A stretch of 64,000 bases of DNA from the NCBI GenBank assembly GCA_921293015.1, contig OV121095.1, positions 33,887,484 to 33,951,483 on the forward strand. Reading direction: 5' to 3'. Source of the DNA: Phorcus lineatus. Taxonomy: Eukaryota > Mollusca > Gastropoda > Trochida > Trochidae. A program made the translations under genes and the position numbers. Numbering within the stretch: the stretch's first letter is position 1; each line of letters opens with the position of its first letter. Below the pieces are notes generated by a model. The model did not search any database and had not been told where the DNA came from. It saw only the letters and a program-made list of their open reading frames with translations. Positions 1-64,000 of the stretch are shown here, one piece after another.

Positions 1-896
1 TTGTATTTAAGTAACATTTATCATATTGTTATCTAGTATAACATCTCACACCTTGTTGTTATATCTCTGTCTTTGAATTTAACAATCAATGACAGGCGAA
101 AAAACCTGGCGCAAGCGCTATAAGAAATATCCTATGTAATCCTAAAGAATGTTGTTACCCGTTATTCACGATGTAGAGACCATTAAATCAAGAATTGAAA
201 TTGAATGCGATAGGATTACATAACTGCCACCGGTGTGTCATAAAAGAATAAGACTAGTAAAATCAGTCTGATTGTTGTGACAACATTTGGCAGACGTCGT
301 AATTGATGTACACATGCAATGGGATAGTGCGCATAGCATCATATTAAAACAATGTCTTTCACTTGGAATAATACTAATAATTGAAGATATATTTAACATC
401 AATTTATCGGAGGTTTGAATTGTTTGGATGACTTTAGATATGTTTAAACAGTTGTTAAGACTGTGAGATTTCTTATTGTTTTTTTTCAACAAGGAGGTTA
501 TTCTTCCGCCAACTAGCACGTCACGCGGCAAGTCATGCGGCAGGACACGCCTCAGTGACCACGGGCCAGTTCAGTTCTGTTCACTGGTGCTAATTAGCTG
601 GTGATTGGAAAAAGCCTTATTTTAAATGTTTATCGGCCGATTTGGAAAATGTAAATTCAAGATACTGGCAAATTAGAATACATATTTTATGAATTATGGG
701 TCATTTCAGTCGATCTTTAAAATTTTCTAGAACATGTTGGAAATCTTTGTACTAGTCTTTCTATGATTCTTAAAAATGAGCAGTATCCTCACCCGTAAAC
801 ATATTCAACGAATAGTCCCTTCTAGTCAAGTCTAGTCCAGCCTAGTTCAGTCTAACATATTTCTAATTCAAATGTATAATGCATTCTTTCTTGCAG
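1..896. other. Upstream non-coding sequence / intron
   Basis: I see no convincing coding exon here. Positions 500-600 are richer in CpG than their surroundings and could be a promoter or 5' UTR exon, but no start codon there opens a usable frame. Positions 815-860 carry short CTAGTC/TCTAGT iterations. The stretch ends in a good acceptor (pyrimidine tract, AG at 895-896). Since the first visible exon begins in phase 0 behind that acceptor, part of the gene should lie upstream, here or outside the window. Confidence 0.4.
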
Positions 897-1211
897 GCTG
901 TAAAGTACAGACTATTGGATGCGAATTTGCTGACATCTTTGATGAAAGGAAATACGTTTATGCGAGAGTTGACACGCGTCTTTGAGGAAAAAAATCGTTG
1001 GAAGTTGTTCCAACTGATTGTCCTGCTAAAGTGTGCAGTAAACAATATCCGCAAGCACGGCGCCATCACCCGCTGGGATTGGGGGTACACACTGAAGGAA
1101 GTCATGAAACTGCATCACAAGAGATACTCTGAAAACGATATGCGCACGAAAACTCTAGAAATCTTACATTGGATTGTGAATAAACACCCAGATTTTGTGT
1201 TAGGATGGAAG
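897..1211 (+). CDS. Exon 1 of the visible part: conserved-looking helical block
   Basis: Acceptor TTCTTTCTTGCAG precedes 897 and donor GTTTGT follows 1211. It contains 105 codons, phase 0 at both ends. The product is a dense mixture of aromatic, charged and hydrophobic residues (for example KLFQLIVLLKCAVNNIRKHG and RWDWGYTLKEVMKLHHKRY) and looks like a folded alpha-helical domain. I cannot assign a family. An ATG at 879 is in frame but falls in the polypyrimidine tract, so I treat it as intronic. Confidence 0.8.
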
Positions 1212-4200
1212 GTTTGTATTATTGTTACAATTTCAGGATTGTAATATATAAGAAAATTGGGAATTTTTCAACAACAAAAAATAGAATTTTTTTTAATACA
1301 TTTACTTTTTGTTGAAAATTAGCTACATCATATTTTTGATTGGTTCATAAGTGAATTCAGTACCTGACACTTTGCTTTGTTTGGGAGTAAGCCCTTTGAG
1401 ACAATTAAAAGATGAAGCCCCTCAATGACCAGGATTGTCTTCTACAAATATTTCCTTTTGAATATATAAACACATCTGGGGCTAAAATCACCTAGGTTAC
1501 CTTAGGTTACTAAAGACGCCTTATTGCAATGTTAATGGATGGGACTGAGGTTTACCTTAGTGGACATTTAGGGTTATTTCGTGCAATATGTCATACGTGG
1601 CGGTAATTTCTTGATATTTATACTCATGATTATGCTTATGTTCTTATGAAACAATAGCTTGTAAGTATGAAATCCATTGCTTTATATCATTCCAGATTGG
1701 TGCACAGAACCCATTACCTGAACCAGAAGTTGAACTTGACGTCTTGTCAGATGCAGATGAGGAGGTTGCTATGGAAACTGAGAGAGATGGGGATGAGTTT
1801 GTGGTTGTTAAGGCGGAACAAGAGGATCCACTCAGCAGCATGAAGAACATTGGATTGGACGAGAACGACGGAGAGGACGAGGAACCTGTCAGTCTGGACC
1901 GTATCAAGACAGAGGAACTAGACACTGCAAAGGTCATTTTTGGTTTCATTTTGGTTTGTGGTGTATGCAAGAGGGAGGAGATGCTTGTGAAGAAAGAGAT
2001 GGCGTATGGTAATTGGGGCAGGAGGTTGTGCCGGGATTGCAATTCGACTCTACCCTTTTAAAATCTGGAAACTTCGTAGCTTCAAACTTCTGAACACTAC
2101 CACAGCGAGCTGCATGCTATCAAATGGGGTTGCAGGTAGAGCCTATAGGAACAAAGCTATTCAGAATCATCAATCACTAAATCATTAAAATTAAGTAATA
2201 AGATCGAAACTAACTTATTAGCATTTTAGTAAAATAAACATTTTTGTAAAATAAACATTTTAGTAAAATAAACAAAATAGTGGTCTCTGGTTAATGATAG
2301 GTCGCTCAATGAAATTACTTTAAACCAAATATGAAATAACCCTAATGGAAAACCTCTTTGACACAGATTGCAGGAGATGAATCATCAGTGGGAGCCATAA
2401 AGACTGAGGTGGACGTTGATGTGGACATAGAGAAGGACGCAGGAGAGAGATTCTTCCACAACGGAAAGGAACTCGACTTGGAGGATGTACTGGACCATTC
2501 CCCGGAACATGTGAGTTGTCTTTACCTGTCTGGGCCCCCTTTCAGAAAACCATGATCTTAGTTCACCTAGGTAACCTTGGTGCAGTGTTAAAGAATGTGA
2601 GTTTAGGTCAAGGTTGCTTTGTCAAAGTAGGCAATGGAATATTCTCATCTTTCACTTCTAGGCATGAATTAGCCTCTGTCTCCATGTCAGATGAATTTAA
2701 GCCTTACTGATTTGTGCTAAAATTCTTGATGTTAGCCCTCAATGACCAGCTTTCAAGAGATTTTTGATTGGACTATTATGTTCAACTAATGTGGTTTTTT
2801 CTATCTTACAATCAGAGTGATACAGAGGACAAAAAGAAAAAGACGGGGTCCGATAGCGAGGCTGAAGTCGAACCTGAAGATGAAGAAGATGAAGCAGAAG
2901 CAGAAAGAGAAAAGGACGATGAAGATGAATACGTTCCAGATGAATCTGAATCTGAAGATGATGAAGCAAGCGAGGAAGAAATTGAAGAGAAAAAAAATGA
3001 GGAAGAAGATGAAGATGAGGAGGATGAGGATGAAGAAGAGGAAGATGATAAAGAAGGGAATGTCTCGACAAGCCTGACGATGTTAAAACAAGCCTTGATG
3101 AGGAAGAGAGGACAGTCCAATGCACACCTCACATCAAGCAAGGGAAAGGATGTGGTGAGTCGAGATCGTACGATTTGAAAATGATTTTATCATAAACCAC
3201 CAAATATTATTACACCTATGCTGCAAAGGATAACAAACTCTGTTTTTCTTGAGACTAGATGTTGAATAGCATTCGTTGAAATCGTTCAAGATAACTTTGA
3301 AAATATAAAATCACTTGCAGACTGTCCTCCTTTCATCTTAGTGCACTGTTAAAAATGGAAGTTAAGGTTAACATTAGTAAGGATTTCTTTGACACAGATT
3401 TAACATTTTTTTGTTAACATTACACATATTTCATGTTTTTACTGACTACCAGGATCTCTGTTCACAAAACAACCTTTACCCCCATTCTTTAACATGCACT
3501 AAGTTTACCTTAAGGATGTATGGTCACCTTGCTTGGTGAAAGCAGGTCTATGTCTGGAGTTTTATTTGTCCCTGTTCATTATTTCTCTCTGTCTCTCCTC
3601 AGCAAACCATGAATTACAAATTGCCAAAGACGATCACTGTTGACATGAAGCCTACTGATCCTAATATCGGTGGAACCGCGCTCAACTTCAACGACCTCTC
3701 CGATCTGGAGCGTACAGTTCTCGAGTCTGCTGTGGCAGGCCGTATGGCGATGTTCAAGTCGACCACTTGTACAGTTGAAGAGCGAGAGAAGAAGATGAAT
3801 GTGTGGAAAGAAATTGCTACCAGAGTGAACAACGTATTGCGGGGTAAACAGTGGACGCCGGAGGAGCTTGTCACCATCTGGAGCAAGAAGCTCTTCATAG
3901 AACATGTTGGCTCCAAAAAGAGTTTGATAGTGAATAAGGTGGCAGACAAGATGGTGAATGGTTCAGATGACAAAACCGCTTTCAGATCACTCATCTCGAA
4001 ATCACAAAACTCTGGTGCGTCAGAGACTGTTCAGTTCACTATGCAGCCTGGAAACACTTTTGCAGCAACTACGAAAGTTCATGGTCAATCTGGTTCTGTT
4101 CAGCCAGTGAGTATGGAATTGGTGTTTTCATATACCTAGAAGGTTTCTGTTACTATTATTTGACGTTGCCACTCTGACATCTAGGGCATTACTCAGTAAA

Positions 4201-7200
4201 TATTGTGAAAGGGAGAGTAAAGTTATTACTTGTTTTAGTGACCCTACTTAATCCTTCCAAGAAAATAGAATCCCATATGTTAGTAAAATCATACATAAAT
4301 GATAAAATGTTAAGGGGGGTAAGACACTTTTTGAAAAAAGCTTAAAATTTAACTTGTTAATCATTTTGCAGATTTTAGGTACAGTGAAGAAAGGGGAGCT
4401 GACTCCAGAAGAGTCTGAAGTTCTACAGGAACAAATCGACATATATAAGGAAATGTTTCGTACAAAGAGAGGGGATGTCCGACAGAAAATTTGGAAGGAA
4501 ATTACTAAAAGGGTCAATGCAGTTGACCCTAGAACCTTTCGTACAGTAGACGAATTGAAGAGAAAGTGGACAAAAGATCTGATACAGGCTAAGTTGTTAA
4601 TAACACCAACCTCAGCCGGCATACGTAACACTGGGAGGCCTAATAAGGACTTTGTAATAGAAAAATCAAAGGTAGCTATATTTGCAGGGGCTTCTCTCTT
4701 CACATGGTCTTACAGCAGCCCCATTAGTTGCATGTTCTTATTGTTATCCTATTTTTACCTATTGACAGGAATGACATCTTTTTCACAGAAAATAAACATT
4801 TTCCTGTTGCTAATGATATGGTATCACAAAATTTTCGACAGACCTTGCGAGTAAATTGATGAACTAACCGGAGCTGAAACTGCCTTTTAAACTTTCATAC
4901 AAATGTATCTCTGAATTTACATTTCAGATAGGTTCAGAAGTGTCTGCTACTGTGAGCACTCCAGAACCAGATCTTCCAATCAAGATAGAACTAGACAATG
5001 CAGAATCAGATCAGACTCAAATACTTAGTGTTCTTCCACCGTCGTCTTCTTCATCATCCACAATCCGATCCCTCCTGTCTCAACCCAAAGATTCGTCAAT
5101 GAGCACTCAACCATCATCATCATCAACCAAAGCTCCAAAAACTAGCACTCAACAACTGCTTTACGGGAGGGGTCCCCCACTAAAGGAGAAACCTCTGAGT
5201 AGTAAGACAACTAAGGCGGTCACCGACCCCTCATTAGTGAAACTTAAGCGCGGTCCGCCTCGACAGACGACTGTCACTAACACAGAACTTGTTTTGTACA
5301 AGCTCACTGACAAGACCACCATGGTCAGATCGTCCGTCACTGTGCCCCGAGCTTGTGTGCATCTTCAGCTTGTGGACAGAAGTCATACAGGTAAGAAACT
5401 GTGTGGGTACAGGTAGTTGTTTTTGGCTGTTTCATTGCCTCTAATGGCTGAAATATTGCCCAAGCGGTGTTAAACAATAACTCACTCACATTTTGGCTGT
5501 TCCCTCTCATTCTTACCTTGCATGAAAATGCATATGTTAAAATATCTAATTTCTGTTAATAATTTTAGTATTTTTTATTTTTATTATTTTAGACTAAGTT
5601 GCTTCTTATCCACTCATATTTAAAAAAATCACAATTTTTCTCAACTCCATTATGCAGGTCATAGATCTCACAGTGCCCCGAAACTCAACCTGTAATGTCA
5701 ACCTTCTTACTCTAGTTTTACTGCTTGGTGTAATTATTATGTGCAAACCAAGAGTTACTATTGAAAATATCAGTGTTTCAAGAGATCACTAATTGATAAC
5801 TCTTCTAACCTTTTCTAAAGAGGAAGTTGAAGTAATTTGCACACGTGCATTCAATATTTTAGTATAAACAAATGATGGATTCACTTTTAATGACGAGAGA
5901 GGTACTTTCTAATTTGCACATGTATATTGAATATGTCTAGTCCATTACAATAAAGAATTACAATATGGCCTGCAGATAACCATTTTTTAGAAAGGTCACT
6001 TCATAAGTTTTGTTTTGGATATTTTTTTAAACAACTGGGACATTTAAATGTATTTTTGAAATCATTCATTCGATCATGGCAGGGCTATATGTGATTATAA
6101 ATTGTAAATAATTGGGAAAAGTAAGTTTAGCAAGTAGTGTAGTTTGGACATGTATAACGAGAGTTCAGATTGCCAACAGTCCAGGAATGTTGGGCAAAAG
6201 TTTGATCATTGAATCTTCAGCAACGGTGCCCTCCCGAGACCTTATTATGATCTGTCAAAGTAATCTGCATTAACCTGATTTAGAGGTCAGCTTGACTATT
6301 TGATTTACAATCTCTGTAAAGCTATGCAGCCGATTAAGATTTTATTTCCATAACATTACCTTTTTGTTTTCTTTGTCAGTAGTATTTGTAGAAAGTCTTG
6401 CCAGCGTTGGTAAATTTTGTAACCCCTGTTGTAAAAGTGCTTTGTACATCAGCGTTTCAAGCACCCAGTGTGAAGGCATCTAAGTGCTATATAAAAAGAC
6501 CTATTATTATTTGGTACCAGTGTGTGTGGATCTACATAAAGCACAATATAGATTAAGCTCTTATCATTTGGTACCAGTGTGTGTGGATCTGAATAAAGCA
6601 CAATATAAAAGGAACTATTAATATTTGGTCTTTGTAGGGTCTTTGGAAGTAAAAGAGGAGCCTGCAGATGACACGATATTCTCTCCAGACCAGTACAAAG
6701 TGCTGACTCGGCTCATTCAGCAGAAGATTGATGCCATCAAGCTGACCGGTCCATCCATTGTGAGTTTGGTACTCAATACGACAGACTGGGAGAAGTTGGT
6801 CAGACTGGTCAACAAGGCCGATTCCACTCATGTCCACTCTGTGCCGAACGTGAAGGACAAGGTCCGGACCATCGTAACATCCCTGGATAACCTCCTCTCC
6901 ATGAGTGTGAGTTGGTTTTGAAGCACCTTGAGTGTACAGTCTCATTGTGGCAACATATTGGGATGAAACCTGCGAGCATTGACAGGAACTAGCGAACCTT
7001 GGGCATTACTCCGCTGAATTCAGTGTAGCATTGCCCTGCACCTTACTGCGAAGAGAACAGTTCTATGGTGCAAACAAAGTTGCTGAGATTTTATCCCTTC
7101 TCTACTGCAAAAAAGTTGCAAACACAGACCTCTTGATCTGAAGACTAAAATCTCAACCACTGTACTATCCTTCCCCTTCTCTGTCATTGGATGAGTTCTG

Positions 7201-9711
7201 TTCAATGCTAGATTGTTACACAAAGTAAAATTGCAGCAAGTTCTATACTGCAAACTGTCAGGCTAATATTTGAGTCAATTTGAACTCTTTATCTGATTGG
7301 CTTGATTAATTTTGATTAGTCTAATCACATCACATCATTCAGTGGAACTTATTGTCAAAATGGTGTTGAATAGTCATAATTCAAAAAAATTGGAAGATTA
7401 GATATGTCTTTACAGAAAAGATGTTGGCTAAAATCTGAGAATAAGGATCAAAGCTGCTGATTGGTCAATTTATGTTAATGTCAAAATGTTTACCCAATGG
7501 CTTGAACTATACAACTTTTTTATTTCTATATGTACATCAATAACAGTGGTGATAATCCATTATTGCTTCAACTACTAAATGCCATTCAATACTATATAAT
7601 TTCAAAGAAACCTTGTGTTTTCTCTACTATCTATGATAATTGTTATTTTTCAGAACAAGAAAACTGAGAACACTGGAGAACAGTCTCAAGGCCTCACAAT
7701 AGAACCTGAAATACCAGCTAAGAAGATTAAAGTGGAACCCCATGACAGTCTTGTGGTGAGTGGGTTATCTCCCTTTGTATTTGTAACTCAAAGTTGATGT
7801 GATGTCAGCTATACAGCAATGATTGCATCAACTTCTTCTAAATAGTTCATGTTCGATGTTCTATACTTTAACATTCAAAACTGTGTTCCACAGGAGATAC
7901 CACTTGTGGAAGATCAAGCGATCGTTTTGACAATAGATTTTGAACAATGCCATATTACAGTCAAGTTCATGACATCACAATTGTTTTTCATCAGCAAGTA
8001 ATGACATCACAATGCTATGACGTCATAAACATGACTACGTCACAATGCTATGGCATCATCGCACTGAGAGTCTTATAGTGGTGCAGTGTTCAGAAATATA
8101 CATTTTTCACGGAATCGAAATAAAAAATGATTTTGGATGATAAATAGAATCTCACCCTCGTGTCCTCTGATATCAAATATATCAACACTTGTTGATTGAA
8201 GTAAAAATTTGTAAATTTTGTCAACTCGTGTTGATATATTTGATATCAGAAGACACTTGGGTGAGATTCTCTATTAATTACCCTTGCTTTATCTGAACAA
8301 ACTATCTAGAAATAAAATTAGCACACTACATTTAAAATAACCAAAACTGTGAATAATACTACAAAAAAGGAATAATGATTTTCAATATTTTTTTTTCAGT
8401 ATTCATGTAGAGATACTGTCATTGAGTTGTTTTTAGTTAAGAAGCAATTTTTAAATAATAACTTCTTTGTTTGAAATATACGATATTGGAATATATTCTT
8501 ACTCATTTGTCAGCAGGGATCAAGTGGGATAATGAGAACTTTCTTTCATATGTTTTAGAATCCTCGGTTGGCAAAGGGCGACATGGTCAAGGCTAAACTT
8601 GCAGACTGCTGGTTTGTAAAAGATTCATCATATCTATGATTTAGTTTGATAGTTTTAGTGCATCTTAAGACTGAATGATAATTGAAACGTCCATTTTTGA
8701 ATTTGAAGAAGCTGCTTAACAGAAAATGAGGTACACCTTTTGTACCCTTTCAAGACCTTTTCTTTGTTGCATTTATTCAAAATATTCATCACGATATGTT
8801 GATAAAACAGAATTTTTTCTCATGAAAGTACAACCTCCGTTGTCATATATATATATATATATATATATATATTCTCAATTTAAAAACTTTTAGAATGCCA
8901 ATCAATGTTATTTTAAGAATTCACATTTTACATTGCATACAATAACCTAAACAGAAGAAAGACGTTTTTATAAAGAAGTTCAACATCCACAAATCCTTGA
9001 CTAAAGAAGTTCAACATCCACAAATCCTTGACATTAAAAGTAGTTTATTATTCAGGACTGAAGGCACCATAGTGGATATTGATGAGGATGAATACCGCGC
9101 CAAGGTCCACTTCCATGGGTTGAGTCGACAACACAACCAATGGCTGCCCATGACCAAAGACTTTATAACAGATTCAACAAGATGTATTGTCAAGGTAAGG
9201 ATGAATATAATTTGTCTGTGTTCATAGACCTTGCTGCTAGAGACAGTTAAGATGGCCAGAATAGTTAACTTCAGAGCCATAAACCCTGCAAGAATAGTGA
9301 AGGTGGTTTCTGCCCTGTGATCAAATATTCCAAAACGGTTTAATCACGACTAAGCTCCTTTGGTATAATCCTTCAAAATACTGCTTATTAAGGGAATGCA
9401 TTGAGAATCCGAGGGATATTTCGTGTTCATGTAACACTGTTACTATTTAACTTAAATTAGTTTGAAATTTTATCATTGCTACTATTGTAAATGGAAGATA
9501 TGATAATGAATAACAAGTAGCCTCCTGTCATTTCATTCATTTTCAGATATTTTCTCTCAATTATGTCAACCTGTTTGGATTAAAATTACTAACCAGGGCT
9601 TGCTTTAGATATGTTTCGCTTTGAGGATTGTTTCCAGTGACTGTCTTCTCTATCGTGCTAAGTTTACTTATCTTTGTGTTTCAGCTTCCAAAACTACCAA
9701 GCAAGAAATGA
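897..9711 (+). CDS. Spliced gene: Myb/SANT-like, acidic, Tudor-like nuclear protein (5' partial)
   Basis: Gene-level model joining exons 897-1211, 1696-1932, 2367-2510, 2816-3154, 3603-4106, 4372-4671, 4928-5390, 6638-6906, 7654-7755, 8559-8611, 9056-9194 and 9685-9711. All junctions keep one frame, giving about 963 codons ending in TGA at 9709-9711. Domain order is: unknown helical block (exon 1), acidic linker with SUMO-type motifs (exons 2-3), a long Asp/Glu run (exon 4), Myb/SANT-like modules (exons 5, 6 and, weaker, 8), a Ser/Pro-rich linker (exon 7), and a Tudor/chromo-barrel-like fold (exons 10-11). There is no signal peptide or membrane segment. This is inferred to be a chromatin or transcription factor; I do not recognise the orthologue. 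The true start is not visible. Confidence 0.75.
1696..1932 (+). CDS. Exon 2: acidic linker with two SUMO-consensus motifs
   Basis: It follows the acceptor ATCATTCCAG and encodes about 79 residues rich in Asp and Glu. VKAE lies at 1807-1818 and IKTE at 1903-1914, both fitting the hydrophobic-Lys-x-Glu SUMOylation consensus. The end is uncertain. A donor GTCATT at 1933 keeps phase 0 with the next exon, but GTGAAG at 1987 also gives phase 0, and GTAATT at 2009 would pair with a second acceptor ending at 2373. Read-through to the stop at 2059-2061 adds a Cys-x2-Cys ... Cys-x2-Cys segment, described separately. Confidence 0.7.
1933..2061 (+). CDS. Possible alternative 3' extension of exon 2 with a CxxC...CxxC motif
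   Basis: The frame stays open past the 1933 donor to a TAA at 2059-2061. It encodes VCGVCKREEMLVKKEMAYGN followed by a WGRRLCRDC-type ending, so two CxxC pairs about 20 residues apart, as in small treble-clef or GATA-like zinc fingers. If translated, it would yield a short isoform lacking the Myb and Tudor parts. It may instead be intron, or part may be exon with a later donor. Confidence 0.35.
   Translation, partial: VIFGFILVCGVCKREEMLVKKEMAYGNWGRRLCRDCNSTLPF
2367..2510 (+). CDS. Exon 3: acidic linker with a SUMO motif
   Basis: Acceptor TTTGACACAG, donor GTGAGT at 2511, 48 codons, phase 0-0. The product is acidic with IKTE (2397-2408) followed by alternating Val-Asp residues. An alternative acceptor seven bases downstream (AG ending at 2373) would suit the GTAATT donor of exon 2. 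Confidence 0.75.
2816..3154 (+). CDS. Exon 4: long Asp/Glu-rich region
   Basis: Acceptor TTACAATCAG, donor GTGAGT at 3155, 113 codons, phase 0-0. Almost the whole exon is Glu/Asp with scattered Lys and Ser, ending in a basic SSKGKDV-type tail. Such runs occur in histone-binding, nucleolar and chromatin-remodelling proteins. No catalytic fold is expected. The purine-rich GAAGATGAG repeats are also potential exonic splicing enhancers and prone to slippage. Confidence 0.8.
3603..4106 (+). CDS. Exon 5: first Myb/SANT-like module
   Basis: Acceptor CTGTCTCTCCTCAG, donor GTGAGT at 4107, 168 codons, phase 0-0. The middle has the three-helix spacing of a Myb/SANT-like (MSANTD/zeste-type) DNA-binding domain: an acidic-hydrophobic helix (LSDLERTVLESAV), then NVWKEIATRVNNV, then a third helix with WTPEELVTIWSKKL. 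The conserved Trp residues are present. The flanks are Ser/Thr-rich. Assignment is by pattern, not by search. Confidence 0.75.
4372..4671 (+). CDS. Exon 6: second Myb/SANT-like module
   Basis: Acceptor ATCATTTTGCAG, donor GTAGCT at 4672, exactly 100 codons, phase 0-0. It repeats the exon 5 pattern: LTPEESEVLQEQIDIYKEMF, then KIWKEITKRVNAV, then a third helix with DELKRKWTKDLIQAK. The shared W-K-E-I-x-x-R-V-N core indicates that the modules of exons 5 and 6 arose by internal duplication. It is followed by a basic linker (AGIRNTGRPNKDF). Confidence 0.75.
4928..5390 (+). CDS. Exon 7: Ser/Thr/Pro-rich linker with a SUMO motif
   Basis: Acceptor ATTTACATTTCAG, donor GTAAGA at 5391. It has 463 bases, phase 0 at the start and 1 at the end. 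It begins with an acidic section containing IKIE (4979-4990), then a Ser run and a basic Pro-rich stretch (LKRGPPRQTTV), ending with a short hydrophobic patch. Probably disordered; no family recognised. Confidence 0.75.
5437..5490 (+). repeat. SINE/LINE-type tail remnant
   Basis: An intronic sequence reads GAAATATTGCCCAAGCGGTG then TTAAACAATAACTCACTCAC. The same type of tail (GAAATATTG, then GCGGTGTTAAAC, then CTCAC repeats) closes other retroelements in the window, so this is probably the 3' end of a dead copy. Confidence 0.5.
6505..6627 (+). repeat. Two-copy tandem duplication (about 57 bp) before an acceptor
   Basis: The unit starting ATTTGGTACCAGTGTGTGTG and including TAAAGCACAATATA occurs twice in a row, and a third ATTTGG begins just before the exon 8 acceptor (AG at 6636-6637). 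It follows a SINE-like AAGTGCTATATAAAAAG tail near 6480. Confidence 0.7.
6638..6906 (+). CDS. Exon 8: SUMO motif plus third, weaker Myb-like module
   Basis: Acceptor TTGGTCTTTGTAG, donor GTGAGT at 6907. It enters in phase 1 and leaves in phase 0. It opens with LEVKEEP (SUMO consensus VKEE, 6649-6660). The rest (FSPDQYKVLTRLIQQKIDAI, then DWEKLVRLVNKA, then KDKVRTIVTSLDNLL) follows the same three-helix spacing as exons 5 and 6, with W-E-K-L-V-R-L-V-N replacing W-K-E-I-x-x-R-V-N. Confidence 0.75.
6960..7177 (-). mobile_element. Old tRNA-type SINE copy in an intron
   Basis: On the minus strand this matches, with many substitutions, the SINE seen intact at 13515 and 59349. Shared plus-strand blocks include AACCTGCGAGCATTG, ACTCCGCTGAATTCAGTGTA, AACAGTTCT and CAAAGTTGCTGAG. 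It is the most diverged copy of the family in the window. Confidence 0.7.
7654..7755 (+). CDS. Exon 9: short linker with a SUMO motif
   Basis: Acceptor TTGTTATTTTTCAG, donor GTGAGT at 7756, 34 codons, phase 0-0. It encodes a hydrophilic linker ending in KKIKVEPHDSLV, where IKVEP (core 7726-7737) is a strong SUMOylation consensus. It joins in phase directly to the exon at 8559. Confidence 0.75.
7894..8001 (+). other. Possible cassette or alternative terminal exon
   Basis: Behind an acceptor-like TTCCACAG, a frame of 36 codons in phase with exon 9 opens with EIPLVEDQAIVLTIDFEQCH and stops at TAA 7999-8001. No good donor is visible. It is not needed for the main model, so it could be an alternative 3' exon or chance. 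Confidence 0.2.
7976..8280 (+). repeat. Hairpin MITE-like repeat, copy 1
   Basis: A run of GACATCACAATGCTATGACG motifs precedes a long inverted repeat: CTCTGATATCAAATATATCA (8165-8184) pairs with TGATATATTTGATATCAGAA about 60 bases on, with loop side arms CAACACTTGTTG and CAACTCGTGTTG. A second copy, split by another element, lies at 60130-60880. Confidence 0.7.
8559..8611 (+). CDS. Exon 10: first strand of a Tudor-like domain
   Basis: Acceptor CATATGTTTTAG, donor GTTTGT at 8612, 53 bases, phase 0 in and 2 out. It encodes NPRLAKGDMVKAKLADC plus the first two bases of a Trp codon completed in the next exon, giving the G-D-x-V-x-A-x-x-x-D-x-W start of a Tudor/chromo-barrel fold. Confidence 0.75.
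8843..8872. repeat. (AT)n microsatellite
   Basis: About 15 AT dinucleotides within an intron. Confidence 0.9.
8971..9032 (+). repeat. Perfect 31-bp tandem duplication upstream of an acceptor
   Basis: The 31-bp unit beginning TAAAGAAGTTCAACATCCAC occurs exactly twice (8971-9001 and 9002-9032), ending 23 bases before the exon at 9056. Each unit contains candidate branch-point adenines (CTTGAC, CTAAAG). Perfect identity implies a recent event. Confidence 0.9.
9056..9194 (+). CDS. Exon 11: main part of a Tudor/chromo-barrel-like domain
   Basis: Acceptor TTTATTATTCAG, donor GTAAGG at 9195. It enters in phase 2 and leaves in phase 0. It encodes TEGTIVDIDEDEYRAKVHFH then GLSRQHNQWLPMTKDF. The pattern G-T-I-x-x-I-D-x-D-x-Y-x-x-x-V-H-F-x-G followed by W-L/I-P matches Tudor-knot/chromo-barrel domains that read methylated Lys or Arg on histones (ARID4-like, PHF20-like). 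Methyl-lysine binding itself is not proven. Confidence 0.8.
9685..9711 (+). CDS. Exon 12: nine-codon terminal exon
   Basis: Acceptor CTTTGTGTTTCAG precedes CTT at 9685. The phase-0 frame reads LPKLPSKK then TGA. It is the first unit of a degenerate tandem array running to about 10,150, in which the exon and its acceptor recur (next entry). Confidence 0.7.
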   Translation, partial: LPKLPSKK

Positions 9712-10150
9712 TCTAAAAATGATCAAATATGTAAGAGACAAAATATTTCTGTTGGATGAAAAAAATGTTTCATCTTCAAAAATATACCAAAGAAGAAATG
9801 ATCTCTAGATGATGGAATAGACACAATAGAAAATGTTTTTGTGATGGATGAAAGAAATGTTTATGCTTCCAAAATTACAAAGCAAGGAATGACATCAAAG
9901 TAGTTGATGAAATACAGAATGGACAACATTTTTGTGACAGGATGAAAGAGGTGTGTTTTAGCTTCAAGAACTACCAAGCAAACAACGATGTCCAAATGAT
10001 TGATTATGTAATAGACAAAAATCTTTCTGAAAGATGAAAGATTTGTGTTTCAGCTTCCAAAAGTATCAAACAAGAAATGATCCCAAGATGATGGACTTGA
10101 GAAATGATGAACGTAATAGACAAAATATTGCTGCAGGTGAAGAAGCAGTA
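9685..10150 (+). repeat. About 92-bp tandem array containing the terminal exon and 3' UTR
   Basis: Five diverged units start at about 9685, 9775, 9868, 9963 and 10052. Each begins CTTCCAAAA or CTTCAAGAA, passes through AAGAAATGAT-like and AATAGACAAAAT-like blocks and ends GATGAAAGA..TGTGTTTCAG. Units 4 and 5 are preceded by GTGTTTTAG and GTGTTTCAG, so they keep a plausible acceptor. Every unit has a short open frame in phase with exon 11. Confidence 0.8.
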
Positions 10151-12327
10151 TTGGAAATTCTTTTTGTCTTCAACCTTTCTGCTTAATGTGACCAGCAATT
10201 CAGGGGTACTGATGAAGGATAAAGATTAAGAGTGTGTAAGCCAAAGACTATAAGAAATATGTTTGAAATGAGTGACATTCCTCATGTGGTGTTTTGCCAT
10301 TACATCGGCAGATTTTAACTAAAATGTACCTAGTCGCCAACCAAATCCAAATCGGCTACATGCAGCAATTTGTAACTTTGACGTGAAAGATAGCATCGAC
10401 CAATAAATCTTCAATGGGTTGTGGTCAAATTATCTGTACTGATTATTGGGAGGAGGATGGGTGAGTGGCAATCCCAATGACACCCTCCCCCCCGTGAAAT
10501 CGTAATTCCCAAAGACCTCCTAGATACCTAGTTATGAAAGCCCCCCTTCCCCCCCCCCCCCCCCCTCCCTCCCCCTACCCTCCTCCACCTTCTTGTAATT
10601 GTATGATTTTGTAAATCATACTCTGGTTGAATTATTTTCCTCTTTGAGTGTATTTCAAGGTCAATCATGTATTGCGATGTTTCGGATGCTGATGTATTTT
10701 CAAGTTTAGATGGTTGCTTTGGCTGTGCGGACTGTGGGCAATTTTGATGACATTGAGGTTATTTTCCAGGTCATAGCAAGAGATTGTGCAATATCTGTTA
10801 TATAAATTTTAATTTCAAATCATTGTAAGAATGATAATCTACAGGGCCCGTGACTCTATTTTAGTTGTAAATGTTTGTTACCAAATAATATATCATTTAT
10901 TGTTTATGAAATTATGTGGACCTGCTTTAAATATTCCAACAAAGTCGAATTACTTTTATTATAGTAATCACAATCATAATCATGTTTCTATTATTAAGCA
11001 AAGGCATTTACAATCCACCAGAATCAGACGATCAAAAAAAATATTTCACATGTATGATTTTTCATTTTTCTGTCAGTCATGTAAGAAATATGTGCACAAG
11101 GCACAGGAGAGGGAACCTTAATCCTGCTGATAACAGGAACACACATACGCTCAGTATGAATCCTCTCCGATTGCTTTCATTTCAATCAATCAGGTTTCTT
11201 AATTTCTAGCACAGAGTGGTCCACTAGTAACAAAGGTTAGGAGGGAACAAATAACTTGAAAAACTTCTGTGGGGAGAAAATGCATTTGTGGATAGCATTT
11301 GATAAGATTAGGTTAAATGTTATTGCAGTTTATGTATGCCTTAAGTTTTCACATGTTAACATGAATGCATTTAATCACTTAAGTCATTTTAACATTGTTT
11401 TGTATGTCCAATTTGATCTGTTGTGTAAGATTTTATTTGTTTCGTTAAACTTTCATTTGTTATGCCATGCGTACAATAATCTCATAAGGATTAAATCTTA
11501 CATGTCTTCATTTGATGTGTCCTGTTTTACTTTTGAGGCTTATTAAGACTTATATTCCTAAATGCGGTGATCACACTTCAAGCCAGTCTTTATCTCATTT
11601 GAACAACCAGCTCTGTATGATTAAGCTTTGTAAGCCTAAATAATGCATAGACAGGAGGGCCTTATAAACGTTCACAAAGCTCTCCCAGCACCTGCCATGT
11701 CCCTCTTCAAGTATCTTATTTTCAACCCTGAGAGGTGAAAGTTAGAGTGTGACATGACTTACTCTTTTGAACATAACTCCAAATGGTATATCAATCTACA
11801 AATGGCCAAAAGGCGGGGTCAAAGCAAAAGCAAAACTTAAAGCACACTTAACCCAACGGTTATACCATTGTACCACAGCGCCTGAGCTGAATGAGCAGGG
11901 CTTTTAAAATCTTCTTGAACCTTTTGCCTACGTTCTTAAAGCGAAATTTGAAGGACGCCTCTTTTGCGTTTTTTTATGGAGGTTAGGCTATCTATAACTA
12001 AATGCCAATGATAAGTTTTGTATATATGATAGAGACTAACCCCTCTCTCAGGCCTCCTCCTTAATGCTCCTTCATCACGCCTTGGTGTCTGCCAACCACC
12101 TTTATTTGATTGGTAGTATTGCGCATCAGTTATCCTTTCAGGGGTTATTTCAAATGACAAGGTTGTTATGTCAAGGTATTCATGTTTAACACGATTGGGG
12201 ATTCAGCTATGTTAAACCCATTTCCAATTGCCCTGGGACAGGAAGAAAGCTTCATAAATAAGATATAAAAAGTGTAAGTTTTTGTTGCCTGTCAACTCAT
12301 TATCATTGACGTATGCTCTCTTCCTCT
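10151..12327. other. 3' flank and intergenic sequence
   Basis: No gene seen. A poly(A) signal AATAAA lies at 10402-10407 and could end the upstream gene. A pyrimidine run with a nearly pure C tract lies at about 10,540-10,580. A short tRNA-like remnant (minus-strand GGTACAATGGTATAAC type) is possible near 11,850-11,890. Open frames here have no domain-like composition. Confidence 0.5.
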
Positions 12328-12613
12328 GTTCGTTTGGCTTCGGATCAAGAGGTCCTTTGTTCGAATCCCGCCAGGGGCTCGGCAACTTTGTCTGCAGTAG
12401 AGAACTGTTCTACACGCAATCAGGTTTGGGTGCAATGCTACAATGAATTTCAGTACAATACCACCCATAGTTCGCTAGCTCCAGCCGATGCTCGCAAGTT
12501 CCACCACAATGCATAGCCAAAATGGTGTTGCGGGCTATCTCCCTGCAATAATATTAGCAGCCGCGATATAAGTGAAATACTCTTGAAAGCGGCGTTAAAC
12601 CACATATCACCTC
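12328..12613 (+). mobile_element. tRNA-type SINE, head-truncated copy
   Basis: The body matches the intact copy at 13515: B box GTTCGAATCC, then CGGCAACTTTGTCTGCAGTA, AGAGAACTGTTC, CCAGCCGATGCTCG, CCGCGATATAAGTGAAA and the tail GCGGCGTTAAAC. The A-box half of the tRNA head is missing or degraded. Confidence 0.85.
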
Positions 12614-12807
12614 TCCCTCTGTTTTAAAACTTGTTTTGAAATTGGAATAGTCAGAAAATGGACATTATTGATGTCTCCGAAGCTTATGCTGCTGAACTGT
12701 ATCAAGTTGATGTCTTTCAAGTGACTGCCTTCATGATCAGAACTTCATAAATTGCTCGTAACATTATGTCCTGAATTCGATCATGATCAAAGAAGACGTT
12801 ATTACCA

Positions 12808-13284
12808 TTAAAGAGCCACTCCGTGTGTTGTTGGAGTCATATATGCCAAACTTAATCAATGGTGTCATTTCATCGCGAAGTATCGACTGCTACCAAAAAG
12901 ACACATTTTAGAGCTTGTTTGTTTTTATCGGTGACAATATGAAGATAGAACGTCGCAATTATGATCGAAAACCGGACAGTGGCGCGCGTCAAATAGTCAA
13001 ACGTAATTTTGGAGACTTATCTAAAACAGCCAGGAGGGCAGTTAGGAGTTGATAGTGTTTGTTAGGTTATTTAACTAGTATCCATGTATATTGGACGTGA
13101 TATCTACACCTCTGTGCATTTATAAGGCTGTTTTTAGATTTTCATGGAAAACCAGTATTTGTCATATTTATGTATTTTGGACATGAAAAGTTAGGATGTT
13201 TTTATTTTATATCACCATATATGACATTTAGGTTCGTATCAAAGGTAAATAATATGTTATGAAAATCATGGAGTGGCTCTTTAA
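12808..13284 (+). mobile_element. TTAA-flanked MITE (family M1), full-length copy
   Basis: The ends are TTAA-AGAGCCACTCCG and a mirrored GGAGTGGCTCT-TTAA, so the inverted repeat AGAGCCACTC is bounded by a TTAA target-site duplication. Length is about 477 bp with no coding capacity. Internal landmarks are GGCGCGCGTCAAATAGTCAA and ACTAGTATCCATGTATATTG. TTAA targeting fits piggyBac-like or Kolobok-like transposases acting in trans. Confidence 0.85.
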
Positions 13285-13318
13285 ACGGTTTATAAATTGG
13301 AGGAAACATTACTCCTCG

Positions 13319-13412
13319 GTTTTCTGCTGTCAGAAGAACCTAAAGGTCGGGACAGCAAAAAACCTCCTCGGGGTTTATCCCTCCCTTCAGGTTCTTCTGA
13401 CAGCAGAAAACC
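13319..13412. repeat. Hairpin with about 22-bp arms
   Basis: TTTTCTGCTGTCAGAAGAAC near 13319 is the reverse complement of GTTCTTCTGACAGCAGAAAA ending near 13412, with a GC-rich spacer. It begins shortly after the M1 element. Confidence 0.8.
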
Positions 13413-13514
13413 CCAGAGGCATGTTTCCTCCTTCACGGAAAGCCTAACTTAATTCGAATATGCTGTCTGCACTTTTAGTCTTCTTTACTCAGCACACTTG
13501 CCTTGTTTAGAAAC

Positions 13515-13830
13515 GGGGGCGGGATAGCGCAGTGGTTAGCGCGTTCGGCTTCGGATCAGGACGTCCGTGGTTCGAATCCCGCCAGGGGCTTGGCAACTTT
13601 GTCTGCAGTAGAGAACTGTTCTACACGCAGTCAGGCTTGGGTGCAATGCTACACTGAAATTCAGCGCAGTACCACCCATGGTTCGCTAGTTCCAGCCGAT
13701 GCTCGAAGGTTTCACCGCAATGCATAGCCACAATAGTGTTGCCGGCTTTCTCCCTGCAATAATACTACCTGCCGCGATATAAGTGAAAGAATCTTGAAAG
13801 CGGCGTTAAACACCAACTCACCTCACCTCA
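13515..13830 (+). mobile_element. tRNA-type SINE, complete copy with 14-bp target-site duplication
   Basis: The head GGGCGGGATAGCGCAGTGGT carries an A box, and GGTTCGAATCCC is the B box (internal RNA polymerase III promoter). The body ends GCGGCGTTAAACACCAACTC followed by CACCT repeats. The 14 bases CCTTGTTTAGAAAC flank it exactly on both sides (13501-13514 and 13831-13844), proving insertion by target-primed reverse transcription. Confidence 0.95.
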
Positions 13831-14356
13831 CCTTGTTTAGAAACAGCATCTTTGCAATCGCCTGTTTGAAGACAAATATACTATCCATGCATGCGATAAA
13901 TATTGTCATTGCCTGAAATAATGCAAGGTAGTTTATGTCGTAATATTTTGCCGCCAGGGGAAACAGCGGAAGCTCGAGAAGAGCTTGTTTAGAGGTTGTG
14001 TAGGAATAAATGACCGAGCTACCTTTGTGGGGAGAGAATATATCAAGACTAGTGTTAGGAATTCTGTTGAAAAGAGAACAGAATTAGACTAGCAAATCAT
14101 GTAACGTCAAAGCCAGTACCATTTGATGATCTTTGATTTGATGCAAAAATATTCCAAGCTTCTGAAATTTCCCCCCCTCGTATTCATATCTTTGATCGCC
14201 GATTATTTACTTTCAATATTTGATTACCGACGTATGGTTGGAATACAAGTCTCAAACGTTGTAAAATCTTGAATTTGATAGATCAAGGTAATTAGAAATG
14301 TTGAATGTCTGAAGAGCTCAAACCAGTAATATCGTCATAACACATTAGGTAGTCTG

Positions 14357-15005
14357 TTCAGAGGTAACATGGAAAAATCTTCAGAAACGTAAAAAGTGTG
14401 CGCATAAACAATACTAGTGATTTAAAATAACGAACAATAACATTGTCGCGGATTCGTCTTTCAATTATATCTAAAACGTGAGTTCATTGGTGAAACTACT
14501 TTTGTCTATATTTATCCTTTAAACCTTATTTTGTCATTGTTTGACTCAATGTGTTGATTTTCTGTTGCAGAAATTACCAAATAAACAACCCAAAAATGTC
14601 CCGTCAAAATTATCAGCACAGAATTTATGCTGTCATCATGTTTTTCAACATAATTCACTGCGAAACACTTGTAACATTCGGGTTTTGTAATCGAGGTGCT
14701 AAGAGCGGCAAAACAATCGCATTGACCCGCAATTCGAAGAGCTGTGCCAGAACTTTTTTGATTGGCTGATGTTCGGTCCTGCTCGACACGGAATAGACCT
14801 GTAATTCGCTAGATGTAATAAGGGACTTCGGGACGTATTATATTACAGCTAGTTTTAACTAGATTGGTTCAGAGGTAACATGGAAAAATCTTTAGAAACG
14901 TAAAAAGTGTGCGCATCAAAAATATCTAATGATTTAAAATAACGAACAATAACATTGACGCGGATTCGTCTTTCAATTATAATCAAAACGTGAGTTCATT
15001 GGTGA
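14357..15005 (+). repeat. Pair of direct repeats, about 135 bp each
   Basis: Two near-identical blocks at about 14357-14490 and 14871-15005 begin AGAGGTAACATGGAAAAATC and end ACGTGAGTTCATTGGTGAA. They flank about 380 bp of unrelated sequence. This could be a local duplication or the ends of a degraded element. Confidence 0.75.
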
Positions 15006-15145
15006 ATTTTCAAAAAATTATTTTATTCGCCAGAATTCTTACGTACGAAAGCATTCATTTCAATGAACAATAAAATAGGGAGGTATTAATTAATGTCTTT
15101 CTTCATAAAATCTAATAAGATATGATTGTCTCATGGGCTGTTGAT

Positions 15146-15327
15146 CAGTCTGATTAAAATCGACCGTGTTCTGAGGAATAAAAATTTCAAAATATTGACT
15201 CTACCGAGATTCGAACTCTATCTGTCTAGGCTATCCCCTCTACAAGGTTGTGGAGTGGAAAGCCCCCCGCTAGAGTCATTTAAAATAAACTTATATTCCT
15301 CGGAACACGGTAGAGTTTAATCAGACT
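15146..15327. mobile_element. Short inverted-repeat element (family M2) with 11-bp target duplication
   Basis: CAGTCTGATTAAAAT..GACCGTGTTC at the left mirrors GAACACGG..TTTAATCAGACT at the right. GGGCTGTTGAT occurs directly outside both ends (15135-15145 and 15328-15338). The interior contains a minus-strand tRNA-like B box (ATTCGAACTC). Confidence 0.8.
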
Positions 15328-15583
15328 GGGCTGTTGATTATTTGTCTGAATAAATGAACTCAATCACCAAAGATAACAAAACGCTATCCACAGCCAAAAA
15401 TTTAATTGAATACATAAGGGGTATACGTTGAAATAAATAATCTAGTTATCCATTAATCGCAAGGACTATAGATAGCAGTCACTTTTCACCTGCAAATAGA
15501 ATGAAATGCAAAAATTAGAACCAAGTGTCAGAGGAAATCATAAGAGGAAGTCTTTGTGTCTTATTCTGAGACAGCGGGTTATT

Positions 15584-15983
15584 AGTCTGATTAAAATTGA
15601 CCGTGTTCCGTGATTGAAATTATACTCTACCGGGATTCGAGCTCGTTCTCTAGGATTTTACTCCTCACAACAACGGTCTAAGAGTAGCCCTATTACCCGC
15701 ATGTTCTGACGCAATCTAAGCTAGCCAATCGCAATCACTCCGGTGATATCCTGAATCATTCGTTCAACTTGATCGCCACCATCCATCTTTATAACGCGAT
15801 GATGCGATTGATCGTCTAATGACTAGGTTTTGACTGCGTAAAACTGGTGTCAGAACACTCGAGTGATGAGACTGTTTTCAGACCAGTTTAGAGAGAAAAC
15901 CCCTTTGGAACGAGTTCGAATCCCGGAAGAGTCAAATCTTAAAAACTTTTAATCGTCGGAACACAGTCGGTTAAAATCAGACT
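15584..15983. mobile_element. Inverted-repeat element (family M2), 400-bp copy with tRNA-like ends
   Basis: AGTCTGATTAAAATTGACCG mirrors CGGTTAAAATCAGACT at the other end. Inside each end sits a tRNA-like block, CCGGGATTCGAGCTCG at the left and its inverse GAGTTCGAATCCCGG at the right. The element therefore looks like two tRNA-derived units head to head. No clear target duplication was found. Confidence 0.75.
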
Positions 15984-16047
15984 GTCTGTTTTTCACTTTA
16001 CACCTTTAAAAATTATGCATTATCTGAACATTCAAAGACCGTCATTG

Positions 16048-16527
16048 TTAAAGAGCCACTCCGTGAGTTGTTGAAGTCATATATGCCAAACTTAATCAAT
16101 GGTGTCATTTGATCGCGAACTATCCACTGTTACCAAAATAGACACATTTTAAAGCTTGTTGTTTTTTACAGTGACAATATGAAAGTTGAACGTCGCAATT
16201 ATGATCGAAAACTGGACAGTGGCGCGCGTCAATTAGTAAAACGTAATTTTGGAGACTTATCTAAAACAGCCAGGAGGGCAGTTAGGAGTTGATAGTGTGT
16301 GTTAGGTTATATAACTAGTATCCATGTATATTGGACGTGATATATATACACCTCTGTTTATTCATAATGCTGTTTTTTAGATTTTCATGGAAAATCAGGA
16401 TTTGTCATATATATGTCTTTTGGACATGAAAGGTTAAGATGTTTTGATTTTTTATCACCACATATGACATTTAGTCTCCTATCAAAGGTAAATAATATGT
16501 TATGAACATCACTGAGTGGCTCTTTAA
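16048..16527 (+). mobile_element. TTAA-flanked MITE M1, second full copy
   Basis: Same ends (TTAA-AGAGCCACTCCGTG and GAGTGGCTCT-TTAA), length and landmarks as the 12808 copy, with modest divergence. Same orientation. Confidence 0.85.
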
Positions 16528-17721
16528 GGTCATAATATTCGGTCGATAAGGATAAACAAAGTGTGTTAGACAAAGATTAAAGTCTAAAATTACAAAAGTC
16601 GAACAAATTTTAATAATAATATAATAATCATTTTATAGTAATAACCCAGTTTGTCATTTAAAAACTATCATCTGAATACTTTTAGGAAACAGTAAAACAT
16701 TTTGGTCGAAATGTGGTTAACAATGCTCTCACAGCAAAGTTTAGTCAAAAGTTATTGACCTAACCGAATTACTAGAGGCAAGTACACGAGAACGTCAAGA
16801 ACTCTTACGTAATCTCTGTTACAATAAATGACCTACCTGCACCTACCTGAAGATATAAGAATAAACTCATATTTCTCTTACGCAAAAGCCGTTTAGATTT
16901 ATGTAAAAATATATGATGATCAAATCCCTCCATAATTTCATAATATACATTCGATGATTTTTTTCTTATTTAACAATATTCTTGTAAACGCCTAGCAAAA
17001 TAATTAAAATTTTTAAATTAAGTTTAACTAGATCTTGATTTTTTTTATCACGGTAACTGTAATAACAGCCTATCTGACTTTTGTTGGTGATCATTTTCTG
17101 TGAACACCAAGTATTCTCACCTGTGTCTATTCAATCCTGTCTCAGCGTAAAACGTATACGCTCCCGCTCCGCGCACATAAGTTATATTCGGGTTATATCC
17201 CAGGGTATGTACGTGGTGAAAAAGCGTAACCGTTTTACCCTTAGACAATGGTAATAATTTGTATTTTGTAGACGCATATATATACGCTTTCAAATATGTG
17301 TCAGATTTGCACAGGTTTGCAAATCCAATCATTCTTTGCGAATAAACATGTTTATACATAAATATATTTTTAATAAGGCTATGTATATATTAGCCAAAGA
17401 AACATGTGAGACGTAAATAACACCCATTTGATTATCAAAACGACGAAGCAAGGCTTTGAGGCAGTCGGTTTCTTTTACAATTTGGTTCAACGATCTGGTT
17501 CGATATTTGATAGCCTTATAACTGTCAGACTAAATGTATTGTCGCAATTTTTTCTGCATTTTCTTATTTTCTCTACTTTTAGATATGGAAGCTATTTTTT
17601 GTGTATCCCTATTCATTAATTTTTTAATTTCGTGAGATAACTGAAATATTTACTTAAAACGTGCCACTGGCTAGTACTGTGCCTTTAAATGTGTTCAAAT
17701 GTAATACAAGGGTATTGTTTC
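16528..17721. other. Intergenic, AT-rich
   Basis: No gene, RNA or clear repeat recognised. A further exon of the minus-strand ShK gene could lie here if its last visible exon is spliced at 17744 rather than ending at the stop. Confidence 0.4.
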
Positions 17722-18350
17722 TCAGGAAAACGACATCAACGTACCGCACAGATTACAGAATCGAGGACACACCAAATGGGCAACACTCTCTTCACATATG
17801 TCATTTGGTAGTAAGGCGCACCCGTCGTTCTGTAGCTCATCTACACAACCAGTTGGGTGCGTTGTCGTCATTGTTAGAATATTGCTTTTGGCTGGAAAAG
17901 TAATTGTTGAACTTTGTGTGGCGACCTTTAATGCTGTCATGTCGGTTGGTATCGCTGTGTTTGGCATGGTTGTTTTAGTTGGCGTTGTTGATTCTGAATT
18001 TGGTATGGTTGTTGATGCAGTTGACATGATTGTTGCTGTAGTTGACAGAGTCGTTGCTGTAGTTGACAGAGTTGTTGATGTGGTTGATAGAGTTGTTGAT
18101 GTAGTTGGCATAGTGGATGCTGGAGTTGACATGGTTCTTGCTGTAGTTGACATAGTTGTTGATGTACTTGGCATGGTGGATGCTGTAGTTGACATTGTTG
18201 GTGTTGCAGTTTGCATGATTAATGCCTTAGCTGACATTGTTGTTGGCATGGTCGTATCTGTAGTCGGCATGGTTGTTGTTGAAGTTACCGTCGTTGTTGC
18301 TGTGGTTGGCGTTGTTGGCACAATTGTGGTTGTCAGGCTTTTTGTTCCCC
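17722..18350 (-). CDS. Gene A exon 7: mucin-like Thr-rich stalk and fourth ShK domain
   Basis: It begins after the minus-strand acceptor CAATGTAACAG (phase 1). About 150 residues are Thr/Ser/Pro/Met repeats of the type TTSTTLSTTATT, a strong O-glycosylation substrate. They are followed by an ShK domain whose cysteines read GCVDELQNDGC, LLPNDIC, HLVCPRFCNLC. The frame ends LCGTLMSFS-stop at 17722-17724. A donor-like G|GTACGT at 17744 sits where the other ShK exons splice, so the stop may belong to one isoform only. Confidence 0.85.
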
Positions 18351-21300
18351 CTGTTACATTGAGGATGTCATAAATAATGTTAAGATTAGTAAAGAATTCG
18401 AAATGGTACTGTTGGATATGTGAAGGGAATCTTTTAAATAGACCAACCATAAAGTATCCTCCACTGACTTTTGTATAGAAATGAATTATTTTAAGAAAAG
18501 GGCCGCGATATTGTTTTTTTGCATTTCGGGTGAAAACAGTACTGCAGTTTTACTTAGGAAACACCACTTAAACATTCATTTTTTGAAATAAAATTGAAAA
18601 TAATGTTAAGCCTCATTAGCAATGCCTTGTAATGCCATAGCAAGGATATCCACACTCTCAGCGCTGAATAATCTAATCGTAAAACATGTGAACGTACTTA
18701 AACGTACAAAAGGCATACCTACACATCATGGTACTGACGGGTGTCAAGTATCGATACATATCGTCAATGAGTGACTGAATTGTGAGCGGAACAAAATTGA
18801 AGATTTTGTAAATCTTGGACTGAAACCTACAATAGGAGCATTCATAGATCCTTATGATTAATTGTCTTCATTTTTCTACCTTCCGAGCGTAAGCGAGTGA
18901 AGGCCGGGGCACACAATATACACGGAAAAATAAAAACATGTGGACAAATTATAATACAAGGGACTGAAACGTACATGCAAAAGCCACACCAACATTTCAT
19001 AGTGCTGACATGCCAAGTTTCTTTACATTCCAAGAAAAAGGGACTGAATAATTAGCAAACTTAATAATAAGATCGAAAAAACTGAGGAAATTTGCACAGA
19101 TTATGCAAGTAAGGGACTAAAACATCCCTACCTAATGATTTAACGTGGTAAGATTCTTAATATTCCAACAATAAGTGTGTGAGTTATATATCATGTTTTA
19201 CGGAAATTAAAAAAACCAATTGAACATATTATGAAAAATAGGAACTGAAACATGTAAAGGGGACATCTGCACATACAGTGATATTAAACAATTATTGACT
19301 TCAGGTGAGGTTGATCCAATGATTTATCGACCTTTGACATGTGATATTCACAGAGGTTAAGCCGAGGTGAATATCACATGTCCAAGGTCGATAAATCATT
19401 GGATCAACCGAGTCTGATGTCTATAATTGTTTTATTTTATGAATTAGGTCTTACCAGGAGTACCATTCTTCTGAGATTTCCGGTAGACCGGGATTTTTAA
19501 AATCTATTTTTATCCACCGGAGGTGTTTGGATTGTTATATCAACCTCACGCGACCCACACAGGTTGACATCGCTTGACGTCATTGCTGTCATGTAACCAA
19601 GTAGGCCAATCAGAAAGACGTAAATAATCCATTCATATAATAATATGAGTTATGTCTTCGAATTGGACGCGCTGACCGCTATAACCCCCCTTCACCAACA
19701 ACATCATATAAACTGTTGGTTGACAACGACTTTTTGCACAGAACTTACCACACAAATTACAGAACCTAGGGCATACCGCATGCGCAATGGCATCGTTGCA
19801 AATGTTCGGTAAAGAGGCGCAACCGTTGTTTTCTACTGTATCAATACACGGAGCAGTTGTAGGTGTTGTAGTTGTAGTTGAAGTCGTTGTTGTAGTGGTT
19901 GTTGAAAATCTGTTCATGAAGCTTTTGATAACAGTTTGCAATTTCGCAGCTGTGGGACAAAAATAATATAGTTCATTGCGAATTCTGTAATATTAGGTGT
20001 GCAATTGACATTAAATTTCATCATAAAACTTGTTCAATCAAACAAAACTAAATGCCTTGATACTTTACAAAACATTTGTCTGTATTTAAGCGTGTAAAGC
20101 ATTAAAACTATTAAAGAAAGTATAATTTTCGTCAATGTAGATAAATCTAGATAACAGGTTTTGTTTGTATCAACATAATAAAGAGCTGTCAATCACTAGA
20201 TTTGAATTGTTTAAACTGACTTTCAAAAGAAATTTTAGTTAACACATTTGTACGGTCCAAAATTAAGAGACTTGTCCCCCTTAGTTTATGCACAGACATA
20301 ACGCACAGGGCCGAGAGAACTTAAAGAGCCACTACGTGATTTTTATAACATATTATTTACTTTTGATACGAACCTAAATGTCATATGTGGTGATATAAAA
20401 TCCAAACATCTTAACTTTTCATGCCCAAAAGACATACATATGACAAATACTGGTTTTCCATGAAAATCTCAAAACAGCCTTATAAATGCACAGAGGTGAA
20501 GATATCATGTCCAAAATACATGGATACTAGTTATATTACCTAAAAAAACACCATCAACTGCTAACTTCCCTCCCGGCTGTTTTAAATAAGTCTCCAAAAT
20601 TACGTTTGACTATTTGACGCGCGCCACTGTCCGGTTTTCGACCATAATTGCGACGTTCTACCTTCATATTGTCAGTGTAAAAAAAAACCAATAAGCTTAA
20701 AAATGTGTCTGTTTGGTAAAAGTGGATAGTTCGCGATCAAATGACACCATTGATTAAGTTTGGCATATATGACTCCAACAACTCTCGGAGTGGCTCTTTA
20801 AACAACCCCACTTTACCCGCTGTTCGAAATTTGTTGTGAGATTTCAACGTCTTCACAGTGAAAAAGTATCTAACTTTTCTATACAATGTTACCACGGAAC
20901 GGGGATTGCCTTTTAACCCTAGGCCATGTGAGATAACCCTAATAGTTACCACAAAGTCCACAGCTTTGGGGGCACAACTTCACTGCAAGGGAATCTGCGC
21001 AGAACTTTGGACTTGAAAGAGAGGCACACTCGTTGTTTTTCAATATGTCCTTGCAGTACCCCTCGTCTCCGAACTTAGACTCTACGTAGTCACAGAAACC
21101 ACATGTCTTTTGACAAACATGAACCCCTAGATGACCCTGGGAAAAGCGAAGGATCATTATCAAAATTGGCATATAGATAGTTAAAGGAATAAAAAAATGT
21201 AAAGATTGACACTACTGTAAAGTTTTCTAGAATGTCTGACTTCTGAATATCTGAAAATAACTAGTTCAATGCTACTGGTTAAGCACAGAGTTAAGAAACA

Positions 21301-24300
21301 TTTGAAGTGATGAATTTTGTTAGAAAACCCAAAAAAACCGTACAAAACAAATAATATTGGGTTTTTTCAAAATTAATTTTTTTAATTAGAGTAATCTTAT
21401 TTGACTTGATTTTCCTTTCGATCTTGCATTTTTTTAAGTAATAAGTATCCAGATGCTCACACTAAGTCTAGTGTCCATAGTATTTGGCGCGATGGTATTA
21501 AACACAGACTGTAGCTCAAAGCCTGTTAACCTACAATTCCACGAGCCCTCTTGATTTGCCAAGATCTGGATTGAGCGACAATAAATCAGACAACCTGAAG
21601 TTCACATTGTTCTTTATTCGTGTTTCGAAGCTTAAAACCATTGATGGTTCCGCGTTCATTTGCAATTAGTTTCCCACAATCAAAACTGTCCATGTCCAGG
21701 TTTGATTGTTAACCAACATCCATCTGATTTGAGTAATTGTAACCCATTTGGATTGTTAACATCAAATTCTAACATCAAGTTGATTTGAATCAACTCGGCG
21801 GTAGCTCCAAATCACGAATCCGATGCTAAATTTTGTCTGCTAAACAATCATTGCGCTAATCTGACTCATCGTTAACCTCTTGTTGTCACTTTCTGATATC
21901 TGATATGACCTATTATAAGTCTCTATGGATGCCATTTCTCATAGGCTTCTTATTAAACAAATATAACACTTTTAAAGACTTTAAGTGGGCTACGAACTTA
22001 CAAGACAGGCACCTTCAGAGGCTAATGTCTGGCAGTTGCTCATCATTGAGACAACATCATCTTGACAAACATAGGGAGCTGGTGTTGTCGGCTGAATATG
22101 ACGTGTTGTTGTCGGCTGGACGTGAATTGTAGTTGTCGGCTGGACGTGATGGGTTGTCGACTGAACGTGACTTTTTTCGAATGGAACTGAAAGCAGATAA
22201 GCTTATCTCGATGAAATCAAGATAAATCTTGTACTGAGGTACGAGAAAAGGGTTTCCACCTGATGTCTGTGACATTGATCGATAAGCAAAGCGAAAATTA
22301 TAATTCAATTAAAAATAATAACCATTTCAAAAATTAAATACGTTTTCTTTTGTGGTTGTTTAATTTGGTTGAAGTTCAATTTTGCGATTGTGCATAATTC
22401 AAAACATAATATATTTGTAACTAATAGTTAATGAATTAGAGAAGTTAAAGTAAAGAACAGGTTGATAGATATGAGATTCTAGTTTTGGTTCTATTATGCA
22501 TTTTGGGGTCTTCAAAAGCACATAGATGAGGGACTCCTTCATATATTATTCATTATTAAATATAAAAATCACTTACGGTGAGCAGCGATCATAGCATTTT
22601 CAACGCAGCTCTCATCTCTGCAACACTTGTTCCCATAGCAATACTAAACATAATTGAGAGAAAATATTCATTATCTTTTCTGTTATAAAGATAACAAAGT
22701 TTTACGCCTTGATTTGATTAAGCGGAAATGTGCAACCGTATCCCGGACGCCACACCTGTTAGAAGATTAATGACCATTTTTTATTTATAGATAAAAAAAT
22801 TCTTTGCATAGGCCAGTCTATGATTATGATTCACCGGACGTGGGACACCGTTTTTAGGTAATTTTTATTTACAGACACACAACTTCTTTGATCCGCATTA
22901 AACATCAAAGATATCGACACTCGAGATGTGTTCAACTTTGTCTTGTCCCTAAACGCACTAGTGCACGCCAATATTTCGTAAACACAACGAATGCACATAT
23001 ACTACATATCTCTCGATATGACTCACTATTCTCACTCAAGTAATCTACCTCGTAAGTTATTTAAGTGGATTTTAAAGGCCGGATGTATTTAATGTTACGT
23101 TACATTAAATCCGCATGAACTACGATATCGGAAATATTAAAATTTTGCTCATAACTGAATAAGCGGAAACGGCAGCCGCTTTGGTCAATCTAATAACAAT
23201 GCTAATAATGTGTTATCAAAGACAGTTAAATCGGTTAATTTACAACATTGCCATCCTGTCTCCATCTTCCCCGCAAGGCCAAGCTAGCGCACGTTATCTA
23301 TAAACGTGCTCATCTTATTTAGGCAACGTTGGCTAGCTAGGCTTTGCGGGGAAGATGCCCTGTCTCAGGGTAAGACGTATAGCTGACGCTCCACTCTTCT
23401 TACCCTGGGTGTAAACCCCAACAAAACTTCGCGCCGCAACCCATAATTCAGCCAATCAAATACTTTTATCGCGATGGTGTGCGATAAAATTTCAGCCAAC
23501 CAAAGAGAGCCTCTCGCACAGAAGTTGACTTCCGCTCTTAGCTGAATGGCGACGTCCATACATAAACAAACAGGAATCGAAAGTTTACACTAACAATACA
23601 CTAATTCTATTATTGCTAAACACACCAAAACCATTCTCCCCAAACCACTCACTAAATTCAAAACATACAGCAAAAACACAAACATAGATAGGGCAATCAC
23701 TAAACTACAAACATGACACATACAACTAACGCAAAAACACAACAGACCAGACACAAGCATCCCACATGTCCACACTGCAAACAAACAGAAACAATCACCC
23801 ATATACTCACACAATGTGCACACTACAATACACATCGCAAAATCCTAAACACCACTCCCTCACGACACAACATCAACCAACACAACATCCAACAATCCTC
23901 AACCCACACAACAAACCACAAATATTCCATGCTCTAGGCAAATACATCAAAGATACGGGCCTTCTGGCTCGTATCTAAATACCTCACAATCATATACCAT
24001 AAATTAACCCCCTACCCTCCTGCACCCTCCCCCATCCCCAGCCCCCTTCCTTCTCCCCCTCTCTACTAAATATATCATTATCGTGGTGGTTTGAATGATC
24101 CAGAGAACCCTAGAGCTATGCCAGTCGGAGCTTACATGCTCCTTGCGGGGGCACCCAAGCTTGATAGGTCGTCTAGTGGAAGTCAGATCAAATTTTAGTC
24201 GTTCTAAAACCTCTTGTCTATCTCTTACTATGCCTGTAATTCCGTCTTTTCCCTCATCCTTTGGATCCTCTTTTGGATGCTTGTCATCCACGTGTTTATA

Positions 24301-27300
24301 ATAACTGAAATATTGTTCAAAACACGTTAAATCCAAACTCACGATCATGCACTCACTCACTCACTCGGTTTGAATTTGAAGGATGTGCGCTGCCATATTA
24401 AAATGCCGACTCGCCTTTTAAGCGCAGTGATTGGTTGATTATTTTTAGAAAGTTTGTGGGGAAAAGTACATGGCGCGAAGTTTTTGCTGGGGTAAGAAGA
24501 GTGGAGCCTCAGCTATATGTCTTACCCTGAGACAGGATGCAACATTGCTTTAAAAACATAAATCATTATTTGTTCTCAGTTCAGAGTTTAGGTAAATTCA
24601 ATAGCTGCACACACTACTAGTTCAGCCGTTTCCAAGTGTCAATAATTTATCCGTTTTGTGCACAGCTAACCATAGATTTTCATATGTTCAAGCCGACATC
24701 GGCTGTCTTAACGTTTTCATTGTTGATTGCAGGTCAACTGTAAAGAATGCTTAGTATTTCATTGCATCGATAGAAAGTTTATGTGAATGCATAAGTCCTC
24801 GTAAACCTTAAAATAGCCAATTTAAACCGTAAAAGCGTGACCTAGTGCCTTTAAATCGGTCAGTTTTTCTAATTATTGTTAATGTATAATGTTAACAACA
24901 TCAATTTTCTGTGAGTGCAGTAAAGTTAGTAAATACATGAAGAACGTGACACCTCATTTACAGTTTAGAGTTCGATATTTTGAGGCACTTCCTTTGTCTT
25001 CGAGGAGGAGGCTACAAAAATAAAAGATATTAATGATCTTTTAGAATATACCAAATATCATACCATGTAAATGTTATATCCTCTGAATTGTCTTTATTTA
25101 AAATAAAGAAGGCGTTCGAAAATATTACTGTTTATATGTATAAATGTATTAATGTATAAATAATAATTTTAAGTTAAAATCCACTGGAATTAACACTGAA
25201 ACAGAAAACTTATGACAGAATATATATTGACTGTACAAATACAAATATTGACTGCAAGTATTAACTCGTTTTTATCTTAAAGGCACCGTAGCACGCAATT
25301 TCGCGATAAATTTGTCTATTCTAGGGCATCTGAGGTCCTATTCACTCGATCACTTGTGGTTTGTATTAATGAAGGAAATTACTTATTGATAATACAATTA
25401 ACCTTAATCGGTAACGAATAATGAAAAGTTTAAACTGAGGAAAGTCAAAAAGGGAGGTACAAGATTTTAAGCATCGATAATGCAGAAAACAATTATTGTT
25501 AATAACGGCTGAACTTTGAAATATACAAGAATATCTTAACTTAGGACAGAGGCAAGATATACAAGAAAATCTTCGTTATTAACATATATATGTAACTTCC
25601 TCCGTCCCCATACATAGAGTATAAGTATTACTGATGTACCAAACATAGTTGCTGCTTGACAGGCCGTATGCAAAACTGAAAATTGCCGATATCGTAGTCC
25701 ATGCGTATTTACTGCAACGTTGCATTTAGCACTTCCGGTCTTGTGGAATGAGATTTACAACTTGAATACATGAATTTGTTAAAAAAAACTCTTCATAGTT
25801 TATAACCTGAGTGCGAGTCTAAAATAGTACTATGGATTATAAGTGCAGTTTTTATATTCATGGAATATTGGTTTGCACTTGCGTCTATAAATATTGAAAT
25901 GCCATCGTAAGCAATTTTTTGAAAGTCGCCCTAAAAGGATTAATTTTCAGGATATGTTGCCATTTTCAAACAGAGTAAGATGTTTAAATTCGCAATGTTT
26001 TTCATTCTGATGCAAACTACAGTCCATTTATACAAATAAACCGATGACCTAAAAATCATTTTGTTTGCAGAGTATGAAATGGGTTGTCGACAAACAGTAA
26101 AATACAGGGGTTTTGTCGTTTTGTTCACATACTTTAGTATAAAAAATACTTGATTTATACATTTAAATAAACAATTACCATAAATTTTGACTATTTATAA
26201 GAAAGAATAATTATACAGTTAAAACATAAAATAACTAGAATCGGTTGGCATGGATCCTCGTTAGCTCGAGTCGTAAAGGCGAAGCTTGACAATATAAAGG
26301 TTCCGGGATTTAAATTCCTCGTTTGACAACGTTAAGGAGATTACTTACCTGACTAAATTGTTTTTGTAACGTATTATAGGGACAGTAAAACGTATCAAAC
26401 GTATCAAACGTTCAAACGTTCCCCAATAAAAAATAGTTATGCAAAATTAAGGTAATATATTTCAGGTGGTCAAAACATCTCATTACTCAGCCCGTAGTCG
26501 AAGAAGAAGAGATACTGTATCAAATAAAAAAGCCACTGGGGGCCAATTTTATGTGAACAACTTTTAATCATTTGACATGGGGAAATTTATTCTCGCAGTT
26601 TAACCACTTATGTTACATCCTTTAAAAAATCCTTCTTTTGATGAAAATAAATTGTCTTGCATTGGAACTATAAATCCTGTATTCGTGAAATCACTCTTTC
26701 TATTTAAAATGGTACGCGTCTTATTGCTGCTATATGTTAAACGGGGTGTAATGCCATGACTATGTCAGTGGGATTAAACCAATACATAAAGACCTTTTTG
26801 ACATTTATCACAGCTGTATAAAACTTCATGAAACATACTTTATCACTGAGAATATGTAAAATATATGGAGATCTTACCGTCTCAAACTGACATCCGACAG
26901 GGGTTGGCATTTTCTTGTCGCCATGAAAGTTGAGTTGGAAACCACAGACCTATCATGATTAAATGAAAGAATGTATAATCACCCTATAGTGTTTGAGGAA
27001 TATATCAAGCTCTTGTCAAATAGATAGCTCAACTCATATCCCTACACTAACATATGTTCTAATACGAGCCCATCACGCGCTAGAGAGGAAATAAGCCTGA
27101 TTGGATTCATCCTCCCACTCAAGGTGAAAATGTATCCAGATCGATTCTTTTCGTTTCGATCGTGACATTGTGAAGATGTATTTGATGCAATAGAATTTAT
27201 TTTTGCAATCAGCCATCGTGGTTAAAAGGGGCGGGATAGCGCAGTGGTTAGCGCGTTCGGCTTCGGATCAAGAGTTCCGTTGTTCGAATCCCGCCAAGGG

Positions 27301-28682
27301 CTCGGTAACTTTGCCTGCAGTAGAGAACTGTTCCACACGCAGCAATGCTACACTGAATTCAGCGCAGAACCAACCATGGTTCGCTATTTCCAGCCGATGC
27401 TCGCAGGTTTCACCGCAATGCATAGCCATAATGGTGTTGCGGGCTTTCTCCCTGCAATAATACTAGCAGCCGCGATATGAGTGAAATAATCTTGAAAGCG
27501 GCGTTAAACACCAACTCACCTCACCTCGCGCTTAAAAAAATTATTTCACGAAGAACCCCAGTCATATCCATATGCTAGAATTCATTCGAAAATGCACTTC
27601 GCACCAATGCACAGGCCTCGGAGAAGCGCTAGTATTGAAAAAGAGGTTAGGTACACATAGGACATGAAATTTTCATACTTCACTTGTGTAAAACCTTTAT
27701 CAAGAAGATGGTAAGTTTTTAAATCTTTATAGGTCATCATATGACTCATTTTATTATTCTCAATTGGTAGATTTAAAATGATGGCTTCGTAAACCCAACA
27801 ATATTAAAATAATCAGAGAAGAAACACTCATAAACTTGATATTTATCATGAAATTGTTTCCCTAGAAACACGAGTAAGAATTTTCCCTGGAAACTCATCA
27901 AGAACCAGCGTACTCGTATCAATTATCAAATGAAGATGTAGCATTTTGCGTTTGAACCGATAAAAATTTTTTTGACAAAATACAATGAAAGACAACATCG
28001 AATCAGTTCGATGGCTCCACGACAAATGATTTAGAATAATCATATTGAACATTTAGCCTGTTTTTACTTTTTACTTTCCTTTCCTCTCCGAAGCCAATTT
28101 AATCTTAATCAATTATCAATCATTGAAATACGCCGGGGAAATATTGATGAGTATTTGAGATATAATGAGTCCATATGAGCTCGTTGGAGCACGTTTGGAA
28201 CACATAGAGGGCTTCTTAAAAAGTGTAGTATGGATGCCGTCATATGATTTGAAATTCATTGTTCATTGTTCATTCTGTCTGAATCATTGCATTGGTCTCG
28301 GTGACTACAAATATGTTATATATGCATGCGGCGTTTTCATTGGCTTAACTATTGTAGTAGGGAATCCCCGAAAGCCCGAAAATACCTCCTACTACAACAG
28401 AAGTTCGTATAGGAATTTATTATAAGGATACCTCTTTTGGGGAGAGAATGCCCTTGGTTTAGTCAGCAAGAAATGTTTTACCTCCGCTTGACTACAGAGC
28501 TTTTCATGACACGTCATTTTAACAAGGCTGTGATCTTGACCGTTGTCATGGCCGTTGTTGTGGCCGTGGCCGTTGGAGTGGTCGTTGCTGTCGCACTGGT
28601 AACAGGTCAAACAATAGCTCTGCACAGCACATAGCGATATGACTGGAATTAAAGTTACAGACTTTTTAAGAGACATTGACAC
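17722..28682 (-). CDS. Spliced secreted gene A: signal peptide, Ly6 domain, Thr-rich linkers, four ShK domains
   Basis: Gene-level model, transcribed from 28682 down to 17722, with exons 28482-28682, 26878-26949, 22577-22643, 22002-22186, 20950-21136, 19749-19949 and 17722-18350. All phases agree (0, 0, 1, 0, 1, 1). The product has an N-terminal signal peptide, a Ly6/uPAR three-finger domain over three exons, then Thr/Pro-rich spacers alternating with four six-cysteine ShK (ShKT) domains. It is predicted secreted and heavily O-glycosylated, with no membrane anchor. ShK domains occur in channel-blocking peptides, metalloproteases and nematode mucin-like proteins. The function of this combination is unknown to me. 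A paralogue lies at 58985-62710. Confidence 0.8.
18480..19308. other. Intron of gene A
   Basis: No further exon recognised. Contains GCGTAAGCGAGTGAAGGCC near 18890, possibly repeat debris. Confidence 0.4.
19309..19409. repeat. Near-perfect 43-bp-arm hairpin
   Basis: GGTTGATCCAATGATTTATC (from 19309) mirrors GATAAATCATTGGATCAACC (to 19409). The arms continue through GACATGTGATATTCAC and GTGAATATCACATGTC around a 15-base loop. Almost no mismatches, so either recent or maintained. Confidence 0.9.
19749..19949 (-). CDS. Gene A exon 6: Thr-rich spacer and third ShK domain
   Basis: Acceptor TTTTTGTCCCACAG and donor G|GTAAGT (minus strand), exactly 67 codons, phase 1-1. It encodes a short basic stretch, a run of Thr, then PCIDTVENNGC, SLPNIC, HAVCPRFCNLC, a complete ShK cysteine set. 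A symmetrical phase 1-1 exon carrying one module can be inserted or duplicated without breaking the frame. Confidence 0.9.
20321..20801 (-). mobile_element. TTAA-flanked MITE M1, reverse-orientation copy in an intron
   Basis: TTAA-AGAGCCACTACGTG at the left and GGAGTGGCTCT-TTAA at the right. The interior is the reverse complement of the 12808 copy (CCGGTTTTCGACCATAATTG, TTGGCATATATGACTCC). It lies in the intron between gene A exons 5 and 6. Confidence 0.85.
20950..21136 (-). CDS. Gene A exon 5: end of the first ShK domain and whole second ShK domain
   Basis: Acceptor CGCTTTTCCCAG, donor G|GTAACT (minus strand). It enters in phase 0 and leaves in phase 1. It opens with HVCQKTCGFC, completing the ShK domain begun in the previous exon, then a short linker and a full ShK domain (YCKDILKNNEC, KFC, KLCPQSCGLC). 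The GTAACT donor is a non-optimal consensus but is conserved in the paralogue. Confidence 0.85.
22002..22186 (-). CDS. Gene A exon 4: HVQPTTT repeats and first half of an ShK domain
   Basis: Acceptor ATCTGCTTTCAG, donor GTAAGT (minus strand). It enters in phase 1 and leaves in phase 0. Four repeats of the type HVQPTTT precede VCQDDVVSMMSNC and EGAC, the first three cysteines of an ShK domain. The intron cuts the module after its third cysteine, unlike the other ShK domains here. Confidence 0.85.
22577..22643 (-). CDS. Gene A exon 3: C-terminal part of the Ly6 domain
   Basis: It is 67 bases long, phase 0 in and 1 out, donor C|GTAAGT. It encodes YCYGNKCCRDESCVENAMIA. The Cys-Cys-x-x-x-x-Cys arrangement with preceding cysteine is the closing signature of Ly6/uPAR three-finger domains (CC-x4-CN type, here with Val after the last Cys). 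The paralogous exon at 62644-62710 has exactly the same length. Confidence 0.8.
23359..24536. mobile_element. 1.2-kb element with about 50-bp terminal inverted repeats
   Basis: CCTGTCTCAGGGTAAGAC starts it and GTCTTACCCTGAGACAGG ends it. The arms continue through a shared GGGTAAGAAGAGTGGAGC block. GATGC stands next to both ends, a possible 5-bp target duplication. The superfamily is not recognised. The interior is not a transposase but a LINE 3' fragment (next entry), so it is non-autonomous. Confidence 0.75.
23713..24370 (+). mobile_element. LINE 3' end inside the inverted-repeat element
   Basis: It encodes TCPHCKQTETITHILTQCAH, the C-P-x-C...H-x-L-x-x-C-x-x-Y zinc knuckle at the C-terminus of many non-LTR ORF2 proteins. 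The frame is then lost, with ALGKYIKDTGLLARI-stop in another frame ending near 23978. The 3' region runs to a GAAATATTGTTC..CGTTAAATCC tail and (ACTC)n at 24350-24366. Confidence 0.65.
24540..25640. other. Intron of gene A
   Basis: AT-rich; no exon or recognised repeat seen. Confidence 0.4.
26246..26340 (+). mobile_element. Second tRNA-like SINE family, decayed copy
   Basis: ATGGATCCTCGTTAGCTCGA, then GTAAAGGCGAAGCTTGACAA and GTTCCGGGATTTAAATTCC resemble the better copy at 53270 (A box TAGCTGAAATGGTAGAGG, B box GGTTCGAATAC). A reverse-complement version sits at 56255-56305 in the other arm. Confidence 0.55.
26878..26949 (-). CDS. Gene A exon 2: middle part of the Ly6 domain
   Basis: It is 72 bases, 24 codons, phase 0-0, acceptor TTAATCATGATAG, donor ACG|GTAAGA (minus strand). 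It encodes VCGFQLNFHGDKKMPTPVGC then QFET. The C...GC spacing fits the central loops of a three-finger domain between the first exon's C-x-x-C and the last exon's CC motif. The inverted duplicate arm at 55,680-56,740 lacks this segment. Confidence 0.65.
27228..27529 (+). mobile_element. tRNA-type SINE copy
   Basis: GGGCGGGATAGCGCAGTGGT head, B box GTTCGAATCCC, body and GCGGCGTTAAACACCAACTC tail as in the 13515 copy, with a short internal deletion after ACACGCAG. It lies in the first intron of gene A. Confidence 0.9.
28482..28682 (-). CDS. Gene A exon 1: signal peptide and start of the Ly6 domain
   Basis: ATG at 28680-28682 opens MSMSLKKSVTLIPVISLCAV, a basic N-region and hydrophobic core typical of a signal peptide, then CLTCYQCDS (the Ly6 C-x-x-C start). 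A His/Gly/Asn-rich insertion (NGHGHNNGHDNGQDH) follows, then MTCHEKLC. The exon is 67 codons, donor GAG|GTAAAA, phase 0 out. Met-3 is an alternative start. The low-complexity insertion is unusual for a Ly6 loop and could bind metal, which is speculative. Confidence 0.75.
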
Positions 28683-28810
28683 ACTTTTCTAAATCGGACA
28701 GTCATATACTTGCAGTTTATAATATGTTCAGAATATTACCAACTGAATAAGAATAATTTTGTCAGAACAGTTTGTTTTCGTAAAGGACAATTTCATTTTC
28801 TTAGGCTTCA

Positions 28811-29000
28811 TTGTTGAGTTTTTTGATGGTTTTTTTGTGTGGTTGTGGTCATGACTGTGGATGTGGCTATGGCCGTGGGTTTTGTCATTACTTTAGCAGT
28901 GGTTACGGGTCAGACAATAGCTCTTCACAGCACATAGCAATAGGACTGGAATTAAAGTTAAAGGATTTTAAGAGACATAGACACACTCGGACAATGATAT
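28811..29000 (-). pseudogene. Decayed tandem copy of the signal-peptide exon
   Basis: On the minus strand it begins MSLKIL then a stop. After one indel it continues like exon 1 (LIPVLLLCAVKSYC), but the CYQC cysteine has become Arg (CLTRNHC). The His-codon-rich region is also recognisable. The flanks align as well (ATATACTTGCAG, GACAATTT, CTTCATTGT), so the unit is about 300 bp, with a third trace at about 29,090-29,120. Confidence 0.8.
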
Positions 29001-29714
29001 ACTTGCAGCTTATCGTATATTTGGAATAACAAACTTAATACGAATCATTCTGTCAGGACAATTTGTTTCTTTAAAGGACTATTTTATTTTCGTGTGCTTC
29101 ATTGTGGAGTTCTGTGACGTCTTTTTGTATCCGCGACCATCGAGTGTCTTATGTTCATGTTACATTTAGGGGGAAATTGCGAGTGTTTTGGAAAAATAAA
29201 TTAAGTGATCATACAAAGATGAAAATATTATTTATAAAAAAAGCTTCTTTTTTTACGCTCTCTCTCCACTTATACCCTCTGGGTTATATCTCCACCAAAC
29301 ATTTTACATTGTGACCTGTGACCTATGACCTATGAATTACCATTAGTCAACCATCAGCGCTTGGTATGCAAATCGGCGCTACGTAAACTTGACACAGAAT
29401 TTAGACCTTTTAACATCTGTATGACTTTTTTCTGAAAACAGAAGCAATTTTGGGTGGATAATTGAATACAGGGCAGATTTTATTTTGGTTCTTATATATA
29501 CGCCACATGAAAACTTGTGAAACATACTCGGTGTCACTTTAATGATTATTCCATTTTATCTTTGATAATTTTTTGGGAATTTAAGTTTTAAAATTTCATA
29601 TTAATCTAACCAAGGTCACGGGCTATCATATATGGCGATTTTGAAATAATGCATATAAAGTAGATAGATGTTAAATTGTTGGAAATAATATGTAAATGAT
29701 AATTGAGAAGAGAA

Positions 29715-30110
29715 AAGTCAAGTCAAGTCAAAGAGTTTATTGTATTTAAGGCCTCCGGCCCACATACAAAAGTACATATATAAATAGTGAAGACACAAAA
29801 AACATACAATTCAACAAATGACAGTTGAAAAAAATCCCGTTTTAGTAACTAGTTTTTAACAGTTCATCTCTAAGTCTTAAACTATGCTTGATAAATAATG
29901 ATAAATGGAGAATAACATTTTCGTTTTGAGAGGACATTAAGGATGTAAAGGCAACATTAGGTGATTTTGATAAAAACTTTTCAGGAATGTACTTTCTTCT
30001 GAACACGGAATAAGATGGGCAAACTAGCATAAAATGTATTTCATTTTCAACTGCTGATTTACATAAAGGACAAATTCTTCTATTCTTTTCGATACACATT
30101 TTCTCCCTTC
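29715..30110 (-). mobile_element. LINE 3' end with ORF2 zinc knuckle
   Basis: The minus strand encodes ICPLCKSAVENEIHFMLVCP then a Y..R..Y region and ends RLRDELLKTSY-stop, the usual C-terminus of a non-LTR ORF2. The 3' end on this strand runs through GGGCCGGAGGCCTTAAATAC, also found in the 31,870 fragment. 5'-truncated. Confidence 0.75.
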
Positions 30111-30892
30111 ATTTACCATTATGTCTAACAACCCAAGTCTAAATCTGATGAAAAATTTTCTTAAGTCTTTGGAATATAAAATTGACAAATATTTTTCTGG
30201 TTGAAGTAAACTTTTGAAAATAACAATCTATATATCAAAATATCTTTAGTAGTCTTAAAAGTCTTTAATGGGACAGTTGCACATTTTTTCAATGTTAATA
30301 AAATGATTTCAAGAAAACGAAAATGAACGTTTCCAGTAGTTAGACAATACTTGTTGATAAAAAGAAACATTTTAAAAACCTAATCGGTTAAGATGTGCGA
30401 ATCTAGTGACTACCTCAAATGATTAAAAGGCGTTCACACAAAAATCGCCTTATGATCGGGTAATATAACGGGATGCTTTGACCCTCAGAAGACATAGTAA
30501 AATTCGCATAGGAAATTTGTAGAAATAAATCATTCCAAAAACATCCTGGACCAAAAATATGTCACATAATTTGTATTATAAATCTAAAAAAATACACAAC
30601 TTAGTAACAGTTTATTAAGGCAAGGTATCCTAAATATCAAGCCATTTGTTTTTCTCGGTGACAATAACTTACCTGAGAGCAGCAATAGCAACATCATTGA
30701 GAGAGCGTCTCTGCCTTGAAACTGACGAACAGATATGAGAATACTTTAGTCTTGTTTTGGATTGGTCGCAGATAAAATACATTTAAAACTTGAATTTAGA
30801 TCAAATATGAAAATAGCTTAATGGCTTTATAATACTTTTTTTTAGAAGTTTTTAAAAACATAATTCAATAAATTAAAGAGAAAATGGTACAA

Positions 30893-31870
30893 AAGAGCTT
30901 GAAAGATTTGTAACTAATGATTCAAGAGTAGTCAATAAATAAGAGCTTGAACGATTCGTAACTAATGATTCAAGAGTAGTCAATAAATAAGAGCTTGAAC
31001 GATTCGTAACTAATGATTCAAGAGTAGTCAATAAATAAGAGCTTGAACGATTCGTAACTAATGATTCAAGAGTAGTCAATAAATAAGAGCTTGAACGATT
31101 CGTAACTAATGATTCAAGAGTAGTCAATAAATAAGAGCTTAAACGATTCGCAACTAATGATTCAAGAGTAGTCAATAAATAAGAGCTTGAACGATTCGCA
31201 ACTAATGATTCAAGAGTAGTCAATAAATAAGAGCTTGAACGATTCGCAACTAATGATTCAAGAGTAGTCAATAAATAAGAGCTTGAACGATTCGCAACTA
31301 ATGATTCAAGAGTAGTCAATAAATAAGAGCTTGAACGATTCGCAACTAATGATTCAAGAGTAGTCAATAAATAAGAGCTTGAAAGATTCGTAACTAATGA
31401 TTCAACAGTAGTCAATAAATAAGAGCTTGAAAGATTCGTAACTAATGATTCAAGTGTAGTCAATAAATAAGAGCTTGAACGATTCGTAACTAATGATTCA
31501 AGAGTAGTCAATAAATAAGAGCTTGAACGATTCGTAACTAATGATTCAAGAGTAGTCAATAAATAAGAGCTTGAACGATTCGTAAATAAGGAGCAAGAGT
31601 AGTCAATAAATAAGAGCTTGAACGATTCGTAACTAATGATTCAAGAGTAGTCAATAAATAAGAGCTTGAACGATTCGCAACTAATAATTCAAGAGTAGTC
31701 AATAAATAAGAGCTTGAACGATTCGTAATTAAGGAGCAAGAGTAGTCAATAAATAAGAGCTTGAACGATTCGTAACTAATTATTCAAGAGTAGTCAATAA
31801 ATAAGAGCTTGAACGATTCGCAACTAATGATTCAACAGTAGTCAATAAATAAGAGCTTGAACGATTTGTT
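30893..31870. repeat. 48-bp minisatellite, about 20 units
   Basis: The unit GAGCTTGAACGATTCGTAAC then TAATGATTCAAGAGTAGTCA then ATAAATAA repeats with few differences. Variants include CGCAAC for CGTAAC in a central block, shortened units near 31,580 and 31,720, and single substitutions. Because 48 is a multiple of three, one minus-strand frame stays open for 228 codons (TTLESLVTNRSSSYLL repeated), but there is no sign that it is a gene. Confidence 0.95.
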
Positions 31871-32215
31871 ACTATAATGAATCAATTAATCTTTATTTCC
31901 GTACCGAAGAGGCCTCAGGCCTATAGTACATATACAGAAGTAGTTGGGATTTACATGAGTTAATACTTTGAACTATAGTGATATGACATATGTTCTGTAC
32001 TTCATTGCATTGTAGATGTACATAGCAAGATTTTGTTGTGTAATTTGATTTTTTTCTGTTCATTAGATTACAGAATTTTATAATACTTGGATGGACTTAG
32101 TAGTACCGTTTAATATACTTACATTGTAATGCATTATATACTGATAGAATAAAAAGAAAATGGTATTCGTCTTCTATTTCATTTAAAGTACAAAGTGTAC
32201 ATATTGTGTACATAT
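31870..32215 (-). mobile_element. LINE 3' fragment
   Basis: The minus strand reads ICTLCTLNEIEDEYHFLF with stops further on, again the C-terminal zinc-knuckle region, and ends with GGCCTGAGGCCTCTTCGGTA, similar to the 29,715 element's tail. It abuts the minisatellite. Confidence 0.65.
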
Positions 32216-32738
32216 AATGAATCAAGAGTCGCCATCATGTTTGCAGCCTCGTGGTATCATCTCGTTCACCTATTTCATTTAGGGTTTCTTACCAGTTGAG
32301 CGAGAAAATGCGTAGTTTATAAATATCAAAATATATATTTTGTTACTGCTCAATGTTAGCTTATAACGGCTGGAGGCAATAGATTCATACATACACACCA
32401 AATAATGAATTGTGATTAAAATAACAACATTCATGATACAAAATGAAGTATGTTCTCAATGCCTAACAATAAAAGCTAGCAGATTTACATAACACAACAT
32501 GTTGATTGTTCAACAATATATTGAAGATATATCTTACTTAAAGATTTCTATTGTGATATGATATTTTCGAACATCTTAGTACCAGATTTTATTCAGGCCC
32601 TAAATCTATCGGCCTTGTCTTTGCGGGAATATGACATGAAAAGGGCGCTGTAATTCTACTAATTTCACAAAGTTAAATTTTTAAAAATTTTATGCATGTA
32701 TAGAATATCCACAAATTAACAATGATTTAAGATTAATT

Positions 32739-34250
32739 GAGGTACAAAAGAAACTTTACACCCTATTGTTTCACTCATACAGTAAAAAAAGCAAAACAAA
32801 TTCTAACTCTAATATCCCGGATCTATCATAGATCCGGGATATTAGAGTTAGAGTCACTGAAAGGACCATAGGCTATAAAATCATTTTTAAAGTCCGGAGT
32901 CTGATGAACATGTCATTTCGTGATTTCCATAATGAATGTTTTTGTCAGTTTAAGAGCACTCAATGTCACATCAATATCTTATGTGACCTCCATTGGCGTT
33001 GATAGAGGCCGTAACTCGCCGTCTCATGGATAACGTTAGGCGTCGGATGACGTCAGCTGGAATCTGTTTCCACTCGTCATGAAGTGCCTGTTCCAGTTGC
33101 TGTCTGGTCTGTGGCTGCGGCTGTCGACGTCTTAGCTGTCGTCTAAGATGATCCTAAAGATGTTCTACAGGGGACAAGTCCGGGGAGCGCGCTTGCCATG
33201 GTTAAACGTTGACGTTGTTCTGGGCAAGGAAATCTCTGGTCAATCTGGCAGTATGGGATGTGGCGTCATCTTGCTGAAACATGATCCCCTGTACCTGTTG
33301 TTGAAGGAACGGACGCACTACGGAAGTCAGTAGTTGATCTTAGTACGCCTGAGCAGTAAGATTTTCTTGTATGGTAACCAGAGGTGTCCTCTGATCCCCA
33401 CGAATGCCACCCCAGACCATCACTCCACAGCCACCAAAGGTATGAACCTCTTGTACACAACCTGATGCATGTCGCTCTCCTCTACGCCTATACTCTCGGA
33501 TTATACCGTCGGCATGGTACATATTAAACCGACTTTCGTGAGTAAAGAGTACCCGTAGCCGATTCCGCCGTTGCCAACGTCGCACACTCCGTGTCCAGCG
33601 CAGACGATTCAGCCGATGCTGATGGGTCAATCCCACGTAGAGGTCGGTAGGCGCGGATACCTGCAGCACGTAATCGTCTCATGACGGTGTTCCTGTGGAT
33701 GTGGTGTCCGAATGCCGTTGCTGCCGTTGCCGTCATTGTCAGGAACCTGTTGCGAAGGTGAAAAACCCGGATGTAGCGGTCTTCTCGGGGCGTTGTAACT
33801 CTTGGTCTGCAACTCCTAGGACGATCAACGGTCTGGCCAGTCTGTTGGAATCGTCTAAACAGGTTAATGATGGTTTGTCGGCTGCATCCAAGAGTTCTTG
33901 CAATATGGCTGTTTGTTGCTCCCACCTGGGACACACCGACGGCTCGCTCTCGTTGCTCTGGTGTTAATCTTGGCATTATTTTCGTGTGCATTTCGTTGCA
34001 ATAGTGCCAGTTCATAATGCGGCTTACCTTTTATACTGTTTGTACAAGAATTCCACGTGCAGTCACTAAAGATCATAAATTTCGAGAAACAACCATAAAA
34101 AGCAAGAATTAATTGAAGTTGGTGTGTTTGGGCGAATAATTCACGTGCCGTGTGTTTGGTATATCATACTGACCAAGGATTTCAATTTTACTTTGTATAT
34201 TTTCAAAATATTTACTAAATTATAGGTGTAAAGTTTCTTTTGTACCTCAG
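32739..34250 (-). mobile_element. Tc1/mariner-like transposon, inactive
   Basis: Terminal inverted repeats TGAGGTACAAAAGAAACTTT and its mirror AAAGTTTCTTTTGTACCTCA bound about 1.5 kb. The minus strand encodes a Tc1-type transposase in pieces: paired helix-turn-helix (RLTPEQRERAVGVSQVGATN; GCSRQTIINLFRRF), then VMVWGGI, FQQDDATSHTA, and ARSPDLSPVEHL. The first catalytic Asp region reads FTHESRF instead of the usual F-x-D-E-S-R-F, and there are frameshifts and stops. It cannot code for active enzyme. Confidence 0.9.
32802..32851. repeat. Perfect hairpin inside the Tc1-like element
   Basis: CTAACTCTAATATCCCGGAT mirrors ATCCGGGATATTAGAGTTAG around a six-to-eight-base loop, close to the left terminal repeat. 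Confidence 0.85.
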
Positions 34251-34339
34251 TTTCAATAATCAATAAAGCATTTCTCTATCTTACATCGGCAAAACATCAC
34301 ATCAAATTAGTCGCATCACATCGTATGTAGGTATGTGTG

Positions 34340-34405
34340 TGTATGTATTATGTATGTATGTATGTATGTATGTATGTATGTATGTATGTATGTATGTATG
34401 TATAC
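34340..34405 (+). repeat. (GTAT)n microsatellite
   Basis: About 13 GTAT units at the outer edge of inverted-repeat arm A. Arm B has a shorter ATAC run at the matching place (51,165). Confidence 0.9.
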
Positions 34406-35720
34406 ATACGATTATTCAGTTGTATCTTTTGAAGACATTTTTCATGTATGACTTAGTTTCCAAATTTGATGCGACTTTTCAGCCGTCTACAAAATATGCC
34501 TGTGAAGATTGTCAGTGAATTATCTCCAGAAGAATTGATAGAAAGTTTCACCATAACTGTAGGAGAAGACACATGATGATGTAGTTTGGTAATCTTGAAA
34601 TTGTTGAATTTTTCAGCTTAATCAAAATTGACTCTGGTTTGAAGTTATTAGCGAATTTAAAAATATATAAACAAATAAACATTTCTTAACCATTCACCTT
34701 GATCATTGATAATTGTTGATATGAACGTTTCTTTCTCTTCAGTATTCAAATTATAATTTTCGTTTTGTTTGTTACTCATTAAATAAGTAAATAATATTTA
34801 TTAAATAATAATAGTATTTGGTGCCAAAACGCTATCTAATATAATTTAATATAATGTAATATGATGTAACGATATAACGTCTATGACAAGTTATTTCACT
34901 ATAGTATTTGATTGATCGGGCAATATGAGTTAATTATTTTAATTTAACTTGATATATAACTCATATTGCAAAGTTTTTACTTCTCGTTTTTACTGTTTGG
35001 TCACAAATATAATTTTGAAATTAGAACTGCCCAGAGGTCACTAAGAAAGATGTCGGCTGAGTTATCTATGTTGGTAGAGAAGGGTAACAGTGCTCTGACC
35101 CAATTTGCTATAAAGAATAAATGTGCTACTGTTGGGAGATAAGAAGAAAAGTGTTTCTGTACATTTCGCTTGAACAAATTGGTGGTTTTCTTTATGCTGA
35201 TATGTTTTATATGTATGAATTAATTTCTAAACTAAATAAGATGATGATTGAATGTTTATGCTTATACTTTACAGAATAAGATAAAGAAGTTTTTTAAAGA
35301 AGGGAACAGAGTGTGTTGTTGGGATTTAATATGTCAAAATATGTTAAAAACTTTATAAAAAGTGTTATTTCATCGACAAGTATTGTTTTTTCTGAAAGGT
35401 AACATCTTGATGGTTATATTTATTAGTTGGCACAGTGACAATAAACAGGAAATAAATCGAGATTTATAATCGCAATCGGACAATGGCGCGCGCAAATGAC
35501 TCAAACGTTATTTTGGAAAAGTATTATTACACACACAACGACAAATATATTTTTGAGGGGCTTAATAGGTAATTTAACTAATATACATGTAAATTAGGCG
35601 TATATTCTCGACTTCTTAATAAGATATTTAGAACAATCAGAACATATCACGTCATGAAAACTTTTCAAACCTGATTCTTTTCAGTGTGACACTAGAGCCG
35701 CTGAGCAGAACTACAGCTTT
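34400..35720 (+). repeat. Arm A of a large inverted duplication (partner 49,620-51,170)
   Basis: Matching blocks occur in reverse complement in arm B: TTATTCAGTTGTATCTTTTG, AATATGCCTGTGAAGATTGT, ATGATGATGTAGTTTGGTA, TGATATGAACGTTTCTTTCT and GACACTAGAGCCGCTGAG. The inner end resembles the M1 terminus (AGAGCC.CT), and the block GGACAATGGCGCGCGCAAAT resembles the M1 interior. The arms may therefore be diverged, longer relatives of M1. Confidence 0.75.
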
Positions 35721-36069
35721 AAGATAGGCGCTATGTAAATAATTATCATTGATCAATTGTTTCGATTTTACATTCGAAAAAAAGGAAATATAGTAATTAA
35801 GGTATTTAAGAGATAGCATACAACCTTAAAAGACTTTTTTTGCACTTATTTCAGCAATATGCTCTATTTATAATTCTGTCTAACTTTTAAGCCAATCATG
35901 CTTTTTGGTAGGATGGACTTTTTTCGTCTGGCGTTCGTCCGAAGTATGATAAGGTCTACCTAGAAAAGTTTCGTTTATTTCTAGATAGATAAGGATAAAC
36001 ATTCCTTGTTCCTGGTTGGACCATACAATCTGATTTGGATTATTTCGTAAAATTGTTTTAGTTTTATTT

Positions 36070-36350
36070 GATATATAAGCCGTTTAGAAGAGTCTCAAGA
36101 CAATTGTAGCGATGGTTTTCTGTTCCAATATGCGATTAACATATGAACATGAATTAAGCCGTTTAGAAGACACACTGGTAATAGAGTCTGAAAGGGTATC
36201 ACTGATATGCCTTGCGTACTCCTACGAGAAATTAAGCCGTTTAGAAGACACACTCGTAATAAAGCCTTAAAGGGTATCACTGTTATGCCTCGGTAACTCC
36301 TACAAGAAATTAAGCCGTTTGGAAGACACACTGGTAATAAAGTAGATAGA
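36070..36350 (+). repeat. Imperfect tandem repeat, about 70 bp, three to four units
   Basis: TTAAGCCGTTTAGAAGACAC recurs at about 36,155, 36,234 and 36,310 with TGGTAATA and AGGGTATCACTG blocks between. A weaker start lies at 36,075. Confidence 0.8.
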
Positions 36351-36399
36351 TAAGTAGTGGTTGTTTCTGAAAATTATTATCTCGAATCTTATCACTTAG

Positions 36400-36775
36400 C
36401 ATTGTGACAATAAACAGGGGAAAAGTTTAGATTTATGATCGAAAACCCAACAATGGCACCAATGACTCTAAAGTAATTTTGGAAACTTATTCATAGCAGA
36501 CATCAGGAGAAATATAGGTTGGTTTTGTTTAGTAGGTAATTTAATTAATATAGATATAAGTGTGAGGCTGAATTTCGGCTTCATAACATTTGAACGGCTG
36601 TTTTTAATTTACAACCCAAAACAAAAAATGTCATAATTTGGCATTTAAGAGATAAAAATGCAATTTTTAATACTAGAGTTGAATTTATCTTAGGTCATAT
36701 GATAGTTTGGCTCTATACAAGCCACATCCACAATTCATGAAAGATACTCTGTGTCACTTTAAGAAAAATGATGCC
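36400..36775 (+). repeat. Diverged relative of M1
   Basis: TGTGACAATAAACAGG, TTATGATCGAAAACCCAACA, TAATTTTGGAAACTTAT and a TAGGTAATTTAATTAATATA block follow the M1 order but with many differences. It ends GATACTCTGTGTCACTTTAA, resembling an end near 29,530. Confidence 0.55.
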
Positions 36776-36859
36776 TCGTTCTGTGTGGTTTAATCAAGAC
36801 ATCTTAGACTGCATGTGGACACGACGAATGAAAGACAATCACAAGGACGTCTGGTTAGG

Positions 36860-37290
36860 TAGACAGACAGACAGACAGATGGTTTATTTGAGTCTCACCT
36901 CACATAAAATACATATAAATGTACAATGTTAAACGACCTAAAGTGAGCCATCCTCTATTGGTTCTGAGAGAGTAAATTAAGAGCAATAAAAATATCGAAG
37001 GTTTATACTACAAATACAAAATATGTACACATATATAAAACTATCCATACAAAATATGCTTCCTTTTTTGTAAAATATAAAAGCAGGTTTTAGCAGTAAA
37101 ATAGATATCGTTAATAAAAAGTAAAACTAATTTATCTTCATCAGAGAGCTTTTTAAAAATGGGATTGCTAAAACAGACATTTTCAAACAGCCGTTCACGC
37201 ATCTCATACACAGGACAATGTAAAAGTACAAGTCTTTCATTCTCAACACTTTCATCACACTTAAAACATACTCTGTCATTCACGCATTAC
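36860..37290 (-). mobile_element. LINE 3' end with ORF2 zinc knuckle
   Basis: The minus strand encodes VCFKCDESVENERLVLLHCP then VYEMRERLFENV and ends KRKHILYG-stop. It has the same architecture as the 29,715 element but a different sequence, so a separate family. The (GACA)n at 36,865 marks the 3' tail. Confidence 0.75.
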
Positions 37291-37559
37291 ATTACTATGT
37301 AATTATTTGAAAACAAGGAAGCATTTTGCCAAGTTATTTCATGAAAAAATTACATTCATAAATAAGTACTTTTTTCTACTATACTAGGCCTTTAAAAGGT
37401 AAGCAATAGATGAGTGATTCATGTGATGACATCAACTAGGTATATAAACCACGTAGATGTTAATATATATGTTTACGTAGGAATAGATGTACGTCTCGAT
37501 GCTGACGTAGTTGCAAATCATATCTAACAAGGATATTTATATTGCGCTAATTCACGCCA

Positions 37560-37760
37560 CACCATGTACCCAATTAGTACTGCTGGGTGAACAGAGGCAC
37601 AATTCGAATAAAGTCTCTTGCCTAAGGAGACACCACAAGTTTTTTTATAACTTGTGACTCAGTGCGGGGCAGGGAATAACCCTTCAAACTCTCAGTTAAT
37701 ACAGCAATGATCAGGTAACCCACCCATCCAGCGAGCCATGCCGGATCTTGCTGAACTTCA
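37560..37760 (-). repeat. Possible SINE/LINE remnant
   Basis: Contains TCTTGCCTAAGGAGACACCA and GGTAACCCACCCATCCAGCG, which resemble motifs shared by dispersed retroelements of many animals. No boundaries found. Confidence 0.3.
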
Positions 37761-38271
37761 CTGATAGCAGTCAACTCAGCTACGCACAGGACTATATAAT
37801 TGATAAGATTTTGACATATATGAATATTTTAAAAATATAGTGAAAATATAGTTGAAAATATGTATGTTTGTATTGTCGTAGATGTCGACGATGATGATGA
37901 TGTAGTTTTAGTGTTAATGTTTATGTTTATGTTCTGTGTGTCTTGGTTGATGATGCTGAAAGTGAAAACGATGATATCATAGTTGTGTTATTTTCCAAGT
38001 TGTTGTAGAGCTTAATTAAACGGGTGATATTAATGATGATGTTGTTTAACATTACAATTTTCAAACATATCAACATTAGGAAACAAATCATCATGAAATA
38101 GCAATTTGATAATGGGGTGGAAAATGAGATATTCTCGTTTGTATCTTAGTTTTGAAGTGTCAATAAGGACCTCACATCTGTTGATGTTAAGAATCGTTAC
38201 AATGCTCTAATGACTGCCGGCAACTTAGTAAGACGGTATTTCTAGATTATATTCCAATAATTTCAATAAAA

Positions 38272-38703
38272 TGTAGCACAATCGCCAGGCACACATCGTA
38301 AGATTCAACAAGAAGACGAGATGCATGTGGATTTTCATGGGTTTATTTCTTCTAAGTACTTTGAACCAATCTGGCTGTCGACACTTCCAGCCCGCTTTCC
38401 CTGGGCACCCTCACGACCCCCAACGCGTCTTCAATCACATGGCTGGTTGTGGCTGTCACTAGCCCATGGTCGGGTGCTGGCTGAGAATCAACTCCCCAGT
38501 CCCGTGGCTGAGACTCAACCCTCTCTCCAGGACAATGGCTGAGAACTGAACTCCCTTCTTAAGACAAACCTGGGTCTTATATACCCACAGACTCAGTTGT
38601 CAACACAATGTGACTTGACAACAGCCTATGGATTATTTCTTAGGGATTACTTAGAGATGGGATTAGCAGTTTATAACATAGGTTTCATAACAACTATGTT
38701 ACA
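38272..38703 (-). mobile_element. Solo LTR
   Basis: On the minus strand it starts TGTAACATAG and ends GTGCTACA, with TG...CA termini. It has a TATA box (GGGTATATAAGACC), about 220 bases later an AATAAA poly(A) signal, and a downstream U5-like part. It is GC-richer than its surroundings. No gag or pol lies beside it, so it is a recombined solo LTR. AAAA outside both ends may be the target duplication. Confidence 0.65.
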
Positions 38704-39720
38704 AAAATGATATTTGCCTTTGATTCTTATTTCAAAGTTATAAGCTAAAAATCAAACCAAATAAAAACTATTTAGAATTAAGTATTCTGCTTTTGTCAAT
38801 TTTCTTAGATCTCCTAACAAATTAGCTTGTTCTATCTGTCTAAGAAGGCGGTACTATTAGTGACTTCTCTTAAAAAAATGTTATCAGCAGGTTGGTGCAT
38901 TTGGTATCAGACAAAACAAGGGTAAGATTTAAATGTTTTCCAAAATCAAAACTGAGTAATGTAAAATATAAAGATCCATACGCCGGGATTCTTTACCTTT
39001 CACATTGCAAAAGAGTTCCTATCATAAAATTTAAGGCCTCTTATGCTTAAATTTCATTTAAAAAGTTTAAAAGTATTCGGAAGAAAAGATGAGGTTATCA
39101 AATGCATTGATTGGAAACTTCCCTTAAGATTTCTTGTACTAATTTTTAAAAAGATAATTTCCCAAGAAAAAGAAAATATCACACAATAACAAAGAACTGT
39201 ATTTAAATATGTTCATGATCACTTTAAATTACTTTTTATTTAAAAAAACCGACGATATGACTTTCTCATTATTTGTGAAACACGAAACAAACTAAAAAAC
39301 GTCTCTCAGGTGGGGCTATTCTCATATATATATAGATATATATCTATATAAACATTTACCTGGAGATTAATCACGGGAAGACTTACAGTTCCTGTACTTC
39401 CTGTTTCAAGTGAATAAGAATTAAGGTCAAACTTATCTTCGTGCTTTTTGTCTCTTGATCGCCCACAATTTCATTTTGACCTAATTCAAATTGCTCTTTT
39501 TAAATATGTTTTAAAACCGGTCAGAATATTTAACACCATGTTTACAGAAAAAGGCTCTCAATCATGTTTTTGAGAATTCTATTTCTTCAAACTTTCCAAA
39601 TTTTATCTTAGTTTATGCAAAACGTCTGATGAAAATCAAATCGTCTTTTTCATCATATTCCTTTCACTTGTCAATTTCGGGGTCATTTCCTGTTCAAAGT
39701 TCATGTGGACATGATCTTCA

Positions 39721-39816
39721 CGGAATTACGTCAATCTCATTAAAATTAAATCTAAATGCTCCACAACATAACGTCGTTCAGCAATATTAGATTTATTTTA
39801 ATGAGATTGGGAATTA
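39721..39816. repeat. Small hairpin element
   Basis: AATTACGTCAATCTCATTAA mirrors TTTTAATGAGATTGGGAATTAC, with TTAAATCTAA and TTAGATTTAT in the inner arms. Confidence 0.7.
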
Positions 39817-41348
39817 CATCAGACTGTTGGTGTGTGACAAATAACAACAAATAAAGACCGGAGAACCGATCAATGAATTGTTTTCGATGAGATTGGTGAT
39901 CCTGCAATAGTTGTTTTCAAAAAGGGGGGAATCAAGACAAAATGTTAAAACATTTTGCACGAAATAAGATATCAATGGAATTAGTTTTACCAACATTTGA
40001 GAAAGGTGTCTGAACCGAATGTTAAACTTTGATCGTTGCTTTGGATGTAGGGGATCTCTCATTGAACTTTTTGAGTGCAGCACTTCCGGCATCTGAAATC
40101 GTTACGCCCGACTCCCAACTAAAAACACTCGATCCGTAAGTCCATCTGAGTGTGAATGTTACAAAGAAATGAAAATAAATTACATGAAATTTAAAAAAAT
40201 AGATTAAAATGAATTTCGCCCATGATGAAATATAAATACATCAAGAATGACATATCTGCATTATGTTATTGGAGTCTTTAAAATGGCCTTTCAAGTGGCA
40301 TAGATATGAGACACGTTAACAAATGTGTCAACACAAGGGTTTGGTCAGATACAAGTAAGAAAGTACTTTTGATATATTTTAACAAAGTACTGGTTACTTG
40401 ATTACACTATTAAAGTACTTGAAATACAAAGGAGAATTCAATTATTTCACTTAGTTTTAAAGCTTTTACTGAAGAAGAATAAATAAATATATAACTTCAG
40501 CATAAAATTTGTTTGTTATGTTTTTTTTGTTAATTTTCAAATTTTCTAAAGGTAAATTTTATATAAAAAGTAATTAGCAGTTTTTTAGAATTGATTGTTA
40601 ATACCATGATTTCACCATCATTTTGAACTTCTTATCAGGCCATTGTTGTAAGGACATATGCAGACCACGTGTTTGATACGGCTGAATGATTACATTGTTA
40701 TTAGATGACATATGGTTAAAATCATTTATTCCCTTACATTAGATTACATGAATCTGATGGTTAACTCGCAATTTATGCTATTATGACTGTTCAATTTGAA
40801 AATATAAGGTGTAATGTGAATTGTATTTGCACAACATTTTTTCATGCACTTCGGAGTGATATCTGCAGGCAGGTGACCCTCCTAGTGCTAAGGTTAACCC
40901 TTTTCCCACAGTTACGACATTGAGCTACGATCACCTTAGTAATTTGCTTTCGAGTTGGCCCGATCAATGCTAAGTAGGAATCGGGTCAAGTGGTTTTATC
41001 TATGACCTGTCAGCGTCCATAATTTCAAACGATCAGTGGTCTCTAGATATCTAATTGTGCCCACGGCTGTCCTACACGTGCCTCGTCAGCTGGAGGGCAA
41101 AGGCCATCCAACACGACCACTATCAATAAGCAGAGTAAACACACAGCATACCACGATTGAAAGGTTTGATCTAATTTCAATAAGGTTGACGAGTGTGCTG
41201 AAAGAATCAAACCCCAGAAATCATATTTTTGGTATTGGTGAAACTTAAATAATTACTGTCGCAAATGCAAGTGAAAGAGGTAATTTTGGCATCCACAAAT
41301 CATCTGATATTCGTGATACCGAACTGCAAAATTCTGAAACAATTGACA
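39817..41348. other. Intergenic
   Basis: No gene recognised. ACATTGAGCTACGATCACC near 40,918 is faintly tRNA-like on the minus strand. Confidence 0.35.
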
Positions 41349-41356
41349 TCCTGCTG

Positions 41357-42087
41357 CATGGGCCCCGCTAACAGAGTCCCCTATGTATAGACTATTGACA
41401 GGGTAATTCACCCGCCATCTTCGAACTCTAGCGTGTAAAATGCTCTTTAAACGCAAATAAAAACTAAAAGTATATCACGAAATGATCGGACATATATCCT
41501 TTGATACTCCGCCGCTAATCTTACCTTAATTTTTTTTTTTAATAATGCCTATGTCTGACTTAATTTTCGCGAAGCGAGCCTGGTTACATTTACCCCACCC
41601 GGAAGTTGTCAATGGCGGTCGACCAGTTATTGTTTATGACGAGTTATTGTAAAATTAATGTCTTTAAAAAAATATTACCACTGAGTTAAGTTGACTTCTG
41701 ACATTGTTGTTATCTCTCACGTGTTAAAAATGTCATGCGAACAAATTTTGAATTTCCCTCGCTTAATCAAGTGTTTATGGCATTGTACTAATCAACCAAT
41801 GAGGTTCAAGAAGCGTGTTGGCTGCGGCCATGTCGGCAGCCATTGTAAACTTCCGGGTAAGGTAAATGTGACCTGACCGCTTCGCGAAAGAAAGATTAAA
41901 AGCAGGAATAAAACGATAAGTATGAAGGAAAGGTTAGCGGCGGAGTATCTCTGGGAATGTGTTCTATTACTACATAATGCAATTTGAGTCGACAATAGCG
42001 TAAAATTAGATTTTTTAGATCGAAGATGGCTGGTGAATTACCCTGTCAATAGTCTATACATAGGGGACTCTGTTAGCGGGGCCCATG
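41357..42087. mobile_element. Foldback element with 8-bp target duplication (hAT-like)
   Basis: TCCTGCTG flanks the element (41349-41356 and 42088-42095). The ends CATGGGCCCCGCTAACAGAG and CTCTGTTAGCGGGGCCCATG are perfect mirrors, and similarity continues inward for well over 100 bp (CTATTGACAGGGTAATTCAC; AACTTCCGGGTAAGGTAAAT). An 8-bp duplication is typical of hAT elements. No transposase inside. Confidence 0.8.
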
Positions 42088-42095
42088 TCCTGCTG

Positions 42096-42180
42096 CTAAA
42101 ATTAGCGCAGCATCAGTAGCATTCTCGAGGCTTTTCAACGAATCTGCACTCAGATTATCAACCAGAAAAAAACCTAGGGG
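42096..42180 (+). pseudogene. Remnant resembling a hAT transposase C-terminus
   Basis: Directly after the foldback, one frame reads AASVAFSRLFNESALRLSTR, resembling the C-terminal hAT dimerisation signature (P-x-S-x-x-x-E-R-x-F-S). Only about 25 residues, so the match is weak. Confidence 0.3.
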
Positions 42181-42708
42181 TAATTGTACCCATGGTTTTC
42201 AATAAGGAAACTATTTTGGCAACATGATAAATATTAAGAGACATATTTGCGTCTCTGACAGCATAGGAATTTGTATTTGATGAGTGAATACATTATCCAT
42301 ATAAACGAACGTGCCGTCGATGTATATGACATATATCATCTTTATTTGTATTATGTATTTTAAGAATAAATATATGATCATATAAACATTTCATACATTA
42401 TGAACATTCCATACATAATAGACACACAGACTTATCGACCAGTCCAAATCTACCATACTCTGAGTAATTGTCCGACAAAATCCAAAATTGGAGCGGTATT
42501 AACATAAGCTTCTAGCTTGTTTACCAATCCAATTCTTTTCTGAAATAAATATGTTTAAACCAAAATCCAAATAGGCCATGATGCATATGTAATACATGAA
42601 TTTATATAAAATAATTAACTTAGATTCTCCGAGTGTCTCATGCGCGCCAAGATTCGACCGATCGGTACAAAATCACTCAGGCGGGTAGGTACAGTTCGGA
42701 TAGGCTGT

Positions 42709-42807
42709 AATCGTTGGAGTCATATATGCCAAACTTAATCAATGGTGTAAATTGATTTGGAGATATCGACTGTTACCAAAACGACACATTTTAAAGCTTG
42801 TTGGTTA
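42709..42807 (+). mobile_element. M1 element, left part (interrupted by a LINE)
   Basis: TTGGAGTCATATATGCCAAA and the following bases match M1 up to AAGCTTGTTGGTTA (42794-42807). The terminal AGAGCCACTC is missing. The element resumes at 48425. Confidence 0.85.
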
Positions 42808-42869
42808 ATAACCCAACCAATTATCAACTCAACACCAACATACTCTGACAAAGAACACCAAAGAGATGT

Positions 42870-43093
42870 CAAGAGAATGTACTCAAACGCAATGAAACTT
42901 GGGTTATTTTAAACAGTGGCATAACTGAAACCGAAATTAGAGACGCTATAAACGGTCTGAAAAGGAATAAGTCCGCCAGTCTTGATAAATTAATTGCGGA
43001 ATTCTTTGTATATGGGGTTGATGTTTTAATTCCAACTCTTGATAAGTTATTAAATAAAATGTTCGACTCCGGCTGTATACCGGATGTAGCTTA
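42870..43093 (+). pseudogene. Foreign reverse-transcriptase fragment at the LINE 5' end
   Basis: One frame reads ILNSGITETEIRDAINGLKR then NKSASLDKLIAEFF and LLNKMFDSGCIPDVA, the segment before the palm of a different LINE RT (E-I-x-x-A-I-x-x-L-K-x-N-K-S). It stops abruptly at about 43,093, where the endonuclease LINE's leader begins. Confidence 0.7.
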
Positions 43094-46000
43094 AGCTGGG
43101 AACATTTCTTTGAGAAAATCCACAAAAACAATCCAACAAACAGCATCCCTCACTACCCAACAAGAAACAATTACCAAATCACACACGCTGAACAGTTAAG
43201 CTCCCCTCATTTTCAATGGCAGACTTCACTGTACTACAACAAAATGTTAGTGGACTATAAAGTATTATTACAAAACAAGTCAATACAACCAAGCGTAATC
43301 CTTTTATAGGAAACAAAACTTTCCAAAAGAAGGGAGTACAAAATCCCAGGTTATAACATACTAAGAAAAGATCGTTATACAGATATAAGAAAACCCCCAC
43401 GAGATGGACTAATAATTGGATTAAAAAATGGTATTGATAACAAACCCTTAGACATAAACATTGAAGGCATAGAAATTAATGGCGTAACAATGAACATTTA
43501 TGGTAATAAACCAACAAATATTATCAATGTCTATTTACCCCACAGCACAAAAATTATAGTTGAATGACTCAACAAATTACTACCCTATCTCGCCAACTCA
43601 GCTTATCTGGGAGGCGATGTTAATGCACACCATCGCCTCTGGGAGACAGACGATAGAACCAATACCAGAGGTACAGTCATACAAACATGGTTAGAGGATA
43701 ACAAACTTATTGTTCTCAACAATGGCGAACCTACTTTTCACAGGCTAACACAAGGTGTATATAATACAATAGACCTTAGCATTATTACACCTGACCTAGT
43801 TAATGATGCTAGTTTATATGTTCATGACGACAGTTGGGGAAGCGATCACTTCCCACTATTCACCACATTAAAGAATGACAATACACAACAGGCACAAAAT
43901 AACAACACCCATAAAACTTGGAATTTTAACAAAGCAAATTGGGAAATATTTCAAAATATATGTGAGCAAAACCTACACAATGATGTAAAAGACGAAGATG
44001 TTAACACATACAACAAAAATATCACCGAGGTAATCATAAATGCTGCTAATGTAGCCATTCCAACCAAATGAACTCACAATAATATACCAGTACCATGGTG
44101 GAATGAAAAAATTATGGAAACAAGAAAAGAAAGAAAATTGCTCATGAAAAAACCTAAATAGGATAAGAAGTTAATACAACAAGCCGCAGCAGCTAGAAAT
44201 AAGGTTAAAACTTTAATAAGTAAGGCAAAAATCCTATCATGGAAAGAAATGTGTAGTACATTAGATATTTAATCTAACTCAAGGCAAGTCTGGAAAAAGA
44301 TCAATGTCTTTAGAGGTAAAAGCAATAAATTACATATTCCAAGTATAAATAACGGCAAAAAAAGAGAGGAAAAATCAATCATATATGCAAACAATTTGCA
44401 CAAGCAAGCTCAACAAATAATTATAAAGCTGCTTTTCAAGATAAAGTAAACAATACACAACCTTGTCCCAAGGACGAAAACAAACCCAACTTATGGTACA
44501 ATAAGCCTTTCACAATATCAGAACTTAACAATATTGTAAATAATAAAAAGAAACAACATCTGGTATTGATCAAACCAGCTACACGATGCTTAAACATCTT
44601 CCCTATAAATGTAAACAAGTGTTATTAGATTTCTACAATACGTTATGGAAAGACGGTAAACTACCAACACACTGGAAAGAAAGTCTTGTTATACCCTTAC
44701 ACAAACAAGGAAAAGACCTACCAAATCCGATTCATATAGACCAGTCTCCTTAACATCTAATCTATGTAAAACACTCGAAGCTATGGCAACCAAAAGATTA
44801 CATTATCTTGAAACCAACGAATTGATAACACAAAATCAATCAGGAAATAGGAATCCTATAGCACTACTGACCATATCATAAGATTACAACACTCCATCAG
44901 GCAAGCTCAACAAAATAATAAATTCACTACAGCAGTCTTCCTAGACTTTAGAAAAGCATTTGACATGGTCTGGAAAACAGGCTTGATACACAAAGTTTAA
45001 AAACAAGGGGAATTGTTAAATTTTATAAACGACTTTATGTCAGTTGACCAAATATCAGAAAACTATAACCTAGAAAATGGAACCCCGCAAGGAAGTATTA
45101 CATCACCAACCTTGTTCAATATTATGATAGATGATCTATTTCACAAACTACCTGAATAAGTGGACAGCTCACAATTCGCTGACGACGGAGCCCTCTGGGT
45201 CAGTCATAAACACCAGCATGTAGCAGCAGAAATATTACAAAAAGGCTTAATCAAAGTTAATGATTGGACCTAAAATTGGGGATTCCATTTATCCACAAGC
45301 AAAACTGTATCAATTCTCTTTCGGCCAACACCTAAAGCCGACTGCAGACCACTGAGATTATACATTAATGAAGAACTTCTAGATCAAGTTATATATGTCA
45401 AGTTCTTTGGCATAACCTTTGATGAATATCTAACATGGAATCAACATAATAATGAATTAATACAAAGATGCAAAAAAGATCTCAATATATTACGAATGCT
45501 GTCTCACACTAGGTCGAGCAGCAGCAAGGAAATGTTACTCATCCTATATAAATCTCTGATTAAATCCAAACTGCACTATGGAGCAGAAGCCAGTGAGACC
45601 AGTCAAACCAACATACAAAAACTAAACACCAGACAAAATCAAGCCTACAGATACATATCAGTATGCTTAAGCGGCACATTAACGGAACTAGTCAGACATG
45701 AACTAGGGAAACTACCGCTAGAAAAAGATTGGGAAGATAATATTACGAACTATATTGTTAGATCACAACATAAACCATGTAATTAAAATATTATCACACG
45801 AAAGAAACAAATAATGACAAACAGAGTAAAAAAATACCAACACCATTTGGTGTTACCATTCAAAAACATATAGACAAATATGAACTTGATACATTAAATA
45901 TTACCTTTGACCCATAATGCATTTATATTTTAAAACCTCCAAACCTACCCGATATCCAAGTTGATATCAAATTAAAAGACCATATGAATAAAAACAATCC

Positions 46001-46630
46001 AAAACCTAACGACCTCAGTAGCACTCAAGCCTACATTGAGGAAAACTACAATCAAACTGATAAATCTTTACTGACGGTTCTAAAGACGAAAAAGGAAGAG
46101 TATGGTCTGAGATAGCCTTCACTCACACATTACCAGACAAAACACCTATCTTCACAGCCGAACTTGTAGCTATTCGACAAGCACTCAATCTGAGCAAAGG
46201 TTACAAAAACAGAAGTATAGCTATATTTACAGATTCACTCAGCTCACTGCAAGCTTTACAATGCAAAACGGAAAACAATAGTCATGGACTTTAACATCAA
46301 GTTTATCACGGGTACAATTATCTAATTTAACGATAACAATAAAGTTAAATTCATATGGGTGCCATCCCATATTGGCTTAATTGGCAATGAAAGAGCCGAC
46401 CCAGCAGCAAAAGCAAGTCTAACCCACAGTAATAAGGTAAACATGTCATTTACTAAAAGAGAAATTAAAAGCATTGTTAAAGCAATAACCACGGACGAAT
46501 TTAACAGTAACTTTAAAGGCAACTTGGGACATACCCAGTACTATCAAGTTCAACCCACAAAACTGAAAAAAGTTGAAAACTTTCACAACTTTAGAAGGGT
46601 TGAAGTAGCCATAACTAGACTTAGACTTAA

Positions 46631-47209
46631 AGTCATAGTCTCATTTTTGTAAGGCAACTAAACTGAAATAATTATTCTTCACGAACAAAATCTGATCACT
46701 TACACAAATATTTCCTGTCGCATTTGCAAAGATTTTCATTTTTATGCCCGTTTTACAGTTTTGGTTGAAGCAGCTTATTGGTGTATGCCGTTTCAGACCG
46801 ATGAGCTACCGAATCAAGTGCAATCCCATCGCGAGTACGAAACACCGGAAATCTAGTCATCGCAGCACCGATACTTATGACAGACGCAATCTTCATTGAG
46901 TTTACCACCTTTTTTTGTTATTTCTTTATTTGAAAAGCGTAAGCTATTAGCTTTTTTCATTGGATATTCAGCTTGGAAATTTTATGCGTTCTTCGTCATG
47001 GCCTTAGCGAAATGACGTGGTAAGGATTAACGCTCGCAAAAGACATAATATTCGGGTAGGGTAAGGTAGTTTGAACTTCATTATTGAGGGCTAGAATGCC
47101 TTCAGAGTTCTGAAAATTGTTGCAAACGTCAGGGGAAAGATTTCTGTGAGTGGTGAACTATTTCTCCGGCATTTATTACAATTTACCTTGCAAAAATGAG
47201 ACTATGACT
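46631..47209. mobile_element. TTAA-flanked MITE (family M3) inside the LINE
   Basis: TTAA-AGTCATAGTCTCATTTTTG at 46627 and CAAAAATGAGACTATGACT-TTAA at 47213 form exact inverted repeats with a TTAA duplication. Removing it rejoins the LINE frame (TRLRL to NNICNGVYLHKIG). It is 579 bp without a transposase. Different terminal sequence from M1. Confidence 0.9.
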
Positions 47210-48424
47210 TTAACAATATTTGTAACGGGGTTTATCTCCACAAAATAGGGAAAGCACCAAATAATCTATGTCCACAATGTAATGTCGAAGACACCATACA
47301 TCACATTCTGGTTCAGTGTGATAAATACCAAAAAACACAGGGGACAACTCCTGGAAAATATAAGCGCTAACACCCCACAAGAACTGTTAGCCAATACCAA
47401 AACATACGAGTACCTTTCAGTATTCCTACTACAAACTAAGTTATACAAAACATTATAATTAATAACCACCTCGCCTTGCACCTAAACTCCTAACCATTAC
47501 CTACCCATCCTCATACCTCATAATTAAACAATCACCCAACCGTACCACCACCCAGGGGAAACTCCCAGAAGGACTCAACGTTAGTGAGACTGATCTCTGA
47601 AACCTCCTTCTCCTAGTAAGTGTGGGCATGGCGACCTGCGACCAGAGCTGGGGGTGAGATGGGTTCACGAGATACACTACCTCGGGACCTCTCGCGCAGG
47701 CACGTAGGCTCCCAACGGGAGATTTCCACCATTCAATTACCATTTATCACACCCACGTTTGAGATAACTGGTAGGACTTGGGCACAGGGCAAACTGGTTA
47801 AAACTTCATTAAAAGTGCACGGTGTGACTACCCCCGGCGCTTCACTTAATTGTAACTGGTATTTCTCATGGCACCAAACCTCATAACCCTCACTGCCTGG
47901 TTCGAAACCGGGTTCAGTGGGGAGGACAGGGGATGTACCTTAAGTGTATGCATGACCACCTCCTGCACTTTGCATAGGTACAATCCCAATCAGATGACCA
48001 ACAAGAAAGAAAAAAACGCACATTGCGAAGACTACAACGATGGAAACAACCGCGAATTACGGACTAAGTATATCAAACAAAAAGGATAAGTACTACTCTA
48101 TTCATCCACTTATCAATAAACTTAAATATCAAACACACAAAAATATCAATTAACTATAAATGCAATTCCATCACAACTAGTCATCTACAACTTAATTTTT
48201 ATAACAATTAAAAATTCCATTCCAAATACCACTGTTAAACCTTATTTTAACTACTGTTAATTTTATTTTATTTTTTACCACTTTAGAACTTTTATTAACT
48301 TCATTTGGGTGTCTATGACCTATTCTAAATTTTATTCCCCCATTTTATTCCTAAGGCATAGGCCCAACGTCGGCGACATCACCCAATGGTGGAAGCAGAC
48401 GTTTTACTTCAACCCAACAACAAC

Positions 48425-48767
48425 AAGCTTGTTGGTTATTTACAGTGACAATATGTAGGTAGAACGTCGCAATTATGATTGAAAACCGGACAGTGGCGCG
48501 CGTCAAATAGTCAATCGTAATTTTGGAGACTTACCTAAAACAGCCAGGGTGGGAATTAGGAGGTGATAGTGTTTGTTAGGTTATATAACTAGTATCCATG
48601 TATATTGGACGTGATATCTACACCTCTGTGCATTTATAAGGCTGTGTTTAGATTTTTATATTTCATATTTGTAAATATATGTATATATATCTTTTGGACA
48701 TGAAAAGTTAAGATGTTTTAATGTCATATCATCACATATGACATTAAGGTCACGGAGTGGCTCTTTA
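48425..48767 (+). mobile_element. M1 element, right part
   Basis: It resumes at AAGCTTGTTGGTTA and follows M1 (GGCGCGCGTCAAATAGTCAA, ACTAGTATCCATGTATATTG) to CGGAGTGGCTCTTTA at the end. Confidence 0.9.
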
Positions 48768-49164
48768 TCATGGTTCAATGGTATGGATAGATTAATGGAT
48801 TGGAGAGGAGACTGGACGTGAACAAGCCGTTTGGTTGTTATAATATATATGTTTTTTGGTAGGTTTTTAATGTTCATAATTGTTGCATTTTTCGCAAAAA
48901 CATACATCAGTGTCGTTCTTTATGTAAAGCAATAACAGTATGCTTCAGAATTAATCATCTCTTCCCCTTTCGTGTTTGGTGTGGTGTTATCTTTAATTCT
49001 TATACCTTCTTACAAAAAAGTTCGTCTCGTCATTAACATATCGTTTCAATATAAGTATGTACATAATGAGATTGATAGTGATGATTTCACAATATAAATT
49101 AATGACGATAACAATGCACTGCCATAAAGGACTGTGATTGGTGAAAAGCCATCCTGCTACATCA

Positions 49165-49410
49165 GCGTATTTGTCTTCGCCTAGCTCCATCATATATCCT
49201 GATATCCTTCGGCCTAAAACGCTCGTATCGCTAAATATAGCAAGCCAATGAAATGACTCGCATTCAGCAATAGCGGCAACACCCGGATGACAATGTTCAA
49301 ACGAAGTCAATGTAGGCTATAAATAGCTATGAGTAACTAGCCGTAAGCGATGTGAGCGTTTAGGCCAAAGGGTATATGATGGAGCTAAGCGGAGACAAAT
49401 AAGTTGATAA
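49165..49410. repeat. Foldback repeat with about 75-bp arms
   Basis: TAGCTCCATCATATATCCTG and GGCCTAAAACGCTCGTATCG at the left mirror CGATGTGAGCGTTTAGGCC and GGGTATATGATGGAGCTA at the right, ending GGAGACAAATA. Confidence 0.75.
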
Positions 49411-49619
49411 AGCCGCTTTGCTTCCAAGTAATAATCTTACAAAACATGTTTAAGAAACTTTAGTTTCGATCTAAAAAATTTTATTTGTGCATTGCGTTAT
49501 TCTTAGCATAGATAATGTTGATGGTACATTTAGAATTAATTGGAATGATGTTTAGTCTGTTTTGTTTGTCACATCCTTAAGTTGTGCTTACAACTGAAAA
49601 GTTCCTAGTTACGCCCTTG

Positions 49620-51170
49620 CCTACCAGCTGTCAAGCTCCTCAGCGGCTCTAGTGTCTCACTGTAAAGGATCAGGTCAAAAAGCTTTCATGAAAAGATATG
49701 TTCTGAGATTGTTCTGAAAATATCTAACAGTTATAACAAGTAGAAATTCTACGCTTAACGTACTTATATTTTAGTTGTATTACCTATTTAGCAAGAAAAA
49801 CTATGTTTGTCGTGTCTGTAATAAATGTTTTTCCAAAATATCGTTTGAGTCCTTGGCGCGCGCCATTGTCCGATTTCGATCATGAATCTCGACTTGTTTC
49901 CCGTAAATTGTCTCTATGCCAACTAATAAGCATCACGAAGTTAGTTTACAGTTTTCTTGTCCACGAAATAACACCATTAATGAAGTCTGACTAATTAACC
50001 CCAACATCATACTCTGTTCCCCCTTAAAATAAATTAGCTATCTTATGCTGTAAAGGATCAGCATACACAATTCAATCATCATATTATTTAGTTTAGAAAT
50101 TAATTCATAAATATAATAAATATCATCATAAAGAAAACCACCAATTTCTTCAAGCTAAATTTACAGAAACACCTTTGTTTTTATCTCCCTTGTGTTCAAC
50201 AGTAGCACACTTTTTAATCTTTACAGAGACTAAGGTCAAAGCCTAGTATTACCATTCTCTCCCGACATAGGTCACTCACCTGACCTCTTTCTTAGTGACC
50301 TCTGGGCAATTTTTATTTCAAATTACATTTGTGAACAAACAGTAAAAACGAGAAATGACAACTTATCAATATGATATATTATATTACATTTTATTATCCA
50401 TATGGTTGATGATAAGCGAGTTAATATTTTCGATACGAGCACATGTGCACATATCACTTTTGGCGTATCTGATTGGTTGAAATATAACCTTGACCTCTGT
50501 GAACGAGACGGGGGACTACTTTCTCCATTCATAAGTTTTTACTAGCGTAAACTTCATTCACGGTTTTCAATCACGATGAGACGAGATTACAAGTCGGGAA
50601 TCATAACAACAATAAACGCTTTCTTTATTCATAAATTGTCACTAAATAAACCAACGTCAACAAATATCAACATTGTATACGTTATTTTCCATTTTTCCTG
50701 CAAAATTTAAAGTTGTAAAATATTCACAAGTTTACGTATATATCATATGACACACTTGGTCGTGTAATAATCTCATTATTAAGGCGTTTTGGCAATTAAC
50801 ATTATTTACTCAATGAATAATAAAAAACGAAAATTGTAGTTTGAATACTGAAAAGAAAGAAACGTTCATATCAACAAAAATATCAATGATCAAGATGAAT
50901 GGTTGAGAAATGTTCAGATTTATATATAACCAGAGTCAATTCAGTCAATTTTGATTAAGACGAAAAATTCAACAATTTCAAGACTACCAAACTACATCAT
51001 CATGTGTCTTACAGCTATGGTGACACTTTATATTAATTCTTCTGGAGATAATTCACCGACAATCTTCACAGGCATATTTTGTAGACAGAGAATGCGGAAA
51101 AGAGGCATCAAGTAATAAATTACAAATATCTTCAAAAGATACAACTGAATAATCCAGTGAATACATACAT
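49620..51170 (-). repeat. Arm B of the large inverted duplication (partner 34,400-35,720)
   Basis: Reverse complement of arm A with substitutions and indels. Shared blocks include CTCAGCGGCTCTAGTGTC, AAACCACCAATTTCTTCAAG, GAAAGAAACGTTCATATCA and AAAGATACAACTGAATAAT. About 14 kb separates the arms. Confidence 0.75.
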
Positions 51171-51519
51171 ACATAAAAGCTAAATTATCGGTATATGTTA
51201 GAACCAAATTAAATCCACATTATGGCAAGTCAAAAAGTGGTTTATCAGTGATAAATTAAAGCGTTACCTAATGGACGATCATTCTAACGAACGCAGACAC
51301 ATGCACGTGAATCCCACCACCCATGCGTTGCACACACCAAAGTTTCAAACAACCAAAAGCGTTAGGTATCTAAAGCTCGGTATTGACTCCATTATCACTT
51401 TTGAGCACTGATTGATAATGGCACTTATGAGAATTCAAAAGTATTAAGATGGCAGATCATTGGATTTAATCTTACAAGGACATTACAAGAATTTAGTTTC
51501 ACTACACCGTAATATGCCG

Positions 51520-51720
51520 CCTAGTGAGGATGCGTGGTGGAGGACCTTCCCGGTTCTGGAAGACCAAAAGCAACCATGCTCCAGGAGGATAGATCTCTGT
51601 TACTACAGCCTTTTGATTCAAGCACCCTTCTGAAAAAGTTCAGATACCGATGGCAGAAATTAGGGTACTGGTTTTGGGTATTCCAAGAAGAGTGGATGCA
51701 GTAATCAGGCACTTCAGTAA
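51520..51720 (-). pseudogene. Tc1-like transposase fragment
   Basis: The plus strand reads VEDLPGSGRPKATMLQEDRS then LLLQPFDSSTLL, matching the linker between the two helix-turn-helix domains (G-R-P-x-x-T-x-x-x-E-D-R). The coding sense here is actually plus; the minus frame is a shadow. No terminal repeats found. Confidence 0.45.
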
Positions 51721-52810
51721 TTCAGTAATTACAGGGACGCTGATCCAATAATTTAAATTGTTTTTGCCTAATAGCACACAAACAGACCTTTAACGGACGA
51801 TACGTAAATACCAACGTCTTTTGGATGAACTTACATTTATATTATAATCTGTGAATTCATGCCGTTACAAAAACTTTTCAATATGACCAAACGATTGTTT
51901 TTTTAAATCAAAATTTGTTTGACGTATCATTGTTTTTCTTAGTTTCATACCATACTTCGATGAAGTATATTAAGTAAGAAAGTAAGTAAGTAAGTGAATA
52001 AGTAAGCTGCGGATATTTCACTATATGTGGTTGAGTTGAAAACTAACTAATTTTTACATGAATGTATTCTTCTCAATCTCATTTGAATTAAATCATTTAT
52101 TAGCTTCCGAGATTCATATTTGGTTTGTCACTGTCACTCACCAATGATCTGACGGAATTCAGTAGCTCTTGATCCGTGTCTACAACAACTTTGAACAACA
52201 AATTGATCATTTTGTGGGGCCGACCATATATGCGTACATCCGATTCAAAATTTCTCTAGCACTTCATCTTACCAATAAAGATGGCTACCCCCGAAAATAG
52301 CTCTTAATATCCAAAAATATAATTTCGTGGGACAATGCATACGTTTTGGTATTTCGGCTAAGCAGCTAGATTAATTTTAGAGAAATACATGGTCACCGCA
52401 AATATTAAACAAATTCTGAAGAGATCGGCAAATTTACTTACTTATACTTTATGCATCGTTATTCAGAGAGGTGATGTTTGAACTTTTGAGTTACTTTAAC
52501 CGATAGGTACACTTATAACGACATGTGGACACTATAATCACTTAAAATGTTTGTGTCCAAGAAGCAAGGATTCGATTTTCATCCGATTGGAATTGTCGGG
52601 TCACACCTAATGCTTATTTACCATTGTTCCAACATTCATCATAATCGATAAGAAAATTTTCGATGATATATATATAATAAAGTATGCAGAGTGGGTGGGT
52701 TTACGGTAAACAAAGGTCTGGATGCTGATACCAAGAGTCCGGGTGACAAGGACGTCAAGAATTTATAACAACTGCAACTTCAAGAATAGAATGCCACTAA
52801 AAGAGTTCGA

Positions 52811-52821
52811 TATATATATAT

Positions 52822-52896
<75 letters not shown>
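52811..52896. repeat. (AT)n microsatellite
   Basis: About 35 to 40 AT/TA dinucleotides, interrupted once by TACTACATA. Confidence 0.95.
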
Positions 52897-52901
<5 letters not shown>

Positions 52902-52907
52902 AAATAA

Positions 52908-52997
52908 TGACCCGGTGCCGAGCAGTTATGGCAAATAAACTCGTGAGGGCGTAGCCCGAGCTGAGTTTATTGCCATAACGCGAAACAATCGGGTCAT
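52908..52997. repeat. Hairpin element next to (AT)n
   Basis: ATGACCCG and CGGGTCAT bound CAGTTATGGCAAATAAACTC mirrored by GAGTTTATTGCCATAACG, with loop GGGCGTAGCCC. Confidence 0.8.
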
Positions 52998-53269
52998 AAT
53001 TTGGCTAACACTCCCGCGGAACATTCGAAAATAATTTTAAACTAAATTATTCATATATATTATATTTCAAACGTTACATTTTTACACTTTGCGGCTTTAT
53101 GTTTTCTGACCGAACGAGTCCCATAGAATATTTACAGTACGCGTCTGCTTTAGATTTTAAAGCTAAAAACTAGATCCTTTACATCAGAAATATACAAAAC
53201 CTATTACCTATATATATACACAGGGGGATATCAGTGTAGACAAGACACAACAAAAAATACCTCAGCTGA

Positions 53270-53505
53270 CATGGATCCTCGTTAGCTGAAATGGTAGAGG
53301 TGTTGCTTGACAACAGAGAGGTCCCGGGTTCGAATACCACTTTCGCCCTTTATAAATCTTACATTTCTAGCTTGTTGAAATTTCCAAATTTTACAATTCC
53401 ATTTGTTTGTACACATTGTACATCTCATAACCGACCCGGGTGTTTAATAACTGAAATGTTGTTAGAAAAAACCCAAAATAAACCCAAAGTCATCTACTCA
53501 CTCAA
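53270..53505 (+). mobile_element. Second tRNA-like SINE family, best copy
   Basis: The head carries TAGCTGAAATGGTAGAGGTG (A box) and CCCGGGTTCGAATACC (B box). The body ends TAATAACTGAAATGTTGTTA..AAACCC and CTCACTCA, the tail type shared with LINE ends here. The head is tRNA-like but a functional tRNA is unlikely. Confidence 0.7.
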
Positions 53506-53813
53506 AACCGACCATGGAGGTTATGAGAAAACCAACCTGTGCACATGGTGGTTATGGCATATAACCTTCAAATAAAACCAAAAAAAATAACTTCCCCAGG
53601 GGTGTAAACATAACCCATGGACAGCCAGCTGTCTTTTGGACCTCATCAGCAGCATGGTGCGTGTGGAACATTGTTGGGGTCCCAGCAAAGCAACGTCATC
53701 AACGTCGCAAATCAATTTAAGGATGTCCTACTCATTTGCAAGGAGTGCTCAAACCATATTTCTACTGTTGGCTAGCGCAAGGCCGTAGCAAATGAGTGTA
53801 CCATATCTAATAC

Positions 53814-55221
53814 TGGACAAAAAAAAGTTAACGACCACTTATTATGACCTTTTTATTCATTATGAAAAATAGAGATATAACGTTTCATTTCATTTCCGAA
53901 GCGTTTAACAACATTTTGAATAAACAATTGACTAAATATCGTCGTCAGAGCATGATAAGGAATACAAATGGCACTAGAAGCTGGTCACCTCTGAACATCG
54001 TGAGAAAATGGGCATCATGGGCGCAACTCTGGAATCATGTCACTTCACAAATCATCGTCAATATTGTGTATGGCTTTCGTGTGCGTTCAACACGGCTTGA
54101 CATCGACGTTGCATGTCATTAATCAGTGTGTGAAAATTGTTTTAAGGAATATTGGCCCGTTTCTTGAAAAGCACATTTTTCAAGTTCATTGAGAGTCTTT
54201 GGAAGTCTTTCGAGGTGTGAGATCCGAACCTGCAGTTGGTCCCAGACATGTTCGATAAGATTAAGTTCCGGGGACACTGCCGGTCATGGTATTCTTGTGA
54301 TTGTTTCGCGTTGCAGATACTCATTTACAATCCGTGCACGGTGGGGACGAGCATTGTCGACGAGCATTGTCGTCCATCAGAACAAAATTTGGACCCATGG
54401 CTCCCGCAAACGGCCTGACAATTTGAAGCAGGATAGTTTCCCTGTTGCGCTGACCAGTCAAAGTACCCCTGAGAACCACCAAGTCTGTACGACCACCATG
54501 GCTCATGCCGCCCCATACCATCAAGGAACCTCCTTAAAACCTGTCATGTTCTGTGCGGTTGGCGTAACGTTCTTCCTTTTGACGTCTTTGCCATTGAACG
54601 TGATTTTGACACCACTCGACTCTGGCTCTTCTGTGTCTTGGAAGGAGATGTGGCCGTGCAGCTGGACCATGTGCATGAAGACCCATTCTGTGAAGACGGT
54701 TACGAACAGTTTGAGGTGTGATATCGAAACCAGTGGCTTGTTGAAAGGCTCTATTCAGTCTGACAGCATCTTGGAAACGATTCCGGCGTGTCAGAACATC
54801 GAGATAACGATCCTGTCGCGCCGTCGTGACACGTGGTCTCCTATTTCTAGAGAGTTCCTGGACGTTATTGGTTGTCTGGTTTCGTGTCCACAACCGGGAA
54901 ATGACGCTTTGGGAGACAACCTACCCTTCTCTAGAATGGTCCCTTTCGAGCATACCGACTGCGCGATTCGCCTCAGCAGTGGTTAAGTGACGTCTTTGAG
55001 ACATATCGGTTTTTCACAAGAGTTAACAAACCGACCTGTGATAATGTACCCAATGCTACTTTCGTGCCACGACATGCATGCTGTGCACGTGCAATGCCCT
55101 GTATCACGTGTATCAACTTCGAAACAGATAACATAACAATGTTCGTTATTTCAATTCATTTTTTTTCTTTTGTCAACTTTACCACCGTTTATTCTGGTGA
55201 TTCCTAACTTTTTTTGTCCAA
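53814..55221 (-). mobile_element. Second Tc1-like transposon with internal deletion
   Basis: TGGACAAAAAAAGTTA at the left mirrors TAACTTTTTTTGTCCA at the right. The minus strand encodes SRNRRPRVTTARQDRYLDVL, TPQTVRNRLHRMGLHA, RARVEWCQNHVQW, then after a jump EERYANRT and, past a stop, MMVWGGMSHGGR and FVLMDDNAR. The piece between the W-x-x-x-x-W region and G-E-R-Y, which carries the first catalytic Asp, is gone. Confidence 0.85.
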
Positions 55222-55245
55222 TATAAATATATATATGCAAAAAAA

Positions 55246-55404
<159 letters not shown>

Positions 55405-55599
55405 AATCCCAGGGCGTATTTCAATCATTGAACTTAATTAATTATGGTTCAGATTGGTTCCGTAGAGGAAAGGAAAGTATGCAAAGAGGGAACTGGATAT
55501 TATGATTAAAAGCCTATCTGTTCTCTATCCGCTGAATTCCTACATATCAGTGGCTCTATACATAGTATCTTATCTTTTTCTTTCCCTCTCCAGCGTCTT

Positions 55600-55660
55600 T
55601 GAGCAGCTCTTGCTAGAAATAAGGCGCTATATAAGTTGATTATTATTATTATTAGTAGTA
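55600..55660 (+). repeat. SINE tail remnant
   Basis: AAATAAGGCGCTATATAAGT then GATTATTATTATT resembles the 3' end of a widespread SINE type; a similar tail is at 6480-6510. Confidence 0.5.
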
Positions 55661-55679
55661 GTAGTAGTATCATTGTGCA

Positions 55680-56740
55680 ATAAATCATTTGTCAACATCG
55701 TATCGAATTCTGAGTTGTCTTTCAATGGATTTTGTCAATAAATTATCATTTCAGTTGAAACGCAAAATGCCACATCTTCATGTGATAATTGATACGAGTA
55801 CTCTGGTTCTTGATAACTTCCAAGGTAAACAACCACTGATAAATATTACTTAAAAACCTTATTCCCTTTCTAGCCCGTGATTGGCTCGTATTAGAACAGA
55901 GGTTAGTGTATATAAGTTGAGCAACCTCTTTGACAAGAGATTGATATAATCCTCAAACACTCAGGATGAATAAACCTTGTTTCCGTCGTTTCCGTACATG
56001 TTTCATGTAGTTTTATACAGCGTTGATAAATGTCAAAAAGGTCTTTATGTATTGGTTTAATCCCACTCGCATAGTCATGGCATTACACCCTGTTTAACGT
56101 AAAGAAGGAAGACGCGTACAGTTTTGAATAGATAGCGTAATTTCACGAAAACAGAAATATATATTTCAAAATGCAAGACAAGTTTTTTTCAACAAAAGAA
56201 CGGGTTTTAAAACGAACGTTAGATAATAATTGGTAAAATTGGTAAAAAGCTTCGCCTTTACGACTTTTACTACTGAGGACTCTTGCCAACCGATTCTAGT
56301 TATGTTATGGTTTCACTCTATTGTTATTCTTTCTAATGACAAGACTTAAAAATCAGGTATTTAGTTGGTCGACAACCCATTTCAAAACATTCTCTGCCAA
56401 CGAAATGAGTTATTAGGTCATCTGTTTATTTGTAATCGTAGTTTGCATCAGAATGAAAGTAGTGTGAATTTGAACATCTTTCTCTGTGTGGAAATGACAA
56501 CATATGCTTTCCTGGAAATTTATTCTTTTAGGGCGATTTTACAAAAATGGCTTACGATGGCATTTCAATATTTAAAGACACTAGCGCAAAACAATATTCC
56601 GTGAATATAAAAACTGCACAGATCCATAGTACTTTTTTTAGACCAGCACTCAGGTAATAAACTAAATAGAGTTGGAACAAAATCACGTATGTAGGTCGCA
56701 ACTTTCATTCTTCAAGACCGGGAGTGCAACGTTGCATTAA
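55680..56740 (-). repeat. Arm D of the inverted duplication (partner 25,640-28,060)
   Basis: Reverse complement of blocks of arm C (AAAGGTCTTTATGTATTGGT, TGGCATTACACCCTGTTTAA, GAAACGCAAAATGCCACATC). The part corresponding to 26,830-26,970, including the gene A exon 2, is replaced by a short unrelated sequence, so this arm is not coding. Confidence 0.75.
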
Positions 56741-56873
56741 AGAGCCACTCCGTGATTTTCATAACATAATGTTTACCTTTGATACGAACCTAAATGTCAT
56801 ATGTGGTTATATAAATTCAAAACATCTTTTCATATCCAAAAGACATATATATGACAAAATACTGGTTTGGTCA
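56737..56873 (-). mobile_element. M1 fragment
   Basis: TTAAAGAGCCACTCCGTGAT then ACGAACCTAAATGTCATATG, one end of a reverse M1 copy cut after about 135 bp at CTGGTTTGG. Confidence 0.8.
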
Positions 56874-57751
56874 AGGCTGTAAAGTTGAGCTCTTTATTTT
56901 CGATAATCCATTAACTACTTAAGACTTTTCTGCTAAGATTTCAAACTCTTTATCACTTTATTTCATTTGTATGGGTACGGCAGGTTTACATTCCATTATT
57001 CAAAAAAAATTTATATGACGAGTTCGTTCATCAACTTAAAAAAAAGTTGTAGCAAGATCTTAAATGAAGACATTGAGGTTTTATCACTTTATTCATCAAC
57101 CACACGGATCGTCTACAGCAATCATATTTGACCTGTAAATATAATGAAAAATAAAGTTAAGCAAAATGATTACTTTGTAAGTAAGTTCCGTGTATATCTA
57201 TAATCTAAGCTGAAGATCAAAAGAAAGATTGTCACTTTCTAACCTGTAAATTCTTTAAAATTATAACATGAATGAAAACGCTAAAACGCTAAACGTTGTA
57301 TACTTAAAGCCAAAATCGAAGATTTTTAATTCATTACTTGACCTTATTGAACACATCTTTTGAGTAAAATACTGTGGCAGGGTGAAATGAAAGCATTCCT
57401 ACTGGCTTTTGCCAGAGGGATATCGCTTTGACTAAATCGGTAGAGTGGCTTACTCTCTCCTGGACTCTCATCCCGTAGGATTAAAAACAATTGATTTTAC
57501 TGTTTGTGCAAATGCACGTCATTCATAGATAAAAGAGCTGCAGATATTCCATGTAAATCATGGTCTATAGTGCAAACGCATCTAAAACTGCAAAGACGAT
57601 CAATTAAATCTCTCCGCAACTGATACCCTCGTTATATAAATCTCCATTCCAGCTAATTTTCAAATGACGACAGAACGTAACAGTTATTTCTGATCTGTAG
57701 ATAATTAGATATTCATGAATAGAAAAACAACATTTTAGCCGCAAAAAGACC

Positions 57752-57868
57752 TGGGTGCCGTTGCACAAAACAACTTAACACTAGGGTTAACCTTAGTGCC
57801 ATCATTTAACATTGCTCTAAAGCTACCTTAGTGACTTAAGGTCACCTTAGTGTTTTGTGCAACGGGAC
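57752..57868. repeat. Hairpin MITE
   Basis: GTTGCACAAAACAACTTAAC mirrors TTAGTGTTTTGTGCAACGG, with CCTTAGTG motifs inside. Similar CCTTAGT/GTTAAGGTTAAC sequence occurs in introns near 1490-1560, 2560-2620 and 3330-3510, probably older copies. Confidence 0.75.
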
Positions 57869-57869
57869 C

Positions 57870-58571
57870 CTGTATTGTGTTGCTTTCATCCAACGTTACC
57901 GCTTTCTGTAAATGCCGTGGAACCTGTACGTTGTATCTGTCTCCATTTCTGTATGCACCCATTTACCAGGTTCTCATTACCAGGTAACACGAGCTATTTT
58001 TTACTTTTCAGTGGACATATACTGACAACTTGACATCTAGATTGCCAATAACATAAGGAGTTGACATCGACGAAATGTCATCCAGTTTTAACGTTTTACA
58101 GTGATTGTAATTTATAAACATCTCAAGGGTTGCCTCAGATTAAACAATCTTATATACATGCGAGCAAACGATTTGTGTAAGACATTTGCATTACATTCAT
58201 CCTTTCTTGTCTTGTGCTACTTCCTACAGCTCTGTCTATCGACCTTTTATGATTGAAATGTAATAATCGTAAACACAAAGGAGAGGGTATCCTAAGTTGG
58301 AGAACTTGTTCCCAATCCGTTTCATTATGAATATAATATGTTTAAACCAAATGAAATCACTGAACAACTCTTATAGCTTTATGAAAACGTGTTGGAGTCC
58401 CATCAACACCTTCTCACATACATCACTTTACTTTTCAAACTGGGTTTGACGAAACCGTTAGGTAACGTCTTTAGAAGTTTTCAATTTTGACCAGACACTG
58501 CGTTTTGGGATGGGTTGAATAAGTATTAAATGATAATAAGTATTAGAGACACGCATCTGATAAGATGAAAG
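57870..58571. other. Intergenic or 3' flank of gene B
   Basis: No exon or repeat recognised. Confidence 0.4.
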
Positions 58572-59050
58572 TTGACTTGTAAAGCGGAATTGTTGACCCC
58601 TATACTTACTTTGGATTATTCACTTTTCAGAAACACATATTTTAGTTAGAAAGAAAGACTTACCACACACTTACCACACAGATTACAGAATGTAGGACAT
58701 ATTGTTTGGGCCATGTTCTCTTCACATAAAGATGACTTGGAAAGCGGAATTGTTGACCCCTATACTTACTTTGGATTATTCACTTTTCAGAAACAGGTAG
58801 TTTAGTTAGTAAGAAAGACTTACTACAACTTTCCACACAGATTGCAGAATCTAGGACATATTGTTTGGGCCATACTCTCTTCACATAAAGTTGACTTTAG
58901 ACAGCAGAATTGTTGATCCCAATTTACTTTGGATTATTCACTTTTCAGAAAAAACATAGTTTAGTTTGTAAGAAAGATAACTTACTACAACCTACCACAC
59001 AAATTACAGAATCTAGGACATATTGTTTGGGCCATGTTCTGTTGACATAT
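58572..59050 (-). repeat. Three tandem copies (about 158 bp) of an ShK half-exon
   Basis: Units at 58572-58730, 58732-58890 and 58892-59050 each contain GGATTATTCACTTTTCAGAA and, on the minus strand, the ShK C-terminal half (ENMAQTICP.FCNLCG). The third is the real end of gene B. In unit 1 a perfect donor G|GTAAGT is kept. In unit 3 it is GTAGGT followed by an in-frame TAG. Confidence 0.85.
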
Positions 59051-59286
59051 ATCATATGGTAACAGTTTGCATCCGTTGTTCTTCAGTTCATCAACACATT
59101 GAAGAGCATTGGCTGTAGTTCTTGTTAGCGTAGGCAATCCCTTGGGCGTGATTGTTGTTGTGGGTGTAGTTGTCGTTGTTGTAGTTGTTTTCGATGCTGT
59201 AGGTTTGGTTGTTGTTGTGGTTACTGTTGTTGTCCTACTTGTGGTTCTTGTCGTGGGAACGATTGTTTTCATGATTTTCGTTGTAT
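58985..59286 (-). CDS. Gene B exon: Thr-rich stalk and last ShK domain
   Basis: Acceptor TAAATGTAATAG, phase 1. About 55 Thr/Pro/Lys residues precede QCVDELKNNGC, LLPYDIC, QTICPRFCNLC, then GRL-stop (TAG at 58985-58987). If the donor G|GTAGGT at 58995 is used instead, the exon is 291 bases and phase 1-1 like its neighbours. Confidence 0.85.
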
Positions 59287-62200
59287 CTATTACATTTAGA
59301 AAGCCATTATCTCTAAGGAATAAATCGTAGTGTGACAGAAGTTATTGAGGTGAGGTGAGTTGGTGTTTAACGCCGCTTTCAAGATTATTTCACTTATATA
59401 AATATCGCGGCTGCTAGTATTATTGCAGGGAGAAAGCCCCCAACACCATTGTGGCTATGCATTGCGGTGAAACCTGCGAGCATCGGCTGGAAATAGCAAC
59501 CATGGGTGATACTCCGCTGAAATTCAGTGTAGCATTGCACCCAAACCTGACTGCGTGTAGAACAGTTCTCTACTGCAGACAAAGTTGCCGAGCCCCTGGC
59601 GGGATTCGAACCACGGACCTCCTGAACCGAAGCCGAACGCGCTAACCACTGCGCTATCCCGCCCCCAAGAAGTTATTGACAAATGATAGATAATAAGAAA
59701 AACTTACCACACAGACCACAGAACCTTGGACACACAGAACGACCAATATCACCTCGACACACATTCGGTACAGAAGCGCAGCCATTGTCCTCGACTGAAT
59801 CTTCACATGATGTTGTTGTTGTTGCAATGGTGACAGTTGTTGTTCTTGTCAAAAATTCAGTTATAACGTTTAGCATTTTCTTTTCTGTGGAAATAAAAAT
59901 AGTTAATTCAGGTATGGGGGAAACGGTTAATTCTAGATCATTAACATTTTCGTCTCAATCATATTGAAATCTCTTTTTAATCTGAGAATTCAAATACTTG
60001 ATTTTACTTATTAGACTGAAGTGAATACTTTTAATTGATAGACAAAATCATGACTATATGTAAAAGAAATGCCCTCAAAGAGGTTAGTCAACTAAAAGAG
60101 ATATCTCTAGTGGTATAAGCTTTAGAGAGTGTCCTGTATCACATCATCAAGAAATGACACCACAATGCTATGACGCCATGATCATGACGACATTAAAGAG
60201 CCACTACTTGAGTTGTTGGAGTCATATATGCCAAACTTAATCAATGGTGTCATTTGATCGCAAAGTTCCGATTGTTACCGAAAAAGACACATTTTAAAGC
60301 TTATTAGTTTTTTACAGTGACAATATGAAGGAAGAACGTCGCAATTATGATCGAAAACCGGACAGTGGCGCGCGTCAAATAGTCAAACGTAATTTTGGAA
60401 TCTTATCTACAACAGCCAGGAGGGCAGTTAGGAGTTGATAGTGTTTGTTAGGTTATATAACTAGTATCCATGCATATTGGACGTGATATCTACATCTCTG
60501 TGCATTCATAAGGCTGTTTTTAGATTTTCATGGAAAACCAGTATATGTCATATATATGTCTTTTGGACATGAAAAGTTAAGATGTTTTGATTTTATATCA
60601 CATATATAAATATGACATTTAGGTTCGTATCAAAGGTAAATAATATGTTATGAAAATCACGGAGTGGCTCTTTAAGATGATATGGCATTGCTGCAATGAA
60701 ATCCTAAAGGTAGCGTCTTGTTCAGAGATGTACATTTTTCATGAAAGCAAATAAAATTATTTTGGATGTTAATTAGAATTTTATCTTGTGATATGAAGTC
60801 CATCAACACTCGTTGATAAAAGTGAAGCAAGTCTCAGATATATATGAATTTTATCATCTCGTGATGTATACACGAAAACGGAAGACTCTTGGAAAATATT
60901 CTCCATCTATTCCCCGTAGAACATCTTATTGTAAATCCATCAATAATGTTGGAACAAGCCACCAATAGTTACCACATAGTCCACACGTATAAGGGCACAT
61001 GTTGAGGGCAAGAGGATTTTTGCAAATGTCAGAATTTAAATGTTTACGAGCATCACACTCGTTGTTCATCAGAAGATCCTGGCAGGGTCCCCGATCACCG
61101 AAGTGAGATTCCACATAGTCACAGAATCCACAAGTCTTTTGACAGAGTTGAACGCCCGATTGGCTCTGTCAGCAGTAATGGAGTCATTTTCAAACAAAAG
61201 CGTAAATAATACAGATCAATCGATACTCATACAGGAAGACAGATGGTTGCTGGATAGCAGCTCCTATATTGAAACAGGTATTGGCGTTTCGGAGTATACA
61301 CTTAATCTGCCATTTTTTTTACAAGCAACGTGTTGAATTATCATTAAACGTTTTTACCGTATATCGTTAACTATAATGTCAACTATGTTGCTACTGATGC
61401 TGTCCTCGCAACTTTAAAAAATCCACAGTGACCTCTGTATACCGGTTGTTAACATAATCAAAACGATGAAAGATTGTTGTATCTCCATTTCTTTGCATGT
61501 ATTCCGTTGGCAAATTTTGCTAAATTCTTTAGCTAAAGTATGTGCACAAGAAACGTAATCAATCAAACGAGAGGTAAATAACTTACAGAGCACACACCGC
61601 TGGAGACTAATGACGGGCAGTTGCTCATTAACGAGACAACCCTATCTTGACAGTTGTAGGGAGGTCTTGTTGTCGGCGGAACAAGTGTTGTTGTTGGTGC
61701 ATTATGTGTTGTTGTTGTCAGCGGAACATGATGGATGAATGGAACTGGGGACAGACGCATGTTGGTAATCTAAACTAAAAGTCACATGTTCTATGACTCA
61801 TGTTAATTATAATCATTTTGGGTCGATATGGTCGTTTTCTAATTACGTTTCTCATTACATCTTTGTTGCTCAAGATTTAAGTTTTAATAGAAATTCAATT
61901 TTTTCTTTTTTTTTTATTCTCGCAAATCGTTTGACGTTTTATAGAATGATCTTTGTGTTGATGACCTCACTCATTCAAGAGTTCATTTGACGTTTTACGA
62001 TATTAAAGGGTACAGAGAAGGGGTCAAATTCGATAAGTTTTTTTTATTAAAACGAGAAATTAGCATTCGAATTCTAGAACAAGTCTAGAACATTAACAGG
62101 TTAAAGTCTAGATGATTTAAATCGAAAACCTGACAATGGCTGCCGGAAAATAATTACAGAAATGTTTTTATAGTAGATCCAACGCTAGACAAACCTTGTT

Positions 62201-62710
62201 GGTTGTCAGTAGGTCATTAAACAAATATACATGTATACAGGTAAAACAATTTGAAACCATATAGCCGTTTTCGATAACAGGTTAATATAAGAAAATTCGA
62301 TAATGTTGGCAGCGATATAATCTGATTAAAATCAGATTACGTATCGCGCGCTTAACATTTGTCCATTATCAATATGCGATACTGTAGCTTGTTAAACGGA
62401 AACGAAACGAAACGGAAATAAAACGAAACGAAATTACATCTGATTTTAATCAGATTGGGCAGCGATATAGAAGTAAATTTATCTAGACTTGAACTTAACT
62501 CAAGACATAAAGTATTTCGACTTTTATTAAGCCCGCAAACAAAATTGATAAAATATTTTTGTCACTTATAAATAATTCAAAAGTTTGGGTTTCATTCATC
62601 CATCTACCTATTTATCATTGTAGCAATTGTATAATTCACTTACCGTGGGCAGCAGCCATCACCTTGTCGACACAGACATCGTCTTTGCAACATTTGTCCA
62701 CATCGCAATA
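58985..62710 (-). CDS. Spliced gene B: paralogue of the Ly6-ShK gene (5' partial)
   Basis: Gene-level model with exons, in transcript order, 62644-62710, 61587-61744, 60973-61165, 59708-59884 and 58985-59286. The phases are the same as in gene A. It encodes the end of a Ly6 domain, a Thr-rich spacer, ShK 1 and 2, a Thr-rich spacer, ShK 3, and a Thr-rich stalk with ShK 4. The signal-peptide and middle Ly6 exons were not found up to 64,000 and probably lie outside. The mucin stalk of the last exon is much shorter than in gene A. Confidence 0.8.
59349..59667 (-). mobile_element. tRNA-type SINE with 12-bp target duplication, between ShK exons
   Basis: Full-length reverse copy (GGGCGGGATAGCGCAGTGGT on the minus strand; tail GCGGCGTTAAACACCAACTC). 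AGAAGTTATTGA flanks it on both sides (59337-59348 and 59668-59679). It splits the short intron between two gene B exons. Confidence 0.95.
59708..59884 (-). CDS. Gene B exon: Thr-rich spacer and third ShK domain
   Basis: Acceptor TTTCCACAG, donor G|GTAAGT, 59 codons, phase 1-1. It encodes MLNVITEFL, a short Thr run, then SCEDSVEDNGC, SVPNVC, RSVCPRFCGLC. Orthologous to gene A exon 19749-19949 with a shorter Thr run. Confidence 0.9.
60130..60880 (+). repeat. Hairpin MITE-like repeat, copy 2, split by M1
   Basis: 60140-60192 (ATGACACCACAATGCTATGACG) and 60676-60880 (GATATGGCAT, AGATGTACATTTTTCATGAA, TATTTTGGATG, CAACACTCGTTGATAAAAGT) together match 7976-8280. M1 sits between them. Confidence 0.7.
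60193..60675 (+). mobile_element. TTAA-flanked MITE M1, inserted in another repeat
   Basis: TTAA-AGAGCCACTACTTG and GGAGTGGCTCT-TTAA ends, full length. It lies within the gene B intron. Confidence 0.85.
60973..61165 (-). CDS. Gene B exon: end of the first ShK and whole second ShK
   Basis: Acceptor TACTGCTGACAG, donor G|GTAACT (same unusual donor as gene A). It enters in phase 0 and leaves in phase 1. LCQKTCGFCDYVESHFGDRG is almost identical to gene A, then PCQDLLMNNEC, SDIC, NMCPYTCGLC. Confidence 0.85.
61587..61744 (-). CDS. Gene B exon: Thr-rich spacer and first half of an ShK
   Basis: Acceptor GGGGACTGTCCCCAG-like, donor GTAAGT, phase 1 in and 0 out. VPFIHHVPLTTTTHNAPTTT precedes NCQDRVVSLMSNC and SGVC. 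It lacks the HVQPTTT array of gene A. Confidence 0.85.
62320..62457. mobile_element. M2 short copy with 12-bp target duplication
   Basis: Ends ATCTGATTAAAATCAGATT and ATCTGATTTTAATCAGATT. GGCAGCGATATA flanks both sides (62308-62319 and 62458-62469). It contains a GAAACGAAAC run. It lies in the gene B intron. Confidence 0.75.
62644..62710 (-). CDS. Gene B exon: C-terminal part of the Ly6 domain
   Basis: 67 bases, phase 0 in and 1 out, donor G|GTAAGT. YCDVDKCCKDDVCVDKVMAA matches gene A's YCYGNKCCRDESCVENAMIA position by position, all four cysteines conserved. Confidence 0.8.
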
Positions 62711-62945
62711 CTTCAAAAATGAAATGATCCGAACTCTGTTAGCTTATCAGCCGTTATATTATATACATCAGCATGTTTAATTAAAAGTATTTTGAAATGT
62801 TTTCAAATTATAACATGGTAACTTAGTTACTTTTTTCATGCATCAGTTGTTATATTTGTATAATGAGAAATGAACATGCTTTCTTAAATTATCAAAATTA
62901 TGATAACAGGGGGTTAACGCATTGTCACTGTAGATCTAAGGGGAG

Positions 62946-64000
62946 CAGGACAAATGCCACCCGGACAAATGCCACCCGGACATAGCCCACCCGGACAATT
63001 GCCACCAGGACAAATGCCACCTAGGACAAATGCCACCTAGGACAAATGCCACCTAGGACAAATGCCACCTAGTTTTTTTTAATATTACAAGACAAAAAAT
63101 AAAGTTATGTTTTAAATATTACATGAAGCAATATATACCTTTAACTACAATATTAAAAAATATTTAAAATATTGAAAAATCACAACAATATTCTACTATT
63201 ATTATCATATTCCGAGGTAAAACTAAAATGATGAAATAATAGTTTCTTCATATATATAAACACTATGTTTAAGGAGACGTTGTCATGTCATGCCTATCAG
63301 TGTTTTCTTAATAAAAATTTAAGATTACCTCTGGAGTAGAAGTGAACTTTGGCCTCATAGGTTAAGCCAATCTGGATGTTGTATTAAGGACATACTCTAC
63401 CCAGAAATAAAAATATTTAGATTTTTATGAAACTTAGCTTGTTTGTAGAACTGAGTGTGCTGAATTCAAAACTCAAATAAAAAATGGGGGTCACCATGCT
63501 CGTTTTCTGTGAAAAAGCCCAAAAATATGAATTACCTTTTCTTCCTCATAATTTCTTAAATAAGTGAAATTTATGCAAAACTTAAACCGTTTAAGTCAGT
63601 TTTAGCAGTATTGTTAATCTTAGTCCCAAAAATATTTTTAAATTAACATTAAAATTATTATTTTCGAGCATTTTTAGTCAATCAAAATTTAATTTTTAGC
63701 ATGGGGGTCACCAGGGAAAAATCGCACCAAAATCAAACTCATTCCTTTGCACACTCTATCAAAGTCAATGCGACAGGTGGCAACATTAATTAACATGCAC
63801 AGTCGGTTTAAAAGAGTGCTTATTTTGCGAACCAAGAAGATGCAGGAGATGAATACATTATAGTGCTGAAAACAAGAACATGATCACTTGTTTTTACAGA
63901 ATATACATATATCATGAGTCAAATATCGTTTTTCGTTGTTTTTAAAAAATATTGGGTGGCATTTGTCCTAGGTGGCTTTTGTCTGGGTGGCATTTGTCCT
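62946..64000. mobile_element. Foldback-like element bounded by inverted arrays of GGACAAATGCCACC
   Basis: 62947-63072 holds about eight units of GGACAAATGCCACC plus one to two bases. The last 46 bases of the window contain the reverse complement (GGTGGCATTTGTCC) three times. The interior is AT-rich with two ATGGGGGTCACCA blocks (63484 and 63700). It may continue past the window. Confidence 0.7.

What the first reader, a model, noticed from the sequence alone, without database searches (positions are those of the whole stretch)
17722..28682. Mosaic secreted gene joining a Ly6/uPAR domain, mucin-like stalks and four ShK domains
Seven minus-strand exons link in phase into signal peptide, Ly6 three-finger domain, Thr-rich spacers and ShK modules. 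Both Ly6 and ShK are disulphide folds used for receptor or channel binding, here on an O-glycosylatable scaffold. I do not know this combination from described proteins. It suggests a mucus or haemolymph recognition or structural protein (inference).
Basis: partly seen in the sequence, partly recalled or inferred. Interest (0 to 1): 0.85.

Follow-up and report, generated by a model that had tools for sequence, protein, structure and literature searches.

The report
Mollusc mucin-like protein with disulphide knobs
A predicted mollusc gene joins a small Ly6-like cysteine domain, threonine-rich mucin-like stalks and four ShK domains in one secreted protein, and several gene copies keep this layout; it is most likely a mucus or surface-lining glycoprotein of a known general type with an unusual front end.

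Summary
The 3' end is unresolved. Five copies on three contigs, one of them partly in this window, keep the same eight-exon order, strand and phases, with dN below dS in all 30 of 40 comparisons where dS could be computed. Two separate genes are very unlikely. A more distant set on a fourth contig also has Ly6-like exons upstream of ShK exons.

ShK identity is confirmed, though the domains are divergent. Ly6/uPAR identity rests on cysteine pattern only: the third finger is collapsed (4 residues against 15-17), the hallmark Asn is missing, and profile tests did not support it. I call it LU-like.

Best explanation: a secreted mucin-like glycoprotein that lines or cross-links mucus, built like nematode PHAT and Toxocara MUC proteins, with an added LU-like module, His-rich in three of five copies. 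None of 19 ShK domains has the Lys-Tyr pair of channel blockers. Ten paper searches, some with capped lists, showed no description of the combination.

The parts
   Evidence: like exon in 5 of 5 copies at 1.89-2.35 kb upstream; 2-4 of 400 shuffles per locus pass the test
28482..28642 (-). gene A exon 1: end of signal peptide and Cys 1-4 of the LU-like domain, with His-rich first loop
   Evidence: phase 1 in, 0 out; aligned in 5 copies
26878..26949 (-). gene A exon 2: Cys 5-6 of the LU-like domain
   Evidence: phase 0-0; found in 5 of 5 copies
22577..22643 (-). gene A exon 3: Cys 7-10 (CxxxxCCxxxxC) of the LU-like domain
   Evidence: phase 0 in, 1 out; found in 5 of 5 copies
22002..22186 (-). 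gene A exon 4: Thr/Pro stalk and first half of ShK1
   Evidence: phase 1 in, 0 out; 5 of 5 copies
20950..21136 (-). gene A exon 5: second half of ShK1 and all of ShK2
   Evidence: Pfam ShK 22.5 bits, cut-off 20.9; 5 of 5 copies
19749..19949 (-). gene A exon 6: Thr-rich spacer and ShK3
   Evidence: symmetrical 1-1 exon; Pfam ShK 15.7 bits, under the cut-off; AlphaFold model of this ShK, best of five pLDDT 85.6, weakly matches ShK structures
17745..18350 (-). gene A exon 7: 167-residue Thr-rich repeat stalk and ShK4
   Evidence: symmetrical 1-1 exon; 21- and 63-bp repeats; no Pfam hit on its own but six Cys and aligned with the other ShKs
62644..62710 (-). gene B (paralogue) exon 3, LU-like Cys 7-10
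61587..61744 (-). gene B exon 4, stalk and first half of ShK1
60973..61165 (-). gene B exon 5, second half of ShK1 and ShK2
   Evidence: Pfam ShK 21.2 bits, cut-off 20.9
59708..59884 (-). gene B exon 6, Thr spacer and ShK3
   Evidence: Pfam ShK 15.8 bits, under the cut-off
58996..59286 (-). gene B exon 7, Thr-rich stalk and ShK4; exons 0-2 of gene B lie beyond the window's right end (C32:33954705 down to 33951692)
   Evidence: no Pfam hit on its own
28845..28987 (-). partial duplicate of gene A exon 1 with an in-frame stop, probably a dead copy
   Evidence: 81% identity over 144 bp; TAA inside

Best explanation
The gene encodes a secreted, mucin-like glycoprotein of a mollusc. A signal peptide sends it out of the cell (inferred from sequence). 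Thr-rich stalks would be O-glycosylated and extended (inferred). Four ShK modules and one LU-like ten-cysteine module act as stable disulphide knobs on the stalks, holding the protein to other mucus or surface glycoproteins and cross-linking them (inferred, by analogy with PHAT-5, which lines the C. elegans pharynx). The ShK modules are probably not channel blockers, because the Lys-Tyr pair is absent (the absence is shown on sequence). The His-rich first loop of the LU-like module may add metal- or pH-dependent contacts (speculative). The LU-like exons 1-3 form a phase 1-1 block between a phase 1 signal exon and phase 1 stalk exons, which fits insertion by exon shuffling into a ShK-mucin gene, followed by gene duplication (inferred).
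For: Five loci, on C32 (two), C1 (two) and C17, carry the same eight exons in the same order, strand and phases. pN is below pS in 40 of 40 comparisons (10 pairs, four domain blocks) and dN below dS in the 30 where dS is not saturated; LU-like dN 0.28-0.67 against dS 0.75-2.14. Between genes A and B, blastn gives seven matches: two interspersed repeats, four stretches in exons 4, 5, 6 and 7 of gene A, and one 39-bp stretch in intron 2. A signal exon is found in 5 of 5 copies. ShK: Pfam over cut-off in exon 5 of A and B; the profile of 14 ShK domains hits five PDB sequences at E<=1, 7l2g 'ShTK domain protein' at 7e-4 and ShK itself at 0.02; the four Foldseek matches are three ShK or ShK-homologue peptides and one CRISP. 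Stalks are 31-55% Ser+Thr. No KY in 19 of 19 ShKs. PHAT and Toxocara MUC proteins share signal peptide, ShK repeats and Ser/Thr-rich spacers, and PHAT-5 lines the pharynx (PMC2563036, passages).
Confidence: 0.55

Rival explanations
1. A soluble recognition protein of mucus or haemolymph: the LU-like and ShK modules bind microbes or parasites and the stalks hold them apart.
For: Multi-copy family whose LU-like domain has higher dN than its ShK domains in most pairs; limpet mucus ShKT protein P-vulgata_14 was proposed to be antibacterial (PMC7333891 passages).
Against: No sign of positive selection (dN below dS in 30 of 30 computable comparisons of 40; whole-domain averages cannot exclude it at single sites); no lectin or other recognition domain over Pfam's cut-off.
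Confidence: 0.2
2. A structural protein of another secreted matrix: shell or periostracum matrix, egg capsule, or reproductive gland secretion.
For: The same build (Thr-rich stalks with cysteine modules) would suit any of these; three held papers hold the words ShK, shell matrix, mucin and mollus together (listing only, not read).
Against: No evidence here points to shell or egg.
Confidence: 0.15
3. A secreted ligand acting on receptors or channels, by the Ly6-like or ShK fold.
For: Both folds are used this way in other animals (established knowledge; passages of PMC4839075, PMC12236594 and PMC7333891).
Against: 0 of 19 ShKs have the Lys-Tyr pair; the third finger is collapsed; long mucin-like stalks are unusual for a ligand (general knowledge).
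Confidence: 0.07
4. Two neighbouring genes, one LU-like and one ShK-mucin, wrongly joined.
For: No cDNA available; a separate signal exon for the ShK part inside intron 3 was not specifically searched for.
Against: Five collinear copies with phase-matched junctions; exon 3 has no stop and exon 4 does not begin with anything like a signal peptide (by eye); intron 3 is 390 to 1337 bp in the five copies; a distant set on C39 has the same order of LU-like then ShK exons.
Confidence: 0.03

Closest known systems
C. elegans PHAT proteins (phat-1 to phat-6)
   Same: signal peptide, ShK modules (phat-1 has four), Ser/Thr-rich predicted O-glycosylated spacers; PHAT-5 lines the pharynx (PMC2563036 passages)
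   Different: ShK is the only motif listed for them, no LU-like domain; sequences not compared here
Toxocara canis mucins Tc-MUC-1 to 5
   Same: secreted mucins with ShK/SXC modules; for Tc-MUC-1 to 4 the toxin dyad is reported missing (PMC7333891 and PMC2563036 passages)
   Different: no LU-like domain named in those passages; parasite larval coat
Ly6/uPAR (LU) domain proteins such as CD59, SLURP1, LYNX1
   Different: third finger 4 residues (2 in the C39 set) against 15-17; Asn after the last Cys missing; no profile similarity; joined to ShK stalks
Limpet pedal mucus protein P-vulgata_14
   Same: mollusc secreted protein with a ShKT domain lacking the dyad (PMC7333891 passages)
   Different: [quoted passage not shown] no LU-like domain listed
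Argos-like two-finger (2FTX) proteins of protostomes
   Same: small disulphide domains with two fingers, mostly secreted, present in molluscs (PMC12236594 abstract, sections 6, 9, 11 and passages)
   Different: two or three 2FTX domains per protein; intron phases given there for cone snails (0,1,0 or 0,2,0) differ from 1,0,0,1 for exons 0-3 here; no sequence or structure comparison was made

Membership tests
ShK/SXC domain (PF01549) | six cysteines in ShK order | tested here: met
   19 of 19 domains from five genes have six Cys with CxxxCxxC end; the C17 ShK4, whose frame is broken, and the C39 ShKs were not in the count
ShK/SXC domain (PF01549) | profile match over Pfam's cut-off | tested here: met
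ShK/SXC domain (PF01549) | sequence-profile similarity to chains with solved ShK structures | tested here: met
   7l2g E 7e-4, ShK E 0.02 and three weaker
ShK/SXC domain (PF01549) | ShK fold | tested here: inconclusive
   [not shown]
ShK channel-blocking toxins | Lys-Tyr functional dyad | tested here: not met
   no KY string in 19 of 19 domains; dyad as described in PMC7333891 passages
Ly6/uPAR (LU) domain | ten cysteines, LxCxxC start | tested here: met
   7 of 7 domains (five A-type, two C39) have ten Cys; LxCxxC in 6 of 7, FxCxxC in one
Ly6/uPAR (LU) domain | CCx4CN end | tested here: not met
   CCx4C in 7 of 7, but V in place of N in 7 of 7; definition from PMC4839075 passages
Ly6/uPAR (LU) domain | three fingers, third between Cys 7 and Cys 8 | tested here: not met
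Ly6/uPAR (LU) domain | sequence-profile similarity to known members | tested here: not met
   no relevant Pfam hit, no PDB profile hit at E<=10, hhalign probability 0.7-1.4% against 97.3% for the positive control; Cys-fixed shuffles reached the score in 5, 0 and 4 of 40
Ly6/uPAR (LU) domain | disulphide pairing and fold | not testable with these tools
ShK-mucins (PHAT, Tc-MUC type) | signal peptide, several ShK modules, Ser/Thr-rich spacers | tested here: met
   signal peptide judged from hydrophobicity, no predictor was run
ShK-mucins (PHAT, Tc-MUC type) | O-glycosylation and secretion to a surface | not testable with these tools
   needs protein
Argos-like 2FTX | two-finger fold | not testable with these tools
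   same limit on folding a spliced domain

The most novel reading that the evidence does not exclude
The N-terminal domain is a two-finger derivative of the Ly6 fold, perhaps particular to molluscs, whose His-rich first finger binds metal ions and so sets mucus cross-linking, with ShK-mucin stalks as the scaffold: a mucin class with tunable gelling that I did not find described in the held papers.
Probability: 0.12. Interest if true: 0.7.

Novelty: new variant of a known kind. Interest (0 to 1): 0.45.

Why it matters
Mucin-plus-ShK proteins are known from nematodes, and a ShKT domain from limpet mucus, but a family that also carries a Ly6-like module did not turn up in the paper searches made here. 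If expressed in mucus cells, it gives a concrete set of genes for asking how molluscan mucus gels are cross-linked. It also shows a Ly6-like cysteine frame in which one finger is all but gone, which bears on how small disulphide folds change, and a likely case of exon shuffling with clean phase 1 borders.

Tried and rejected
A further exon after ShK4 was sought by comparing downstream regions of the copies (five, four); I saw only what look like interspersed repeats and chance matches. Pfam UPAR_LY6 (PF00021) gave nothing in this genome; the tool warns that this does not show absence, and genes match exon by exon. hhalign against canonical LU proteins gave probabilities of 0.7, 0.9 and 1.4%; Cys-fixed shuffles reached the observed score in 5, 0 and 4 of 40, so one of the three alignments did exceed its shuffles. 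The same tool did relate the A-type domain to the C39 domain (85.1%, E 6e-6). ShK against LU-like profiles gave no relation. The other ShK clusters at C32:34.2M, C5, C17:31.4M and C2 matched neither of two LU-like cysteine patterns in the 10 kb held for each. tRNA search of the window was empty. The collections of prokaryote and virus contigs, phages and plasmids were not searched, as not relevant to an animal gene.

Rows dropped before counts: of 13 matches I count the 11 at E up to 0.08 and drop two at about 0.9 (C39:5650378, 5650104). Of the 11, five are the A type with LU-like exons; of the six on C39, three have a pair of LU-like exons upstream (the pairing is by position), and none was detected for the other three. 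In one search I drop two weak matches (C9 and C25, E above 2). For exon 0 of gene B three other candidates were listed, one of them the same frame from an earlier Met, so B's start codon is uncertain.
Full report
Setting. The window is part of contig C32 of a 957.8 Mb genome in 74 contigs. The genome has 16 matches to the molluscan haemocyanin beta-sandwich family, in two clusters of eight on C12; one stretch from there has PDB haemocyanin 3j32 as its top-scoring chain. I take it as a mollusc, perhaps a gastropod (inference; the species is not known).

The gene. The reading gives LU-like exons 1-3, a stalk with ShK1 split over exons 4 and 5, ShK2 in exon 5, and ShK3 and ShK4 after Thr-rich spacers in exons 6 and 7. 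Two corrections apply. In all five copies a short exon beginning with Met and ending in GTAAGT lies 1.89-2.35 kb upstream, in gene A at 30697-30673. It was picked from 2, 4, 2, 1 and 2 candidates in A, B, C1a, C1b and C17, nested starts counted. A stricter test is passed by all five and by 2, 4, 4, 3 and 4 of 400 shuffles. In A and C1a the DNA upstream of this exon shares a 15-base stretch with CCAAT (by eye). At the 3' end a GT follows ShK4 in four of five copies, so the protein may be longer; no next exon was found.

One gene or two. A search with the first 250 residues finds matching exons at other places. Exon-by-exon comparison of the window and twenty fetched stretches gives five loci with eight exons in the same order, on the same strand and with the same phases 0,1,0,0,1,0,1,1: gene A, gene B (window right end and beyond), C1:46.81-46.82M (C1a), C1:54.08M (C1b) and C17:16.30-16.31M. 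Exon 7 of the C17 copy is broken in frame. Identity between copies is 36-62% in the LU-like part (24 of 67 to 45 of 73 residues) and 51-70% in ShK1-2 (41 of 81 to 59 of 84). pN is below pS in 40 of 40 comparisons; dS is saturated in 10, and dN is below dS in the other 30. At the DNA level genes A and B share seven blastn matches: two interspersed repeats (489 and 320 bp), four stretches that fall in exons 4, 5, 6 and 7 of gene A, and one 39-bp stretch in intron 2 (places worked out from its coordinates). A more distant set on C39 has LU-like exons followed by ShK exons, and its LU-like domain is related to the A type by profile (85.1%).

How it may work. Signal peptide, Thr-rich stalks (54%, 55% and 31% Ser+Thr in exons 7, 6 and 4) and disulphide knobs are the plan of PHAT proteins, one of which lines the C. 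elegans pharynx, and of Toxocara mucins (PMC2563036 passages). Limpet pedal mucus of one kind is described as probably a cross-linked gel that needs strong reducing agents or harsh alkali to dissolve, and limpet mucus holds a ShKT protein without the toxin dyad (PMC7333891 passages). I infer a mucus or surface-lining glycoprotein in which the knobs cross-link; metal binding by the His loop is only an idea. Exons 1-3 together, exons 4-5 together, exon 6 and exon 7 are all bounded by phase 1 introns (for exon 7, if the donor after ShK4 is used), which fits building by exon shuffling and duplication.

Novelty. Ten searches of the held papers were made. Those that asked for Ly6 or uPAR with ShK and molluscs gave no paper or three that look unrelated by title. 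Searches were looser and their lists were capped (20 of 1,956 and 15 of 83); the one listed paper that holds all four terms is a catfish transcriptome study, not read. One search (LU domain, mollus) gave only PMC12236594. Of all listed papers I read passages of PMC7333891, PMC2563036 and PMC4839075, and the abstract, three sections and passages of PMC12236594; the rest were seen as listings. No database of eukaryotic proteins was available, so annotated relatives may exist unseen.

Noticed in passing
30893-31874: A 48-bp minisatellite, 20.5 copies at 95% match, ends about 200 bp upstream of gene A's corrected first exon; part of it reads as a 255-residue open frame on the minus strand.
   Followed up: partly
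58568-59049: A 160-bp unit including the 3' half of gene B's ShK4 and its donor is present in three copies; the two extra half-ShKs have stops upstream in frame.
   Followed up: partly
27228-27527 and 59347-59665: Copies of an interspersed repeat (also at 13516-13829 and 12331-12613, 85-89% identity) that looks like a tRNA-derived SINE by eye, though ARAGORN found no tRNA; they lie in introns of gene A and gene B.
   Followed up: partly
20320-20801 and 60193-60676: A roughly 490-bp repeat, with further copies at 12808-13284 and 16045-16528 (89-91% identity), lies in intron 5 of both genes, in opposite orientation.
   Followed up: partly
23359-24536: 47-bp inverted repeats, 96% complementary, 1084 bp apart, in intron 2 of gene A: perhaps a non-autonomous transposon.
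   Followed up: partly
43571-44068: Endonuclease domain of a LINE-type element (Pfam PF14529, 3e-15).
   Followed up: no
33527-34027 and 54537-54917: Pieces of Tc-type transposases (Pfam PF01498, 31.9 and 58.5 bits against a cut-off of 31.5).
   Followed up: no
3543-4851: Two open frames on the plus strand with Myb/SANT-like DNA-binding similarity, one over Pfam's cut-off (33.7 bits), one under it (19 bits).
   Followed up: no
G000 C12:7646582-7661095 and 16557773-16572398: Two haemocyanin gene regions with eight beta-sandwich domain matches each.
   Followed up: no
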